The translations under genes were made by a program, and so were the position numbers. From NCBI RefSeq assembly GCF_014201145.1, contig NZ_JACHDP010000001.1, forward strand, positions 5,890,001-5,954,000: DNA of 64,000 bases, given 5' to 3'. The notes below the pieces were generated by a model. The model was given only the letters and a program-made list of their open reading frames with translations, did not search any database and was not told the DNA's origin. This document shows, one piece after another, positions 1 through 64,000 of the stretch (within the stretch, counting starts at the first letter, position 1; each line of letters starts with the position of its first letter). The stretch comes from Micromonospora parathelypteridis. GTDB taxonomy: Bacteria > Actinomycetota > Actinomycetes > Mycobacteriales > Micromonosporaceae.

Positions 1-1
1 C

Positions 2-2323
2 ACGTTGGGCGGCGGAGCCGAACTCGTGGACGAGATCGCCGACCTGGTCGCGGCGGAACCACTACGCGAACGGGCCCACGGGCAGCTCATGCTCGCCCTG
101 TACCGGGCAGGCCGGCGGACCGAGGCGCTCCGGACGTATCACCAGGTACGCGAACTCCTGGTGGGTGAACTGGGGATCGACCCTGGACCGGAACTGATCG
201 AGCTGCACCGCGCGATCCTCAACGCCGACCCGCGACTGGCACCGGTCACGGCGCCCGCGGCCACCTCCCGGCCGGAGCCCAGCCTGCCGGGAGCCTCGAC
301 CCCGACCAAGCCGGTCCCGGCGCAGCTACCCGCGTCGCCGTACGCCTTCACCGGACGCATTGCTGAGGTTGACGAGTTGTGCGGGCTGCTAGACGCGGCC
401 ACTCGGGCCGGCACGGGCATGGTGGCAGTCCTCTCCGGCATCGCGGGGGTGGGAAAAACGGCGCTGGCGGTCCACTTCGCCCGCCTCGTGGCCGACCGGT
501 TTCCGGACGGCCACCTCCACGTCGATCTGCGCGGCTTCCATCCGACCGGTCCGCCGCTCGACCCCGGTGAGGCAGTTCGTGGCTTCCTGGACGCGTTCGA
601 GGTACCAGCACAGCAACTGCCCGACGGTCTCGCCGCCCAGTCGGCCTTGCTGCGCACGCTGCTGGCCGGGCGCCGGGTCCTGCTGTTGCTGGACAACGCC
701 CGCGACAGCGAGCACGTCCGCCCGCTGCTGCCGGGTGGACCCGGCTGCCTCACCCTGATCACCAGCCGCAGCAGGTTGACCGGCCTGGTGACGACCGAGG
801 GAGCACATCCGATCACGCTCGATCCGCTGCCGCTCGACGACGCGCACACCATGCTGATCCGCCGACTCGGTGCGCGCCGGCTCACCGCCGAGCCGGCGGC
901 CGTCACAACGATCACCGCCCGGTCCGCGGGGCTGCCCTTGGCGCTGGCCATCGTCGCGTCCCGACTGGTCAATCACCCCCACTTCGCCCTGCGGGCCATC
1001 GCCGAGGAGCTGGACCTGGCCCACGGTGGTCTGGAGGGTTTCACGGGCATGGACGCCGAAACTGACGTCCGCTCGGTCTTCTCCTGGTCGTACCGCGCCC
1101 TGAGTAGTCCGGCCGCACGCCTGTTCCGACTGCTCAGCCTGCATCCCGGTCCGGATCTGGGTGCGGTTGCTGCGGCCAGCCTCGCCGGTGTTCCGGCCGC
1201 GCGGGTCCGCCCACTGTTGGCCGAGCTCGCGCACGCGCACATGGTCACCGAACACGCGCCGGGCAGGTATGCCATGCACGACCTGCTCCGTGCCTACGCC
1301 ATGGAGCGAACCGACATCGAGGAGGACTGCGCCGAGCGGCTGGCGGTGACGCGCCGGATGTTCGACCACTACCTGGGCAGCGCCCACCTTGCCGACCTGC
1401 GGCTGCACCCACATCGGGACCCGATCCGGCTACCAGGGGCGGTCGTTGGCGTGACCGTAGCGGTCATCAGTGACCGCGAGGCCGCCTGGACCTGGTTCAG
1501 CCAGGAGTATCCGGTGCTGTTCGATCTCTTGCGACGGGCTGGCGGCGACGGGTACGACGTTCACGCGTGGCAGCTCGGCTGGGCCATGACCACGTTCCTG
1601 GACCGGTGTGGCCGCTGGCATGACCAGGCGATCGTTCAACAGCTCGCGCTGGAGGCGGCCCGCCGGGTCCGGGACCGGGACGGGCAGGCTCGAGCACATC
1701 GCAACATCTCCATCGCGCACCTGCGTCGGGGTCTGCACGGCGAGGCCCGCGACCACCTGTGGCACGCGGTGCGGCTTTACCGCAGGCTTGGTGATCAGGT
1801 CGGGCAGGCCCGCACCCTGCTCAACCTGGGTACCGTCGCCGAGCATCGGGGCAAGCCCCGGCTCGCCCTGCGCTACGCCGAACAGGCGCTGCGACTGTTT
1901 CGGGCGGCCGGGCACCGATCCGGGCAGGCGAATGCCCTGAACAACGCGGGTTGGTACCACAGCCAGCTCGGTGACCACGAGCTTGCGCTGGATCACTGCC
2001 AGCGGGCGTTGCTGCTGCAACAGGAGGCCGGTGACCGCTACTGGCAGGCTCACACCTGGGACAGTCTCGGGAGCGCGCACCACCACCTGGGCCAGTTTGC
2101 CGAGGCCACCGAGTGCTACCGGCAGGCCCTGTCGCTCTGGCGCGAGGTGGGCGAACGCTACTACGAGTCAGCCACGCTCACGCACCTCGGCGACACCCAT
2201 CTCGCTGCCGGCGAACGGTCGGCGGCGCGTGGGGTGTGGCGGGAGGCGCTGGACATCATCGTCGAGTTGGGCCAGGACACCGACCGCATCGTGGAGAAGA
2301 TCCGTACGGTGACGTCTGGGTGA
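2..2323 (+). CDS. AfsR/SARP-family regulator, 3' part (BTAD, NB-ARC, TPR)
   Basis: The frame is already open at the left edge, so the N-terminal DNA-binding part lies outside. The visible protein starts inside a bacterial transcriptional activation domain (about residues 15-75). An NB-ARC ATPase follows, with P-loop GIAGVGKT (about residue 150), Walker B-like LLLLDN and a GLPLAL motif. The last 230 residues are TPR-like helical pairs. This order is that of AfsR-type activators, in which the STAND ATPase gates DNA binding. The target is unknown. It is about 37 kb from the other AfsR-type gene in the window and is not obviously part of the peptide cluster. The next gene is convergent, so it ends its transcription unit. 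Confidence 0.85.
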   Translation, partial: TLGGGAELVDEIADLVAAEPLRERAHGQLMLALYRAGRRTEALRTYHQVRELLVGELGIDPGPELIELHRAILNADPRLAPVTAPAATSRPEPSLPGASTPTKPVPAQLPASPYAFTGRIAEVDELCGLLDAATRAGTGMVAVLSGIAGVGKTALAVHFARLVADRFPDGHLHVDLRGFHPTGPPLDPGEAVRGFLDAFEVPAQQLPDGLAAQSALLRTLLAGRRVLLLLDNARDSEHVRPLLPGGPGCLTLITSRSRLTGLVTTEGAHPITLDPLPLDDAHTMLIRRLGARRLTAEPAAVTTITARSAGLPLALAIVASRLVNHPHFALRAIAEELDLAHGGLEGFTGMDAETDVRSVFSWSYRALSSPAARLFRLLSLHPGPDLGAVAAASLAGVPAARVRPLLAELAHAHMVTEHAPGRYAMHDLLRAYAMERTDIEEDCAERLAVTRRMFDHYLGSAHLADLRLHPHRDPIRLPGAVVGVTVAVISDREAAWTWFSQEYPVLFDLLRRAGGDGYDVHAWQLGWAMTTFLDRCGRWHDQAIVQQLALEAARRVRDRDGQARAHRNISIAHLRRGLHGEARDHLWHAVRLYRRLGDQVGQARTLLNLGTVAEHRGKPRLALRYAEQALRLFRAAGHRSGQANALNNAGWYHSQLGDHELALDHCQRALLLQQEAGDRYWQAHTWDSLGSAHHHLGQFAEATECYRQALSLWREVGERYYESATLTHLGDTHLAAGERSAARGVWREALDIIVELGQDTDRIVEKIRTVTSG

Positions 2324-2372
2324 GGCCGGGTCTCCGTACATGCCGAGTTGAGGGAGGCGTTCGTATGGTGAG

Positions 2373-3092
2373 TCACCGCAGTGCTGCTGCGAGTTCGTCG
2401 GCGTTGTCGAACGCGGATGCCGCTCTCTCGGATTCGTCTTCCGTGAGCGTGACGGACTGGGCGCGGGCCAGCATCTCGCCCGCAGTCTTTGGATCGTGCA
2501 GCACCATCGCGAGTTCGGCGCGGTAGACCAGGACCTCTACCTGCTCGACCGGGTCGTCGTCGGCTTGCGGGCGGGCCAACGCGCTGTCGAGAATCCGAAC
2601 GGCCTGTCCGACGCTTCCCCTGGAATCGGCCTGCACGACAGCATTCGCTAGGGCCTTGGCCAGCCGCCCGGCAGTCGTGGCGGCCGGCACGGGCGCGGTG
2701 GCGGCGTTCCGAAAGACGCGGATCCAGTTGCCGCCCGGGTCGATGACGCTGAATCCGCCCAACCCGTCGGCGTTCTTCCGCGCCCTGGGCCGGGTCATCC
2801 GCGGCGTTCCCGACACCAGTACCTTGCCGTACGCGGCGCGCATGCCGTCTGCGAATGCCTGATGTAGTCCCTCGATGTCTGCGGTGATTACGAGACAGGA
2901 GCCATAGGACTGCTCGGGGTCGAATCCGGCGATCTCGAAGAACTGCAGATGCAGGTCTTCCCGCTGCACCCCCACACACGCGTTGGGCTTGCGTTGCTTG
3001 TACGTGGTGCGGAAACCGAGAACTCCGTAGAAGGCCTCGATGTCGTCAATGGATGCACACGGCAGCAGGGGAACGGTCACCTCGTTGGTCAT
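2373..3092 (-). CDS. VOC (glyoxalase/bleomycin-resistance fold) protein with C-terminal helical extension
   Basis: The 239-residue protein begins with a VOC-type module of about 120 residues. Features are an N-terminal strand LLPCASIDD, a FYGVLGF segment, and a late VIDPGGNWIRVF segment typical of the last beta-alpha-beta unit. Residues about 130-239 are helical and TPR-like, which is longer than a minimal VOC protein. VOC proteins are metal-dependent isomerases, dioxygenases or drug-binding proteins, and nothing here fixes the ligand. An AAGAAGAAGG stretch precedes the ATG. It is convergent with the regulator to its left and divergent from the DsbA-like gene. Confidence 0.7.
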   Translation of the reverse strand: MTNEVTVPLLPCASIDDIEAFYGVLGFRTTYKQRKPNACVGVQREDLHLQFFEIAGFDPEQSYGSCLVITADIEGLHQAFADGMRAAYGKVLVSGTPRMTRPRARKNADGLGGFSVIDPGGNWIRVFRNAATAPVPAATTAGRLAKALANAVVQADSRGSVGQAVRILDSALARPQADDDPVEQVEVLVYRAELAMVLHDPKTAGEMLARAQSVTLTEDESERAASAFDNADELAAALR

Positions 3093-3416
3093 GCCTTCTT
3101 CTTAAGCGTCGCAGGGTGTCCGTCGCACACGGAAATAGCCGATCATCTGCTTCGGTCATCCGATCGGTTGATGACCCAGAACGCAGCGCGTCCCGGCCGA
3201 TGGGAGCGGTCGGTGGTCAGCGGGAACTGTTCGCCCACCTCGGCGTGCTCCGGCGAGCGTGTTCGCCCAGATGGTCTGGTCGACGCCGACGCCCGCCCGG
3301 TCTCAGGAATCTGACAGCAAGTCGGTACAGCCGTCTCTGTACCGTCCGGGTCGGACACCGTCGCTCGAAGGCGGGCGGGCCGATCACGTTGATCCACGGC
3401 GGACGAGGACGGGAAA
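3093..3416. promoter_or_regulatory. Divergent intergenic region with inverted repeat
   Basis: I see no convincing gene in these 324 bases between two divergent genes. A perfect inverted repeat, GGTACAG (3324-3330) and CTGTACC (3337-3343) with a 6-base spacer, lies about 75 bases before the DsbA-like start. It could be an operator or a small hairpin. I cannot name a regulator for it. Confidence 0.35.
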
Positions 3417-4079
3417 ATGACGAGGAACGCTCGCTTGACCTTGGCGTTGATCGCGGTGGTGGTGCTCGTGGTCGGCGGTCTGCTGGCCGTCAACCGTCCC
3501 GACCAACCACCTGCCGCGACCACCGACACTGGCGGGATCGAGTCGACGGTGCTGGTGCGCGAGGACAGCCACCGGCTGGCCACCGCCGCCGACGGCAAGG
3601 TGACTCTGGTGGAGTTCCTCGACTTCGAGTGCGAGTCCTGCGCCGCCGCGTACCCGGCGGTCAAGCAGGTCCTGGCCACCTACCAGGGCCGCATCACCTT
3701 CGTGGTCAGGTACTTCCCGATCCCCAGCCACCCCAACGCCGATCTGGCCGCCCGAACCGCCCAGGCCGCCGCGAACCAGGGCCGCTTCTCCGACATGTAC
3801 GTCCAGCTGTTCGAGAACCAGACCAGTTGGAGTCACCAGGAGCAGCCCCAGACGGAGGTGTTCCTCGGCTACGCCCGCACGCTCGGCCTGGACCTGCCGC
3901 GCTTCCAGCGCGATCTCGACGACCCCGCCACTGCCACGCGGGTCGCGAGGGACAAGACCGACGGTGCAGCCGCTGGGGTGCAGGGCACCCCGACGTTCTT
4001 CCTCAACGGCCGGCAACTGACCGACCTGCGCGGCCAGGACGACCTCGTCGCCGCTATCGACGCCGCGTTGGCCGAATGA
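3417..4079 (+). CDS. Membrane-anchored DsbA-like thiol oxidoreductase
   Basis: A 220-residue protein with one N-terminal hydrophobic segment (about residues 8-25), which acts as a signal anchor and places the rest outside the membrane. A thioredoxin-fold DsbA-like domain follows, with active site CESC in the segment DFECESCAAAYP (about residues 70-80). The cis-proline loop is seen in QGTPTFFLNG near the end. It should oxidise or isomerise disulfides in secreted proteins. The stop overlaps the start of the VKOR gene by four bases, so the two are translationally coupled. VKOR proteins reoxidise DsbA-like partners, which supports the assignment. Confidence 0.85.
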   Translation: MTRNARLTLALIAVVVLVVGGLLAVNRPDQPPAATTDTGGIESTVLVREDSHRLATAADGKVTLVEFLDFECESCAAAYPAVKQVLATYQGRITFVVRYFPIPSHPNADLAARTAQAAANQGRFSDMYVQLFENQTSWSHQEQPQTEVFLGYARTLGLDLPRFQRDLDDPATATRVARDKTDGAAAGVQGTPTFFLNGRQLTDLRGQDDLVAAIDAALAE

Positions 4080-4714
4080 GCGCCGCCATCGTGGACCCGC
4101 ACACCGAGCGGGCGGTACCCGACCAGGGTTTCCTGTCCCGCGCCACCGCCTGGATCTGCGCCGTCGGTGGCGCGCTCGGGTTGCTCGCCGCGCTGATCCT
4201 CATCGTCGAGAAAATCAACCTGCTCGCCGACCCCGACTACGTGCCGAGTTGCAGCATCAATCCCATCTTGTCCTGCGGCTCGGTCATGGTCACACCGCAG
4301 GCCGAGGCTTTCGGGATCCCCAACCCCTTGATCGGCGTCGCGGGTTTCACCGTGGTCGCCACGATCGGCGTCGTCCTGCTGGCCGGTGCGCGACTGCCCA
4401 CCTGGTTCTGGCTGGGACTGCAGGCCGGCGCGACATTCGGAGTCGTCTTCGTGCATTGGCTCATCTATCAGAGCCTCTACGTCATCGGCGCCCTGTGCCC
4501 CTACTGCATGCTCGTCTGGACCGTCACCATCCCGATCTTCCTCTACGTCACCCTGCGCACCCTTCGCCAGCACGGTGGCGCGCTTCCCGGGCCCGTACGT
4601 CGGGTCGCTGCCGTGGCTGGCACCTACCACAGCCTGATCCTCACGGGCTGGTACGCGATCATCCTGCTCGCGATCCTCAACCGCTTCTGGAGCTACTGGA
4701 TCACTCTCATCTAG
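4076..4714 (+). CDS. Vitamin K epoxide reductase (VKOR) family membrane protein
   Basis: A 212-residue multi-pass membrane protein. It carries the VKOR pattern: an early cysteine pair in SCSINPILSCGS (about residues 57-68), then the quinone-site CPYC motif in ALCPYCMLVW after further membrane helices. Bacterial VKOR passes electrons from DsbA-like proteins to menaquinone. The start chosen is the ATG that overlaps the previous stop (ATGA). Longer upstream readings run across the DsbA-like gene in another frame and are not real. A final hydrophobic segment follows the VKOR core. A strong hairpin comes just after the stop. Confidence 0.88.
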   Translation: MSAAIVDPHTERAVPDQGFLSRATAWICAVGGALGLLAALILIVEKINLLADPDYVPSCSINPILSCGSVMVTPQAEAFGIPNPLIGVAGFTVVATIGVVLLAGARLPTWFWLGLQAGATFGVVFVHWLIYQSLYVIGALCPYCMLVWTVTIPIFLYVTLRTLRQHGGALPGPVRRVAAVAGTYHSLILTGWYAIILLAILNRFWSYWITLI

Positions 4715-4737
4715 CCGTCCGCTGCCCTCGTACAGTG

Positions 4738-4768
4738 CGGTGGCGGTCGAAGGAACCGACCGCCACCG
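4738..4768. terminator. Bidirectional hairpin terminator
   Basis: A 12-bp stem (4738-4749 with 4757-4768; core GTGGCGGTCG/CGACCGCCAC, 7-base loop) sits between the convergent VKOR and CDF genes. There is no T-run, as is common in GC-rich actinobacteria. Confidence 0.65.
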
Positions 4769-4777
4769 TAGGTCCGT

Positions 4778-5494
4778 TCAACGGTTGTCGGTGGTGCGGC
4801 AACCGTCGTCGCACCCGCTGGCGTCGCTGCCTGCGGCGGGGGAGCGCAGGGCGGCACCGGGGACGCAACAGGCGTCGCCGCGCCAGGCTTCACGGCCCTC
4901 CTTGACCGCGACCGCGGCGATGATCAAAGCGGCGGCGGGGTCGGCCCACCACCAGCCGAACAGCGAGTTGACCGCGAGCCCGACCAGCAGCACTGCCGAG
5001 AGGTAGGTGCACAGCAGGGTCTGCTTGGAGTCCGCGACGGCCGAGGCCGACCCGAGTTCACGTCCCGCACGACGTTGCGCGGCCGACAGGACCGGCATCA
5101 CCGCCAGCGACACCGCTGCCAGGACCAGCCCGATCGTGGAGTGCTCCGCGTGGTCGCCGCCGACGAGCGCGCGCACCGACTCGACGGACACGTAGGCGGC
5201 GAGGGCGAAGAACGACAGCGCGATGACGCGCAGCGCGGCACGTTCGCGGCGTTCGTGGTCGGGGCCGGAGAACTGCCAGGCGACCGCGGCGGCGGAGGCC
5301 ACCTCGATGACGGAGTCGAGCCCGAACCCGATCAGCGCGGTCGACGAGGCCATCGTCCCGGCGCTGATGGCGATGACCGCCTCGATCACGTTGTAGGTGA
5401 TCGTCGCGGCGACGAACAGACGCACGCGCCGGATCAGGGTCGAGCGGCGGGCCGGCGACGGACCGAGCGCCACCAGCGGCAGAGGCGCGCCCAT
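4778..5494 (-). CDS. Cation diffusion facilitator (CDF)-type metal transporter
   Basis: About 238 residues with five to six membrane segments. It shows CDF-type acidic motifs: GLDSVIE in an early helix and DPAAALII in a later one, positions that bind the transported divalent metal. I chose the ATG that overlaps the stop of the CmtR-like gene by one base (TGATG). A GTG nine bases upstream would add three residues. It is co-transcribed with the metal sensor, so it probably exports the metal sensed there (Cd, Pb, Zn or similar). Such short CDF proteins are common next to ArsR-family sensors. Confidence 0.8.
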   Translation of the reverse strand: MGAPLPLVALGPSPARRSTLIRRVRLFVAATITYNVIEAVIAISAGTMASSTALIGFGLDSVIEVASAAAVAWQFSGPDHERRERAALRVIALSFFALAAYVSVESVRALVGGDHAEHSTIGLVLAAVSLAVMPVLSAAQRRAGRELGSASAVADSKQTLLCTYLSAVLLVGLAVNSLFGWWWADPAAALIIAAVAVKEGREAWRGDACCVPGAALRSPAAGSDASGCDDGCRTTDNR

Positions 5495-5838
5495 CAGCAG
5501 CACCCCTCGGATTCAGCGTCCGGGCAGGCGGCCGGGTCGACGGCCAGGACCAGGCCGAGTAGGTCCCCGAGGGCGTGTGCGAGGCGCCCGTCGGCGAGTT
5601 CGTAGCGGCTGCGGCGGCCTTCGGGCATGGCGACGACCAGGCCGCAGCCCCGCAGGCACGCCAGGTGGTTGGAGAGGTTCTGTCGGCTGGTCCCCAGCAG
5701 GTCGGCGAGGTCGGCCGGGTAGCCGGGACCCTCGCGCAGCGCGAGTAGGAGCCGGGCGCGGACCGGGTCGGACAGGGCGTGACCGAAGCGGGCCAGGACC
5801 TGTCCGTGCGTGAGCGTCTCCACTGCCTGACAGTACAT
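5494..5838 (-). CDS. cmtR: CmtR-like ArsR/SmtB-family metal-sensing repressor
   Basis: A 114-residue winged-helix repressor. The recognition-helix region reads SRQNLSNHLACLRGCGLVVA. The two cysteines of CLRGC match the Cd/Pb-binding pair (Cys57, Cys61) of Mycobacterium tuberculosis CmtR. A cysteine in the C-terminal tail (VDPAACPD) sits where CmtR has Cys102. Three further tail cysteines (EGCC and nearby) are extra potential ligands. It is the first gene of a two-gene operon with the CDF transporter and probably represses it until metal binds. The match to CmtR is from memory of that sequence, and metal specificity is inferred. Confidence 0.85.
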   Translation of the reverse strand: MYCQAVETLTHGQVLARFGHALSDPVRARLLLALREGPGYPADLADLLGTSRQNLSNHLACLRGCGLVVAMPEGRRSRYELADGRLAHALGDLLGLVLAVDPAACPDAESEGCC

Positions 5839-5874
5839 CAGCCAATGAATAAACAGAACGCTGAACTGATTCGT

Positions 5875-6471
5875 CTAGCGCTCGGAGGTGGCCGCGGCGG
5901 CCTCCGCGAGGGCGGCCCGGACCGTGTCGACCAGTGGTTTGTTCGGGTGCTCGATCCAGTGCTGCACGGCGACCCGCAGGATGGCCAGGAAGGTGGCGGC
6001 CAGGACGCGGGAGCGCAATGCCACGTCGGCGCCGGTGAGCCGGTGAGCCAGTTCGCCGGCCAACTCGCGCTCGACGGCGCTGTACGCCGCGACCTGGTGT
6101 GCGGCCAGGCCGGGGTGCTGGCGTAGCTGCCGCCGCTGGGTCAGCCAGGACGGGTCGCCGTCGCCGAACAACTCCTCGGTGAAGCGTTGCGCCGCCCGGC
6201 TGAGTGCCGCCCACGGCGGCTCGTCGACGGGTTGTTCGCCGATGAGCTGCAACAGTCGGCGAAGGCGCCTGGTGTCGCCGTGGAAGAGCGCCTCCTCCTT
6301 GCTGGAGAAGTAGTTGGAGAACGTCCGCCGGGAGACGTTGGCGGCGTCGGCGATCGCCTCGACGGTCAGGCCGTCGAACCCCTGCTCGGCGGCGAGGCTC
6401 AGGGCCGCCTCGTGCAGGGCCAGGCGGGTGGCCGCCTTCTTGCGCTCCCGCAGCCCCGTGGTCTCGTCCAT
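5875..6471 (-). CDS. TetR-family transcriptional regulator
   Basis: A 198-residue regulator. The N-terminal helix-turn-helix spans about residues 12-55 (RKKAATRLALHEAAL, then VEAIADAANVSRRTFSNYF, a classic TetR recognition helix). The C-terminal helical ligand domain has no recognisable specificity. It is transcribed divergently from the MarR-MFS operon across about 106 bases, so one plausible role is control of that drug exporter. The start is the ATG facing that shared promoter region. Confidence 0.85.
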   Translation of the reverse strand: MDETTGLRERKKAATRLALHEAALSLAAEQGFDGLTVEAIADAANVSRRTFSNYFSSKEEALFHGDTRRLRRLLQLIGEQPVDEPPWAALSRAAQRFTEELFGDGDPSWLTQRRQLRQHPGLAAHQVAAYSAVERELAGELAHRLTGADVALRSRVLAATFLAILRVAVQHWIEHPNKPLVDTVRAALAEAAAATSER

Positions 6472-6577
6472 CGCCCTCAGCGTACGCGGGTGACGCGCTT
6501 CTCAAAGTGCAAACTTGCCTAATGGGCAAGATCGGTAGATGCTTGCGTGGGGCAACCATTTCGGGTGTGGGAGAGAC

Positions 6578-7045
6578 GTGGACAGCGCGGTACGTGAACT
6601 CGTTCTTCGGCTGTTCGAACTGGCCAAGAGCGTCCGGCTGCTGAAGCAGCGCCGGGCCGACGAACGACCGGCCGTACCGCCGGGCCTGGTCGGCATGCTC
6701 CTGCAGATCGACCAACTCTCCAGCGGATGCCACGCCCGCGAGTTGGTGCACCGCACCCGGCTCGACCCGTCCACCGTCAGCCGCTCTGTCGCGGGGCTCG
6801 TCGCGCACAACCTGGTCGAGCGGCGGCCCGACCCGACCGACCGCCGGGCGAGCTTCCTGGCGATCACGCCGACCGGCCAGGCCGCCCTCACCGAGGCCTA
6901 CGGCTGGTACGGCGAGGTGCTTGAGCGGGTGCTCGCCGACTGGACCCACGACGAGGTACGGGCGCTGAGCGGTGCGCTCGACCGGCTCGCCCACGACATC
7001 GACACCGCACTCGGAAACCACGACAACCTGGAGGCCGCGCGATGA
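6578..7045 (+). CDS. MarR-family transcriptional regulator
   Basis: A winged-helix MarR protein of about 155 residues. It has a VHRTRLDPSTVSRSVAGLV recognition helix and the wing DPTDRRASFLAITPTG. I prefer the GTG at 6578, preceded by GGGAG, over an in-frame ATG 39 bases upstream with no clear ribosome site. Its stop overlaps the start of the MFS exporter (ATGA), so it very likely regulates that exporter and itself in response to a phenolic or drug-like ligand. Confidence 0.85.
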   Translation: MDSAVRELVLRLFELAKSVRLLKQRRADERPAVPPGLVGMLLQIDQLSSGCHARELVHRTRLDPSTVSRSVAGLVAHNLVERRPDPTDRRASFLAITPTGQAALTEAYGWYGEVLERVLADWTHDEVRALSGALDRLAHDIDTALGNHDNLEAAR

Positions 7046-8682
7046 GCGCACCCACCACAACGGCCGGCACCGAGCCGATGAACCATCGGCAGACGCTCGA
7101 GGCGCTCAGCGGCCTGCTGCTGGTGCTCTTCGTCGCGATGCTGAGCAGCACGGTCGTCTCGACCGCGCTACCGAAGATCATCGGCGCGCTCAACGGCTCG
7201 CAGAACCAGTACACCTGGGTGGTCACCGCGACCCTGCTCACCGCGACCGCGACCACCCCGATCTGGGGCAAGTTGGCAGACCTGTTCAACAAGAAGATCC
7301 TCATCCAGGTCGCCATCGTGATCTTCCTGCTGGGCTCGGTCATCGCCGGCTTCTCGCAGAGCGGCGGCCAGCTCATCGCCGCCCGAGCGTTCCAGGGCAT
7401 CGGGGTCGGCGGCCTGCAGGCACTCGTCCAGGTGGCGATCGCGGCCATGATCCCGCCACGCGAGCGGGGCCGCTACAACGGCTACCTCGGCGGCGTCATG
7501 GCGGTCGCGACGGTCGGCGGCCCGCTGCTCGGCGGGCTCATCGTCGACACGTCCTGGCTCGGCTGGCGTTGGTGCTTCTTCGTCGGCGTACCCGTCGCCG
7601 TGATCGCACTGATCCTGCTCCAGGCCACCCTGCACCTGCCGACCGTGCGGCGGGAGAACGTCAAGATCGACTATCTGGGCGCCACCCTGATCGCCGCCGG
7701 CGTCAGCCTGCTGCTCATCTGGATCTCGTTCGTCGGCGGGTCGTTCGCCTGGGCCTCCTGGCAGACCGCGGCCATGGTGGGCGGCACGATCGTCCTGCTC
7801 GCTCTGGCGGTCTGGGTCGAGTCGCGAGCGGCCGAGCCGGTCGTCCCACTCGGCATCGTGCGCGAGCACACCACCGCGCTGGCCATCCTCGGCAGCCTCG
7901 CGGTCGGCATGGCCATGTTCGGCGGCGCCGTGTTCCTCGGCCAGTACTTCCAGATCGGCCGTGGTTTCAGCCCGACGGAGGCCGGCCTGCTCACCATCCC
8001 GATGATGGCCGGAGTCCTCGGGTCCTCGATCGTCGCCGGTCGGCTGATCACCCGGAGTGGGAAGATCAAGCCGTACATCGTCGCCGGTTCGATCACCCTC
8101 GTGGCCGGCTTCGCGCTGCTCGGCACCATCGACCACCAGACGTCGCTGGTCCTGGTCGGCGTCGCCATGTTCATCGTCGGCACCGGCGTCGGCATGACGA
8201 TGCAGAACCTCGTCCTCGCCGTGCAGAACACGGTCGCGCTCAAGGACATCGGTGCCGCCAGCTCCAGCGTCGCGTTCTTCCGGTCACTCGGCGGCACCAT
8301 CGGCGTCTCGGTTCTCGGCGCCGTCCTCGCCCGCCGGGTCGCCGACCAGATCACCCACGACCTCGCCGCCGCCGGGATCCCCGCCTCCGACAGCGCGGGC
8401 GGCAGCAACCTCAACATCACCGCGCTGCCCGACAGCATTCAGCACATCGTCCGGGCAGCGTACGGCGACGCCACCGGGCACATCTTCCTCATCTCCGCCG
8501 CCATCGGGATCGTCGGCATCATCGCCGCGCTCCTGCTCAAGCCGATCACGCTGCGGACCAGCCTCGACCTGCCGGACGCCGCCACGTCGACGGCCGTCGC
8601 CGCCGACGCGATCGACGGCGCGCCCGCCTTCGACCAGGTGTCGGTCGACAAGACGCCGGACGGAGCGACCAGCCGACGTTGA
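7042..8682 (+). CDS. MFS drug exporter, DHA2 (EmrB/QacA) type
   Basis: A 546-residue multi-pass membrane protein with about 14 hydrophobic segments, the usual DHA2 length. Motif-A-like GKLADLFNKK lies between the second and third helices. A motif-C-like segment, GGPLLGGLIVD, lies in the fifth. It should expel hydrophobic compounds using the proton gradient. It is translationally coupled to the MarR gene upstream. A very strong hairpin terminator follows 16 bases after the stop. There is no sign that it belongs to the peptide cluster 9 kb away. Confidence 0.88.
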   Translation: MSAPTTTAGTEPMNHRQTLEALSGLLLVLFVAMLSSTVVSTALPKIIGALNGSQNQYTWVVTATLLTATATTPIWGKLADLFNKKILIQVAIVIFLLGSVIAGFSQSGGQLIAARAFQGIGVGGLQALVQVAIAAMIPPRERGRYNGYLGGVMAVATVGGPLLGGLIVDTSWLGWRWCFFVGVPVAVIALILLQATLHLPTVRRENVKIDYLGATLIAAGVSLLLIWISFVGGSFAWASWQTAAMVGGTIVLLALAVWVESRAAEPVVPLGIVREHTTALAILGSLAVGMAMFGGAVFLGQYFQIGRGFSPTEAGLLTIPMMAGVLGSSIVAGRLITRSGKIKPYIVAGSITLVAGFALLGTIDHQTSLVLVGVAMFIVGTGVGMTMQNLVLAVQNTVALKDIGAASSSVAFFRSLGGTIGVSVLGAVLARRVADQITHDLAAAGIPASDSAGGSNLNITALPDSIQHIVRAAYGDATGHIFLISAAIGIVGIIAALLLKPITLRTSLDLPDAATSTAVAADAIDGAPAFDQVSVDKTPDGATSRR

Positions 8683-8698
8683 CATCTGGCCGTACGAC

Positions 8699-8736
8699 CC
8701 GGGGCCGCCGCCGTCATCCGACGGCAGCGGCCCCGG
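8699..8736 (+). terminator. Rho-independent-type hairpin after the MFS gene
   Basis: Arms 8699-8715 and 8720-8736 pair over 17 positions with one mismatch (CCGGGGCCGC core), around a 4-base loop ATCC. This closes the MarR-MFS operon. Confidence 0.75.
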
Positions 8737-8783
8737 TCTGTCCGGCGTGGGCCGACACGCGAGCGCGACCGAATCGAGGCGTT

Positions 8784-9575
8784 GTGGAAACTGCGGAAAT
8801 GGCAGCGGTACGGCCGGCGGCTCCCAGCCGGCGAACCGCCCCACTGCGCCGCGCGCTGCGCGAACTGGGGCTCGTCGCCGCACTGTTCCTGCTCTACAAG
8901 GCGGCGCGGGTGGCGGTGGCCGGCCGGGTCTCCACCGCGCTGGCCAACGGGGAGTCGATCTGGCACCTGGAACGCCTGCTACGCCTGCCGAACGAGGCCG
9001 CCCTCCAGCGCCCCGTGCTGTCCAGCGACCTGCTGGTGCACCTGGCCAACGGCTACTACGCGTACGTGCACTTCCCTGCCACTGCGCTGACGCTGATCTG
9101 GCTCTACGTGCGACACCCCGCGCACTACCTCTGGACCCGTCGGATACTCGCCGGTCTCACCGGGGCGGCCCTGGCGCTGCACCTCGTGTTCCCACTGGCG
9201 CCGCCCCGGCTCACCGCTCTGACCGGCATGGTGGACACCGGCCGCCGGTATGGGCCCGCCGTCTACGGCCCACCCGACACGGACGCGTTGAGCAACCAGT
9301 ACGCCGCCATGCCGTCCCTGCACGTCGGATGGGCGATCGCCGTCGCCGTCGCGCTCATCGCGGTGACTCGCGGACGTACACGGTGGCTGTGGCTGGCGCA
9401 CCCGTCCGCCACCCTGCTGGTCGTCGTGAGCACGGGCAACCACTACTGGCTCGATGGCGTGGTCGCGGCGGTGATGCTCGCCGTCGTCTGCTTCGTGCTG
9501 CCCCTGCCCGGCGGTGACCGTCCGTCGTACCGCCCGCCGCCGCAGCGCTCGCCCGGCCGCGCTCACGTCAGCTGA
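8784..9575 (+). CDS. PAP2-superfamily membrane phosphatase/phosphotransferase
   Basis: About 263 residues with five to six membrane helices. It carries the two histidine motifs of the PAP2 (Aur1/Ipt1-like) family: MPSLHVGWA, whose histidine follows a serine, and GNHYWLDGVVA, whose histidine is the nucleophile position. Members dephosphorylate or exchange head groups on lipid phosphates at the membrane. The GTG start with a GAGGCG site is preferred, and an ATG 15 bases downstream is also possible. It stands alone between a terminator and the ArsR gene. Confidence 0.8.
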   Translation: METAEMAAVRPAAPSRRTAPLRRALRELGLVAALFLLYKAARVAVAGRVSTALANGESIWHLERLLRLPNEAALQRPVLSSDLLVHLANGYYAYVHFPATALTLIWLYVRHPAHYLWTRRILAGLTGAALALHLVFPLAPPRLTALTGMVDTGRRYGPAVYGPPDTDALSNQYAAMPSLHVGWAIAVAVALIAVTRGRTRWLWLAHPSATLLVVVSTGNHYWLDGVVAAVMLAVVCFVLPLPGGDRPSYRPPPQRSPGRAHVS

Positions 9576-9699
9576 GACCCCGATTTCACCCGCGACGCCG
9601 CGACCAGCGCATAAGGCGCAGTTCGCCGACGGCGTCGTCTGCAGCACCGCTTCGATGTGCGCACGATTCGGAACGGGTGCATGGTTGATCCCAATCCCC

Positions 9700-9715
9700 G
9701 TAAGTAGTAACTTAC
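9700..9715. promoter_or_regulatory. Probable operator of the ArsR-SRPBCC operon
   Basis: A perfect inverted repeat, GTAAGT-N4-ACTTAC, ends six bases before the ArsR start codon. A third half-site ACTTAC follows at 9727-9732. Such a palindrome at the start of an ArsR gene suggests autoregulation. This is inference from position and symmetry only. Confidence 0.45.
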
Positions 9716-9720
9716 CGTTC

Positions 9721-10038
9721 GTGGTGACTTACCAAGCAGATGACGGGTGGGACGCACTCGGAGATCCAACGAGACGCGCCATCGTCGCCTGCCTGGCCGA
9801 ACGACCCCGTGCCGTCGGCGAACTCGCCGAAGTCCTGCCGGTCAGTAGACCGGCGGTTTCCCAACACCTCAGAGTGCTCAAGGACGCCGGCCTCGTTACC
9901 GACCGCGCCGCCGGCACCCGCAGGGTCTACCGACTCAACCCCGCAGGGGTCGCCGCCCTTCGAGACCAGCTCGACACGTACTGGAACCGCGCCCTCGAAG
10001 GCTTTCAGGACATCGCCGAACAACCCACCGAGGAGTAG
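9721..10038 (+). CDS. ArsR-family regulator (SRPBCC-linked subfamily)
   Basis: A winged-helix protein of about 105 residues. It contains WDALGDPTRRAIVACLAE and the recognition segment VSRPAVSQHLRVLKDAGLV. No cysteine metal motif is present. Two adjacent GTG codons (9721, 9724) could start it. An SRPBCC gene follows three bases later, a pairing seen very often in actinobacteria, where the regulator is thought to control its hydrophobic-ligand-binding partner. Confidence 0.85.
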   Translation: MVTYQADDGWDALGDPTRRAIVACLAERPRAVGELAEVLPVSRPAVSQHLRVLKDAGLVTDRAAGTRRVYRLNPAGVAALRDQLDTYWNRALEGFQDIAEQPTEE

Positions 10039-10040
10039 TC

Positions 10041-10523
10041 ATGACGGAAGCCACCGAAGTCGTCGTGCGCCGGCACGTCATCGTGCAGGCACCGATTGAG
10101 CGAGCCTTCACCGTGTTCACGGAACGGTTCGGCGACTTCAAACCGCGTGAGCACACTCTGCTCGACGCCGCGACCGCCGAGACCGTCTTCGAACCAAGAG
10201 TCGGCGGCCACATCTACGATCGCAGCGCCGACGGCGAGGTATGCCGATGGGCGCGGGTCCTGGTCTACGACCCACCGGAGCGCGTCGTGTTCAGCTGGGA
10301 CATCAGCCCAACCTGGCAGGTCGAGACCGACCCCGACAACACCAGCGAAGTCGAGGTCACCTTCATCGCCGAATCCCCGGACCGCACCCGGGTCGAATTG
10401 GAGCACCGCAACCTCGACCGGCACGGCCCGGGCTGGCCCGCGGTCCGCGACGGCGTCGCCCACGACGAAGGCTGGCCCCTCTACCTGGCCCGCTACGCCA
10501 ACCTGTTCACCGAGGGCAACTGA
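10041..10523 (+). CDS. SRPBCC (AHSA1-like) ligand-binding protein
   Basis: A 160-residue protein of the START/Bet v1-like fold. It begins VVVRRHVIVQAPIERAFTVF and has a mid-protein EPRVGGHIYDR segment, typical of the activator-of-Hsp90-homology 1-like branch. It probably binds a small hydrophobic molecule in its cavity; no enzymatic residues can be named. It is cotranscribed with the ArsR gene immediately upstream. Confidence 0.82.
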   Translation: MTEATEVVVRRHVIVQAPIERAFTVFTERFGDFKPREHTLLDAATAETVFEPRVGGHIYDRSADGEVCRWARVLVYDPPERVVFSWDISPTWQVETDPDNTSEVEVTFIAESPDRTRVELEHRNLDRHGPGWPAVRDGVAHDEGWPLYLARYANLFTEGN

Positions 10524-10847
10524 ACCCCGTCGGTCGTCGTCACGCCTACATCGTCAACACGAGGGAGCCGTACCGCCCTACGACGCCGCCGTGGGAGTCG
10601 ATCGACCGGGGCTCCGTTGGCGATCCGGGTCCCCACCGCCGGTGCGTCCGCGATGCGTCGCGCGGGTCCCCCGGCGCACCGGACCAGTAGATGGCCCCGT
10701 CTGTTGGAAGCGACCGCCGGGCAGGTGCTGCTGGCGTGGTCAGCGGTTGTTCGCCGATGTTGGCCGCCCACCACTGGACGGGGTGGCACCCTGGGTACGT
10801 GGACTGGGCAGGAAAGGTGGCATCGGGACTACGGTGAACGGCCTCTG
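10524..10847. other. Non-coding stretch before the MscS gene
   Basis: These 324 bases have no reading frame I can support and no strong hairpin. The leader of the MscS gene probably lies here. Confidence 0.4.
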
Positions 10848-11858
10848 ATGCGTACGGCGTTGATCGTAGTAGCCGCGCTGGCGACGGCGGCGGTCGTGGA
10901 TCTGATTTTTGGCCTGCTCATCCGACGCGTAGCCCGTGGCCGTCACAAGTGGTTGCTGGAGCCGTTACGGCATGCCTGCCGCCGCCCGGCGGCGGCCGTC
11001 CTGCTGGTTGGGGCGCTGTACTATGCGCTGCCGGCGGGGCCGGCCGGGTGGCAGCGGAGCCTGCGGCACGTCGTCCAGCTGGTCCTGGTCGTCCTCGGGG
11101 CATGGCTAGTGATCAAGGCGTTGCACGTCGCCGAAGCGGTCGCGTTCAGCCGACTGCCGGGCGACGCGGTCGCCAATCGGCGGATCCGGCGGGCCCGGAC
11201 CCAGATCCGCCCCGTGCGGCGGCTCACCGTCGCCGTGGTCACCATCGTCGCGATCGGCCTGATCCTGATCACCTTCCGGCCGGTACGCCTCTTCGGCATC
11301 TCTGTGCTGACCTCGGCGGGAGTGGTCGGCGCATTGATCGGCCTGTCCGCTCGAACCGCGCTCGGCAACGCGTTCTCCGGCATCCAGGTCGCCTTCGCCG
11401 ACGGTCTGCACGTCGGCGACGTGCTGGTGGTGGACGGTGAATGGGGCCGGGTTGAGGAGGTGAAGCTGACCAACGTGGTGATCCGGCTCTGGGACGAGCG
11501 GATGCTCATCCTGCCGACCACGTACTTCACCGAGCGGCCGTTTCAGAACTGGACCCGGAACGAGTCCCGCGTGGTCGGCAAGATCCAGATCCATGTCGAC
11601 CACACCGCCGACCTGGACGACCTGCGCCGGGAGGCGCGCCGGCTGGTCGAGTCCTCGCCGCTCTGGGATCGTGACCAGTGGGTGCTCCAAATGGTCGACT
11701 CCACCCCGCAGACAGTGGTCATCCAGGTGCAGGCCTCGGCCGCCGACGGTGCCAGCGCCTGGGACCTGCGCTGCGACCTGCGCGAGGGGCTGATCCGCTA
11801 CCTGCGCGACAGTCGTCCCCAGTGGCTGCCCCGCGCCCGCAATCAGTATCAGCCCTAA
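10848..11858 (+). CDS. Small-conductance mechanosensitive channel (MscS family)
   Basis: About 336 residues: four hydrophobic segments, then the MscS pore-lining helix and beta domain. The segment [20 protein letters not shown] (glycine/alanine-rich TM3) is diagnostic. It is followed by [20 protein letters not shown] and the beta-domain stretch [20 protein letters not shown]. It should open under membrane tension to relieve osmotic shock. The start is the ATG at the first membrane helix. The stop is followed within a few bases by an alcohol dehydrogenase relic on the other strand. Confidence 0.88.
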
Positions 11859-11864
11859 ACGGCC

Positions 11865-12101
11865 TCCGCTGTCCATCGCGAACTGGCCGACCGGCAGGGC
11901 ACCCGCACCGCGACCACGTCGGCGGGCTGGATGTCGCACATCTCGGCACCCATGCAGCCGGTCGGCAGGATGTCCGAGAGGAACAACACCTGATCGTCGC
12001 TCAGTTCGGAGCGAACAGCCGAAGATCGCGGAGACCGGATGACCGAACATCTTCTCCGCGATCCCGGCGTTGGGATTCGAATTCTCGCAGGTGGAGTACG
12101 C
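11865..12101 (-). pseudogene. Zinc-dependent alcohol dehydrogenase relic
   Basis: Immediately after the stop of the oxidoreductase at 12102, the minus strand reads [12 protein letters not shown] and, in the same frame, [12 protein letters not shown]. After what looks like an internal deletion it continues in another frame with [18 protein letters not shown] and [17 protein letters not shown] further shift gives [12 protein letters not shown]. Together these resemble the middle of a GroES-like zinc alcohol/formaldehyde dehydrogenase (substrate-domain loop into the NAD-binding fold), with two frame changes and both ends missing. The recognition is from family pattern memory. Confidence 0.6.
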
Positions 12102-13031
12102 CTACGGCTTCAGCACGATCTTGCCTCGCGCGTGGCGGGACTCACTCAACTCGTGAGCGGCGGCCGCCTCTTTCAGAGAGAACACGGCAGCGACCGGCAC
12201 TGTGAAACGACTCCGCTCGGCGAGTTCGCCGACGGCGGCGATTCCTTCGAGAGCCGGTGTGTCCGCGCCGGGGCCAGAGCCGCGCGATAGGTGCACGCCG
12301 TAGGTCGCGGCGTTGATGTCGGCGATGCTCACCACCCTGTCCGGGCTCGCGACCAGGCCGACCAGGTCGGGGAGAGAACCAGAGCCGGCACAGTCGAGTA
12401 CGACATCCACCCCGCCGGGCACCAGAGTGCGGACCCGCTCGGCCAGGCTGGGCCCGTAGGTGGTCGGGATCGCCCCGAGCGAGGCGACGAACTCATGGTT
12501 GCGATCGCTGGCCGTGCCGATGACGGCCGCGCCACGGGCGACCGCGAGCTGGATCGCGGTCGTACCGACCCCGCCGGCCGCGCCCTCGATCAACAGCGTG
12601 GTGCCGTCCTTGACGCCCAGCCGGTCGAGCACTCGGGTGGCCGTCTCGATGTTGCCCGCCGCGCCGCCGGCCTGCTCCCAGGTCAGGGCGGCCGGCTTCG
12701 GTGCCCACGCGGCCAAGACGGCGTATTCGGCGTTCGCTCCGCCCATCTGGGCGTAGTCCGTGATCCCGAAAACCTCATCGCCTACCTGAGCCGTGGTCAC
12801 CCCCTCACCGACCTCATCCACCACGCCGGCGGCGTCGACACCGGGCACGTGCGGCAGACGGAGTGGAATCCAGTCCTGGAATCGACCGGCGCGGACGTAC
12901 GTGTCGGCCGGATTGACGCCTGAGGCCCGAACCGCCACCCGTATCTGGCCGGGTCCGGCGTGGGGTTCCGGTGCCTTCGAGACCTCAAGGACACTGGCGG
13001 GACCGTACTTGGAAAATTGCAAAGCCCTCAT
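12102..13031 (-). CDS. NADPH-dependent quinone oxidoreductase-like MDR protein
   Basis: About 309 residues of the medium-chain dehydrogenase/reductase superfamily, zinc-free branch. The GroES-like half contains [18 protein letters not shown] and the segment [17 protein letters not shown]. The Rossmann half contains [22 protein letters not shown], a typical nucleotide-binding loop. It reduces quinones or enones with NADPH; the substrate is unknown. The ATG at 13031 is preferred over a GTG six bases earlier. It is divergent from a TetR gene about 50 bases away, which probably controls it. Confidence 0.85.
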
Positions 13032-13081
13032 GCACACGGACGCTAACGCAGGCCGTTGTCCGCCTCGCTAAAGTGAGAGCC

Positions 13082-13729
13082 GTGACCGATCGTTTGCCTC
13101 ACGCTCTTCGCTCCGACGCCCTGGACAACCGCGAGCGCATCCTCGATGCCGCCCGCGCGGTCTTCGCCGTTGACGGTCTGGACGTGCCGATGCGGGAGGT
13201 CGCCCGGAGGGCCGGGGTCGCACCCGCCACCCTGTACCGCCGATTTCCGACCAAGGAGATGCTGGTCACCGAGGCATTCGCAGAACAGATGTACGCGTGT
13301 CGCGCCGTTGTCGACGAGGGCCTTGCCGATCTGGATCCATGGCACGGTTTCTGTCTCGTGATCGAGAAAATGTGTGAACTGCACGCGCGCGACCGAGGCT
13401 TTACCGCAGCTCTCATTTCGACCTTTCCCAATGCAGTAGATTTCGACGCGCGCCGTGCTTACGCGCTCAAAGCGATCGACGAACTTGCCCGCCGCGCCAA
13501 GGAAGCGGGCCGCCTGCGCCCCGACTTTGTCCTGGACGACGTCATCCTCGTGCTCATGGCCAACAGCGGTATCCACACGACCTCGCCGACTACCCAGGTC
13601 ACCGCCTCCCGGCGCTTCGCCGCTCTCGCCATCTCGGCATTCCAAGCCTCCCCGGATGTCTCGCCGCTCCCGCCCGTGGCGCGGTTGGCACCCCCGGCAT
13701 CGGTATCCGGACGCAGCCAAGTGGGCTAG
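13082..13729 (+). CDS. TetR-family transcriptional regulator
   Basis: About 215 residues. The N-terminal helix-turn-helix includes NRERILDAARAVFAVDG and VARRAGVAPATLYRRFPTKE, which is textbook TetR. The C-terminal domain matches a common actinobacterial subfamily that lies divergent to oxidoreductases. GTG at 13082 is chosen; another in-frame GTG lies nine bases upstream. It is probably the repressor of the MDR oxidoreductase through the short shared promoter. Confidence 0.82.
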   Translation: MTDRLPHALRSDALDNRERILDAARAVFAVDGLDVPMREVARRAGVAPATLYRRFPTKEMLVTEAFAEQMYACRAVVDEGLADLDPWHGFCLVIEKMCELHARDRGFTAALISTFPNAVDFDARRAYALKAIDELARRAKEAGRLRPDFVLDDVILVLMANSGIHTTSPTTQVTASRRFAALAISAFQASPDVSPLPPVARLAPPASVSGRSQVG

Positions 13730-13753
13730 TACTCCGGTGGTACATGTGCCCAC

Positions 13754-14881
13754 TCACCTGCCGCCGGGGGACTGCCCGCCTTTCTCGTCCCGCCAGCCAT
13801 CGGGTCGGGGATGGTAGCCGTACGCGGCGGCCCGGACCGTTTCCTCGTTCTCCAGCCCGGAGCCGATCGCGCCGCCGACGGTGGCCAGCGAGCTGGTGAT
13901 CCAGGCGAGCTTCAGATAGTCGGTGACGTTGACTGGCCGCTGCAAGGTCTGTTCCAGCACGGATGTGTCGATCAGCAGTGCCCCGACGAGCACTGTTCCC
14001 ACGAACAGCACCACGTAGGACAGCGCCGTGGCCAGAGTGAGGGTGAGGATCGTACCCAGGTTGAACAGCCGTGCCAGCTCGTTCGGTGTCTCTCGGTCTG
14101 GTTTCTCCCACAGGTCGTGCGCGACGATCAGCCAGACCACCAACGCGGTCAGTCCGAGCAGCATGATCACGGCGAGCCGGAGTCCGCCGAGTGCATCGCC
14201 CATCTGCCAGATCGTGTTCGTGCTGAGCGCGAACACGGCCGTGCCGATCGCGCCGACCAGCAGCTTGGACAGGCCCAGCAGGGCGCGCCCCGGGCGGTTG
14301 GCGCGGACCATGCCGGTCAACAGCCGCGCCCGGCCGATCAGCCCGGAGGCGACGAAGCGCCGCTCGCCGGCGTCAGCCTCGCCGACCACTCGGTGGACGG
14401 CGGGGATCCGGCGTGCCATCTCGGCCGGTGCCCGGCCGGCCGGCGGCACCCGCTGGTCGGAAGCGTCGGTCAGCAGTCGGCTCACCAGATCCGGAACGGC
14501 GGCACGGGCTGCGCGCAGCTGGTGCAGTCCCAGCGCGGGCAGGGACACCACCGCGACTTGGCGCCGGGCGGAGGTCTGCGCGACCAGCGGCACCCGCTCG
14601 GCGTGCAGCGGCAGGTCGGTCAGGCAGATGGCGACGTCCCAATGGTCGTCGGCGCGCCGTTGAGCAAGATCGTTGAGCAGGGCCTCAACGCCGCCGTCGC
14701 GGCGCGGCGCCACCTCGCCCCAACCTTCCCGGACGGTCCACCGCACGCCCGCGTCTACTCGCTCGGCGAGCCTGCCGGCCAGCTCGGCGGTGAGCCGCGC
14801 GGCCACCCGGGCCGGGTGGTCCGGCGGGGTTGCTACCAGTCCGACAACGATCTCCGGGCGGTCCCGTTCGCTGTGCGTCAT
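13754..14881 (-). CDS. Conserved-type membrane protein, function unknown
   Basis: I do not recognise this family. It has 375 residues. The first about 190 are soluble and rich in Arg and Ala, with a segment DVAICLTDLPLHAERVPLVAQ that looks like an alpha/beta fold. Then come about four hydrophobic helices (about residues 200-345), including VGAIGTAVFALSTNTIWQMG and TLTLATALSYVVLFVGTVL. GAGGAGC precedes the ATG closely. It is convergent with the TetR gene. Codon use and composition match the neighbours, so it is probably a real gene. Confidence 0.6.
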   Translation of the reverse strand: MTHSERDRPEIVVGLVATPPDHPARVAARLTAELAGRLAERVDAGVRWTVREGWGEVAPRRDGGVEALLNDLAQRRADDHWDVAICLTDLPLHAERVPLVAQTSARRQVAVVSLPALGLHQLRAARAAVPDLVSRLLTDASDQRVPPAGRAPAEMARRIPAVHRVVGEADAGERRFVASGLIGRARLLTGMVRANRPGRALLGLSKLLVGAIGTAVFALSTNTIWQMGDALGGLRLAVIMLLGLTALVVWLIVAHDLWEKPDRETPNELARLFNLGTILTLTLATALSYVVLFVGTVLVGALLIDTSVLEQTLQRPVNVTDYLKLAWITSSLATVGGAIGSGLENEETVRAAAYGYHPRPDGWRDEKGGQSPGGR

Positions 14882-15652
14882 CGGTGCTCCTCACCGCTAG
14901 CCGGGCGCGGCCGTTGACGGCGAACAGACCGGAGGCGTCACGCGCTGTCGCGGCAGCTCCCGTGTCGGCTGAGGTAGTGGTAGAGCCAGGCCGCCGAAAG
15001 GAGCCCTCGGCCAGTCCGTACAGCGCCACCGAGAGGCCATCGTCGAACCGGGCACCCCGCCCACGCAGCCTAAGAGACCACCTCGATGGGTGTAGCGGGT
15101 TCAGCGCAAGGCGCTCTGGTGGCTCGCACCAGCCAGGCGGGTACCGGTGCGCGGACGGCGGCGTTGAGCCCTGGGGCGACGCACGTGCGAGTCGCAGGAG
15201 TCCTGCCCACAGGCATGTGTGACTGGCGGACCGATCTGTTACAAGTCGTGTCCGGCACCAGGGTTGGCGTTCCCGCCGTGCGCCATTCTCCGACTAGCAC
15301 CTGAAACGGCCGAAGGTCCGAGGCATGAGCACGGCCCGGAGGGATGTAACCCCGGTACTCAGACGATGCCTCGTCTGATCAGCGGAAGCTATGTTCCGCC
15401 TCGGCCTCGCAGGCGTCCATGACTCGCACTCCAGGCCGTGCCGGGATCAAGGATATGTCGGCAACACGGCGTTCTGCCGCGGGCGGAGCTTGCCCGAGGT
15501 GAGACGGTGACAGCCTGATCCGCTTGATGCGGAACGATCAAGGCCATACGCGAGACTGAGGCATGCAGCCTGCAGCAGGCGATCGACCTATTCGCGGAGC
15601 GGGCGGAGTTTCTGAGGCGGGCGCGACCCAGTGACAATCCGTCGACAGACAA

Positions 15653-15686
15653 AAGCCCTGACCAGCGGAAACGCTGGTCAGGGCTT
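15653..15686 (-). terminator. Perfect 15-bp hairpin, T-run on the minus strand
   Basis: Arms 15653-15667 (AAGCCCTGACCAGCG) and 15672-15686 are exactly complementary around a GAAA loop. On the minus strand the stem is followed by TTTTGT, which makes it a good intrinsic terminator for transcription coming from the right. Confidence 0.7.
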
Positions 15687-16012
15687 GAAGGTTGCCTATG
15701 GGGTCGTGGACCGCTCCCCGAAAACCTCCCATAAACCTGCTCCGGCAACCAGGTTCGTCATCCCGGTGCGCCCGTGGGTGCCGGGCGTGTGCGGGACGTC
15801 GCCACCCCGCGCGATCGGCACCGAGTCGCTCGACGATGTCCAAGACGTCCGGGTCCTGGGCGGGCAGGTCTCTTGCGCGATGAGGGTTGCCACGGTCTTG
15901 CGGAAGTGTGGGGTCGGTGTCGGCACGAGACTCACGCCACTGACGGCGGACGTCTCGCTGTCCTGGCTGTCGCACATCCATCGTGGGGGATTTCGCAGAG
16001 AGCCGTACATGT

Positions 16013-16046
16013 GACATCCGCGCCGACCGAGGTCGGCGCGGATGTC
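16013..16046. terminator. Perfect 15-bp hairpin with 4-base loop
   Basis: Arms 16013-16027 (GACATCCGCGCCGAC) and 16032-16046 pair completely around CGAG. It lies about 107 bases beyond the last gene of the minus-strand hydratase operon, so it is a likely terminator for that operon. Confidence 0.6.
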
Positions 16047-16152
16047 GACGAAGGCTGCCGCGCAGGGGCTTTCCGTCCACCGGAATCACCTGCCAGCCTA
16101 GCGGCGGAGCCGGACGACGATGCCCGGCCGGGTGTTCGCCGCCTCCTCGGCC

Positions 16153-16968
16153 TCAGGAGCCCCTACTCGTCCGCTCTGGGCCGACCGCGACCAGCGAAAC
16201 CGAGCCGAGGACACCGAACGACGCCCGCACTTCCCGGCCGGGCACCAGGTCCACGGCGCCGGCCCAGGACCCGGCGAGCACGATGTCGCCGGCTCGGACG
16301 CCGTCGCCGTAACTGGCCAGGATGCGGATCAGGCAGGCCACGGACTCGGCTGGATGGCCCATGACGGCAGCACCGGTCGCGGTGAGGCGGCTACGGACCG
16401 TGCCGTCCCCCTCCCGCTCCTCGAAGACCATGCGCTGGGCCGCGAGGTCGAGGTCGCCGAGCGGGACCGGGGTGCCGAGCACCGCCATCGCGGACGACGC
16501 GTTGTCCGCGACCGTGTCGACGAGGGTGATGTCCCAACTGTCGAACCGGCTGTCGAGCACCTCGAGCACCGGGATCACCGCGGACGTCGCGTCGAGGACG
16601 TCCTGCGCCGTCACCTCGGCGCCGGTCAGGTCCTTGCCCAGTTCGAAGGCGATTTCGCCCTCGACCTTCGGGTGGATGAACCGCCCGGTGTCCAGGTGGA
16701 TGCCGTCGGGTAGCAGCATCCGGTCGGTCAGGAAACCGAAGTCCGGATGGTCGATGTTGAACATTTTCTGGATCGCCTCGCTGGTGGCGCCGATCTTGCT
16801 GCCCACCAGGCGAGCTCCGTCGGTCAGTTCCGCGTCGCGCACCCCCCGCTGGACGGCGTACGCGTCGTCCAGCGTGAACTCCGGATGCCGCACGGAGATG
16901 TGTGGGACCGGGAGGCGTTGCCGGGCAGCCGCCCAGAGTTCGTCGGCAACCGCCCGGTGCGGTGTCAT
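16153..16968 (-). CDS. mhpD: 2-keto-4-pentenoate hydratase (MhpD family)
   Basis: About 271 residues of the fumarylacetoacetate hydrolase-like hydratase fold. Typical segments are LVGSKIGATSEAIQKMF and the metal-site region HPKVEGEIAFELGKDL, with acidic residues about 110-120. A later ASYGDGVRAGDIVLAGSW follows. The family adds water to 2-oxopent-4-enoate, giving 4-hydroxy-2-oxopentanoate, or runs in reverse. It is the last gene of a seven-gene operon led by mbtH, behind the matching aldolase and acylating dehydrogenase. An upstream GTG at 16989, overlapping the methyltransferase stop, is an alternative start. In this setting it may make a building block rather than degrade aromatics. Confidence 0.85.
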   Translation of the reverse strand: MTPHRAVADELWAAARQRLPVPHISVRHPEFTLDDAYAVQRGVRDAELTDGARLVGSKIGATSEAIQKMFNIDHPDFGFLTDRMLLPDGIHLDTGRFIHPKVEGEIAFELGKDLTGAEVTAQDVLDATSAVIPVLEVLDSRFDSWDITLVDTVADNASSAMAVLGTPVPLGDLDLAAQRMVFEEREGDGTVRSRLTATGAAVMGHPAESVACLIRILASYGDGVRAGDIVLAGSWAGAVDLVPGREVRASFGVLGSVSLVAVGPERTSRGS

Positions 16969-16988
16969 GCCGCGTGTTCCCGGGCTCA

Positions 16989-17963
16989 CTACCTGACCGC
17001 CACGAAGAGTCGGCCACCGGGCAGGATCTCCGCGTGGCTCTCGACGTGACGGAAGCCGGCGGCCCGGAACTTCTCCAGCCACTCCTTCTCGCTGGGCAGG
17101 AAGATTTCCATGAAGGCGGCGTGCAGGTACGTGAAGAGCGCGCTGAACCTGCGCTCGTCCTCTCCACCGGCGAACGAGACGGCGTCGGCGACGACCATGG
17201 CTCCGCCCGGGGGGAGCGCGTCGCGGCACTGACGCAACACGGCTTCACACAGCGCGTCGTTCTGGACGATGTCGTGCAGGACGAAGCAGGCTGTAATGAC
17301 GTCGGCGCCCTTGATGGGATCGGGGTCGTCGATGAGTGACTCGATCGGCCGTTCCACCACCTCCATGCGCTCGGCCACGCCGGCCCGAGCTGCGGCCGTC
17401 CGAGCGGCGGAACAGGCGGAGGCGCTGATGTCCACCGCCACGCCGGTGCGGGACGGGTCCTGTTGCAGCGCTTGGATGAGCAGTCCGCCGGCACCCGCGC
17501 CGAGGTCCACGATCCGCGACGCACCGGACGCTCGGGTCCGGTTGAGCACCGCGGGGTAGAAGGTTCGCTCACCGATCCAGCGTGAGCTCACCGCGACCCG
17601 GCGCCCGTCGCGAGGGTGCACCCTCGCCGAGCCCGCCCTGTCGAACATGAACTCCCGCGCGTTCTCGACGAGGGGGCTGTTGGCGGTGAGCGCCCAGGCG
17701 AGGTAGCCGGCCTCGTGCCTGCGCTCGGCGAAGTCCGGCGACGCGCAGAACACGCCAGCGTCGTCCGTCGGGACCACCAGGCCCGCCGCGGCGAGGGTTT
17801 CGACGTACGCGGCGACGCCCGCCTTCGGGATCCCCGCGGCCTCGGCGGCGGAGGCGATCGTGAACGGGTTACCGGGCTCCAGCACGTGGTCTAGTCCCAG
17901 TTCAGTGCCGATTTGCAGCAGCGTCGCGACCGCGGCGAGGTCGGCTGCGGACTGATTCTTCAC
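16989..17963 (-). CDS. SAM-dependent O-methyltransferase (acetylserotonin-MT-like)
   Basis: About 324 residues: an N-terminal winged-helix dimerisation part, then a class I methyltransferase domain. Motif I is IVDLGAGAGGLLIQAL. Later come ADVITACFVLHDIVQND (the catalytic His-Asp region of this family) and ALPPGGAMVVADAV. It methylates an oxygen (rarely C or N) of a small substrate or intermediate. The GTG start is preferred because GGAGG sits seven bases before it; a longer reading would run into the aldolase gene. It lies between aldolase and hydratase in the operon, so it may act on their keto acid or on the peptide. Confidence 0.83.
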   Translation of the reverse strand: MKNQSAADLAAVATLLQIGTELGLDHVLEPGNPFTIASAAEAAGIPKAGVAAYVETLAAAGLVVPTDDAGVFCASPDFAERRHEAGYLAWALTANSPLVENAREFMFDRAGSARVHPRDGRRVAVSSRWIGERTFYPAVLNRTRASGASRIVDLGAGAGGLLIQALQQDPSRTGVAVDISASACSAARTAAARAGVAERMEVVERPIESLIDDPDPIKGADVITACFVLHDIVQNDALCEAVLRQCRDALPPGGAMVVADAVSFAGGEDERRFSALFTYLHAAFMEIFLPSEKEWLEKFRAAGFRHVESHAEILPGGRLFVAVR

Positions 17964-17989
17964 TCGATGCCTCCAGAGCGTTGGGAGTG

Positions 17990-19021
17990 TCACATCGGAT
18001 CGGGCTTGTCATCAGCGGCCAGCGTCATCGCCACTTCGATGATCGTGTCCTCCTGGCCGGCCACGACCCGTCGGCGGCCGAGCTCCATCAGGATTTCGCG
18101 GGGGTCCACCCCGAAGCGGTCCGCGGCTTGGCGTACGGGCTTGGCGAACCCGGAGAAGACTCCGGCGATGCCGCTGGTGATGGTGATGCTGTCGTTGGTG
18201 GGGACATGTTTGACGAACCGGTCCTCGGCGAGGTCGGCCGCGTCCAGGGCGCCGAAGAGGTCCACCCCGGACGCGATCTCCCGCACGTGCAGGTTCGCCG
18301 CGATCAGCTCCAGCGGAGCGTTTCCGGCCCCGGCGCCGAATCCCCGGGAGGTGACGTCGACGATCGTCGCACCGGCCGCGATGGCGGCCATGCTGTTGGC
18401 CACGGCCAGCCCGAGGTTGTTGTGCGCGTGGAAACCGACGTCGATGTCCAGGTGCTCGACGACGGTCCGGACCTTCTCGGTGACGTCCCGCGGTGTGTAG
18501 GCGCCGGCCGAGTCCATCAGCACCACGGCCTCGGCGCCGAAGTCCTGCATCATCCTGGCCTGTTCGGCCAGTTTTGCCGCAGGCGCCATGTGGCTCATCA
18601 GGAGCATGCCCTTGACCGTGATCCCCATCGCCCGAAGCATGGTGATCTGCTGCCGGGTCACGTCCGCCTCCGTGCAGTGGGCGCCGACCCGAACCTCGTC
18701 GACCCCGCAGTCGAGGGCCGGCTTGAGATGGCCCTCGACGGTCGCGAACCCGGGGATCGACAGCACACCGAGACGCGCCTTGCGCAGCTCCTCCTTGGCC
18801 GTCGTCAGCATCTCCGTGTCGCTGAGCGCGGCCATGCCGACCTGGATCGTGGAAGCGCCGAGGCCGTTGCCGTGGCCGACCTCCACGACGTCCGCGCCCG
18901 CGAGCTCGGCGGCCCTTGCGTAGGCGCGGATGTCGGCCTCACCGAGCTGGTGCGAGACCGCGTGGTTGCCGTCCCGTAGCGTGGTGTCGCAGAGAGACAG
19001 GCGACTTCCGTTGGTCCTCAT
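17990..19021 (-). CDS. mhpE: 4-hydroxy-2-oxovalerate aldolase (MhpE/DmpG family)
   Basis: About 343 residues. A DRE-TIM-type barrel starts at CDTTLRDGNHAVSHQLGE (metal Asp and catalytic Arg). It has VEVGHGNG early and the metal ligands in GFHAHNNLGLAVANS. The C-terminal DmpG communication domain is present. The enzyme splits or forms 4-hydroxy-2-oxoacids from pyruvate and an aldehyde, channelling the aldehyde to its partner dehydrogenase. The start codon overlaps the dehydrogenase stop by four bases, so the two form the usual complex. A GGGAGATC site precedes the ATG. Confidence 0.9.
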   Translation of the reverse strand: MRTNGSRLSLCDTTLRDGNHAVSHQLGEADIRAYARAAELAGADVVEVGHGNGLGASTIQVGMAALSDTEMLTTAKEELRKARLGVLSIPGFATVEGHLKPALDCGVDEVRVGAHCTEADVTRQQITMLRAMGITVKGMLLMSHMAPAAKLAEQARMMQDFGAEAVVLMDSAGAYTPRDVTEKVRTVVEHLDIDVGFHAHNNLGLAVANSMAAIAAGATIVDVTSRGFGAGAGNAPLELIAANLHVREIASGVDLFGALDAADLAEDRFVKHVPTNDSITITSGIAGVFSGFAKPVRQAADRFGVDPREILMELGRRRVVAGQEDTIIEVAMTLAADDKPDPM

Positions 19022-19911
19022 ACCGATCTCCCCGATCGCGCCTCGGCCGCCGCCACGGCCGCGCACGTGATGATGTCCAGGTTTCCGGCCGCGCGCGGCA
19101 GCCAGTCACCGCGACCCTCGACCTCGACGGTGATCATGATTCGGTTGGAGTCCCTGACCGGTGGGACGACGACGCGGTACCCGGGAACGTAGGTTTGGAT
19201 CTGCTTCTCCATGAGCTCCACCGCGGCTCGAAGGGCGTCCATGTCGACGCGTTCCGACGCCAGGGCGGTGATGGAGTTGCGCATGACGATCCCGGGCTCG
19301 GCGGGGTTGATGATCAGTACGGTCTTGGTCCGGTCGACGTCACAGAACTGGTGGGTGGCCTTCTGCGTGGTGACGACGTACTCATCGAGGTTCGCTCGGG
19401 AGGCCGGGCCGACGCTCGCGGAAGAGCTCGCCGACACGATCTCCACGTAGCCGAGGCCGTCCGTCGCCTCAGCGACACAGACCGCCATTGGAACCGCTGC
19501 CTGTCCGCCACAGGTGACCATGCCGAGATACCGCTCGTTCAGGCATTCGTCGAGGTTCAGCGCCGGTACGCAGAACTTCCCGAGGTTGGCCGGAGTCAGG
19601 TCGATGAATGACGGGCCGAGCGGCTCGATGATCGACCAGTGCCGGGCCGCGTCCCTGGCCGATGTCGCATCGAAGACGATGTCGATGCGATCGGCGATGT
19701 CGACGATCGCATCGATGCCCTCCACGCTGGTGGGTACACCGTGCGAGTCGGCCAGCGCGATGCCGGGTGATCCGGCACGGCGCCCCGTGAACATCTCGCA
19801 GCGCAGCGCGGGGGAGTCGATGACCTTCAGGAGCAGGTCGGTACCGATGTTCCCGGTGCCGACGATCGCCACGCGAAGCGGGTCCGTGGTTGACGTCATC
19901 AGCGCAGCCAT
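19018..19911 (-). CDS. mhpF: Acetaldehyde dehydrogenase (acylating), MhpF/DmpF family
   Basis: About 297 residues with an N-terminal Rossmann motif VAIVGTGNIGTDLL. The catalytic cysteine is in the segment LGMVTCGGQAAVPMA. The C-terminal part includes ASSSASVGPASRANLDEYV and IINPAEPGIVMRNSI, as in the family. It interconverts acetaldehyde (or a short aldehyde) and acyl-CoA with NAD+. AAAGGAG five bases before the ATG fixes the start. It pairs with the aldolase downstream. In this cluster the pair may work in the aldehyde-forming, carbon-bond-making direction; this is inference. Confidence 0.9.
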   Translation of the reverse strand: MAALMTSTTDPLRVAIVGTGNIGTDLLLKVIDSPALRCEMFTGRRAGSPGIALADSHGVPTSVEGIDAIVDIADRIDIVFDATSARDAARHWSIIEPLGPSFIDLTPANLGKFCVPALNLDECLNERYLGMVTCGGQAAVPMAVCVAEATDGLGYVEIVSASSSASVGPASRANLDEYVVTTQKATHQFCDVDRTKTVLIINPAEPGIVMRNSITALASERVDMDALRAAVELMEKQIQTYVPGYRVVVPPVRDSNRIMITVEVEGRGDWLPRAAGNLDIITCAAVAAAEARSGRSV

Positions 19912-19939
19912 GCCGGTCTCCTTTGGTTGGTGGGAGTTC

Positions 19940-20188
19940 TCAGGCGGCCGGCACCGCGAGTTTGCCGGCGACAAAGGCATCGATGACATTGATCGTCCGG
20001 AAGTTCGCGATATCGAGGTCATTTCCGTTCGCAGTGACACCGAAGGTGTTCTCCACGAACATCACGAGCTGGACCGCGAACAGGGAGTTCACGTAGCCGG
20101 TCGCGAAGATGTCCTCGTCGTCGCCAACGGTGAGGCCATTGATGTGGCTCCCAACGAAATCGCGGATGATGCCGAGACGCTCGTTCAT
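19940..20188 (-). CDS. Free acyl carrier protein (FkbJ/ZmaD-like)
   Basis: An 82-residue ACP. The phosphopantetheine site lies in ATGYVNSLFAVQLVMFVE; the serine follows Asn (NSL) rather than the common Asp. The VNSLFA-QLV pattern is one I associate with ACPs that carry methoxymalonyl, hydroxymalonyl or aminomalonyl extender units. The dehydrogenase upstream in the operon is of the matching FkbK/ZmaG type. GAAGGAG precedes the ATG. It is probably activated by the Sfp-type PPTase at 30,462-31,193. What it carries is unknown: an FkbH-like glyceryl loader is absent from the window, but an amino acid:carrier-protein ligase is present. Confidence 0.82.
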   Translation of the reverse strand: MNERLGIIRDFVGSHINGLTVGDDEDIFATGYVNSLFAVQLVMFVENTFGVTANGNDLDIANFRTINVIDAFVAGKLAVPAA

Positions 20189-20203
20189 GATTTCCTGCTC
20201 CTT

Positions 20204-21052
20204 CTAGATGTTGTAGGTGAAAAAGCCGCGGCCGGTCTTCACGCCGTGGTGACCGGCGTACACGAGCTTGCAGAGCAACTGGCTGGGCCGGAACTTCTGA
20301 TCGCGGAAGTGGTCCTGCAGGACCTCGAGCGAGTACAGGACGGTGTCCAGGCCGATGAGGTCGGCCGTGGCCAGCGGACCCATCTTGTGGCCGAAGCACT
20401 CGACGAACAGGCGGTCGATGTCGGCCGCCGTGGAGACACCCTCGTCCAGCAGACAGATGGCCTCGTTGACCGTCATCATGGCCACCCGGTTGGTGACGAA
20501 CCCCGGTGAATCGTTGACGACGACGCTGTCCTTGCCGGCGCGCGAGATCACGTCACGCGTGCCCGCGATGGTGGCGTCCGAGGTGTGGTAGCCGCGGATG
20601 ACCTCGACCAGAGGCTTGATCGGCGCGGGGTTCATGAAGTGGGTGCCGATCACCCGGTCAGCCCGCCCGGCGTGGCCGGCCACCTTGGTGATGGGGATGG
20701 CCGAGGTGTTGACGCCGAAGACGCAGTGCTCCGGGCAGATCCTGTCCATCTCGACGTAGAGCGGCCCCTTCACCGCCCAGTCCTCGGTGACGTTCTCGAC
20801 GACGAAGTCCGCGTCGGCGAGCCTCTTGAGATCCGTGGTGAGCTCGATGCGGGACAGCACCTCGGCCGGCTGTGCATTCGACGCCGGATCGAGCATCCGG
20901 TAGAGCCGTACATTGCGCTCGATGAGCCGAGCCGCGCGCTCCAGCGTCGCCTCGTCGACATCGACCAGGACGACCGGGAAGCCGCCCGCGGCGAACAGAT
21001 GGGACACGCCGATGCCCATGGTTCCGGCACCGACCACGCCGATGTTCTTCAC
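20204..21052 (-). CDS. 3-hydroxyacyl-CoA/ACP dehydrogenase (FkbK/ZmaG-like)
   Basis: About 282 residues, the normal length for short 3-hydroxybutyryl-CoA dehydrogenases. It has Rossmann motif IGVVGAGTMGIGVSHLFAA. The catalytic His sits in VIGTHFMNPAPIKPLVEV, with NDSPGFVTNRV before the C-terminal helical domain. GTG at 21052 is chosen because the dinucleotide fold starts directly there. In methoxymalonyl and aminomalonyl pathways such enzymes oxidise the hydroxyl of an acyl group held on an ACP. The ACP gene lies 15 bases downstream, which supports that role. Confidence 0.85.
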   Translation of the reverse strand: MKNIGVVGAGTMGIGVSHLFAAGGFPVVLVDVDEATLERAARLIERNVRLYRMLDPASNAQPAEVLSRIELTTDLKRLADADFVVENVTEDWAVKGPLYVEMDRICPEHCVFGVNTSAIPITKVAGHAGRADRVIGTHFMNPAPIKPLVEVIRGYHTSDATIAGTRDVISRAGKDSVVVNDSPGFVTNRVAMMTVNEAICLLDEGVSTAADIDRLFVECFGHKMGPLATADLIGLDTVLYSLEVLQDHFRDQKFRPSQLLCKLVYAGHHGVKTGRGFFTYNI

Positions 21053-21177
21053 TTGCGCGTACCTCTCTGCTGGGGACGGGTAGCGCCGTCGGTGGATCGG
21101 CCGGGGGCCCGGAGGCCCCGCTCCAGCCGCGTCCGAGGGTTGGCGCCGGATTGACAGAACTGGATGGTCGTGGCCAT
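21049..21177 (-). other. Leader frame, probable relic of an NRPS start
   Basis: A 42-codon frame begins MATT at the same place, relative to mbtH, where NRPS-4 begins MATT at 54,626. It then diverges completely and overlaps the dehydrogenase start (GTGA). It is best read as the edge of the duplicated mbtH segment. Whether it is translated for coupling is unknown. Confidence 0.45.
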
Positions 21178-21198
21178 CGTTGACTCCGGTCCGGCCGC

Positions 21199-21411
21199 TC
21201 AGGCCGCGGTCATCTGTTGGCGCAGGCTGAGGGGTCGCATGTCGGTCCACACCTGTTCGATGTGGTCGAGGCAGACCTGCTTGGTGCCTTCCACGCCGGC
21301 GCTTTTCCAGCCGGGCGGTACGGTCCGGCCGGTTGGCCAGATCGAATACTGTTCCTCGTCGTTGACCACGACGGTGTAGTGCTGTTCCTGCTCGGACACG
21401 TCTTCTCCCAT
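21199..21411 (-). CDS. mbtH: MbtH-like protein, copy 1
   Basis: A 70-residue MbtH protein with the family signature: [22 protein letters not shown], split here as [10 protein letters not shown] and GRTVPPGW, followed by [18 protein letters not shown]. MbtH proteins bind NRPS adenylation domains and are needed for their folding or activity. GGAGG precedes the ATG. It heads a seven-gene operon that contains no NRPS. It differs from copy 2 (54,648-54,860) by a single residue (Ala versus Thr in KS-GVEG), so the two are recent duplicates and probably interchangeable. Confidence 0.95.
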
Positions 21412-21473
21412 CGCAGCCTCCGAGAGCCGTCGAGGCGGCCCTGCTTGGTTGTCTGCGAGGCTGACGGTCGACG

Positions 21474-21502
21474 CTTTCGCCGGCCTTTCAACCGCCTTTC
21501 CC
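21474..21502 (-). promoter_or_regulatory. SARP-like triple direct repeat before mbtH copy 1
   Basis: On the minus strand three heptamers, GGGAAAG, TTGAAAG and GCGAAAG, start exactly 11 bp apart (plus positions 21496-21502, 21485-21491, 21474-21480). They lie about 65-90 bases before the mbtH start. Direct heptamer repeats with 11-bp spacing are how SARP/AfsR-type activators recognise promoters. Confidence 0.55.
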
Positions 21503-21627
21503 GCCCGGTCGCCACCGGCCACCGGCAGGCGGGAGGGGGCGCACGAGCACGCCGGCCCGCCGCGAACCGCACGGCGGAGATAGGACGTCGACAGCCCGGC
21601 GAAAGAACGGCCGCGTAGCACTGCGGT

Positions 21628-22539
21628 GTGACCCCGACATCGACTCTCATCGGCCAAGCGGGCGACGTCTCGGCGGCGCCTCGCAGCGACTACCTCCGCC
21701 CTGCCGACCTCGACGAGGCGCTGCGGCTGCGTGCCCGGGCCCGCGGTGCCGTGGTCGTCGCGGGCGGCACCGACCTGATGGTGGCTGCCAACCTGCGCGG
21801 GTGGGCGCCGGCGGCGCTGCTGGACATCAGCCGTGTGGATGAGCTGTGCCGGGTGGACGACACCGGCGGGCTGATCCGGCTGGGCGCCGGCGTCACCTTC
21901 GGCACGATCCTGCACGGGTATGCGCACCGACTGCCCGGCCTGGCCCTCGCGGCGCGGACGGTCGGCTCTGCCCAGATCCGCCAGCGGGCCACGCTTGGCG
22001 GCAATCTGGCTACCGGTTCGCCGGCAGGTGACAGCCATCCCGCGCTGCTTGCCCTGGACGCACAGATCGAAATGCGGTCGCTGCGTGGCGCCCGGCTGGT
22101 ACCACTCGCCGACTTCTTCCTCGGACCGCAGCGCACCGTACTCGCCCCGGACGAGCTGATCACTGCTGTCCTCGTCCAGCCGCACACCGGTCCGCAGCTG
22201 TTCGCCAAGGTGGGCCGCCGATCCGCCATGGCCATCGCGCTGTGCTCGCTCGCCCTGTCCATTCACCCGAACGGGCAGCGGGTGCGGGTCGCCTTCGGCG
22301 CGGCCGCGCCCACCGCGCGCCGCGCCTGGGCCGCCGAACGCTTCCTCGTCGAGTCGATGCGTGCTGTCGGCGGTGACACCCTTCCAGCCGAGCTGGTGGC
22401 CGAGTTCGTCCGGCTGGTCCGAGAGGCGGCCGATCCGATCGACGACATCCGCACCACCGCCGACTACCGCCGGCACGCACTGGGTGTGCTCGCCGAGCGG
22501 GCGGTGTGCCGCGCCTGGCGGGAGGTTCAATGCGACTGA
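21628..22539 (+). CDS. Molybdenum hydroxylase, FAD-binding subunit (CoxM/XdhB-type)
   Basis: A 303-residue protein of the FAD domain of molybdopterin dehydrogenases. The FAD pyrophosphate loop is [17 protein letters not shown], and the second flavin motif is [16 protein letters not shown]. It shuttles electrons from the iron-sulfur subunit to its acceptor. It is first in a plus-strand operon running FAD, iron-sulfur, molybdenum subunit, then NRPS-1 and the PPTase, all overlapping or nearly so. The GTG start is divergent from mbtH copy 1 across about 216 bases. Confidence 0.9.
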
Positions 22540-23003
22540 CGATGAAGGTCAACGGCCGGCCGGTGGTCGCCGACCGCGTAGCGCCCGAACGCAGCCTGCT
22601 GCGGTTGCTGCGCGACGACCTTGGCCTGACCGGCACCAAGGACGCGTGCGAGCAGGGCGAGTGCGGCTCGTGCACCGTGCTGCTGGACGGCGGGTGCGTC
22701 AACGCGTGCCTGGTGCCCGCCGGGCAGGCCGACGGCGGCTCGGTGGAGACCGTGGAAGGGCTCGTCGACGTCCCGGCGGTGGTCATCCTGCGGGAGGCGT
22801 TCCTCGCGGCTGGCGCCGTCCAGTGCGGCTTCTGCACGCCCGGCCTGCTCGTGGCGGCGCAGGAGCTGATGAGCCGGCGCGTCGAGCCGAGCGACAACGA
22901 CATCCGGGAGGCGCTGGCCGGCAACCTCTGTCGGTGCACCGGCTACGTGACCATCATCCACGCGGTGCGCTGCGCGTGGCGAGCGAGTCGGGAGGTGCGA
23001 TGA
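22530..23003 (+). CDS. Molybdenum hydroxylase, 2x[2Fe-2S] subunit (CoxS/XdhC-type small subunit)
   Basis: A protein of about 157 residues. The plant-ferredoxin-type cluster is in [15 protein letters not shown] plus a downstream Cys (about residues 40-65). The second cluster is in CGFCTPG and GNLCRCTGY (about residues 100-140). It transfers electrons from the molybdenum site to FAD. The ATG at 22530 follows GGGAGG and overlaps the FAD subunit stop by ten bases. All expected cluster cysteines are present. Confidence 0.92.
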
Positions 23004-25339
23004 CCACGGTTACCGGCCGCCCGGTCGCGCTGACGATGGCCGGTTCGGCGGGCATCGGCGCCAGCCCTCGCCGGCCCGACGGGCCGCTGAAGGCCCGCGG
23101 GGAGTTCGCGTACTCCTCTGACCTGCGGCACCCGCAGGCGCTGTTCGGCGCGACCCTGCGCAGCCCGCACCCCCGGGCGCGCATCGTGGGCATCCGCGCG
23201 GAGGCGGCCCGGCGGCTCGCGGGCGTACATGCCGTGCTGACGCACGCCGACCTGCCGGCCGCCCGCACGACCGGTCTCGACCGCCGCGATCAGCCGGTCC
23301 TTGCCGGCGACCGGGTTCGATACCAGGGAGAACCTGTCGCGCTGGTGGCGGCCGAGGACGCCGTGACGGCCCGGCGTGCTCTCTCGCTCATCGAGGTCGA
23401 GTACGCGGTGGAAACCCCGCTGACCGACCCGTGGCGCTCGGCGTTCGATCCGGACGCCCCGCTGGTGCACGACGCGTACGACAACGTCGTACGCCACCAG
23501 CGCATCCGGCGCGGCGAGGTCGCGGTTCCCGCCGCGGTGGTGGTGCGCGGCGAGTACCGGGTGGGCATGCAGGACCAGGCCTTCCTCGGACCCGAGTCCG
23601 GGCTGGCCCTGCCCGCCGCCGACGGCGGCGTGGAACTCTTCGCCGCGACCCAGTGGCTGCACGTCGACCGCGACCAGCTCGCGGCCGTGCTGGGCCTGCC
23701 GCCGGAGAAGGTACGGCTGACGCTGGCCGGCGTCGGCGGGGCGTTCGGCGCCCGGGAGGACCTGTCGATGCAGGCGCACGCCTGCCTGCTCGCCCTCACC
23801 TGCGGGCGGCCGGTCCGGATGGCGTACCTACGGGACGAGTCGTTCGTCGGCCACGTCCACCGGCACCCGGCGATCCTGCGCTACGAGCACGGCGCGGACC
23901 ACGACGGCCGGCTGGTCTACGTGCGCGCCGAGGTCATCCTCGACGGTGGCGCCTACCAGTCGTCGACCGCGGCGGTCGTCGGCAACGCCGCCTCGCTCGG
24001 TGTCGGCCCGTACGAGGTACCCAACGTCCTGGTGGACGTCTATGGCGTCTACACCAACAATCCGCCCTGTGGCGCGATGCGCGGCTTTGGCGCCGTGCAG
24101 ACCTGCTTCGCGTACGAGTCGCAGATGGACCGCCTCGCCCGCGCGTGCGGCCTGGAGCCCCTGGAGGTGCGCGCCCGCAACGCCGTGCGCCAGGGGTCCC
24201 GGATCGCCACCGGACAACTGGTGGACGCCCCGATCCCGATCGCGGAGATCCTCGACGCGTTGCGCGCCACGCCGCTGCCGCCGCCCGCGGACCCACTCGA
24301 CCCGCGCGATCTGCCCGGCGGGGTAGGGGCCACCACCGGCGGCGAGGGCGTGCGGCGCGGGGTGGGATACGGCATCGGCATCAAGAACATCTGCTACTCG
24401 GAGGGGTTCGACGACCACTCGACCGCCCGGCTACGGCTGGAGCTGCGCGATGACGGACCAATGGCGATCGTGCACACGGCCGCCGCCGAGGTCGGCCAGG
24501 GGTTGCTGACCGTACTGGCCCAGATCGTCGCGACCGAACTGCCGGTCGAACGGGTGGAGATCCTGCCCGCGGACACCAATGTCGGGTCCGCCGGATCCAC
24601 CTCGGCCTCGCGGCAGTCGTACATGACCGGCGGCGCGGTGCAGGCGGCCTGCGCGGCGATCCGCGCCCGCCTGGCGGCCGTCGCCACGAGCCTGTTTCCG
24701 GGCCGGGCCGACGTGCCGCTGGCCGAGCTGCTGCGGCACGGACCGGTCGAGGAGACCCGCGAGTTCCACCACCGGCCGACGGTGCCGCTGGACGCCGATG
24801 GACAGGGCGCTTCGCACGTGCAGTTCGCCGTCTGCGCCCACCGGGCGGTGGTCGACGTCGACGTCGACCTGGGCCTGGTCCGGGTGGTCGAGCTGGCTGC
24901 GGTACAGGACGTGGGCCGGGTCCTGCACCCCGTGTCCCTGGCGGGCCAGATCCACGGCGGCTCGGCCCAGGGCCTCGGGCTGGCGCTGCTGGAGGAGGCG
25001 GTCGTGGTGGACGGCGTCATCCGCAACCCGTCCTTCACCGACTACCTGATCCCCACGATGCTGGACATGCCCGAGATGACCCTGTCGATCCTCGAACACC
25101 CCGATCCGCACGCGCCCTACGGGCTGCGTGGCGCGGGTGAGCCGCCCACGCTCTCCAGCACCCCGGCGATCGTGGCGGCAGTCCGCGACGCCACCGGCGT
25201 CGACCTCCACCGCGTGCCCGTACGCCCACAGGACCTCACCACCGCGCCCCCGCCGGAGCCGTGGGGCTGGTGGGCCGACGCCGGCGCGGACAAGGCAGCG
25301 GCAGTCGACCGAAACCATGACCGAGAGGTGACATCGTGA
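23000..25339 (+). CDS. Molybdenum hydroxylase, Moco-binding large subunit (xanthine dehydrogenase type)
   Basis: A 779-residue large subunit. Motifs seen are GGAFGAREDLSMQAHA (Moco region), GAMRGFGAVQTCFAYE (the xanthine-dehydrogenase-like arginine loop, not the CoxL seleno-cysteine loop), and near the end GAGEPPTLSS, which carries the catalytic glutamate. Such enzymes hydroxylate heteroaromatic carbons or oxidise aldehydes with water. An xdhC gene in the same cluster (37,973-39,142) suggests a sulfurated cofactor. The stop overlaps the NRPS-1 GTG start by four bases, so the hydroxylase is made together with the NRPS and probably modifies a precursor or product. The substrate is unknown. Confidence 0.9.
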   Translation: MTTVTGRPVALTMAGSAGIGASPRRPDGPLKARGEFAYSSDLRHPQALFGATLRSPHPRARIVGIRAEAARRLAGVHAVLTHADLPAARTTGLDRRDQPVLAGDRVRYQGEPVALVAAEDAVTARRALSLIEVEYAVETPLTDPWRSAFDPDAPLVHDAYDNVVRHQRIRRGEVAVPAAVVVRGEYRVGMQDQAFLGPESGLALPAADGGVELFAATQWLHVDRDQLAAVLGLPPEKVRLTLAGVGGAFGAREDLSMQAHACLLALTCGRPVRMAYLRDESFVGHVHRHPAILRYEHGADHDGRLVYVRAEVILDGGAYQSSTAAVVGNAASLGVGPYEVPNVLVDVYGVYTNNPPCGAMRGFGAVQTCFAYESQMDRLARACGLEPLEVRARNAVRQGSRIATGQLVDAPIPIAEILDALRATPLPPPADPLDPRDLPGGVGATTGGEGVRRGVGYGIGIKNICYSEGFDDHSTARLRLELRDDGPMAIVHTAAAEVGQGLLTVLAQIVATELPVERVEILPADTNVGSAGSTSASRQSYMTGGAVQAACAAIRARLAAVATSLFPGRADVPLAELLRHGPVEETREFHHRPTVPLDADGQGASHVQFAVCAHRAVVDVDVDLGLVRVVELAAVQDVGRVLHPVSLAGQIHGGSAQGLGLALLEEAVVVDGVIRNPSFTDYLIPTMLDMPEMTLSILEHPDPHAPYGLRGAGEPPTLSSTPAIVAAVRDATGVDLHRVPVRPQDLTTAPPPEPWGWWADAGADKAAAVDRNHDREVTS

Positions 25340-28300
25340 CCGAGACCCTTCCACGCGTCGATTTCCCGTTGGCACCGGCGCCGCACCAACTGCACCGTCG
25401 CGAGCACGGCGACGATGCCGTGCTCGCGACGGCCACCGCAGTGGGGCGGTTCGAGCGCCTCGCCGCCGAGCGGCCGGACGCCCTCGCGATCGTCGATGGC
25501 GACGAGCGGGTGACGTACGGTGAATTGAACGCCCGCGCCAACCGCCTGGCCCGTGCCCTGGCCGACCGCGGGGTCGGTCCGGAGAGCAGGGTCGCGCTGC
25601 TGCTGCGCCGGGGGGTGCCACTGATCACGGCCCTGTGGGCGGTGCTCAAGGCGGGTGGCGCCTACGTGCCGCTGGATCGGAACCTGCCTGTCCTCCGGCT
25701 GCGGCAGATGCTCGACGACGCCCGACCGGCGCTGATCCTCGACGAGGAGGACCGGGTCCTGCCGTCCGTCGACGGTCGACCGGTCCTCACCCTGGCCGAA
25801 CTCGGCTCCGACCCCTACGACGACCGAGACCTCGGGGTGGTCAACCACCCCGAATCGCTGGCGTACGTCATCTTCACCTCGGGCTCGACCGGTCAGCCGA
25901 AGGGCGCGGCCATCACGCACGGCGGGCTCGCGAACTACCTCACCGCGATCGGTGCGGTGCTGGGCGACACCGGCGGTCGGGATGGCGCACCGCTGCACTC
26001 GCCACTGAGCTTCGACCTGACCGTCACCGCCCTGTTCCTGCCGCTGACCACCGGGCGCCCGGTGTGGGTGGTGCCCGAGGAGAACACGCTGGACCATCTG
26101 GCCGACCTGCTGGTCCGCCCCGATCTCGACTTCCAGGTGGTCAAGCTGACCCCGACGCACTTCGAGGCGCTGCGCCCGCGTGTCGTGGGCCGGGGACCGA
26201 TCGACTCGGTCCACTCCTTCGTGGTGGGCGGCGAGGTGCTGTCGCCAGAGTCGGTCCGCGACTGGCGACGACTCGCGCCGCGCGCCTTGATCGTCAACGA
26301 GTACGGCCCCACCGAGACGGTTGTCGGCGCGGTGATCAGCGTCGTCGACGACCCGGGCGACCTCGTACCGATCGGCCGGCCACTGTCGAACTACACGGCC
26401 CACGTGCTCACCGACGACCTGGAGCCGGTCGCCCGGGGCGAGGCGGGCGAGCTGTACCTCGGCGGGGCCGGAGTGGCGCGCGGATACCTGCACCGGCCCG
26501 GCCTGACCGCCGAGCGCTTCGTGCCCGACCCGTTCGCCACCCGTCCGGGCACGCGCCTGTACCGCACGGGTGACATCGCCCGCAGCAGGCCCGACGGCGT
26601 CCTGGACTTCCTGGACCGGGTCGACGACCAGGTCAAGATCCGCGGATACCGGATCGAGCTCGGTGACGTCCGCAGTGCCGTGCTGGCCCATCCGGCCGTG
26701 GCCGACGCGGTGGCCGTGGTACGCGAGCGCAACGGCGACAAGGCCATCGTCGCCTACCACGTGGTGGCGCCGGGCACCGAAGCGCCCGCGCACGCCGATC
26801 TCGCCCGGTGGGCGGCCGAGCGACTGCCCACCTACATGGTGCCGAGCGCGTTCGTGGCGATCGACGCCGTTCCGGCGAACAGTAACGGGAAGGTCGACCG
26901 CAAGGCGTTGCCCGAGCCGCCTGATCCCGCTGAGCTGGGGGAGTCGCCCTACACCGCTCCGCGTACCACAGTGGAGCGGACTGTCGCGGACCTCTGGTCG
27001 ACCGCGTTGGGTGTCCGCCAAGTGGGCATCCACGACGACTTCTTCGATCTCGGCGGGCATTCCCTGCTGGCCAGCCAGATCGTGATGGCCTGCGCCGACG
27101 CATTCCCGCTGTTGCCCGAGCACACCATGCTGCGCGACATGTTCCGCTACCCGACGGTGGCCGGGTTCGCGGCGACGCTCGAGGAGGGCCTCGCCGAGGT
27201 CGCGACGCAGGACCAGCTGACCGCCGCGCCGCAGACGCCCGGCGCGATCGATGACGCCGGGCCGACCGACGGGTCGGCCCGGCTGCCGCTGGCCCAGGAG
27301 CGGCTGTGGTTCCTCGACCAGCTCAACCCGGGAAGCCCCGAGTACCTCATTCCGATGGCGCTGCGGATCACCGGCCCGCTGGACGTCGAGGCGCTCCGCG
27401 CCGCCCTCACCGCGGTGGTCGAGCGGCACGAGGTGCTGCGCTCCCGGTTCGAGGTACGCGACTCGGTGCCCGCACGGGTGCTGCGCCCGGCTGGCGACTT
27501 CCGGGTCGAGGTCCGGACGGTGGCCGAGGACGCCATTGCGGCCGAGGTCGCCGCCGAGGCGGTCCGGCCCATCACGCTGGAGTCCGAGCTGCCGCTGCGC
27601 GCGGTGCTGCTGGCCTGCGGTCCGCAACTGCACGTCCTGTGCCTCACCGCCCACCACATCGCCTTCGACGGCTGGTCGCACCGCATCCTGCTGGAGGAGC
27701 TGGCCGGCGCGTACGAGGCGTTCACCGGTGGCCGAGTGCCCGACTGGCCGGCCCTGCCCGGCCAGTACGCCGAGATCGCGCTGCGGCAGGATGCCCAGCT
27801 GAGCGGCGCGACGCTCGAACGCAAGATCGACTTCTGGCAGCAGTCGCTCGCCGGCTCGGTGGCCACGGAGGTGCCGCCCGACCATCCGCGGCCGCCGCGC
27901 CGGTCGACCTGCGGGGACACCCGAGTGGCGCAACTCCCCGCGGAGCTCACCGACCGGATGACGGCCCTGGCGCGCCGGCACGGCGCGACGCCGTTCATGC
28001 TGCTGTTGGCGGCCTCGGAGGCCCTGATCGCCCGCTACGGCGGCCGGTCGGACGTCACGATCGGCACGACCGTCGCCGAGCGCGCCCGGCCGGAGACGGC
28101 CGACCTCATCGGGCTGTTCGTGAACATCCTGGTGCTGCGCAACGACCTGTCCGGCGATCCGACCTTCACCGATCTCCTGGTGCGCACCCGCGACCGGGCC
28201 GTCGAGGCGTACGCCCACCAGGACGTGCCGTTCGACCACCTGGTGCGGATCATGGAGCCGACGCGGGACCTGTCCCGGACGCCGCTGTTCAACATCCTGG

Positions 28301-30462
28301 TCAAGTACAACAGCGCGCCCACGGTCCCGGCCCGGCTGCCCGGGCTCGGCGTCGAGGTGTTGCCGACCCCCGACGAGGTGTCCAAGTACGACCTGATGCT
28401 GAACTTCGACCTGACCGACGAGGGCCTCGAATACGGCGTGCAGTTCGACACGGCGCTGTACGACGCCCCCACGATCGAACGGTTCATGACCCAGTTCCAC
28501 GCCGTGCTCGAGCAGGTCGTCGCCGATCCGGGGATGCGCCTGTCGATGCTCACCTACAGTGATGCCGAGCCCTGCCTCCGTGGCCCCGACGCGGCACTTG
28601 ACCTGGAAACCCTGCTGCACGAGGGAATCCGGGCGCAGGCGCGGCGTACGCCGGACGCCGTCGCGGTCTCCGGGCCCGACCGTGCCCTCAGCTACGCCGA
28701 ACTGGACCGGCATGCGGCCCTGGTCGCCGCGCGCCTGCGCGACAGCGGGGTGGCCATGGACGAGCCGGTGGTGCTGTGCATGGACCGATCGGTCGACATG
28801 GTGGCCGGACTGCTGGGCATTCTCCACGCGGGCGCCGCCTACCTGCCGATCGAGACCGACACGCCGCAGGCGCGGATCGTCCAGATCGTGGGGGACTCCG
28901 GTGCCCGGGTAGCGGTCGTCGACCCTGGGGTCGCCGACACGTTCATCGGCATCGGCTGCGGGGTGGTGACACCCGTCGCCCTGGAGCCGCTGCACGACCT
29001 CGACGAGGTGGAGGCGGAGGCCGGGGCGGCCGGACAGGACCGCCGGGGCGAGGGGCGCAGTCTCGCCCTGTGCTCGGTGTACTACACCTCGGGCTCCACC
29101 GGCCGGCCGAAGGGCGTGGCGAGCAGCCACCGCGGCTGGCTGAACCGGATGGCCTGGATGCAGCGGCACCACCCGCTCACCGCGGGCGACGCCGTCCTGC
29201 ACAAGACCACCCTCACCTTCGACGACGCCGCGGTGGAGATCCTCTGGCCGTTGCTGGCCGGCGGACGGGTCGCGCTCCTGCCGCCGCGCCTGCACCTGGA
29301 TCCGCGGGCGATCATCGACGCGGTCATCGCGAGCGAGGCGGTGCACGTGCAGTTCGTGCCCAGCGTGCTCGACCTCTTCCTGCAGGCGATCACGCCCGAG
29401 GACGTCGCCGCCATGGGGAGGCTGCGGTCCATGCTGTCCAGCGGCGAGGCCCTGCGCCCGCGACTGGTGCGGCGGTTCCACGAGGTCTTCGGCGACCGGG
29501 TCACCCTCGACAACACCTGGGGGGCCACCGAGGTCTCGATCGACTCGACCTGCCACGTCTGCGTGGAGGCGGACGGCGTTGGGACCGCCGGGTCGGTCGC
29601 CATCGGCACCCCGTTCGACCACAACGAGGTGTGGGTTCTGGACGAGAACCTGCGGCCGGTGCCGGACGGCGCCCCCGGCGAGCTGTGGATCGGTGGCCTC
29701 GGCCTGGCCCGCGGCTACCTCAACAACCCGGCCCTGACCGCTGCCGCCTTCGTGCCGCACCCGACCCGGCCAGGGGAGCGGCTGTACCGAACGGGCGACT
29801 GGGGTCGCCGGCGCGCCGACGATGAGCTGATGTTCCTGGAGCGGCGCGACGACCAGGTGAAGATCCGCGGCGTACGCACCGAGCTCGGCGAGGTGACGGC
29901 GGCGCTGCTGGGCTGTGCCGGCGTCGCCGACGCCGCGGTGATCGCCTGGGAGGCCGTGCCCGGTGACAAGCGGCTGGCGGCGTACGTGGTGCTGCGGTCG
30001 GACGCGCCACCCACCACGGCGATGATCCGCGAGCATCTCAGCTCGGTGCTGCCCCCGTACGCGGTGCCCACGTCGATCCATGTCCTTGCCGCGCTGCCTC
30101 GGCTCGGCAACGGCAAGCTGGACCGGCAGCAACTGCCGCCTCCGCAGGCCGGGGGCGCCCCCACGCCGGACGAGTCGGCCCCGCTCGCGAATCCGACGCA
30201 GGAGGTGGTCGGCCGGATCTGGGCGGAGGTGCTCGGGATCGAGCGGATCGGCCCCGACGACGACTTCTTCGCCATGGGCGGGCACTCGCTGCTGGTGACC
30301 CGCGCGGTGATGCGGATGCGCGGCGCGTTCGAGCTGCACGTGCCGATCGGCATGATGTTCGAACGTCCCACGGTGGCTTCGGCGTCGTCCTGGGTCGAGG
30401 AGGCCATCCTCGCCGAGATCGAGGCGATGACCGAGGACGAGGCGACTCGGCTGGCGAGCTGA
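25336..30462 (+). CDS. NRPS-1: A-T-C-A-T
   Basis: A 1708-residue synthetase. A1 occupies about residues 35-530 (core TSGSTGQPKG near 181) and T1 has GGHSLLASQ near 572. The C domain starts near 648 with catalytic AHHIAFDG near 772. A2 has TSGSTGRPKG near 1250 and T2 has GGHSLLVTRA near 1647. It ends without a C or TE domain. Aligning A1 by eye to GrsA gives pocket residues D-L-T-K-V-G-E-V-G, close to the published asparagine code. A2 gives D-D-V-F-L-S-T-I-D, which I cannot assign. With A at its N-terminus it can start a chain or be loaded by its own A1. It is co-translated with the hydroxylase genes. Confidence 0.93.
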   Translation: MTETLPRVDFPLAPAPHQLHRREHGDDAVLATATAVGRFERLAAERPDALAIVDGDERVTYGELNARANRLARALADRGVGPESRVALLLRRGVPLITALWAVLKAGGAYVPLDRNLPVLRLRQMLDDARPALILDEEDRVLPSVDGRPVLTLAELGSDPYDDRDLGVVNHPESLAYVIFTSGSTGQPKGAAITHGGLANYLTAIGAVLGDTGGRDGAPLHSPLSFDLTVTALFLPLTTGRPVWVVPEENTLDHLADLLVRPDLDFQVVKLTPTHFEALRPRVVGRGPIDSVHSFVVGGEVLSPESVRDWRRLAPRALIVNEYGPTETVVGAVISVVDDPGDLVPIGRPLSNYTAHVLTDDLEPVARGEAGELYLGGAGVARGYLHRPGLTAERFVPDPFATRPGTRLYRTGDIARSRPDGVLDFLDRVDDQVKIRGYRIELGDVRSAVLAHPAVADAVAVVRERNGDKAIVAYHVVAPGTEAPAHADLARWAAERLPTYMVPSAFVAIDAVPANSNGKVDRKALPEPPDPAELGESPYTAPRTTVERTVADLWSTALGVRQVGIHDDFFDLGGHSLLASQIVMACADAFPLLPEHTMLRDMFRYPTVAGFAATLEEGLAEVATQDQLTAAPQTPGAIDDAGPTDGSARLPLAQERLWFLDQLNPGSPEYLIPMALRITGPLDVEALRAALTAVVERHEVLRSRFEVRDSVPARVLRPAGDFRVEVRTVAEDAIAAEVAAEAVRPITLESELPLRAVLLACGPQLHVLCLTAHHIAFDGWSHRILLEELAGAYEAFTGGRVPDWPALPGQYAEIALRQDAQLSGATLERKIDFWQQSLAGSVATEVPPDHPRPPRRSTCGDTRVAQLPAELTDRMTALARRHGATPFMLLLAASEALIARYGGRSDVTIGTTVAERARPETADLIGLFVNILVLRNDLSGDPTFTDLLVRTRDRAVEAYAHQDVPFDHLVRIMEPTRDLSRTPLFNILVKYNSAPTVPARLPGLGVEVLPTPDEVSKYDLMLNFDLTDEGLEYGVQFDTALYDAPTIERFMTQFHAVLEQVVADPGMRLSMLTYSDAEPCLRGPDAALDLETLLHEGIRAQARRTPDAVAVSGPDRALSYAELDRHAALVAARLRDSGVAMDEPVVLCMDRSVDMVAGLLGILHAGAAYLPIETDTPQARIVQIVGDSGARVAVVDPGVADTFIGIGCGVVTPVALEPLHDLDEVEAEAGAAGQDRRGEGRSLALCSVYYTSGSTGRPKGVASSHRGWLNRMAWMQRHHPLTAGDAVLHKTTLTFDDAAVEILWPLLAGGRVALLPPRLHLDPRAIIDAVIASEAVHVQFVPSVLDLFLQAITPEDVAAMGRLRSMLSSGEALRPRLVRRFHEVFGDRVTLDNTWGATEVSIDSTCHVCVEADGVGTAGSVAIGTPFDHNEVWVLDENLRPVPDGAPGELWIGGLGLARGYLNNPALTAAAFVPHPTRPGERLYRTGDWGRRRADDELMFLERRDDQVKIRGVRTELGEVTAALLGCAGVADAAVIAWEAVPGDKRLAAYVVLRSDAPPTTAMIREHLSSVLPPYAVPTSIHVLAALPRLGNGKLDRQQLPPPQAGGAPTPDESAPLANPTQEVVGRIWAEVLGIERIGPDDDFFAMGGHSLLVTRAVMRMRGAFELHVPIGMMFERPTVASASSWVEEAILAEIEAMTEDEATRLAS

Positions 30463-31193
30463 TGCGAACCGGGCACGCGGTCGACGTCGACGTCTGGTGG
30501 GCGGAACACCGGCGGGCCGACCCGGCCTGGCTGCCGCTGCTGGAGCCTGGCGAGCGGGAGCGCTACGACGCCTACCGGCGTCCCGACGACCGGGCCCGGT
30601 TCCTCACCGGCGCCACACTGGTACGCCGGCTGTTCGCCCAGCACCTGGGCGTGCAGCCGGCCCGCGTTCGCCTGACGCGGACCTGTCCGGACTGCCCCCG
30701 CCCGCACGGCAAGGTGCGACTGGACCGCCGGGCACACCCGCAAGGCCCGCCGATGGAGGTGTCGGTGTCCCATTCCGGGCAGTGGGTGGTGGTGAGTACC
30801 TGTCGGAGCCGCCCGGTCGGGGTGGACGTCGAACGGTTGGACCCGACGTTGGACCACGCCGCCCTCGGCCGGTTCGCGTTGCCCTCCGACGAGCTGCGAG
30901 CGTTGCGGGATCTGCCCGTCCCGGCACGGGCGGCGCCCTTCACCCAGAGGTGGGCGCGCAGGGAGGCGGCCGTCAAGGCCACCGGTGCGGGTCTGCGTGT
31001 CCCGGTTGGCAGCCTCGAGCTCGTACCGGCCGCGCCCGGTGGGTGGATCGGGACGTGGCCCGGACGGCCCGACCTGCCCGTCGTGCGGGTGTACGACCTG
31101 GACAGCGATGACGAGCACCGCGCCGCGGTCGCGGTGCTCGGATCGGAACCTGCCGTCATCGCCAACCACGACGCGGCCGCGGTGCTGCGGTAG
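30462..31193 (+). CDS. Sfp-type 4'-phosphopantetheinyl transferase
   Basis: A 243-residue PPTase. The magnesium/CoA motif VGVDVERLD is near residue 122, and the second motif is WARREAAVKATGAGL near residue 166; the usual WxxKEA appears as an arginine variant. It attaches phosphopantetheine to the serines of the T domains and the free ACP. The start overlaps the NRPS-1 stop by one base (TGATG). It converges with the free C-domain gene, with only 45 bases between them. Confidence 0.9.
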   Translation: MRTGHAVDVDVWWAEHRRADPAWLPLLEPGERERYDAYRRPDDRARFLTGATLVRRLFAQHLGVQPARVRLTRTCPDCPRPHGKVRLDRRAHPQGPPMEVSVSHSGQWVVVSTCRSRPVGVDVERLDPTLDHAALGRFALPSDELRALRDLPVPARAAPFTQRWARREAAVKATGAGLRVPVGSLELVPAAPGGWIGTWPGRPDLPVVRVYDLDSDDEHRAAVAVLGSEPAVIANHDAAAVLR

Positions 31194-31238
31194 GAGCGGA
31201 ACCGTCCGCCCCAGCAGCCCGCGGCCGTGGCCGTGGCC

Positions 31239-32648
31239 CTAGGAACGCGCCTCCCAGGCCGGAACGGGCTCGTCCGGGTGGTCGCACATCCGCCGTACGC
31301 ACTCGTAGAAGTCGGCCCGCATCCGCGCCACGGTGGCGACGTCGAACACCGCCCCGCGGTATTCCCAGTAGCCGCCGAACCCGTTCGACGAGCGGACCAG
31401 AGACACCGACAGGTCCAGGGACGAGGTGCCGCGGAAGAGTTGGTCCTCGGTCACCTCGACCCCCGGCACCCGCAGCGGGGTCGGCTCCATTTCGTACACC
31501 TGGAACATCACCTGCACCATCGGCTGACGCCCCCGCACGCGACGCGGACGAAGGTCGGCGACGATGTGCTCCAGCGGCAGCTCCTGGTGCGCCATGGCGG
31601 CCAGACAGCGTTCCCGTACCCGGGCCAGCAGCTGGCGGAACGTGGGCCGGTCGGACAGGTCGACCCGGATGGGTACGGCGGTGATGAAGAATCCCACCAG
31701 CTCTTCCCATTCGGGTCGGGTCCGGCCGGCCGCCGGCGCGCCGATGACGAAATCGGACTGGCCACCGGCGCGGCCGATCGTCACGGCGAACGCGGCGAGG
31801 AATCCCATGAACCGCGTGACGCCGCAGGCCGCCGCCAGGTCCGCCAGGGCCCCGGCCACGTCGGCCGGGACCTCGTCGCGCAGGACCCCGCCGCGGAAGT
31901 CGGATTCGGCGTCCGGTTCGCGGTCGAACGGCAGGGCGATGGCGGGCGGTGCTCCGGTGAGCTCGCGCCGCCAGAACGCGCGGTCGCCGTCGAGCTCCGC
32001 GCCGGCGAGTCGGGTCCGTTGCCAGGCGGCGTACTCGGCGTACCGGTGGCGGGGAGCGGGCGGCGCCGCCGGCCCGGTGCCGCCGGCGTCGGCCAGCAGG
32101 GCCGACAGGTCGGCGCGCAGGATGTGCTCCGACCAACCGTCGATGATGATGTGGTGCGCGACGAGGGCGAGGACGTGGTCGTCCGGGCCGAGGTGGCACA
32201 GCAGCCACCGGATGCCCGGCTCCAGGTCCAGCCGGTACGGGCGGGCGTCGAGGTCGAGGGTGGCCCGGTGGGCCGCCGCCATCGGGTCGGTCTCGCCGGA
32301 CACGTCCACGACCGGCACCGTCACCGGAGCCGGCGGGATGACCCGCTGTACGGCGGTGCCGCCCTGTCGGCCGATGACGGTGCGCAGGATGTCGTGGCGA
32401 CGGTGCAGCTCGGTCAGCGCCCGGTCGAGGAGCGTTCGATCCAGCCGCCCTCGCAGCCGGAACACGTTGACCAGGCCACCTCCGCCGGTGCCACCCTGGA
32501 TCTGCGACATGATCCAGAGGCGCTCCTGGCCGAAGGACAACGGTGCATCGCCGACGACCGGCGCGACCGAGCGGGTCGCCATTCGGGCCCGTCGGTCGAG
32601 CAGGCGCTGCGTCGCCGGGCGCGGCGCGGCCGTGCCGTGCTCAGCCAT
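31239..32648 (-). CDS. Free-standing NRPS condensation domain
   Basis: A 469-residue protein consisting of one C domain. It begins LSFGQERLWIMSQIQGG, and the catalytic motif AHHIIIDGWS is complete. Later C-domain motifs are recognisable (GAPAAGRTRPEWEELVGFFI, HQELPLEHIVADL). No A, T or TE domain follows. The ATG overlaps the NRPS-2 stop by eight bases. It probably joins units carried on separate proteins, such as the T domain of NRPS-3 or NRPS-1, in a dissociated line. Amide- or ester-forming release is another possibility. Confidence 0.9.
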   Translation of the reverse strand: MAEHGTAAPRPATQRLLDRRARMATRSVAPVVGDAPLSFGQERLWIMSQIQGGTGGGGLVNVFRLRGRLDRTLLDRALTELHRRHDILRTVIGRQGGTAVQRVIPPAPVTVPVVDVSGETDPMAAAHRATLDLDARPYRLDLEPGIRWLLCHLGPDDHVLALVAHHIIIDGWSEHILRADLSALLADAGGTGPAAPPAPRHRYAEYAAWQRTRLAGAELDGDRAFWRRELTGAPPAIALPFDREPDAESDFRGGVLRDEVPADVAGALADLAAACGVTRFMGFLAAFAVTIGRAGGQSDFVIGAPAAGRTRPEWEELVGFFITAVPIRVDLSDRPTFRQLLARVRERCLAAMAHQELPLEHIVADLRPRRVRGRQPMVQVMFQVYEMEPTPLRVPGVEVTEDQLFRGTSSLDLSVSLVRSSNGFGGYWEYRGAVFDVATVARMRADFYECVRRMCDHPDEPVPAWEARS

Positions 32649-35600
32649 GCTCCTCCTCCCATCGCACCAGCGCCGCGGTGAAGTCGGCGAGAACGGGGTG
32701 TTCGAACAGCGTCCGAACCGGAAGGTCGACGCTGAACGCCTGCCGGACGTGACCGACGACCCGCGTCGCCGCCAGCGAGTGCCCACCCAGCGCGAAGAAG
32801 TCGTCGAATGCGCCGACCACGTCGAGCTTCAGCACCTCGCGCCAGATCTCGGCGCACGCCTCCTCCAGCTCGTCCCGCGGCGCCACCCGCTCTTGTGGGT
32901 CGACTGCGAGAAGGTCCGGCAGCCTGGCCCGGTCGAGTTTGCCGTTGGGCGTCTTGGGCAGCGCGGCGTCAATGCTCACCCTCGCCGGGACCATGTAGTC
33001 GGGCAGGGTGCGCGAGCAGTGTTCCCGCAGGGCGTCCTCGGTGACGACCGCGTCGGCCACGCCGACGTACGCCACGAGCCGTCCGTCGCGGGCGACGACC
33101 ACCACCTCGCGGACCGCGGGAAACGCGGCCAGGCAGCTCTCGACCTCCCCAAGTTCGATGCGGAACCCGCGGACCTTCACCTGGTGGTCCAGGCGACCGA
33201 GATACTCCAGTACGCCGTCCGAGCGCCATCGCACCAGGTCGCCGGTCCGGTACAGGCGGCCGCCCGGGCTGCCGCCGAAACCGTCGGGCAGGAAGCGCTC
33301 GGCGGTCAGCCCGGGCCGCCCGAGGTATCCGCGGGCCAGCACCTCGCCGCCGAGCAGCAGCTCACCCGGCACGCCAACCGGGGCGAGCGTGTGGCCGTCC
33401 TGGACGACGAACGCCCGGATACCGGGGAGTGGACGACCGATGGGCAGGCTCGCTCCCTGTTGGACGCCAGCCTCGACCCGGTAGCTGGTGGACACGATCG
33501 ACGCCTCGGTCGGGCCGTAGAGGTTGATGACCGTCCGGCTCGCCGCCCACTTCTCGGCCAGCGGGACGGGGCACGCCTCGCCGGCAACCATGATCGTCTC
33601 GGGGACGACCGACTCGTCGACGATCCCGGCCAGCGCCGACGGGGGCAGCAGGGCGGCGGTAGCCCGGGTGCCGCCCAGCATCCGCTCCAGGTCGGTGTGC
33701 GCCACCGCCTCGAGGTCGGGCAGGCAGAGCGACGCCCCGGCGCCGACGGCCATCAGGGCCTCCAGCACCGATGCGTCGAAGTTCGGCGACGCGAACTGCA
33801 GCATGCGGTCGGCCGGCGAGAACGGGACGGCGTGCCGTTGTCCCGCGCTGACCACCGCGAGGCCGCGATGTACCACGCCGACGCCCTTCGGTCGCCCCGT
33901 CGAGCCGGAGGTGTAGATGACGTACGCCAGCCCGTCCGGATGCAGGGCCCTGACCGGATTGGCGGGCGACGCGGCGGCCAGCTCGCTGCCGAGGTCGTCG
34001 AGGTCGACGGCGGTGCTGCCGGCGGGCACCCGGGCCGTCAGCGGTCCGCGGGTGAGGACCAGGGTCGGCCGGGCGTCGTCCACCATGTACTCGGTGCGGG
34101 GCGCCGGGTAGTTCGGATCCAGCGGAAGGTAGGCGCCACCGGCTTTGAGCACGCCGAGGGCGCCCAGCAGCACGTCCGCGCGGTCGTCGAAGAACAGCCC
34201 CACGACGGCTTCCGGGCCGACTCCGCGGGCCTGCAGCGCGTGGGCCAGCCGGTTCGCGTCGGCATTGAGCTCGGCGTAACTGGCCCGAACCCGGCCGCTG
34301 AGCGCCGGGAAGTCCGGGCGGCGTTCCGCGACCGCCTCGAACGCCGACGGCAGCGTCCAGCCGGCGTCGACCGGTCGGGCCGGGCTGGAGAACGCCGCGA
34401 TGGCGGCACGTTCCGGTGCGGTGACGATCTCGAACTCGGTGATCGGCCGGTCCGGCTCGGTGAGGGCCGCGTCCAGCAGTCGCACGTAGTGTCCGTGCAT
34501 CCGTTCGATCGTCGCGGCGTCCAACAGCCCGGCGTCGTAGTCCCAGTAGCAGTGGTACCCGTCGCGCTCCCGAGCGATCGTCAGCACCAGGTCCGCGCCG
34601 GCAATCCGGCTCGCGCTCGGCAGCGGCTCCAGCACGGCGTCCGGCAGGCTCAGCGGCTGCCGCTCCAGGTCCGCCAGTTGGAACATCACGTCGAAGAACG
34701 CCCGGCGTCCGTTGGCCCGGTCCGGCCGCACCGTCTCGACCACGGTGTCGAAGGGCACGTCCTGGTTGGTGTACGCGTCCAGGACGACCTCCCGGGACCG
34801 GCCGACCAGATCGCGCAGGCTCGGCCGGCCGGACAGGTCGGCCCGCAGCGCGACCGCGTTCGCGAAGAACCCGACCACCCGTTCGGTTTCCGGCTGGGTC
34901 CGTCCGGTGCACAGCGTCCCGACGAGCACCTCCTGGTGCTGGCCGTACCGGCCCAGCAGAGCGGCGTATCCGCTGAACAGCACAGTGAACAGCGACGCCC
35001 GAGCCGACCGTGCGGTGGCGTTGGCGGAGTCGACCAACCCGCCCTCCAGCATCGCCGCGAACCGGCGCATGTCCTGCCGCTCGCGGGCCGCGGTCCGCAA
35101 CGGTAGGGCCAGCCGCGGCGGGTCGGCGGGCAGACTGTCGCGCCAGTACGCCAGCTGCCCGGCGCACTCGGGCCCGGCCAGCCAGTCCCGCTGCCAGGCG
35201 GCGAAGTCGCCGTAGGTGTGTGCCGGGACAGGGTCCGTCGACGGCTCGCCGGCGTGCCAGCGGGCGTACGCCTGGGCCAGGTCCTCGTGCAGGACCTGCA
35301 CCGACCAGGGATCCGCGATGAGGTGGTCCATGGTGAGCAGCAGGGTGTGGTCGGCGGCGTCCGTGGTCAGCAGGACCGCCCGGTAGGTCTGACCGGTGGC
35401 CGGGTCGAAGCGGTTGTCCAGCTCCCGCTCGGCCCGTTCGGCGACGGCGCCGGCCGGGTCACCGAGCGGCGAGAGGTCAGCCACCTCCAACGGCACCCGG
35501 GCAGGCGGGTCGACCACGCAGGTGAGCCGGGCGCCGTCGACAACGAACCTGGTGCGCAACGCGTCGTGACGGGCCGCCACCTCGTCCAGGGCGCGCCGCA

Positions 35601-35835
35601 GGGCCTCCAGATCGAGGTGCCCACGTATGCGCAGGCCCATCTGAAGGTTGTAGGCGGGCGCCCCGTCGGCGAGCTGCTCGGCCACCCACATCCGCTCCTG
35701 GGCGTGCGACGCCGGCCGGGCCGGGACCTCGCGAGGCGCCGCCGACGGGGCGGTCGCGGTCGCATCGGATGGGGAAAGGTCTGCCACCGGCCCTCGAACG
35801 TACGAGCCGGTTGGCTGGAACTGAGAGATGGTCAT
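32641..35835 (-). CDS. NRPS-2: C-A-T
   Basis: A 1064-residue single module. The C domain starts near residue 38. Its catalytic motif reads DHLIADP (near 168) in place of HHxxxDG: the second His and the Asp remain, while the first His and the final Gly are changed. The A domain has YTSGSTGRPKG near 640 and ends PNGKLDR. The T domain has GGHSLAATR near 1015. The substrate pocket by eye is D-A-L-L-M-A-L-I-V, a hydrophobic pattern I cannot assign. The gene follows an array of hairpin repeats (35,887-36,103) and overlaps the free C-domain gene. Confidence 0.92.
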   Translation of the reverse strand: MTISQFQPTGSYVRGPVADLSPSDATATAPSAAPREVPARPASHAQERMWVAEQLADGAPAYNLQMGLRIRGHLDLEALRRALDEVAARHDALRTRFVVDGARLTCVVDPPARVPLEVADLSPLGDPAGAVAERAERELDNRFDPATGQTYRAVLLTTDAADHTLLLTMDHLIADPWSVQVLHEDLAQAYARWHAGEPSTDPVPAHTYGDFAAWQRDWLAGPECAGQLAYWRDSLPADPPRLALPLRTAARERQDMRRFAAMLEGGLVDSANATARSARASLFTVLFSGYAALLGRYGQHQEVLVGTLCTGRTQPETERVVGFFANAVALRADLSGRPSLRDLVGRSREVVLDAYTNQDVPFDTVVETVRPDRANGRRAFFDVMFQLADLERQPLSLPDAVLEPLPSASRIAGADLVLTIARERDGYHCYWDYDAGLLDAATIERMHGHYVRLLDAALTEPDRPITEFEIVTAPERAAIAAFSSPARPVDAGWTLPSAFEAVAERRPDFPALSGRVRASYAELNADANRLAHALQARGVGPEAVVGLFFDDRADVLLGALGVLKAGGAYLPLDPNYPAPRTEYMVDDARPTLVLTRGPLTARVPAGSTAVDLDDLGSELAAASPANPVRALHPDGLAYVIYTSGSTGRPKGVGVVHRGLAVVSAGQRHAVPFSPADRMLQFASPNFDASVLEALMAVGAGASLCLPDLEAVAHTDLERMLGGTRATAALLPPSALAGIVDESVVPETIMVAGEACPVPLAEKWAASRTVINLYGPTEASIVSTSYRVEAGVQQGASLPIGRPLPGIRAFVVQDGHTLAPVGVPGELLLGGEVLARGYLGRPGLTAERFLPDGFGGSPGGRLYRTGDLVRWRSDGVLEYLGRLDHQVKVRGFRIELGEVESCLAAFPAVREVVVVARDGRLVAYVGVADAVVTEDALREHCSRTLPDYMVPARVSIDAALPKTPNGKLDRARLPDLLAVDPQERVAPRDELEEACAEIWREVLKLDVVGAFDDFFALGGHSLAATRVVGHVRQAFSVDLPVRTLFEHPVLADFTAALVRWEEEHG

Positions 35836-35886
35836 CGGTGACGCCTCTTCGGGACGTGGGGATGGGTGGCGGCAGGGCCCCGTTGC

Positions 35887-36103
35887 GGCCCGGCTGTTTA
35901 TCAGCCGGGCCGGCGCATCGGGATGACCGGTGCGCCGGCCCGACTGTTGTCAGCGATGCCGGCGGGTCGGGATGACCGAAGCGACGACAAAGCTGGTCTC
36001 AGCAGGACCGGCGCGTCGGGGTGACCGATGCGACGGCCCGGCTGTCCTCTCAGCGGGGCCGTCGCGTCGGGGTGACCGATGCGGCGGCCCGACCGTCGCG
36101 CCG
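35887..36103. repeat. Tandem hairpin-forming repeats between NRPS genes
   Basis: Four imperfect units of 49-51 bp start at 35902, 35951, 36000 and 36051, sharing a CGTCGGGGTGACCG-like core followed by a GC-rich arm. The left edge holds two perfect hairpins: 35887-35896 with 35902-35911 (10 bp, loop TTTAT) and 35908-35917 with 35931-35940 (10 bp). The array is non-coding. It separates the end of NRPS-3 from the start of NRPS-2. Confidence 0.75.
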
Positions 36104-36152
36104 AGGTGGCGGTCCGGGCTGCTTTCCGATGGGCGGGCTGTGGCTCTGGCGG

Positions 36153-37976
36153 TCAGGCCGCCGCGCTTGTCGCTCGCCGCTCGTCGACCAGCAGTGCGAG
36201 CTCGCGCAGCAGCGGCTGGTCGTAGATGTCACGTACGGTGATGGGCACCGCGAAGGCTTCCCGGACCCGCAGCGCCAAGCGGGTGGCCAGCAGCGAGTGC
36301 CCGCCAAGAACGAAGAAGTCGTCCTCCCGGGCGACCTCGTCGAGGCCGAGCAGGGCTTGCCAGAGGCCGGCAAGGTTCTTCTCGGTGGAGGAGGCGGGCC
36401 GGTCACCACCACCGGCGGCAGTGACCGGCGGCGCCGGCAGGGCCTGGCGGTCCAGCTTGCCCGAGTGGGTGAGCGGGAAGGCGTCCAGCCCCACGACGGC
36501 GGCCGGAACCATCGCCTCCGGTAGGACTCTCCTGAGGTGCTCCCGCAACGAGGTGACGTGCGGGCCGTCGGGCACGACGTACGAGACGAGCCGTAGCCCG
36601 TTGTCTTCGGCGAGCGCGACCGTGGCAGCGTCGGTGACCGCCGGATGGGCCCGGAGCTGGATGTCGATCTCCCCGAGCTCGATCCGGAAGCCGCGCAGCT
36701 TGACCTGGTCGTCGGCGCGCCCGACGAAGTCGTACACCCCGGCGACCCGTCGGGCGAGGTCCCCCGTGCGGTACAGCCGGCCGCCGGGGTCGGGCCCGAA
36801 CGGGTCCGGTCCGAAGCGCTCGGCGGTGAGCCCGGGCTGACCCAGGTAGCCGCGGGCGACGGCCGGCCCGCCGATGTAGACCTCGCCGACGACGCCGTCG
36901 GGTACCGGCCGGTGTTCCTCGTCGAGCAGATGCACCGTGCGATCGCCGATCGACCTCCCGATCGGGATCGCCGGCAGCGCCAGGTCGGCGGCCGTGATCT
37001 GGTGGGCAATGGCGAGGCAGGTGCACTCCACCGGACCGTAGACGTTCACGATCGTCAGATCGGGCTGGTTCGCGAGCACCTTGCCCAGGTGGTCGCGCGA
37101 GGCGACCTCGCCCCCGATGACCAGGCAGCGCAGCCCGGCGAGCAACCCGGGCCGTTCGGCCGCCACGGTGTTGAACGCCTGCGTCGGCAGCATCAACATG
37201 TCCGCCCCGGCCCGCTGGGCGGCGTCGGCGACGGCCAACGGGTCGCTGCCGTCGTCGCCCCGGTGGATGACGAGAGTTCCGCCGGTTGTCAGCACCGGGT
37301 AGACCTCAAAGACGTGGCCGTCCCAGGACATCGCCGAGTGGCACATCGCGCGCAGACCCGGACGCCACGGACCGTAGTCCTCATCGATGTAGAAGCCGGG
37401 GACGCTGCGGTGCGGCACCTCCACGCCCTTGGGCCGGCCGGTGGAGCCTGAGGTGTACGGGACGTAGAGCAGGTCGTCGCCGGTCACCTCCACCGGTGGG
37501 GGCACTGCCGACCCGACGGTGGCGTCCGGGTCGCGGAGCGAGTAGGTCAGCGTCGGGAGATCGGACAGCCCCCAGTCCAGTGGAGGCACCGTGAGGACGG
37601 CACGCACCCGGGCGTCCGCGGCCATGCGCCGCACGCGTTCCGCCGGCAGCCTCCCCTCGAGGGGAACGTAGGCCGCGCCGGCGCCGAGGATGCCCAGCAT
37701 CGCGACGATGGTGTCGGCGGAGTGCCCGGCCCGCAGGCCGACCAGGTCGCCGCGACCGATGCCGAGCGCCAGCAACCGCCGCGACAGCCGGGCGGCGTAC
37801 GCGGACAGTTGCCGGTAGCTCAGCTCCACCTTGCCGTCGACCACCGCCTTCAGGTCCGGGGTGCGGGCCGCCTGCGCGTGGAACAGGCCCGACACGGATG
37901 ATGTGTTGTCTGACATGCCACCAGGGTCGGCACCTGGTCTTTCACCGCGTTGTTGGCTGCCTATCGTCGGGCTCAT
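36153..37976 (-). CDS. NRPS-3: A-T didomain
   Basis: A 607-residue adenylation-thiolation protein. The A domain has YTSGSTGRPKG near residue 173, and T has GGHSLLATRL near 556. There is no C domain, so it loads an amino acid onto itself for hand-over to another protein. The pocket by eye is D-G-F-M-V-G-V-C-L, vaguely like branched-chain pockets but not assignable. The first ATG overlaps the xdhC stop (ATGA); another ATG at 37916 would drop 20 residues that look non-domain. Such A-T proteins commonly feed modules lacking an A domain, or make beta-modified amino acids. Confidence 0.9.
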   Translation of the reverse strand: MSPTIGSQQRGERPGADPGGMSDNTSSVSGLFHAQAARTPDLKAVVDGKVELSYRQLSAYAARLSRRLLALGIGRGDLVGLRAGHSADTIVAMLGILGAGAAYVPLEGRLPAERVRRMAADARVRAVLTVPPLDWGLSDLPTLTYSLRDPDATVGSAVPPPVEVTGDDLLYVPYTSGSTGRPKGVEVPHRSVPGFYIDEDYGPWRPGLRAMCHSAMSWDGHVFEVYPVLTTGGTLVIHRGDDGSDPLAVADAAQRAGADMLMLPTQAFNTVAAERPGLLAGLRCLVIGGEVASRDHLGKVLANQPDLTIVNVYGPVECTCLAIAHQITAADLALPAIPIGRSIGDRTVHLLDEEHRPVPDGVVGEVYIGGPAVARGYLGQPGLTAERFGPDPFGPDPGGRLYRTGDLARRVAGVYDFVGRADDQVKLRGFRIELGEIDIQLRAHPAVTDAATVALAEDNGLRLVSYVVPDGPHVTSLREHLRRVLPEAMVPAAVVGLDAFPLTHSGKLDRQALPAPPVTAAGGGDRPASSTEKNLAGLWQALLGLDEVAREDDFFVLGGHSLLATRLALRVREAFAVPITVRDIYDQPLLRELALLVDERRATSAAA

Positions 37977-39142
37977 CCGACGTGGGCGCCGGCCCGGGTA
38001 AGGGCCGGATGGTCTTGTGGATCTTGGTGAATCCGCCCCGTCCGCGAGGCCAGTCGCTCACCGCTGCCGTTCCACCGCCTCGCGATGATCTCCGCGGCGA
38101 TGCTCACCGCGGTCTCCTCCGGGGTCCGCGCCCCGAGGTCCAGCCCGATGGGGGAGGCCAACGTGCCCAACTCCGCCTCGCTCAGGCCAAGCTCACGCAA
38201 CCGGTCGAGGCGGTCGTCGTGGGTTCGACGCGACCCCATCGCCCCTACGTAGGCCAACGGCAGGCGCAGCGCCACATCCAGTACCGGCCCGTCGAACTTG
38301 GGGTCGTGGGTGAGGACGCACACCACCGTCCGCTCGTCCACCCGGCCGGCGTTCGCCTCGGCCTGCAAATACCGGTCGGGCCAGGCGACCACCACCTCAT
38401 GCGCCTCCGGAAAACGCCGCTCGGTGGCGAACACCGCCCGTGCGTCGCAGACGGTGACCCGGTAACCGAGGAATACGCCGATTCGTGCGACGGCCGCGGC
38501 GAAGTCGATGGCGCCGAACACGAGCATCCGGGGTGGCGCCTGATGCGACGCCACATACAGGGTCACCTCGTCGCGCCGGCGCTCGCCGTCGTAGCCGTAG
38601 TGAAGTAGACCGGTTCTGCCGGCGGCCAGCATTCCGCGTACGTCGGCGACGACGGCGGCGTCCAGCCGGGCGCTGCCCAGTGATCCGTCGGAATGGTCGG
38701 CGTAGACGATGAGCCGCCGCCCCGGGCTGCAGGCTGGATCCTCGCCGCTGGTGGCGACGCAGGTCACGACCGCGACTGCGATCCCATGCCGCACCGCGTA
38801 CGACACCGCCGCGAGCTGCGGAAAGGACTTCCGGTCCACCCGCTCCACGAACACGTCGAGGATCCCGCCGCAGGTCAGGCCGTCCGTAAAGGCGTCATAG
38901 TCGCTGACGCCGTACCGTTGCAGCACCGCCGTCCGGGACTCGATCACCTCCTGGGCCAACTCGTAGACCGCGCCCTCGACGCAGCCGCCCGCGACGCTGC
39001 CGACCGCCGTACCGTCCGCTGCGACCAGCATCGTCGCGCCCGCCGGCCGCGGCGCCGAGTGCCGCGTCGCCACCACGGTGGCCATTCCCACCGGGATCCC
39101 GTCGGCCCACCAGCGCTCCAGATCTTTCAACACCTCACGCAT
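37973..39142 (-). CDS. xdhC: XdhC/CoxI-type molybdenum cofactor insertion protein
   Basis: About 389 residues. The N-terminal XdhC domain contains VATRHSAPRPAGATMLV and GSVAGGCVEGAVYELA, with a conserved Cys. The C-terminal Rossmann-like domain contains RMLVFGAIDFAAAVARIG and LAYVGAMGSRRTHDDRL. XdhC proteins bind the molybdenum cofactor, promote its sulfuration and hand it to xanthine-dehydrogenase-type enzymes. The client is almost certainly the hydroxylase encoded at 21,628-25,339. Its coupling to NRPS-3 ties that hydroxylase to peptide synthesis. GGAAGGG precedes the ATG at 39142. Confidence 0.9.
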   Translation of the reverse strand: MREVLKDLERWWADGIPVGMATVVATRHSAPRPAGATMLVAADGTAVGSVAGGCVEGAVYELAQEVIESRTAVLQRYGVSDYDAFTDGLTCGGILDVFVERVDRKSFPQLAAVSYAVRHGIAVAVVTCVATSGEDPACSPGRRLIVYADHSDGSLGSARLDAAVVADVRGMLAAGRTGLLHYGYDGERRRDEVTLYVASHQAPPRMLVFGAIDFAAAVARIGVFLGYRVTVCDARAVFATERRFPEAHEVVVAWPDRYLQAEANAGRVDERTVVCVLTHDPKFDGPVLDVALRLPLAYVGAMGSRRTHDDRLDRLRELGLSEAELGTLASPIGLDLGARTPEETAVSIAAEIIARRWNGSGERLASRTGRIHQDPQDHPALTRAGAHVG

Positions 39143-39248
39143 TAGTGATCCCTTCCACCGATCGTCTCGCCTTTGCGGGGAATGTTGGCCGATGCGATTG
39201 CCAGGTCGGCCATTCTCATTTGGCGCGCGGACGAACTGCGACGCAGAA

Positions 39249-39273
39249 GAAGCCACCCGATACGGGTGGCTTC
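39249..39273. terminator. Hairpin terminator after the small repeat peptide gene
   Basis: Arms 39249-39259 (GAAGCCACCCG) and 39263-39273 pair perfectly over 11 bp around a 3-base loop, with T-rich flanks on both strands. It lies 29 bases after the minus-strand stop of the peptide gene, and before xdhC. Confidence 0.75.
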
Positions 39274-39301
39274 CTTTGTGCAAGCTTTGTCGGGGCGGTG
39301 G

Positions 39302-39421
39302 TCAGCCCCAGATCGTGTCGCCACGACGGCCCCAGATCGTGTCGCCTCGACGGCCCCAGATCGTGTCGCCTCGACGGCGGGAAGCGAAGTTGATGCCGTT
39401 GTCGCTGATGTTGTTCGACAT
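39302..39421 (-). CDS. 39-residue peptide with three RRGDTIWG repeats (AfsS-like position)
   Basis: A short gene read directly from the sequence. It has a 15-residue leader beginning MSNNISDNGINFAS, then three perfect tandem copies of RRGDTIWG, ending at Gly39. A strong ribosome site (AAAGGAG, spacing eight) precedes the ATG and a hairpin terminator follows. It lies directly downstream of, and on the same strand as, the AfsR-type gene, with its own upstream region holding three spaced heptamers. In Streptomyces coelicolor the small repeat protein AfsS is encoded directly downstream of afsR and is its target. The repeat sequence here differs from what I recall of AfsS. The alternative is a multi-core modified-peptide precursor, but no obvious modifying enzyme is adjacent. 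Confidence 0.75.
   Translation of the reverse strand: MSNNISDNGINFASRRRGDTIWGRRGDTIWGRRGDTIWG
39305..39376 (-). repeat. Three 24-bp tandem repeats inside the small peptide gene
   Basis: Three adjacent 24-base units encode RRGDTIWG each. They are identical except for one base (CGA versus CGT for an arginine in the last unit), which suggests recent amplification or strong constraint. Confidence 0.95.
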
Positions 39422-39489
39422 CTCGGATTCTCCTTTTGGGGGGCCATCTCTCGATGCCGAAAGGTTGTCCGAGCAGGCTTTTCTCGCCT

Positions 39490-39532
39490 CTACTGATCTC
39501 TATTGTTTCGCTACTGTCGACCTCGGCCGAGG
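39490..39532 (-). promoter_or_regulatory. Candidate AfsR/SARP operator and palindrome before the small peptide gene
   Basis: On the minus strand the heptamers ACAGTAG, ACAATAG and TCAGTAG start 11 and 10 bp apart (plus positions 39511-39517, 39500-39506, 39490-39496). They lie about 70-95 bases before the peptide start. A perfect 12-bp palindrome CCTCGGCCGAGG (39521-39532) adjoins them. The spacing matches SARP-type direct repeats; which regulator binds is inference. Confidence 0.5.
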
Positions 39533-39710
39533 CAAAAGGGCGTGGTGAAGCCACGGTTTGGCGGTCTTGGATATGCCAGCGGGACTACTCAGGATCGGTC
39601 TGCTGAGGGTCGGCGTGCTGGTCCAGGCGCACGAGCCTTGTCGCGTCGTTCGGCCCGCAAGTGGATGGTGCGACCAGTCGGCGCGCCGCGCTCCGCGGCC
39701 TGCGCCTCGG

Positions 39711-42700
39711 CTACGTCCTGGCGGTCGCCTGCCCCGCCAGGTGCTCACCGGACGCAGCAGCCGGCGGATCGACCAGATCGGCGCGGGTCTGACCCGCGCC
39801 GTTCGACAGCGCGTCTCGGCCAGTCCCAGCGAGAGGAGGCACCGCCTCCAGCGCTGCCTGCTCGATGGTGCGGACCAGCGCTACGGCCCGCTCGTACCAG
39901 GTGTCGGCGTGCAGCCCGAGGAAGAGCTCCTGCGCGCGGAACGCTGCTCGCAGCGCCTGTTCGCGCTGGCCCCGATCCTGGTGGAACTCGGCGATGGTCA
40001 GACTGATGCGCGCCTCGATGAAGTCCTCGTTCAGCTGGGCCGCGAGCGCCGCCGCCGCGCTGAGCATGGCCTCCGCCTCCGCGTGGCGGCCCCGGCGCAG
40101 GGCCACGCTGGCCAGGCCGTGCTTGGCATGTGCCTCCCCGACCCGGTCCTGCAGCACCAGCACCAGATCCAGTGCGTCCTGGAACGCGCGCTCGGCCTCG
40201 TTCAGCTCGCTGAGGGTCAGGTGCAGGTCGCCAAGACGGCACAGCACCTGGGCGTGTACGCGGCGAGCGTTGGCTCTCTCGGCCGCCGCGAGGGCCAGCT
40301 TCAGGTCATGGGCGGCCGCCTCGCGGTCACCAGCCTCCAGATGGAGCTGGGCGATGTTGCTCATCACGTGCGCCTCGGCGACGTGGTCGCCAGCGTCACG
40401 TAGCCGGCCCAGCGCGTCCTCGAAGCCCCGCATCGCGGCATCGGCCTTCCCGGTGATCCGGTCGAGGAAGGCCAGCATGCGCAACGCGAGGGCGTAGCCA
40501 TGGTCCTCTCCGATATCACCGAACAGCTGCGTGGCCTCGGTAAGCAGCGGTCGCGCGTCGTCATGGCGTTGCTCGAACAGGGCCAAGGAACCGAGGGAGC
40601 TCAGCATCGCCGCCCGCCCGCGTCGGTTGCCGCTGCGAGCGGTGACCTCCAGCGCCAGCTCGTGGGTCGTACGCCAGTCGCCGAAATAGCGCCGGTTCTC
40701 GAACAGCGTGACCGATGCCAGGGCAAGGTCCCAGCACGCGTCGTCCAGACCCATCTCGGCCGCGAGGCGTACCGCCGCGAGCAGGCCAAGGCGCTCGGTG
40801 TCGTACCAGGCCAGCGAGTCGGCGATCACCTTGTCCAGGACGGACTCGGCCAGCCGCCAACGCGGTGCCTCTCCGTGGATGACGGTGTGGTCGCCGCCGT
40901 ACTCGGCCCGGTGGGCGCGTTCGGCCAGGAACAGCCAGGCGCCCACGAGCCGGCGCGCCGTTGCCAGCCGCTCGGCCTCGGTCTCACCGGCCTCCAACTG
41001 CTCGCGGGCGTACGCCCGGACCAGGTCGTGCAGCCTGAAACGGGCCCGGCTCCCACGGCCGTGTTCCACCTCGACCAGGCGCGCCTCGACCAACTCGTCG
41101 AGCAGATCACCGGCGGTCATCGGGTCGCAGTCCATCAGCGGCGCGCAGATCCAGCCACCGAAGTCAGCCGAGCTGGCCTGGCTGAGCAGCCGGAACAGGC
41201 GCTGTGCCGGCGGGCTCAGTGCCCGGTAGGACAGCGCAAGGTTGGCGCGAACGTCCAGCCCGCCGTGCGCCAACTCGCTCAGCCGTCGACGCTCGTCGGA
41301 CAGCCGATCCACGAGATCGCTCACCGCCCAGTGCGGACGGGCGACCAGGCGGGCGCCGGCGACCCGCAGCGCCAGCGGAAGGCCACCGCAGAACCGGACC
41401 AGCGAGATGGCGGCACTTTCCTCGGCGTGGATGCGGTCTCGACCGAGCATCTTGCCCAGCAGCTCAAGTGCGTGATCGAGGCCCAACACGTCCACTTCGA
41501 CCGGGTACGCCCCGGACAGCCCACTGAGGCGGTGCCGGCTGGTGAGGATCACGGCGCATCCAGCGGTGGCCGGCAGGATGGGCCGCACCTGGTTCTCGTC
41601 CGAGCAGTTGTCGAGCACGACGAGGATTCGCCGGTCGGCCACGCAGGTACGAAACATCTCCGCGCGCTCGTCGAGCTGCTCCGGCAGGTTGATGGCGAGC
41701 ACTCCCATCGCCCGCAGGAAACGGCCGATCACGTCCGCAGGTGCCGCGGGCTCGGCGTTGACGCCGTGCATGTTGGCGTACAGCTGCCCGTCGGGGAAGG
41801 CGTCGGAGAGTGCGTGGGCCACATGCGTGGCGAGACTCGTCTTGCCCACGCCGCCACGGCCGGAGATCGCCACCATCGGAACGCCGGTGGCGCTGGCATC
41901 GGAGAGCAGTCGCTCGCGCATCGCTTCGATGAGCCCGGCGTGTCCGGTCATGTCGGACTGGGCGATCGGCAACATCCGCGGCACCTGTACGGGGCCGCTG
42001 CGCGGACCGCCGCCGATGCCGGTGCCGATCCGCAGGTCGGGATCGTCGCTGAGGATGCCCTTCTCCATCAGGCGTAGCTGCTCGCCTGGCTCCAGGCCCA
42101 GGTCGTCGATGAGGATGCGGCGGCCGTCGCGGTAGACCTCCAACGCGTCGGCGCGACGGTCACAGCGAAAGAGCGCCAGCATCAACTGCGCGCGGAGCCG
42201 CTCGCGCAGCGGGTACCGCTCGACGAGGTCGACCAGTTCGCCCACGGTCTCCTGGTGCTGGTGCAGCCGCATGCGTAGGTCGATGTACTCCTCGATCGCG
42301 GCGATCCGGCGTTCGAGCAGCGAGGCCGCGGCCGCCTGCAGGATCGGGCTGGGAATCCCGGCGAATGGCTCGCCGTGCCAGAGCGACAGTGCTTCGGCGA
42401 AGGACTGTGCGGCGTCGGTCAGCCTCCCGCCGCTGGCTGCCTTCCTTCCGGCGGCGACGGCGCGCTCGAACATCAGCAGGTCGAGCTTGGTGGGATCGAC
42501 CTCTATCTGGTAGCCCGGCTGTTTGGTGTGGATGGTCGCGTCGATGCCGTGCATCGCCAGGGTGCTGCGCAGACTCGACACGCAGATCTGGATCTGGCCT
42601 CGGGCGGTGGTTGGCGGCTTGTCCGGCCACACCGTGTCGATCAACCGTTCGACCGAGACGATCCTGCTGCTCTCCAGCAGGAGGGTGGACAAGACGATGC

Positions 42701-42776
42701 TTTGCCGCGCCGCGGTCAGTGAGACGGGCCCAGTGACGCCGATGAGCTCAAGCGGACCCAGTATGCGAAACCACAC
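39711..42776 (-). CDS. AfsR-type pathway regulator (wHTH-BTAD-NB-ARC-TPR)
   Basis: A complete 1021-residue regulator. The winged-helix OmpR-like DNA-binding domain (about 1-95) begins FRILGPLELIG, and the BTAD activation domain covers about 98-245. The NB-ARC ATPase has P-loop ISGRGGVGKTSLATH near 305, Walker B RRILVVLDN near 380 and GLPLALRV near 467. TPR repeats fill about 650-1000. It is the same architecture as AfsR, whose ATPase and TPR parts modulate DNA binding. The GTG start follows GGGGGCAAC. Lying inside the cluster, it is the natural candidate to activate it, acting at the spaced heptamer repeats before the mbtH genes and the small repeat peptide. Confidence 0.92.
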   Translation of the reverse strand: MWFRILGPLELIGVTGPVSLTAARQSIVLSTLLLESSRIVSVERLIDTVWPDKPPTTARGQIQICVSSLRSTLAMHGIDATIHTKQPGYQIEVDPTKLDLLMFERAVAAGRKAASGGRLTDAAQSFAEALSLWHGEPFAGIPSPILQAAAASLLERRIAAIEEYIDLRMRLHQHQETVGELVDLVERYPLRERLRAQLMLALFRCDRRADALEVYRDGRRILIDDLGLEPGEQLRLMEKGILSDDPDLRIGTGIGGGPRSGPVQVPRMLPIAQSDMTGHAGLIEAMRERLLSDASATGVPMVAISGRGGVGKTSLATHVAHALSDAFPDGQLYANMHGVNAEPAAPADVIGRFLRAMGVLAINLPEQLDERAEMFRTCVADRRILVVLDNCSDENQVRPILPATAGCAVILTSRHRLSGLSGAYPVEVDVLGLDHALELLGKMLGRDRIHAEESAAISLVRFCGGLPLALRVAGARLVARPHWAVSDLVDRLSDERRRLSELAHGGLDVRANLALSYRALSPPAQRLFRLLSQASSADFGGWICAPLMDCDPMTAGDLLDELVEARLVEVEHGRGSRARFRLHDLVRAYAREQLEAGETEAERLATARRLVGAWLFLAERAHRAEYGGDHTVIHGEAPRWRLAESVLDKVIADSLAWYDTERLGLLAAVRLAAEMGLDDACWDLALASVTLFENRRYFGDWRTTHELALEVTARSGNRRGRAAMLSSLGSLALFEQRHDDARPLLTEATQLFGDIGEDHGYALALRMLAFLDRITGKADAAMRGFEDALGRLRDAGDHVAEAHVMSNIAQLHLEAGDREAAAHDLKLALAAAERANARRVHAQVLCRLGDLHLTLSELNEAERAFQDALDLVLVLQDRVGEAHAKHGLASVALRRGRHAEAEAMLSAAAALAAQLNEDFIEARISLTIAEFHQDRGQREQALRAAFRAQELFLGLHADTWYERAVALVRTIEQAALEAVPPLAGTGRDALSNGAGQTRADLVDPPAAASGEHLAGQATART

Positions 42777-43227
42777 GTTGCCCCCGTTATAGGCGTTTGA
42801 TTTCGTCGCACGGCGAGGTTATCAGAGCGAGCGGCGTCGATGGTATTAAAGTCTGTCGATAGATTGGAGATCGATAGCGCGGACCTCGCGCGGCCGACGG
42901 AATGGTGATGGGACAGTACGACAGCGCAGGCAGGAGATCAAGGTCGATGTATGCGCAGGCCCCCGGGGCGCTTTCCGGCTTGAAGTGTTCTGTCCAGGTT
43001 GAGAACCCGGCACGACATGGAATTGTGGGACGAGCCCGACTCTGGTGACCTTTCGGATGATGCGGCCTGACCTCGCCGGTCTGGCCCTGTCGGGATCCGG
43101 ACTCGCGGCGGGCTCGACCACCGTGGACTCGGTCGTCAAGCGTCACGCGTCCGGCCGCAACGCGCGGAAGGTGGCCGTCTGTTCAGGCCACCTCCGCGCC
43201 TCGTCGAACGAGCGTTGCGCGCGTCGC
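42777..43227. promoter_or_regulatory. Upstream region of the AfsR-type gene
   Basis: 451 bases with no supported gene. The part next to the regulator (42,785-42,880) is unusually AT-rich for this DNA. It includes CTATAA 11 bases before the GGGGGCAAC site, and direct repeats of TCGATAG at 42856 and 42871. It probably holds the regulator promoter. The far end holds a terminator-like hairpin for the ligase gene. Confidence 0.4.
43162..43199 (-). terminator. Hairpin after the carrier-protein ligase gene
   Basis: GCGCGG-AAG-GTGGCC (43162-43176) pairs with GGCCACCTCCGCGC (43186-43199), with one bulged base and a 9-base loop. It lies 29 bases beyond the minus-strand stop of the ligase gene. Confidence 0.6.
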
Positions 43228-44421
43228 TCAGGAACGGCCGAGAGCCGCGCGGACCCGCTCCGGCCATTTCTGAGGGTCGGCGCCGTACTGGCAGACCAGG
43301 GCGTACGCGAACCGTTCCAGGCCGAAGCCGGCACACGCGGTGTAGACCGGCTCGCCCGCCGTTCCCTGAAGCGCGAAGGCCTCGGCGAACATCTGCTCGT
43401 GGAAGTTGAACGACCCGACGGCGATGGTCTCGCCAGCGCCGACGTCGAGGCGAAGCTCGTACTTGAGTTCGAGCAGTCGCTGCGAGGTGGACCGCAGAGC
43501 CCCGTCGGTGTTGCCGAAGAACGGGTCGTTGGCCACCTCGCACCGGCCGACCAGGCCCATCTCGTCGGCCAGGCCCAACAGGCGGTCCATCAGGCGCTCG
43601 CGGTCGGCGAGCACCTGCTCCCGGGAGCCGACGAAGACCACCTCGCGGATGGTGAAGTCCCACAGGCGCTCCAGGCCCTTGCGGTACTTCTCCTCGTGCC
43701 GGAACGACTTCCCGCGCGACGTGACGACCGAGACCCCGTCCGGCAGCGAACCGTCGGCGAACTGGTGGAACGTGTGGTAGCACATTGTCGGTGGCAGGCA
43801 GTAGTCCACCTCACGGCAGGATTCGAGCAGCTGCGCGTCCAGCCCGCCGGCGGACTTCGTCCTGGCCAGGAAGTCCTGGTACACGTCGATGTCGCTGTGC
43901 AGGCGGGTGACGAACATGACGTACTGGGGAAACGACGTGAGGTAGCCGCAGCGGTACAGCGTTTTGGCGGGAATCAGGGTCGGGTAGCGGTACTCCCGCC
44001 CGTGCATCTCCTGGACGACGAAGTCCCGCACCGTGCGGTCCAGGTCGTCCATCAGGCCCAGCACCGGCTCGCCGAGGGCGATCTGTCCCTCGCCGGCCTC
44101 GAACGCGATCCCCTCCGCCACGAGGTCCTCGAAGGTCCCGGGGGCGATGGCGCGGTCTTCGGCCGAGCGCCAGATGACCTTGGCATCGCGGCCGAGCTGG
44201 GTGAGGACGTCGTTCTGCAGGATGACGTTGAGCTTGCGGGCGAGGTTCTCGGTGGCCTCGGGCGTGTCCGTTCGTACGGTGACGCCGGTGACGCCGCGGT
44301 CCTCGACGACGAATTCGAAGTCGACGATGTTCCGGGAGGCGAAGTACACGCGGCGGGCGAACTCGTCGGCCAGCGTGCCGTTCAGTGCGCGCTCCAACTG
44401 GATGGTGTGCAGGGTGCTCAT
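43228..44421 (-). CDS. Amino acid:[carrier protein] ligase (class II aaRS-like)
   Basis: About 397 residues related to the catalytic core of class II aminoacyl-tRNA synthetases (SerRS-like) but without a tRNA-binding arm. Near the end lie EQMFAEAFALQGTAGEPVYT and GFGLERFAYALVCQYG, the class II motif 3 arginine region. PTMCYHTFHQFADGSLPD covers the zinc/substrate region. Known relatives load Gly or Ala onto phosphopantetheine carrier proteins instead of tRNA. It follows an acyl-CoA dehydrogenase and an acyltransferase in one operon. A likely role is charging the free ACP or an NRPS carrier site. Which amino acid it uses is unknown; Ser would fit an aminomalonyl route. Confidence 0.85.
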   Translation of the reverse strand: MSTLHTIQLERALNGTLADEFARRVYFASRNIVDFEFVVEDRGVTGVTVRTDTPEATENLARKLNVILQNDVLTQLGRDAKVIWRSAEDRAIAPGTFEDLVAEGIAFEAGEGQIALGEPVLGLMDDLDRTVRDFVVQEMHGREYRYPTLIPAKTLYRCGYLTSFPQYVMFVTRLHSDIDVYQDFLARTKSAGGLDAQLLESCREVDYCLPPTMCYHTFHQFADGSLPDGVSVVTSRGKSFRHEEKYRKGLERLWDFTIREVVFVGSREQVLADRERLMDRLLGLADEMGLVGRCEVANDPFFGNTDGALRSTSQRLLELKYELRLDVGAGETIAVGSFNFHEQMFAEAFALQGTAGEPVYTACAGFGLERFAYALVCQYGADPQKWPERVRAALGRS

Positions 44422-44443
44422 GGTCTCGTCCTCTCGTCGGCGG

Positions 44444-45601
44444 TCAGGACATCGCGGGCACGCCGACGAGGCTCGCAATGACATTACGTTGGATCTCCGA
44501 TGTCCCGCCGTAGATGGTCCCGGCGAGGGCATCACGAAGTTCGCGCTCGATCGGCAGGTCGCTGACGTAACCGCGCGCGCCGTGAAGCTGCTGCGCGTCC
44601 AGGCACGTCTGGATCAGACCCTCGGTGGCGAAGACCTTCAGAATGGCGCACTCGAGCAGCGCCATTCGGCCTTGGCTCTTGAGCCAGGCGACGTGGTAGA
44701 GCATCAAACGCGCGGCCTCCAGGCGTACCCGCATGTCGGCGATCTTGTGCGAGACGGCCTGGAACGCCCCGATCGGCTTGCCGAACTGCCGCCGGGTCGC
44801 CGCGTGCCTGACGCTCATGTCCAGGACCCGACGCATCGCGCCGATGGCCGCGGAGAACATGAAGCTCCGCTCCCACTCGATCGTGGAGGTGAAGATCTGG
44901 TAGCCGCGGCCCTCGGCGCCGAGGATGTGATCGGCCGAGAGGACGACGTCGTCGAAACGAATCTCTCCCATCAGCGTGCCGCGCAGACCCGCCTTGGGAA
45001 TGTCCCGGACGACCTGGACCCCCGGCAGGTCGGCCGGGACGATGAACAGGGTGAGCGCGCCCTGAGCGGGCCCGTCCCCGGTACGGGCGATGACCGTGAA
45101 CAGGTCCGCCACCGGTCCGTTGCTGATGAAGCACTTGGTGCCGGTGAGCACGTAGGTGTCACCGACGCGCTCCGCGCGGGTGGTCATGGCCAGGATGTCG
45201 GATCCGGCCTGCGGTTCGGTGAGCGCGTGGGCACCGACCATCGACCCGTCCACCAACGGCGGCAGATAGCGTGCGCACTGCTCGGGCGTGCCGTGCTCCA
45301 CGATGTACATCACGCACGCCCACAGGTGGTTGTTGATCGCGAAGGTCAGCCCGTTGTCCCGGCAGGCATAGGCGAACGCCTCGTGCGCCACCATGGCGGT
45401 GACCGGGTCGAGCTCCGAGCCGCCGTACGCGCGGGGGACCGTCCAGCCCAGTACGCCGAACTCGGCGCACCTGGCCCAGCCCTCCCGGTCGAAGGTCGCC
45501 GCTCGGTCGTGCTCGGCGGCGTCCGCGCCGATCTCCGCGCGAGCGAAGGCGATCACCTTGTCCCGCAGGCTCTGCTGCTCTGGAGTCAATGAGAAGTCCA
45601 C
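44444..45601 (-). CDS. Acyl-CoA dehydrogenase-like flavoprotein
   Basis: A 385-residue enzyme with the full acyl-CoA dehydrogenase fold. Segments include AHALTEPQAGSDILAMTT and TKCFISNG (flavin binding), ATRRQFGKPIGAFQAVSHKIADM, and the C-terminal IYGGTSEIQRN. The glutamate that acts as base in YEGT of many family members is Gly here, so the base may be elsewhere. The GTG start follows GGAGGG and overlaps the acyltransferase gene by 16 bases. Relatives FkbI and ZmaI oxidise acyl groups on carrier proteins. Here it probably acts on an aminoacyl- or hydroxyacyl-carrier protein, since no fatty-acid genes are near. Confidence 0.87.
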   Translation of the reverse strand: MDFSLTPEQQSLRDKVIAFARAEIGADAAEHDRAATFDREGWARCAEFGVLGWTVPRAYGGSELDPVTAMVAHEAFAYACRDNGLTFAINNHLWACVMYIVEHGTPEQCARYLPPLVDGSMVGAHALTEPQAGSDILAMTTRAERVGDTYVLTGTKCFISNGPVADLFTVIARTGDGPAQGALTLFIVPADLPGVQVVRDIPKAGLRGTLMGEIRFDDVVLSADHILGAEGRGYQIFTSTIEWERSFMFSAAIGAMRRVLDMSVRHAATRRQFGKPIGAFQAVSHKIADMRVRLEAARLMLYHVAWLKSQGRMALLECAILKVFATEGLIQTCLDAQQLHGARGYVSDLPIERELRDALAGTIYGGTSEIQRNVIASLVGVPAMS

Positions 45602-46893
45602 GAACCCTCCTTGTCGGCTGTCACTTCGGCGACGGGTACATCCAGGCCACCGACCCAGGCGCGCGCGGCCACTTCGAGCAGCGCGGCCACCGGGCCGCGG
45701 CGATTCGCGAGCCGGCTCATCGGCGCCAGTACGGTGGCGTCCGGCCGAGCCGCCCGTAGGGGGTGCTGGTTGGCCAGCGAGGTGAGCATCTGCCCCGGTC
45801 CCGTCTCGATGGCGAGGACGCCGGGCAACTCCCACAGCCGCGTCAGGTTGTCGAAGAAGCGCACCGTCTGGCACATGTGGCGGGACCAGTACGTCGGGTC
45901 GGTCACCTCGGCCGGCGCGATCCAGTCCCCGGTCACGTTGGACACGATCGGAATGCGCGGTGGCCGCAGGTCGACGGCCGACAGCGCGTCTCGTAGGGGT
46001 CTGTCGAGCGGGGCCATCATCGAGGAGTGGAAGGCGTGCCGGGTGGACAGGTTCATCGTCACCACGGCCTGGCTGGCGAGCTTCGAGCCCAGTGCCGCGA
46101 GCTGCGCGGTCGGCCCGGACACGACGCACAACCGGGCCGCGTTGACGGCGGCTAGGCAGACCTCGTCCCCCAGGTACGGTGCCAGTTCGTCCTCGGCCAG
46201 CAGAACCAGCATCATCGCGCCCGGCGGCAGTCCGTCGATGAGGTGGGCCCGCTGGGCCACCAGGCGCAGCGCGTCGGGCAACGGTAGGACCTCCGCGACC
46301 GCCGCGGCGGTGTACTCGCCGATGCTGTAGCCGACCAGGGCCCCGGGTTCCACGCCCCAGGCCCGCAGCTGGGCGGCGAGGGCGTACTCCACCGCGAAGA
46401 CGGCCGGTTGGGCCAGCCGCGTCTCGTCCAGCGGGTCGGGGCCGCCGCGGATCACGGCGTCCGAGTCGTCCGCCGACGGTGCCAGCAGGTGCTCGCGCAG
46501 ATCGCTGCCGATCAGCGGTATCAGCTGCTCCGCGCAGTCGTCCAACACCGCGCGGAACGTCCCCAGCCACTGGTACGCCTCACGGGCGACTCCGGTGCGT
46601 TGCTCTCCCACGCCGGGGAAGAGGAATACCGGGAGGGGTGACCCCGCCTCACCCGGATGGACCTCGCTTCGGAAGACGAGGCGGGGATCCGGCTCGCGCA
46701 GGAGTGCGGCGGCCTCCGCGGCGTCGCGAGCGATCACGGCGAGACGGTGGCGGTCGTGGCCGGGCTCGGGCAGGAGAGCACCCTCGGCCAGGGCCGCGGC
46801 CGTCTGGGTGGCGAGCCGGTCGAGGTGGTCCGACGACGGCGCGCTCAGCGCGTACATCTTCCAGGACTGCGTCTGCACGGTCGGGGCGGTCAT
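45586..46893 (-). CDS. Free-standing acyltransferase (PKS AT-like, trans-acting)
   Basis: 435 residues: a PKS-like AT domain with a short N-terminal linker (WKMYALSAPSSDHLDRLA). The nucleophile motif is GYSIGEY (about residue 190) instead of GHSxG. The His region is LSTRHAFHSSMMAPL (about 285). No ketosynthase is present in the window, so it is unlikely to load a polyketide extender in the ordinary way. VinK- and ZmaF-like ATs move aminoacyl or aminomalonyl groups between carrier proteins. It is co-translated with NRPS-4 (ATGA overlap), which has two modules lacking A domains, so it may load them. Confidence 0.85.
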   Translation of the reverse strand: MTAPTVQTQSWKMYALSAPSSDHLDRLATQTAAALAEGALLPEPGHDRHRLAVIARDAAEAAALLREPDPRLVFRSEVHPGEAGSPLPVFLFPGVGEQRTGVAREAYQWLGTFRAVLDDCAEQLIPLIGSDLREHLLAPSADDSDAVIRGGPDPLDETRLAQPAVFAVEYALAAQLRAWGVEPGALVGYSIGEYTAAAVAEVLPLPDALRLVAQRAHLIDGLPPGAMMLVLLAEDELAPYLGDEVCLAAVNAARLCVVSGPTAQLAALGSKLASQAVVTMNLSTRHAFHSSMMAPLDRPLRDALSAVDLRPPRIPIVSNVTGDWIAPAEVTDPTYWSRHMCQTVRFFDNLTRLWELPGVLAIETGPGQMLTSLANQHPLRAARPDATVLAPMSRLANRRGPVAALLEVAARAWVGGLDVPVAEVTADKEGSWTSH

Positions 46894-49800
46894 AGTGACT
46901 CCTGGGTGGTGAGCGCGCCGTCCCGGCTGACCGGCAGGTCGATGCCGAGTTCCGCCATGAGGTCGGTGACGAAGTCCAGCTGACCGGCCCGGTTGGCCAG
47001 GATGACCGCGCCGGCGCCGCCCGTGCCCGCCAGGGTCAGTGCCTGATAGCCCGGCCCGTCCCCGGCGTGGCCGAACCAGCCGCTGCCGGTGGCGATGCTG
47101 CCGAGGCCGTAGGAGACGGATGGCAGCGGCTGGGTCATCGTCGCGGCTTCGTCCGGACCCAGCAGGACCGCGGGCTCGCCGCGCAGTGCCCGTAGGACGT
47201 CGCAGGCGAGCTTGGCAAGGTCAGTCGCGGTGGTCCACAGCCCGCTCGCGGCTCCGTCGGTCACCACGTGCCAGCCACCGGGCAGGTGACCGCCGTCGTC
47301 GGTGTGTCCCAGGGCGACCCGCCCGGCGCGGCGCAACGGGAACGACTGGTCGTAGCTGCTGTTGGTCATGCCCATCGGGGTGAACACGACGCGGTCCATC
47401 AGCACGGCGAACGGCTCGCCGGTGACCTCCGCGAGAATCTGCTGGATCACGCCGAAGTTCGCGCACGAGTAGCGGAACTCCCCGGCAGGCCCCTCCCGGC
47501 GCACCGCTGGATTGGTGGCTGGCGGCGAGCCGTGCAGGATGTCCAGCAGGGACGGCGACGCCGCGGTGCGGGCCACCCCCAGGTTGGTCAGCCGGGTCAG
47601 ACCCGAGGTGTGACTGAGCAACTGGCGCAGGGTGATCGGGTGTCCGTCGCCGTCGTCCGGCGGCTGCCACCGCGACAGATAGTCGCGTGCGTCGACGTCG
47701 AGGTCCAGCAGTCCGTCCCGGACCAGGCGCAGGACCCCGAGCGCTGTCACGTGCTTGCTGACCGAGCAGACCTGGAACACCGTCTCGGGTCCCGCGACCA
47801 CGGTTCCACCGGCCTTCGTCACGCCGGCGGTCCACGCCTGGGCGACCTCGCCGTTCTCGATGAGGGCGATGCTCGCGGCGGGAACCCGGTGGCGGGCCAT
47901 CGCAGACCGCACCGCCTGTTCCCGGTCGTCGGGCAGCGAGCCGGACGCGGCCGGGCGGGACACTGCCTGGCGGGACTCGGCGGGGCTCGGCGCGTCGGTG
48001 CCGGCCTCCGGATCGTCGGCGTCGACGGCCGCCAGCACCTTGGTGAACGTCCGGAGCCGCAGGATCTGCTGGACGGTGATGGGGATCTGCGCGCGCCGGG
48101 CCGCCCCGGCCACCTGGAACGCGAGGATGGAGTCTCCGCCGACGTGGAAGAAGTTCTCGTCCGGGTCGACGTCCGGCATCTGCAGTACGGCGTCCCAGAT
48201 GTCCTTGAGCACCCTGGCCCGCCCGGTGAAGGCGGCTCCGGCCTCGGAGTGCGGCGCTTCCTCCGGCGACTCGACCGGTGCGACCGTGGGCACCGGCTCG
48301 GGCAGCACGGCGCCGAGGACCGTGTCGCCGCCGTTTCCGGCGAGCAGCTCCAGCAGCTCCGTGAGCCGGTCAAGCAGGCGCTCGATGGTGGTCGGACGGT
48401 AGACCGAGCGGTTGTACTTCAGCCCGACCCGCAGGCCGCCGTCGAAGTCGGCGGAGAGGGTGAGGTCGCGCCCCGTCTCGCCCACCTCGACGTCCAGGGG
48501 GGACACCGACAGGTCGGTGGTCAACTCGCCCGAGGCGATGTTGAAGTTGCGGAAGACGAACAGCGAGGTGAACGGCGTACCGCGGGACATGCCGATGGCC
48601 TTACGCACGTCTCCGAGGGCGGTGGCGACGCGGTCGTGCAGCGCCAACTGCTCTTCCTGCGTGTGGCGCAGCCACGGTCCCAGCTGCGCCGCGCGGTCGA
48701 TCCGCAGCCTGGTCGGCAGGATGTTCATGAACATGCCGACCATCTGCTCCACACCGCTGACCGGGGCGTTGCGCCCGGCCAGCGTGGTGCCGAACACCGC
48801 GTCGCGGCCGCCGTCGTGCTCGCTCAGCAGCAGACCCCAGGCACAATGCAGCAGCGTGTGTAGGGTGACCCGCTCACGGCGAGCCGCCACCTGAAGGCGG
48901 GTCAGCAGCTCGTCGGGGAGGGTGCGAGTCTGGCTGGCGGAGCCCGCCGACCCGGCGACCGGCTCGGCCAGCGGCAGCGACGACGGCGCCGGCAGCCCGG
49001 CGAACATGTCGCGCCAGAACTCGCCGTCGTCCGCGGTCGTCGTCTGTGGTGTGCGCAGCCAGCGGACGTATCCCTCGACCGGGACGCTGCCCGCCGGCAG
49101 CGGCCGGCCCTCGCGTAGCGCCCGGTACGCCGACGACACCTCGGCGAAGACGAGGTTGAAGCTGTACCCGTCCATCACGACGTGATGGGTGCTCCACACG
49201 AAGCGGTGGGACCGCTCCCCGGTGCGAATGAGGAAGAACCGCGACGGCGGGTGCTGGTCGAGGCCGGCGCCGTGGTCGAGCTCGCGGGCCAGCAGCCGGT
49301 CGATCCAGGCCGCCCGGGCCGGTGCCGGCACGTGCGTGCAGTCGTGCCGCTCCAGGACGACCTCGTGTCGCCGGAGCACGACCTGCACCGGCCGGGGCAG
49401 GCCGTCGCTGAGGTAGCGCGTTCGCAGGGCCGGGTGCCGGTCGGTGGCGTGCTGCCACGCCCGGCGCAGCAGGTCCGCGTCGAGCGGGCCGTCGATGTCG
49501 GAGGCGTAGGTGCGCTGGTAGATGTCCCGTTCAGCCGCGAGGTGCTCGAACAGCATGCTCACCTGCAGCGGCGCGAGCGCGTAGACGCCCTCAACCTCGT
49601 CGGCGGGCAGCGTGGCCATCAGGTCGGCCAGGCTCGCCTCGTCCAGGCCGCTCAGGCCCGTCGAGTCGGCCGATGCCGCACCAGCAGGGCCGAGACCGGC
49701 GGATGGTGCCGGGTCGGCGGTCGGGGTCGGCGGATCCGTGCCGTCCGGTTCCGGCATCGCCGCAAGCTGGGCGACCGTCGGGTGACTGAACAGGTCAGTC

Positions 49801-52800
49801 GGCCGGCGGATGAGGCCGATGTCACGGGCGCGGGCGACGATCTGCATGGCGCGAATGGAGTCACCGCCGAGTTCGATGAAATCGTCCCCGATCCCGATCT
49901 CGACCAGGTGGAGCACCTCTGCCCAGATCTCGGCCAGCCGGCGCTCGAGCGGTGTGCGCGCGCCGGTGACCCGTACGGCGCTGGGCGAGGCCAGCTTCTC
50001 GGGTTCGGTGTCGGCCAGCAGGCCGTCGAGGATCTCGACGTACTCGTCGAGCAGACTCTCCGCGGCGGACACCCGGGCACGGTCGTAGTTGATCCGCAAT
50101 GTCAGCTCCTCATGCAGGCTCGCGCCGAGGACGACCGGGTAGCCGGTCTGCCGGATCGCCCTGTCGACGTGGACATCCAGCTCCGGTGGTCGCTGTCCGG
50201 CCGGCGCGTCGAAGTTTTCGTAGACGAAGATCGTTTCGAACAGCGGGCGGCCGCCCGCGTGGCCCGCCGCTCGCTGGATGTCGGCGAGGGCGAGGTGGCC
50301 GTGGCCGTTCGCCGCGGCCTGGTTGGCCTGCGACATCTGCAGCCAATGGCCCAGGCTGCCGGCGGCGACTCGGACGCGGTTCGGCACAGTGCTCATCAGC
50401 AGGCCGACGATGCGCTCGATTCCGGGTACGTCGGCGTCGCGGCCGGCGATCAGCGTGCCGAACATGACCTCGGCATCGCCGGTCTCGCGGGCCAACAGCA
50501 GCGCCCAGGCGGCCTGGAGCACGGTGCCGACCGTCACGCGATGCCGGCGGGCCAGCGCCCGGATGTCCTCGACGCGCTGACGGTCGAGGACCGCCGTCAC
50601 CTCGGCCGCGCTGGCCTCGGCCCGCGTCGCGGCAGGGCGGACGAAGGGCAGGTCGGTGGGTGTGGCGCCGAGCAGGCGCTCGCGCCAGAACGCCATGCTG
50701 GCGTCGGTGTCCTGCGCCCACAGCCAGCGGATGTAGTCCCCGAATGGCACCGGCTCGGGCAGCTGCGGACCTACCCTGCCCGTCCGCGCGTGGTAGGCGA
50801 GGAGAATCTCGTTCACCAGCACGGGCATGCTCCACCCGTCGAGCAGCAGGTGATGGAAGGACCACACCAACAGGTGAGCGGCCGGGCCCGTGCGGATCAA
50901 CCGGCACCGGTGCGGCGGCCTCAGGTCCAGCGCGAAGCCCTGCTCGCGGTCGGCGGCCAGTAGGCGAGCCAGCTCGGCGTCGCACTCGGCGGCCGTCCGG
51001 TGCGACCAGTCCAGGTAGTCCCAGTCGAGTTCGGCTACGGGCGCGACGACCTGGACCGGGTGCGGCAGTTCGCGCCAGGCGAAGGTGGTACGCAGGACGG
51101 GGTGGCGGTCGACGCCGTGCTGCCAGGCGTACCGGAGGTCGTCGGGGCGCAGGTCGCCGTCGATGCCGATGACGAACTGCTCGACATTCGCGGCGCGCTC
51201 CGGCTCGGCCAGGGTCTGGAACAACATGCCGGCCTGCAGCGGCGACAGCCGGTAGAGGTCGGCGATGCCGGCCGGCCGGATCTGGGTGAGGAGCTTGCGC
51301 TGTGCCACCGGCGGGAGGTCCGCCGATCGCAGCATCGCCGCGAGCCCGGGCTGGGCCGTGTCGCCGCCGGGCCGTGCCGCGACCGGCGATGTCGTACTGC
51401 CGGCCACCGCCTCGGCCAACTCGGCGATGCTCTGATGGCCGAACAGCAGCGCCGGAGTCACCGCCAGCCCGGCGTCGCGGGCCTGGCGGGCCACGCGTAC
51501 CGACAGCAGCGAGTCCCCGCCGAGGTCGAAGAAGTTGGCGTGGATGCCGATCCGGGGTACGCCGAGCACGGTCTGCCAGATCTCGGTGAGCGTCTGCTCG
51601 GCGGGCGTGCGGGGGGCCGCGATCTGGTCGGCATCGGGCAGTGCCGGTTCGGGCAGGGCGCCCCGGTCGACCTTCCCGCCGGCGGTGAGCGGCATCTGGT
51701 CGAGCACGGTCACCACCGACGGCACCATGTAGTCCGGCAACCCGGCCGCGACGAACCGTTTGACCCCGTCGGGCGCGACCGCCGCACGGGCGGCTCCGAC
51801 GACGTACGCCGCCAGCCGCTGATGGCCACCGGCCTCGCGGCAGACGACCACCGCCTCGGTGACCTCCGGGTGGGCCAGCAGACGTGCTTCGACCTCGGCC
51901 AGTTCCACCCGGTACCCCCGGATCTTGACCTGGTGGTCGATCCGCCCGAGGAAGTCGATGTTGCCGTCGAGGCGGAACCTGGCGAGGTCGCCGGTGCGGT
52001 ACATCCGGGCACCGGGCAGCGGGTCGTACGGGTCGGGCACGAACCGCTCGGCGGTCAGCGCCGGGCGGCCGGCGTAGCCACGGGCCACCCCGACACCGCC
52101 GATGTACAGCTCGCCCACGACCCCGGGCGGGGCCAGCCGCCCCTGGGCGTCCAGGACGTACATCCGCAGGTTGGCGATCGGCCGGCCGATCGAGATCGGC
52201 GACGCCGGGTCGAAATCATCGCCGATCTCGTAGACGGAGCAACCGACGACCGTCTCGGTGGGGCCGTACTCGTTGATGATCCGGCCCTGCGGGGCGATCT
52301 CGCGCCAGGCCGCGACGGTCTCCGGACGGACCTCGTCGGCCCCCACGACGTAGGTGCGCACCGAGTTCACCCGGGAACCGGCCGGCGTGAGGTGGCGCAG
52401 CGCGTCGAGGTGGCCCGGGGTGATCTTCAGGAGGCTGAAGTCGCCGTCGCGCTGGATCAGGTCAGCCAGCGCCTGGACCTGGTCTGTCTCCGGCAGGAGC
52501 GTGACATCCCGGCCGCTGATCAGCGGGAGCAGGAAGTTGGGTACGGACAGGTCGAAGGCGATCGAGCCCACCATCGGTGCCCCGGACGTGCCCTGGACGC
52601 CGTAGCCGTCGATCGACCAGAGTAGATAGTTCGCGACGCCGCGGTGGGTGACCAGCACTCCCTTGGGGCGGCCGGTCGAGCCCGAGGTGTACATGATGTA
52701 GATCAAGTTGTTCGGGGTGTTGACCGCCTCGGGGTCGGTCTCGGCGTACCCCGAAAGGTCCTCGGTGGGCACACAGATCCGCTCGCCGTCGAAGTCCGCG

Positions 52801-54626
52801 AACCTCTCCTGGGTGTCGGCGGCCGTCAGCAGGATCCGGGCGCCGGCGTCCGAGAGCATGTAGCGCTGGCGCTCCGCCGGGTGCGCCGGGTCGAGTGGTA
52901 GGTAGCAGCCACCGGCCTTGAGGATGCCCAGGAGGGCCGCGTGCAGGTCGGTCGACTGCGGCAGGCACAGCCCGACCACGTCCTCGACACCCACTCCCCG
53001 TTCGCGCAGGAGGTGCGCGATGCGGTTGGCCCGAGCGTTGAGCTGGGCGTAGGACACCGCCGTCCCGTCCTGCTCGATGATCGCGGTGGCCAGCGGGGTG
53101 GCGGCGGCCTGACGTTCGAAGAGTTCGTGGACGCACCGGTCGGGGTAGGTGATCTCGGTGTCGTTCCACTCGTGCAGCATGGTGTCGCGTTCGGCGCCGG
53201 TCACCAGTTCGACCGAGTCGAGCGGCGCGTCCGGCTCCGCGACGACCTGCTCCAGCAGCGCGACGAAGTGTGCGAAGAAGCGGTCGATCGTGGCCCGTTC
53301 GAAGAGGTCGGTCGCGAAGCTGAGTTCCAGCCCCATCTCACCGGTCCCGCTGTTGACGGCGATCATCGTGAGGTCGACCTTGGCGGTGCCGTTGTCGAGA
53401 TCGATGTGCTGGACCACGGCGTCGGGCAACTGCCAGGTCTCCTCGGCCGCCTCGACGCACTGGAAGATGACCTGGAAAATGGGGTTCCGCGAGGCGTCCC
53501 GCACCGCGCCCACGCGCGCCACGATCTGGTCGAACGCGACGTCCTGATGGTCGAGCGCGCCGCGGACGGCGCGGTTGGTCCGGGCCAGCGCCTCGGCGAA
53601 GGTCGGTCGTCCGGCGAGGTTCACCGGTATCGCGACGGTGTTGGCGAACAGGCCCAGGGCGTGTTCGGTCTCGGGTGCCCCGCGCCCGGACAGCAGGGAG
53701 CCAACGGCGAAACGCTGCTGCGTGCTGTATCGGGAAAGCAGGGCGGCGTACGCCGTCAGGAGCACGTTGTGGACGGTGCTGCCGCGCTGCCCGGCCAGCG
53801 TTCGGACGTGGGTGCTCAGCGACGCGGGCAGCGGGGCGACGAACGTCTCGCCGCGGTCGGACCGGCGCGGCGGCCGCGTCCGGTCGAGGGGCAGTTGCAG
53901 GCCGTCGGGTAGGTCGCTGAGCGCGTCGGCCCAGTAGTCCAGGTCCTCGCGGAGCCGCTCCGGCGGCACCGCGGCCTGCCAGGCGGCGACATCGCCGAAC
54001 TGCACGGAGGGCGGCGCCTGGTGCGGCCGGCCGGTGGCCACGGCGGTGTAGGTCTCGCAGAGCTCCTTGGCCAGCAGGGCGCAGGACCAACCATCGGTGA
54101 TGATGTGGTGCTGGGAGATCACGACGAGGAATTCGTCGTCATCCACGCGATACACGGTGAATCGCAGCAGCGGGCCCGCTTCGAGGTCGAACGGTGTGGC
54201 CACGGCGAGCCGAGCCTCGTGCAGCGCGGTCGCGCGGCGCTGGTCCGCGGTGGCCCCCGGTGGAGACACGACCGTGAAGCAGGCTGGCCCGGCGGGGTGC
54301 ACGACCTGGTGGTTGCCGTCGATGGTGGTCCGCAGGATCTCGTGCCGCGCGACCAGCAGATCGGCGGCCTGCCGCAACGCGTCGAGGTCCAGCACGCCAC
54401 GCACCGTCATCGTGCGGTTCACCGTGTACGCGGCCCCGCCGTCGAAGAGCTGGTCAGCCAGCCAGACCGCGCGCTGTGCGGGGGAGAGGGGGATCGGTCC
54501 GGTCGGTCGGCGTGGGATGGTGCGCGCCGCGGTGTGGTTGGCCTGGCCGAGCAGGCGCCGCGCCAGCAGGGCGCGCTTGGACTCGGACAGCGTTGTGGTG
54601 CGTGGGATGTCGGTCGTCGTGGCCAT
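46890..54626 (-). CDS. NRPS-4: C-A-T-C-T-C-T with C-terminal beta-lactamase/PBP-like domain
   Basis: A 2578-residue protein. C1 has QHHIITDGWS near 173. The A domain has YTSGSTGRPKG near 645, and its pocket by eye is D-L-P-K-V-G-E-V-G, Asn-like. T1 GGDSLLSVR lies near 1039. C2 starts LSPLQAGMLFQTL near 1130, with FHHLLLDGWS. T2 GGDSIRAM lies near 1589. C3 starts LAPLQVSMLF near 1684, with THHVVMDGYS. T3 GGDSILAF lies near 2162. No A domain precedes T2 or T3. Residues about 2240-2578 are a serine hydrolase of the class C beta-lactamase/S12 family: SVSK near 2287, YSCAN near 2385 (the usual YxN has Cys for Asn) and HAG near 2517. There is no alpha/beta-hydrolase TE. The PBP-like domain probably releases, and may cyclise, the peptide, as the separate SurE-type enzymes do. 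Confidence 0.92.
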   Translation of the reverse strand: MATTTDIPRTTTLSESKRALLARRLLGQANHTAARTIPRRPTGPIPLSPAQRAVWLADQLFDGGAAYTVNRTMTVRGVLDLDALRQAADLLVARHEILRTTIDGNHQVVHPAGPACFTVVSPPGATADQRRATALHEARLAVATPFDLEAGPLLRFTVYRVDDDEFLVVISQHHIITDGWSCALLAKELCETYTAVATGRPHQAPPSVQFGDVAAWQAAVPPERLREDLDYWADALSDLPDGLQLPLDRTRPPRRSDRGETFVAPLPASLSTHVRTLAGQRGSTVHNVLLTAYAALLSRYSTQQRFAVGSLLSGRGAPETEHALGLFANTVAIPVNLAGRPTFAEALARTNRAVRGALDHQDVAFDQIVARVGAVRDASRNPIFQVIFQCVEAAEETWQLPDAVVQHIDLDNGTAKVDLTMIAVNSGTGEMGLELSFATDLFERATIDRFFAHFVALLEQVVAEPDAPLDSVELVTGAERDTMLHEWNDTEITYPDRCVHELFERQAAATPLATAIIEQDGTAVSYAQLNARANRIAHLLRERGVGVEDVVGLCLPQSTDLHAALLGILKAGGCYLPLDPAHPAERQRYMLSDAGARILLTAADTQERFADFDGERICVPTEDLSGYAETDPEAVNTPNNLIYIMYTSGSTGRPKGVLVTHRGVANYLLWSIDGYGVQGTSGAPMVGSIAFDLSVPNFLLPLISGRDVTLLPETDQVQALADLIQRDGDFSLLKITPGHLDALRHLTPAGSRVNSVRTYVVGADEVRPETVAAWREIAPQGRIINEYGPTETVVGCSVYEIGDDFDPASPISIGRPIANLRMYVLDAQGRLAPPGVVGELYIGGVGVARGYAGRPALTAERFVPDPYDPLPGARMYRTGDLARFRLDGNIDFLGRIDHQVKIRGYRVELAEVEARLLAHPEVTEAVVVCREAGGHQRLAAYVVGAARAAVAPDGVKRFVAAGLPDYMVPSVVTVLDQMPLTAGGKVDRGALPEPALPDADQIAAPRTPAEQTLTEIWQTVLGVPRIGIHANFFDLGGDSLLSVRVARQARDAGLAVTPALLFGHQSIAELAEAVAGSTTSPVAARPGGDTAQPGLAAMLRSADLPPVAQRKLLTQIRPAGIADLYRLSPLQAGMLFQTLAEPERAANVEQFVIGIDGDLRPDDLRYAWQHGVDRHPVLRTTFAWRELPHPVQVVAPVAELDWDYLDWSHRTAAECDAELARLLAADREQGFALDLRPPHRCRLIRTGPAAHLLVWSFHHLLLDGWSMPVLVNEILLAYHARTGRVGPQLPEPVPFGDYIRWLWAQDTDASMAFWRERLLGATPTDLPFVRPAATRAEASAAEVTAVLDRQRVEDIRALARRHRVTVGTVLQAAWALLLARETGDAEVMFGTLIAGRDADVPGIERIVGLLMSTVPNRVRVAAGSLGHWLQMSQANQAAANGHGHLALADIQRAAGHAGGRPLFETIFVYENFDAPAGQRPPELDVHVDRAIRQTGYPVVLGASLHEELTLRINYDRARVSAAESLLDEYVEILDGLLADTEPEKLASPSAVRVTGARTPLERRLAEIWAEVLHLVEIGIGDDFIELGGDSIRAMQIVARARDIGLIRRPTDLFSHPTVAQLAAMPEPDGTDPPTPTADPAPSAGLGPAGAASADSTGLSGLDEASLADLMATLPADEVEGVYALAPLQVSMLFEHLAAERDIYQRTYASDIDGPLDADLLRRAWQHATDRHPALRTRYLSDGLPRPVQVVLRRHEVVLERHDCTHVPAPARAAWIDRLLARELDHGAGLDQHPPSRFFLIRTGERSHRFVWSTHHVVMDGYSFNLVFAEVSSAYRALREGRPLPAGSVPVEGYVRWLRTPQTTTADDGEFWRDMFAGLPAPSSLPLAEPVAGSAGSASQTRTLPDELLTRLQVAARRERVTLHTLLHCAWGLLLSEHDGGRDAVFGTTLAGRNAPVSGVEQMVGMFMNILPTRLRIDRAAQLGPWLRHTQEEQLALHDRVATALGDVRKAIGMSRGTPFTSLFVFRNFNIASGELTTDLSVSPLDVEVGETGRDLTLSADFDGGLRVGLKYNRSVYRPTTIERLLDRLTELLELLAGNGGDTVLGAVLPEPVPTVAPVESPEEAPHSEAGAAFTGRARVLKDIWDAVLQMPDVDPDENFFHVGGDSILAFQVAGAARRAQIPITVQQILRLRTFTKVLAAVDADDPEAGTDAPSPAESRQAVSRPAASGSLPDDREQAVRSAMARHRVPAASIALIENGEVAQAWTAGVTKAGGTVVAGPETVFQVCSVSKHVTALGVLRLVRDGLLDLDVDARDYLSRWQPPDDGDGHPITLRQLLSHTSGLTRLTNLGVARTAASPSLLDILHGSPPATNPAVRREGPAGEFRYSCANFGVIQQILAEVTGEPFAVLMDRVVFTPMGMTNSSYDQSFPLRRAGRVALGHTDDGGHLPGGWHVVTDGAASGLWTTATDLAKLACDVLRALRGEPAVLLGPDEAATMTQPLPSVSYGLGSIATGSGWFGHAGDGPGYQALTLAGTGGAGAVILANRAGQLDFVTDLMAELGIDLPVSRDGALTTQESL

Positions 54627-54647
54627 CGTTGACTCCGGTCCGGCCGC

Positions 54648-54860
54648 TCAGGCCGCGGTCATCTGTTGGCGCAGGCTGAGGGGTCGCATGTCGGTCCACA
54701 CCTGTTCGATGTGGTCGAGGCAGACCTGCTTGGTGCCTTCCACGCCGGTGCTTTTCCAGCCGGGCGGTACGGTCCGGCCGGTTGGCCAGATCGAGTACTG
54801 TTCCTCGTCGTTGACCACGACGGTGTAGTGCTGTTCCTGCTCGGACACGTCTTCTCCCAT
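54648..54860 (-). CDS. mbtH: MbtH-like protein, copy 2
   Basis: A 70-residue MbtH protein, identical to copy 1 except for one Thr. GGAGG precedes the ATG. It is 21 bases upstream of NRPS-4 in the same operon, the classic mbtH position, so this is probably the original copy and the one at 21,199 the derived copy. It should chaperone the adenylation domains of the cluster. Confidence 0.95.
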
Positions 54861-54922
54861 CGCAGCCTCCGAGAGCCGTCGAGGCGGCCCTGCTTGGTTG
54901 TCTGCGAGGCTGGCGGTCGACG

Positions 54923-54951
54923 CTTTCGCCGGCCTTTCGACCGCCTTTCCC
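54923..54951 (-). promoter_or_regulatory. SARP-like triple direct repeat before mbtH copy 2
   Basis: Minus-strand heptamers GGGAAAG, TCGAAAG and GCGAAAG start exactly 11 bp apart (plus 54945-54951, 54934-54940, 54923-54929). They match the set before copy 1 except for one base in the middle unit. It probably drives the NRPS-4 operon. Confidence 0.55.
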
Positions 54952-54994
54952 GCCCGGTCGCCACGGGCGACGCCCGGCAGGCGGGAGGGGCGCA

Positions 54995-55045
54995 CGCCAC
55001 GTAGGAGGGCGGGAACGCGACGCGTTCCCGCCCTCCGGTGTGGCG
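54995..55045 (-). terminator. Very strong hairpin terminator after the MFS gene
   Basis: GGAGGGCGGGAACGCG (55004-55019) pairs with 55021-55036 without a mismatch. An outer pair, CGCCAC (54995-55000) with GTGGCG (55040-55045), extends the stem. It separates the MFS gene from the NRPS-4 operon promoter. Confidence 0.8.
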
Positions 55046-55057
55046 CCCCGACAGCTG

Positions 55058-56383
55058 CTAGGCGGGGTCCTTGACGGCCACCACCGTCGCGGTGGTTGCC
55101 TGCGGGGGTGGCTGGGGTGCGGCCGGGCCCGGCTCGTCGGGCGGCGGCGCGAGGGCGCCCCCGGCGCGGGCCAGACCGAACAGCACCCACCCCGACAGCA
55201 GCAGCACGAGGCCCTCCGCGCCGAGTACGAGCCGGTAGTCGAAGGACGCGATGAGCGCCGCGCCGACGCCGATGGACATGATGTGTGGCGCGGAGGTGAG
55301 CACCTCCAGCGCGCTGAAGACGCGGCCTTGCAGGTGGTTGGGGGAGACCCGTTGGAACAGTGTGAGGATGGCGATGGCCATCCACGGCAGCCCGATACCG
55401 CACAACACCTTGCCGGCGAGGGCCGCGGGCAGGAACGCGATGGTCATGAACAGCGGGCCGAGGGCGAAGAACGCGACGCCTGCCGCGGCGACCTTGATCT
55501 CGCCGAACCGCCGCATCACCCAGGTCGCGGTTAGCCCGCCGACGATGGCCCCGACGCCCTGGACCATCTGCAGCACGCCGAGGAACTCGGGTACCTGACG
55601 AAGTCCGTCGACCACGGCGTAGTTTGCGGAGTCGCTGAAGCCGATCACCAGGGTGGCCACCGCGGTGCCGATCGTGACGCCGCGCAGGGTCTTGTTCGCC
55701 AGCAGGAAGTGGAAGCCCGCGCCGAGGTCGCGGCCGAACGCGGTCAGCCGCCCCGCCTTTGTGGGCCTGACCGCCCCGCCCGTGAGGTCGTGGGCGGTGC
55801 GGGTGGGCTTGGGTTCACGTAGCGACAGCGCGGCTGTACAGGCCGCCGCGGCCAGGAACGTCACCATGTCCAGTAGGACGACCAGCTGTCCACCCACCAG
55901 CGTGAAGAGTCCGGCGCCGGCGAGCGGGGCGACGATGCGAAGACCCTCCTGGGCGGTCCGCAGCGCGGCGTTGGCGCTGGGTCGCAGCTCGGTGGGGAGC
56001 AGGGTGGACAACAGCGCGGACTGCGCGGGCGCCACCAGCACGTTGAGCCAACCGTAGAGCAGCATCACGGTGTAGATGAGCCAGACGTCGCCGCTGTCGC
56101 TCACCAGCAACAGTGGTGCGACGACCAGGGCGCCGGCGAGGTTTGCCGCCACCAGCAGGGGTCGGCGGCGCACCCGGTCGACCAGTAGGCCGCTCAGCGG
56201 GGCCAGTAGCGTCGGCAGGCTGAAGAACAGGAACGTCAGTCCGGCCGCGGCGCTGCTGCCTGTCAGCGTCTTGACCCAGATGCCGCAGGCCAGCCACATG
56301 GCGCTGTCGCCGAGCAGCGACAGGGTCTGGCCGATCAGGTAGAGCCGGGCATCGCGGTTGGCGAGCAGTCCGCGGGCTGTCAT
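55058..56383 (-). CDS. MFS transporter (probable peptide exporter)
   Basis: 441 residues with about 12 membrane segments, of the MFS_3/enterobactin-exporter-like group. The N-terminal half has [17 protein letters not shown] and the loop motif [13 protein letters not shown] (motif A-like). The tail is Pro/Ala-rich and soluble. This group exports siderophores and macrolides. Its place between the NRPS-4 operon and the tailoring operon makes it the likely exporter or self-resistance pump of the product. It is isolated from mbtH copy 2 by a strong terminator. Confidence 0.85.
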
Positions 56384-56489
56384 TCAGGGCCTCCAGGGGA
56401 TCGAGAGGGTGAGCACACATACATCCCAGTGCATGTTCTACAACGAGGCTCTCCCGGTTGCGATCAGGGTGCGTTTGTCTGCGAGCCGC

Positions 56490-57251
56490 TCAGCCGAGTC
56501 CGAGCAGTGGTGTGACGGCGTCCAGGACGGCGTTCGTCTGTTCCCGGACGAAGAAGTGGCCGCCGGGGAAGGTGTGGTGCCGGAAGGGACCCGTCGTGTG
56601 CTCCCGCCACCGGTCGACGTCGTCAACGGTGCAGAGCGTGTCGGCGGATCCCGACAACGCCACCATCGGCGCGGTCAGCGGACCGCCGTTGCGGGCATGG
56701 GCGTACGTCTCCGAGACGGCGAAGTCCGCCCGCAGCGCCGGCAGGAGCAGCTCGACTAGCTCCGGATCGTCGAAGACGGCCGGCGGTGTGCCATCGAACC
56801 GGCGGACCGTCTCGATCAGATCCGCCATGGGCAGGTGCCGGATCGGCGGCAGGGACGAGGGCAGGTGCGGCGCCCGTCGGCCGGACACGATCAGCGCCTG
56901 CGGCTCGGGCCGGCCGTTGTCGCGCAACCGGCGCGCCACCTCGTACGCGAGGAGCGCACCCATGCTGTGGCCGAACAGGAAGTAACGGCCGTCCGTGTAC
57001 GGGGCGATCTCGGGTGCGACCGCGTCGACGATCGCGTCGAGGTCGTCCAGCGGGTCCTCGCCCAGGCGGTTCTCCCGCCCCGGCAGCTGTACGGCCAAGA
57101 CCTGTACCGAATCCGGAAACCGCCGGGGCCAGCCGCTGTACGCCGAGGCGCCCGCACCCGCGAACGGGAAGCAGATCAGAGTCGCCTTGGCGTGCGGGAC
57201 CGGTCTGCGGTTGACCAGCCACAGACTCTTGGTCGCGACATTGCCGGTCAT
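56490..57251 (-). CDS. Type II (editing) thioesterase
   Basis: 253 residues of the alpha/beta-hydrolase TE II family. It starts with LICFPFAGAGASAYSGWP and has the nucleophile motif GHSMGALLAYE near residue 92. The catalytic Asp region is GSADTLCTVDD and the His is in PGGHFFVREQ. TE IIs clear misprimed or stalled groups from carrier proteins. The start overlaps the stop of the amidohydrolase upstream (ATGA). Since NRPS-4 lacks an integrated TE, a release role is conceivable, though editing is the family norm. Confidence 0.9.
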   Translation of the reverse strand: MTGNVATKSLWLVNRRPVPHAKATLICFPFAGAGASAYSGWPRRFPDSVQVLAVQLPGRENRLGEDPLDDLDAIVDAVAPEIAPYTDGRYFLFGHSMGALLAYEVARRLRDNGRPEPQALIVSGRRAPHLPSSLPPIRHLPMADLIETVRRFDGTPPAVFDDPELVELLLPALRADFAVSETYAHARNGGPLTAPMVALSGSADTLCTVDDVDRWREHTTGPFRHHTFPGGHFFVREQTNAVLDAVTPLLGLG

Positions 57252-58516
57252 CCCTGCAGTCCTTCCTGCTCCATCAGCAAGATAGCCGACTGCAGCAGGA
57301 CATTGGCTCCGTGCACCAGGTCCTCGTCATCGGTGTACTCCTCGGGCGCGTGGCTGACGCCGCCGCGACTGGGCACGAAGATCATGCCGATCGGCGCCTC
57401 CGCGGCGATGATCTGGGCGTCGTGGCCGGCGCCGCTGGACAGCACCAGGTGTTCCAGCTCGAGCGAACTGGCGGCCTCCCGGATGACCGAGCTGACCGTG
57501 GCGTCGGCGGCCACCGGATCGGTCCGCATGGTGACGTCGATGTGGACCAGGGTCGCCTCGCTGACCCGGAACGTGTCCAGCTCGGCCCGGATCGCCGCCT
57601 CCGCGCGGCGCAGTCGGCCACGGTTGGAGTCGCGGATCTCCGCCGTGAGGTGGACCTCGCCGGCGACCACGTTGGCCTCTCCCGGCGTGACCGAGGCGTT
57701 GCCGACCGTGGAGACCGAGCACAGCCGTTGTTCGCGGGCGGCGCGCTCGATGACGAGAATCACCCGGGCCGCCGTGGCGAGCGCGTCCGCCCGCTGGTTC
57801 ATCGGGGTGGTGCCGGCGTGCGCCTGCCGCCCGCGGATCTCGATCTCGACGATCGTGCGTCCGTTGATGGTGTCGACGACGCCGATCGGTACCCCCGCGC
57901 GCTCCAACGTCGGCCCCTGCTCGATGTGTACCTCCAGGTACGCCCCGATCGGCGTGGGCCAGCGGGCGGACTCCTGCCGGTCGATGTCGCCGCCGCTGAG
58001 CCGCAGCTCGATCGCCAGCTCCTCGCGGGCGCCGTGGGTGACATTGGACGGCAGCGCCGACTGGCCCACCACCGCCCGAGAGCCGAAGAAGGGGTACGGG
58101 AACTTCGCGCCCTCCTCGTTGCTGAAGGCGACGACGACCGGCTCCAGCCAGCCGGTTCGCCCTTCGGCGGTGAGCTGCCTCAGCACCTCCAGGGCCGCCA
58201 CGACGCCGTACGTACCGTCGAACTGACCGCCGTTGGTCACGCTGTCGAGGTGCGAGCCCAGCATGAGGGTGGGCTTGGTCGGATCGGCGCCGGGGCGCCG
58301 GATGATCAGATTGCCGGCCGCGTCCACCGTGCTGAGAAAGCCTTGCTCAGTGGCGCGCCGGGCGAGGTGGTCGCGAGCCTTCCGCTCCGGCTCCGAGAAG
58401 CCCGGGCGGGTGATGCCGCCGTTGGGCTGCGCGCCGAACCGGGACATTTCCGCCATCGTCGCCAGCAGCCGCTCGGCGTTCACCCGAGCGACGTTCTTGG
58501 TCAGTGCTGCGGTCAT
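57248..58516 (-). CDS. M20-family amidohydrolase (N-carbamoyl amino acid/allantoate amidohydrolase-like)
   Basis: About 422 residues of the two-metal M20 hydantoinase/carbamoylase branch. Metal-ligand motifs seen: GSHLDSVTNGGQFDG, the SNEEGAKFP glutamates, LEVHIEQGP, and a C-terminal SRGGVSHAPEEYTDDED. RGRQAHAGTTPMNQRADAL marks the dimerisation domain. Known members cleave N-carbamoyl amino acids, ureidoglycine precursors or amides. GGAGATC precedes the ATG at 58516; an upstream extension is not supported. In this operon it may remove a carbamoyl or acyl group from a precursor amino acid, or process the peptide. Confidence 0.88.
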   Translation of the reverse strand: MTAALTKNVARVNAERLLATMAEMSRFGAQPNGGITRPGFSEPERKARDHLARRATEQGFLSTVDAAGNLIIRRPGADPTKPTLMLGSHLDSVTNGGQFDGTYGVVAALEVLRQLTAEGRTGWLEPVVVAFSNEEGAKFPYPFFGSRAVVGQSALPSNVTHGAREELAIELRLSGGDIDRQESARWPTPIGAYLEVHIEQGPTLERAGVPIGVVDTINGRTIVEIEIRGRQAHAGTTPMNQRADALATAARVILVIERAAREQRLCSVSTVGNASVTPGEANVVAGEVHLTAEIRDSNRGRLRRAEAAIRAELDTFRVSEATLVHIDVTMRTDPVAADATVSSVIREAASSLELEHLVLSSGAGHDAQIIAAEAPIGMIFVPSRGGVSHAPEEYTDDEDLVHGANVLLQSAILLMEQEGLQG

Positions 58517-58535
58517 TGCGATCTCCTTCGGTGGG

Positions 58536-59195
58536 TCACAGCGGCTCGACCGCCAGGCGGCGGCCGGCGGGGTCGATGGACCCCACGGGTACGGCACGGG
58601 TGGCTGCCGGGTTCGCGAACGTGGCCGACCACTGGTGCTCCAGGGTGGACAGCGCGCTGGTCGGCGTGGTGCGGACCTCGTAGAGCGGTTCGAGGCTGTT
58701 CTGCGCGTAACCGCGCACGTGGACGTCGGCGACCAGGTTTTCGAGCTGGTCCCAGCAGCCCTCGACGTCGAGGAGGACGATCGGCTTGCGGAGCATCCCG
58801 AGGTAGCGCAGCGACAGCACGTCGAGTACCTCGTCGAGGGTGCCGTAGCCGCCGGCCAGCGCGAGGAAGACGTCCGCGTGCCCGAGCATGCTCTGCTTGC
58901 GATCGTTCATCGTGTGGCTCAGCTCCACCGACTGCGGTGGGGCCGCGATCGACCGCTCGCGTTCGGCGAGGAACGCCGGGATCACGCCGGTGATCGGCGC
59001 GCCAGCGTGGAACGCGGACCACGCCACCGAGCCCATCAGCCCGCTACCGCCGCCGCCGTAGACGAGCCGGTGGCCTCGCTCGCCGATCAGGCGGCCGACC
59101 TCCTCGGCCGCTCGGGTCATCGCCGGGCTGACGCCCGGTCGGGCTCCGCAGAAGACGCACACGGAGAGGGTGGGCGAGTGCTGCATGTGTGTCAT
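58536..59195 (-). CDS. LOG/TIGR00730 Rossmann-fold protein
   Basis: 219 residues of the lysine-decarboxylase-like/LOG family. It has VCVFCGARPG at the N-terminus, LVYGGGGSGLMG, and the catalytic-type motif AGGYGTLDEVLDVL, where the usual leading Pro (PGGxGTxxE) is Ala. Family members are nucleoside-5'-monophosphate phosphoribohydrolases. Some sit in biosynthetic clusters, where they free a base or act on other N-ribosides. It starts directly after the threonine aldolase stop, with AGGAGCG ahead. The changed Pro may alter activity. Confidence 0.85.
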   Translation of the reverse strand: MTHMQHSPTLSVCVFCGARPGVSPAMTRAAEEVGRLIGERGHRLVYGGGGSGLMGSVAWSAFHAGAPITGVIPAFLAERERSIAAPPQSVELSHTMNDRKQSMLGHADVFLALAGGYGTLDEVLDVLSLRYLGMLRKPIVLLDVEGCWDQLENLVADVHVRGYAQNSLEPLYEVRTTPTSALSTLEHQWSATFANPAATRAVPVGSIDPAGRRLAVEPL

Positions 59196-60268
<1,073 letters not shown>

Positions 60269-60272
<4 letters not shown>

Positions 60273-61495
60273 TCCGGCTCTACCTCCCACGCGATCTCGG
60301 CGACGGCGCGGTCGAGAATCCGCTCGACTGTCGCGGCCGATCTGCCCTTGGCAATGACGAAGCCGACGCGGCCGTACGCATCGCGTGGCGGCGCCACCGC
60401 CTGGCCGGCCTCGACGGTCAGGTGGACCTGCTGCACGCCGCCCACGCTCCGCGCTCGGTGCAGGCCGTCGATTGCTCGCAGGACGCCGCGCTCCGGCGCC
60501 GTGATGAAGTGGATACCGGTGACGCCGCGGCGCCGGGCAGTCAGCTCGACCGGCCGTCCAGTGGCCACGTGCAGTTGCTGTGTCAGCAGATCCACGCCGG
60601 TCGCGAGCCGTACCAGCTCCGGGATCATCCCACCGGCGAGGCGGGCGTTGACCTCGATGATCGCGGGACCGTTCGTCGTCCAGCGAACCTCGGTGTGTGC
60701 CGGGCCCTGCTCGAAGCCGAGCGCCTTGAGCGCGCGCTCGACCGTGGCGGCCAGCTCGTCGGCGACACCGGCTGGCAGTGGTGCCGGATAGATGTGGCGT
60801 GCCTCGACGAACGACGGCGGCGACCCCACGGTCTTCGCCGTGATACCGACGCAGGTGACACTGCCGGCGTCGCTGAAGGTCTCGACGCTGAACTCCGGAC
60901 CCGTGACGTACTGCTCCAGCAGCACGACGCGCGGCGCGGGCTGGCCGCGAACATTGGTCTTGCTGGCCAGGATGTCCGACACCTGATGGCGGACCTCGCC
61001 GGTGTCGTGGCACAGCAGCACGCCCTGCGATCCGGAGCCGTCCACCGGCTTCACGACGCACGGCAGGCCCAGTCGCGCCACCGCCCGGTCGGCCTCGGCG
61101 GGCGAGCCGACGACGACGTACGCCGGCTGCCCGACGCCGTGGTGGTCGAGGACGCGGCGGACCGCGGCCTTGTCCCGGCAGGTGACCATGACCTCCCACG
61201 GGTTGCCGGGCAGGCCGAGCTCGGCCGCCACCCGGGCCACCGCGGGCAGGTAGAACTCGCTGGTGGTGGTCACCCCGACGATCCCCTCCGGCCAGCGCGC
61301 GGCGATGGCCGTGGAGAGCTGGCTGGGCGTGTTCGTGTCGCAGATCAGCAGGTCGTGCGGGATCTCCGCGAGCTGCGGGTATCGGCCCGGCGAGCGGGTG
61401 ACGAAGCACGGCAGCCAGCCCAGTTCGTGGGCCCGCCGGAGTGCCACCATGCCACTGCCGGTCGTGTTCGATTCGATGAAGACGATGCGTTTCAC
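60269..61495 (-). CDS. ATP-grasp carboxylate-amine ligase
   Basis: About 408 residues. The N-terminal pre-ATP-grasp part is KRIVFIESNTTGSGMVALRR. The ATP-grasp region includes LPCVVKPVDGSGSQGVLL (ATP-binding Lys and glycine-rich loop), LLEQYVTGPEFSVETFSD, and IIEVNARLAGGMIPELV (Mg ligands). The family joins a carboxylate to an amine through an acyl phosphate, as L-amino acid ligases do. The GTG start follows GGGAGG and overlaps the stop of the PLP-synthase gene by four bases. Its partners are unknown; a dipeptide or an amide-masked diamino acid is possible. Confidence 0.88.
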
Positions 61496-62520
61496 GCCGG
61501 CCTCCCCCCTGGGTAGCTGCACGACCAGGAGTGCACGGGTGTCCCGTAGGTGACCCGGGCAGGCTCCTCGGCGATCGGCTGGCTGTCCAGGCCGGTACGT
61601 CGCCAGTACTCGTCGCTGTAGACGCTCTCCCAGTAGCGGTCGCCGCGGTCGGGGAACACACCGAGGACGGTGCTGCCGGGCTCAGCGGTCCGGGCGAGGT
61701 GGCGCAGGACGCAGTACACCGACCCGGACGTGTTCCCGGCGAAGATCTGCTGCTCCTGCGCCAACCGGCGGGTGGCGGAGAACGCCTCGTGGTCGTTGAG
61801 CCAGTGCACCTCGTCGAAGACGGAGTGGTCGAGGTTGGCCGGCATCAGGCTGTTGCCGAGCCCGCTCTGCAGGCGGCCGGCCCGGTCGGGCTGATGGAAC
61901 AGCATGCTGCCGACGCTGTCGACGCCGATGGCGCGGACGGTTTCTCCGACCTCCCGCAGCGCGCGAACCGTCCCGCAGGACGAGCCGCCGCTGCCGACCG
62001 ACGCCACGAGCACATCCACGCGGTCGAGCTCGCCGAGCAACTCGGCGGCGAGCGTCGTGTAGGACAGCGGATTGTCGGGATTGCTGTACTGCTGCGGCCA
62101 GAACGCGCCGGGCAGCCGGGTGAGCAGGTCGTCGAGCAGTTCCAGCCGCGCACTCTGCCAGCCGCCGCTCGTCATCGCCGGCACGATGTGCACCTCGCAG
62201 CCGAGCGAGTGCAGCTTCGCCAGCGTGATCTGGTCGATCCGTGGGTCGGTGACGATGTGCACCTCGTGGCCCAGCGCCCTGCCGACCAGGGCGACACCCA
62301 TCGCCATCGAACCCGATGAACTCTCGACTATGGGCGCGTCGGGCTTGAGTTCCCCGCTCTCGCGCGCCGCGAGGATGATGCGGCGTGCCACCCGATCCTT
62401 CATCGCGAAGAGGTTCTGCATCTCGAGCTTGGCGTAGACAGCCACCCCCGAGGTCTCGCCCAGCCGCAGTCTGACCAAGGGCGTGTGGCCGATGGCGTCG
62501 ATCACATCCGTGGGGGCCAT
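61492..62520 (-). CDS. Cysteine synthase-family PLP beta-replacement enzyme
   Basis: About 342 residues of PLP fold type II. It begins VIDAIGHTPLVRLRL, and the Schiff-base lysine is in FAMKDRVARRI. The substrate loop is SSSGSMAMGVALVG (where O-acetylserine sulfhydrylases have TSGNTG). The phosphate-binding loop is ASVGSGGSSCGTVRAL. A GHMP kinase is directly upstream and an argininosuccinate-lyase-like gene precedes that. It probably replaces the phosphate of O-phosphothreonine (or phosphoserine) with an amine donor, giving a 2,3-diamino acid precursor, as proposed for pacidamycin- and friulimicin-type clusters. GGAGAAGG precedes the ATG. Confidence 0.87.
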   Translation of the reverse strand: MAPTDVIDAIGHTPLVRLRLGETSGVAVYAKLEMQNLFAMKDRVARRIILAARESGELKPDAPIVESSSGSMAMGVALVGRALGHEVHIVTDPRIDQITLAKLHSLGCEVHIVPAMTSGGWQSARLELLDDLLTRLPGAFWPQQYSNPDNPLSYTTLAAELLGELDRVDVLVASVGSGGSSCGTVRALREVGETVRAIGVDSVGSMLFHQPDRAGRLQSGLGNSLMPANLDHSVFDEVHWLNDHEAFSATRRLAQEQQIFAGNTSGSVYCVLRHLARTAEPGSTVLGVFPDRGDRYWESVYSDEYWRRTGLDSQPIAEEPARVTYGTPVHSWSCSYPGGRPA

Positions 62521-63461
62521 GTCGCCTTCTCCATGATCTGGTAGGGCTCGCGAGGACAGTGGACCTGGTCGATCCAGACGGTGGGTCGTAGCGCGGCGCA
62601 ACCGCGGTGTACCAGTCGCAGACGCTCGTCGTAGTCGGGCTCGTCGGGCGACAGCAAGATCCCGACGGCCGTGCCGCTGTGCGCCACCACCACGCCAAGG
62701 CCGTCGGCCGCTCTACAGAGACTGACCATCGCCGGCAGCGTCTTCTTGGGGTGCAGTCGTTGGTTCATCTCGGCGCTGCGGGTGGCCACCCGCCCGATTT
62801 CCGCGACGTCCCCGAGCAGCATGGCCTGCGAGATCTGGTCCAGAAGCTCGGCGTACTCGCACTTGTCGCGCGGTTGGAAGGGCTTGGGCAGCCGGTTGAA
62901 CTGAACCGTGTCGATCTCGCCGCCTTCGTCGAGGCCGACGATGGTCAATGGCGGCAGCGGTCCCAGCCGCCGGTGCAGCCGCACCTCCCGGTGGCGGAAC
63001 GCCACCACGTCGGAGTACATGATTCCGTCGGAGGGTTCGATCTCGCGCAGCAACGCCTCGATGTCCTGAGGCCCGAGGGGCTGGCCGAGCGCCTGACCGA
63101 CCGCGCGGGCGACGGCGACCAAGTCGGCCGAGGAACTGGCCAGCCCCTTCCCGACAGGGAGGTCGCTGGAGATGATCAGGTGGCCGCCGCCGTGGTGGCC
63201 CAGCGACCGAAGCAGGCTGCGGGCCAGGAGCAGGGACTTGGTCTTGCCCGCCGGCGAGACGGTCAGCTCGGTGGCTTCGGGGTCGAGGATGACGCGTACC
63301 CGCACTCCGCGCTGGATCGGGAGCGTGACGAGGAAGTCGACGTCGTCGGGAAGGACTCCCTGCAGCAACTCGCCGAACGTGCCGTGCGCCGTGCCAGTGC
63401 CGACCTGCGGATGCGCGCGCTCCGACGCGATCGGCGCGAGAGCGAGAGGACTTTCGGTCAT
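62502..63461 (-). CDS. GHMP kinase, PduX-like (probable threonine kinase)
   Basis: About 319 residues. The ATP-binding GHMP motif is ISSDLPVGKGLASSSADLVA near residue 100, and the late glycine motif is VVVAHSGTAVGILLSP. The N-terminus GTGTAHGTFGELLQG resembles PduX, the L-threonine kinase of cobalamin synthesis. No cobalamin genes are near, and the next gene is a cysteine synthase-like enzyme. Phosphothreonine for a 2,3-diaminobutyrate route is therefore the better guess. It overlaps that gene by 19 bases. The ATG at 63461 is chosen. Confidence 0.85.
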   Translation of the reverse strand: MTESPLALAPIASERAHPQVGTGTAHGTFGELLQGVLPDDVDFLVTLPIQRGVRVRVILDPEATELTVSPAGKTKSLLLARSLLRSLGHHGGGHLIISSDLPVGKGLASSSADLVAVARAVGQALGQPLGPQDIEALLREIEPSDGIMYSDVVAFRHREVRLHRRLGPLPPLTIVGLDEGGEIDTVQFNRLPKPFQPRDKCEYAELLDQISQAMLLGDVAEIGRVATRSAEMNQRLHPKKTLPAMVSLCRAADGLGVVVAHSGTAVGILLSPDEPDYDERLRLVHRGCAALRPTVWIDQVHCPREPYQIMEKATWPPRM

Positions 63462-63468
63462 CGCGTCA

Positions 63469-64000
63469 TCACCCTTCACCATGGCTGGTTGGGCAGAGGT
63501 CGTTGAAGTAGGACGGGCGGGGCTCACCGGTGGGCAGCCCGAGCTCGGAGTCGACGCTGTCGACCGCCATGGCGGCGGCGGCCTCATGCTGTGTCCAGGC
63601 CTTCGTCGCCTCGGTCACTCGGCCGCGCTGCCCGTCCAGCAGGGCACGGACGTGGACCGGGTTGGCGGAGCCGGTGGACGTCTTGCGGGACAGGAGAGCC
63701 ACGGGGTCGGCCACGTCGGCGAGGATCCGCTCGGCGTCGGGAATGTCGTAGCCGTCTTCGGCCGCGAGCCGCCGAAGCAGGCTCGCGTCCCCCTCGCCCG
63801 GCGGTCTGCCGTCGGCGATCAACGCGCTGATGTAGCGGCCGGTCAGGACCTGAGCGCAGCGCCACGGCACCCCGTGGCGGAGGGTGAGGTCGTTGGCCAG
63901 AGCGAAGGCGCCCAGGTGTTCCTCACGGCTCCGCCCGAGCGCCCGTCCCCGGTCGAGGCGCAGGTTGTCCAGTACGGCGGTGAGCAGCCGCAGGGTGCCC
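63469..64000 (-). CDS. Argininosuccinate lyase-like protein, C-terminal part (cut by the window)
   Basis: The frame is open to the right edge, so only the last 177 residues or so are visible. They match the C-terminal domain of argininosuccinate lyase/fumarase-superfamily proteins. A helix TLRLLTAVLDNLRLDRGRAL is followed by FALANDLTLRHGVPWRCAQ and a tail ADVADPVALLSRKTSTGSAN, like the family's DP-x(n)-R-x-GG-x-AP region. Such a lyase would split an N-succinyl (aspartate-derived) adduct to release fumarate and the free diamino acid. It is first, as seen here, in the kinase/PLP-synthase/ATP-grasp operon. Confidence 0.78.
   Translation of the reverse strand, partial: GTLRLLTAVLDNLRLDRGRALGRSREEHLGAFALANDLTLRHGVPWRCAQVLTGRYISALIADGRPPGEGDASLLRRLAAEDGYDIPDAERILADVADPVALLSRKTSTGSANPVHVRALLDGQRGRVTEATKAWTQHEAAAAMAVDSVDSELGLPTGEPRPSYFNDLCPTSHGEG

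Follow-up and report, generated by a model that had tools for sequence, protein, structure and literature searches.

A tandem-repeat GDTIWG peptide gene beside a large SARP regulator of Micromonospora parathelypteridis, and its candidate role as a peptide ligand

Antibiotic clusters are regulated by large SARPs, according to PMC10972967, which also places the small protein AfsS downstream of the large SARP AfsR. AfsS has 63 aa and contains three 12-aa repeats, which PMC2267785 describes as thought to be crucial for its activity. In the account of a structure paper of 2024 (PMC10936776), whether the sensor domain of AfsR binds an inducer at all is still elusive; for another STAND regulator, MalT, the same paper names maltotriose and ATP as the activators. 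A near precedent for peptide ligands of SARPs is NosP, of nosiheptide biosynthesis: a title cited in PMC10972967 has this SARP responding to peptidyl ligands that derive from the precursor of a RiPP. The RRNPP systems (Rap, NprR, PlcR and Rgg), whose signature is given in PMC10075063, combine a small gene for a propeptide, secreted by the Sec route, with an adjacent gene for a receptor of 250-500 aa whose TPRs bind the mature peptide. For large SARPs, we found no report of peptide ligands in the openly accessible journal literature, as searched by titles and the beginnings of abstracts.

We analysed a stretch of 64,000 nucleotides (the window) from the soil bacterium Micromonospora parathelypteridis, whose genome is a single 7.0-Mb contig. 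The original prediction, made from the letters of this sequence, was that a gene for a 39-residue peptide with a short leader and three perfect repeat copies lies just downstream of an AfsR-type regulator. Both parts are confirmed. The 39-aa ORF MSNNISDNGINFASRRRGDTIWGRRGDTIWGRRGDTIWG, encoded on the minus strand from 39421 to 39302, starts with the 15-residue leader MSNNISDNGINFASR and continues with three identical copies of RRGDTIWG; 289 nt separate the stop of the regulator from the start of the peptide. At the DNA level the repeat period is 24 bp; two of the three units are identical, and the third has one base changed, which yields a synonymous Arg codon. The highest 14-residue hydropathy of the peptide is -0.34 and no stretch is signal-like; by hydropathy, it does not look like a product secreted by the Sec route. 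Note that a second ORF of 101 aa (39142-39447, minus strand) covers the repeat in another frame. The 39-aa frame is preferred because it has a ribosome site and because GDTIWG resembles the peptides found beside related regulators. The features of the locus are collected in Table 1.

Table 1. Positions of the features discussed, numbered from the first letter of the window
Feature	Position	Strand	Remarks
39-aa peptide gene	39302..39421	-	leader of 15 aa and 3 x RRGDTIWG, without hydrophobic (signal-like) stretch
Repeat unit 1 (RRGDTIWG)	39353..39376	-	
Repeat unit 2	39329..39352	-	
Repeat unit 3	39305..39328	-	stop codon directly after
Ribosome-binding site AAAAGGAG	39430..39437	-	8 nt 5' of ATG
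Hairpin 3' of stop codon, possible transcript end	39244..39278	-	-28.6 kcal/mol, z -4.1
Three SARP-like heptamers	39489..39516	-	CAGTAGC (39510-39516), CAATAGA (39499-39505), CAGTAGA (39489-39495); spacing 11 and 10 bp
12-bp palindrome CCTCGGCCGAGG	39521..39532	.	
Large-SARP/AfsR-type regulator, proposed receptor	39711..42776	-	1021 aa; BTAD, NB-ARC, TPR
TPR sensor, proposed motif-binding site	39843..40745	-	residues 678-978; helix pairs, AlphaFold2 model; fold comparison
XdhC-like gene, next downstream of peptide gene	37973..39142	-	ATG at 39142 inferred; longest ORF starts 39283
NRPS adenylation-carrier protein	36153..37976	-	
NRPS condensation-adenylation-carrier protein	32641..35835	-	
NRPS with beta-lactamase-fold C-terminal domain	46890..54626	-	

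The strong ribosome site, the upstream heptamers and the palindrome that had been claimed for the gene are all present. Of the claimed terminator, the strong hairpin stands, but it has no clean T-run, and a scan for consensus terminators found none. When spacings of 10-12 were searched, the score of the heptamer triplet was equalled by 13 of 1000 dinucleotide shuffles, so that these putative SARP boxes are only modestly unusual.

The regulator and the peptide gene sit within an NRPS cluster, which also contains two MbtH domains, a phosphopantetheinyl transferase, a thioesterase and an MFS transporter. A 435-aa ORF (43228-44535, minus strand) has a sub-threshold match to class-II tRNA synthetases (20.7 against 29.3 bits), and with the NRPS that carries the beta-lactamase-fold domain it points to a possibly unusual chemistry of the cluster. 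Near the cluster, a beta-eliminating lyase domain occurs in the ORF at 59196-61661 (minus strand). A second AfsR-type regulator (L067, by BTAD match) occupies 1-2323 (plus strand) and starts before the window; a scan of its flanks found no D/N-T-x-W peptide.

The regulator beside the peptide gene combines BTAD, NB-ARC and TPR domains and is therefore of AfsR type; with its length it also falls under the definition of a large SARP (these three domains in about 1000 aa). Its score with the AfsR model is 567 bits against a cut-off of 1430, and judged from its sequence it is akin to AfsR and not an orthologue. Its PDB matches are 8k60 and 8jke, and a match to HaaT, a cyclophane-RiPP TPR protein, is sub-threshold (279.9 against 1125 bits). 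The model of the TPR sensor has a mean pLDDT of 89.8, and the predicted fold fits the Rap-pheromone and NprR-NprX structures. Among solved sequences made up of TPRs alone, Pins/LGN and kinesin light chain 2 come closest to the sensor; both belong to complexes of TPR domains with linear motifs; these are eukaryotic adaptors and not transcription factors, and homology of the ligands is not claimed. Kinesin light chain binds Trp-acidic peptides.

For the comparison with AfsS, we used Streptomyces AfsR orthologues, taken as the 30 best-scoring loci of 61 genomes. Leaderless tandem-repeat ORFs of the AfsS type stand beside 28 of these 30 orthologues, with a D/N-x-HA[TS] core in 19 and variants (DNHAP, NNAMP, NTHIT etc.) in 9. 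The copies mostly agree inside one protein, whereas genomes differ (DMHAT, DQHAT, DNHAS, DAHAT, DLHAT). Direct repeats resembling the afs box were present upstream at all four AfsR loci examined. Besides AfsS, an AfsR locus of S. tanashiensis (L195) has a secreted-looking 53-aa ORF ending in DNMHAT; this is the only such companion with the same core among 50 loci (L195-L244, including paralogues) and carries no weight.

As in AfsR-AfsS, a large SARP gene in the window is followed on the same strand by a gene for a small leaderless protein of short tandem repeats, with SARP-type direct repeats upstream (at the four AfsR loci, and in the window with the shuffle frequency given above). The regulator, however, is no AfsR orthologue, the core is GDTIWG as opposed to mostly D/N-x-HA[TS], and the 39 aa are built of 8-aa units, not of the 12-aa units described for AfsS in PMC2267785. 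Since AfsS has no Trp and a different core, common descent with the window peptide is not shown. The original idea of an AfsS-like peptide is partly supported: the anatomy is like that of AfsS in its leaderless tandem repeats, its position and strand and its putative SARP-like boxes, and the repeat is a different one.

In the wider survey, the flanks of related regulators of the genus and of 80 named loci from GTDB species genomes were scanned. The named loci are the best 80 of at least 574 matches obtained with an alignment of the regulator; a scan of the GTDB species genomes with the single regulator sequence found nothing. Beside many of these regulators stands a short ORF, preceded by a ribosome site, in which a Trp motif is repeated or forms the end (the motifs include DTNWG, ETIWG, NTIWG, DTPWE, NTPWG, DTHW, NNPWD, SQPWG, DNWPWT, ETGWG, NDWEWH and DDPWT). 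Among the best 80 of at least 574 matches, the hosts include Streptomyces, Lentzea, Actinokineospora, Nocardiopsis, Sphaerisporangium, Rhizocola and Dactylosporangium. Typically, the ORF is convergent with the regulator and its stop lies at most about 250 nt from the regulator stop; in some clades it is upstream, divergent, or 1-2.5 kb off, and some downstream peptides carry two to six copies of the motif. No Trp-motif neighbour was found at 57 of 131 regulators; the genus flank scan gave no match at L069, L073 and L074. A DTSW followed by a stop inside the coding region of the L064 regulator was rejected as chance, having neither start nor ribosome site. The original prediction would have been refuted chiefly by a lack of homologues next to AfsR-type genes; comparable short ORFs with a Trp motif do exist there, so that it survives this main test.

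The frequency of these ORFs was compared with that in shuffled sequences, after removal of the window's own locus and of 22 loci that were duplicates or overlapped. An ORF with the ending D/N-T-x(1-2)-W is present at 13 of 55 genus loci (mean over 20 shuffles 0.05, maximum 1) and at 14 of 73 named loci from the best 80 of at least 574 (mean 0.15, maximum 1), where the genus set is the one in which the pattern was discovered and the pattern was widened after further named loci had been seen. Any W-terminal ORF occurs at 40 of 55 genus loci (shuffled 11.45, maximum 16) and at 35 of 73 named loci, again from the best 80 of at least 574 (15.1, maximum 23); since such ORFs are also common in shuffles, a lone loose tag may have arisen by chance. 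The genome of the window has 11 other BTAD loci; none of them passes the strict pattern, and 4 pass the loose one (shuffled 2.95). The pairing thus belongs to one section of the large-SARP family and not to SARPs generally.

A positional test asked for ORFs that have W among their three final residues, a hydrophobic N-terminus and their own stop between -60 and +300 of the regulator stop. It was passed at 20 of 76 testable named loci (from the best 80 of at least 574; the flanks of the other four were too short) and in 11 of 1097 control windows from the same loci (OR 35, p 6e-18); when hydrophobicity is disregarded, the counts for these named loci are 22 of 76 and 34 of 1097. By hydropathy only, 20 of 22 W-terminal downstream ORFs of the named loci look secreted.

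DTNWG or ETIWG peptides accompany the nearest regulators, and some of these peptides are entire 8-aa ORFs: MSRDTNWG at three Micromonospora loci (L095-L097, 0.9-1.4 kb upstream and divergent) and MGQDTNWG in Rhizocola hellebori (L117, about 0.3 kb upstream). The regulators at these loci are among the closest to that of the window (46-48% identity), and a single window unit, RRGDTIWG, matches the whole 8-aa ORFs in length and shape. By eye, each 8-aa ORF is preceded by a ribosome site and followed, directly behind its stop, by an inverted repeat; the Micromonospora loci, all three, also have upstream an exact pair of TCGACAG with a spacing of 22 bp. Secreted-looking precursors with several copies also occur, namely DDPWT x4 (L163), SNPWN x4 (L150), DTHW x3 (L126) and DTPW x6 (L122). 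In the NPWD group (nine sequences), a hydrophobic N-terminus closing in AxA precedes a variable middle and a fixed end, a pattern which looks like that of a secreted propeptide. With one peptide of this group as the query, 10 matches were found in 101 genus genomes; 8 are Trp-tag peptides, and 6 of these stand beside a regulator. The remaining 2 of the 10 have no regulator within several kb and are about 44 kb from L042 and L044, whose regulators belong to the NPWD-peptide clade yet have no adjoining peptide. In a more distant large-SARP clade (L109-L111), 18-aa same-strand ORFs with a terminal NDWEWH have their ends 91 nt past the regulator stop.

Motif type tracks regulator clade. On a regulator tree with 131 tips, of which 74 are tagged and 57 untagged, 29 changes suffice for the eight label classes as against 67.7 for shuffled labels, and none of 200 shuffles was as low. 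The duplicate or overlapping loci named above and, by choice, L061, L062, L063, L064, L068, L070, L071, L184 and L194 are not in this tree; labels were assigned from regular-expression matches and by eye, and variants were lumped (e.g. NTIWD, NTVWE and DSNWG in DTxWG; DMHW in THW). Because related rows share labels by descent, and because of this way of labelling, the result indicates stable pairing rather than many independent events. An IQ-TREE subset of 39 hand-picked regulators, 38 of which are tagged or the window's, needs 10 changes as against 23.1. In both trees the five rows nearest to the window's regulator pair with DTxWG peptides; once L016 is removed, an xPW row takes fifth place. 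FastTree, with a long-branch warning, stars a four-row clade that includes the window's regulator (95), and the quick IQ-TREE run does not. The original prediction would also have failed if the repeat units were not conserved as protein; within regulator clades, the Trp motif is so conserved. The sole untagged regulator among the nearest nine is L083, where no DTxWG peptide was found. The regulator ORFs of L083 (837 aa), L094 (809 aa) and L112 (837 aa) are short, lack part of the sensor and have no tagged peptide. Some genomes have several pairs with different motifs, as separate channels would; an example is G544, with DTPWE (L025), ETGWG (L076) and DTHW (L077).

On this basis, we consider it moderately probable that the window peptide is the cognate ligand of the adjacent large SARP, a leaderless string of GDTIWG motifs read by the TPR sensor. 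This reading draws on the anatomy, the recurrent pairing and the match between motif and clade, together with the predicted TPR fold; the recurrence of tiny Trp-motif genes beside related actinobacterial switches suggests that the peptides are signals these switches read. The regulator would bind the direct repeats upstream of the peptide gene and turn it on, and the peptide would be expressed under this autoregulation. Left whole, the peptide could by its three linked copies join several receptor molecules of an oligomerising STAND protein; alternatively, cleavage at the Arg-Arg sites may release GDTIWG pieces. The motif would fill the TPR groove and relieve autoinhibition, and the relieved regulator would presumably drive the NRPS cluster, closing a feedback loop. 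At sister loci, where a motif of this kind ends a secreted-looking precursor, it may be a cell-to-cell pheromone.

Such a system would work like RRNPP and look like AfsS, and would be a member of neither as defined. With RRNPP it shares a small peptide gene beside a TPR receptor gene (1-2 kb off at some sister loci), a signal-like N-terminus in most downstream sister peptides (by hydropathy, for the named loci, the best 80 of at least 574) and the predicted fit of the sensor. It lies outside the RRNPP signature because the receptor, with NB-ARC and SARP domains, is far longer and the window peptide, with its motifs in tandem, has no signal-like stretch by hydropathy; moreover, the signals of Actinobacteria are typically small molecules, as stated in PMC10075063. 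NosP is alike in that it, too, is a SARP for which peptidyl ligands derived from a precursor peptide are reported, but there the precursor is reported to be the antibiotic's own RiPP precursor, whereas in the window the ligand would come from a motif gene of its own next to an NRPS cluster. In place of the small-molecule activators described for MalT, the proposed signal is a ribosomally made motif.

The same locus may be read as an AfsS-like downstream effector, in which the regulator induces the gene and the peptide acts on another target, such as RNA polymerase or another regulator. We regard this as unlikely, even though it accommodates the position, strand and leaderless tandem architecture shared with AfsS, the SARP-like repeats in the window and at the AfsR loci, and the published statements on AfsS cited above. 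It leaves unexplained the secreted look of most sister peptides, the 8-aa ORFs and the way the motif follows the regulator clade, and these three observations argue for a ligand-receptor pair rather than just a downstream effector. The two roles are not exclusive.

Genes recurring around the pairs were counted in 36 tagged neighbourhoods (35 of the 80 named loci and the window, with 4-kb flanks). No family is present in more than 5 of the 36, save a second regulator in 9, which was judged SARP-like by its N-terminal letters and not by domain search. These further regulators are found at L122, L129, L153, L160, L163, L172, L181, L186 and L187, where two-regulator circuits are possible. The alternative offered in the original prediction, a multi-core RiPP precursor whose Trp-containing cores are modified by an enzyme encoded elsewhere, finds no partner in this count and is very unlikely: the short leader, the repeated cores with one Trp each, the sub-threshold HaaT match and the NosP precedent speak for it, but no enzyme family is common to more than 5 of the neighbourhoods within 4 kb, W is the last or next-to-last residue in many relatives, and the motif goes with the regulator; an enzyme encoded farther away could escape this count. 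Even harder to credit is a peptide with an antimicrobial, immunity or toxin-like role that is only a passenger of the cluster regulators; secreted short peptides of biosynthetic clusters could be bioactive, but the recurrent partner is a regulator while orientation and position vary, 8-aa ORFs are unlikely killers, and besides the second regulator nothing recurs in more than 5 of the 36 (counted by family, not by the domains of exporters or immunity genes).

The 39-mer itself, searched against 5.8 billion clustered proteins, gave four candidates, none of them a relative except itself; its own cluster entry has one member sequence, on two contigs, so that it need not be restricted to this species. 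In 61 genomes (its own and 60 relatives), 8 matched, the 7 others only at E 0.025-0.084, and the exact two-copy GDTIW pattern was found in 1 of 394 genomes, its own. Pfam and NCBIfam contain no family for the 39-mer or for ten sister and AfsS-type peptides; a SafA match of one peptide (P0001) was dismissed (E 0.57, far under the cut-off). As a sequence the 39-mer appears so far to stand alone, and as an arrangement it recurs. That it is a DNA repeat or chance ORF without a product, as the lack of relatives and the near identity of the units as DNA might suggest, is the least credible account in view of the in-frame likeness of the motif to related loci, the ribosome site, the hairpin, the enrichment and the coupling to clades.

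A broader form of the ligand reading can be put forward tentatively: large SARPs of Actinobacteria would be peptide receptors, each clade with its own motif (D/N-T-x-W, x-P-W, W-P-W and, for AfsR, D-x-HAT), carried by a pheromone (made as a secreted precursor, often with several copies, or by an 8-aa gene) or by a leaderless tandem protein, throughout the phylum, with AfsS as a misread member. If the peptide is a ligand, the inducer could be read from the genome beside its regulator, synthesised and added, which would make the inducer question directly testable, and perhaps also the awakening of silent clusters. It would provide a molecular explanation for AfsS and would add encoded peptides to the signals of this phylum. 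If the phylum-wide reading is also true, peptide signalling would control antibiotic clusters, and AfsS would be its best-known member.
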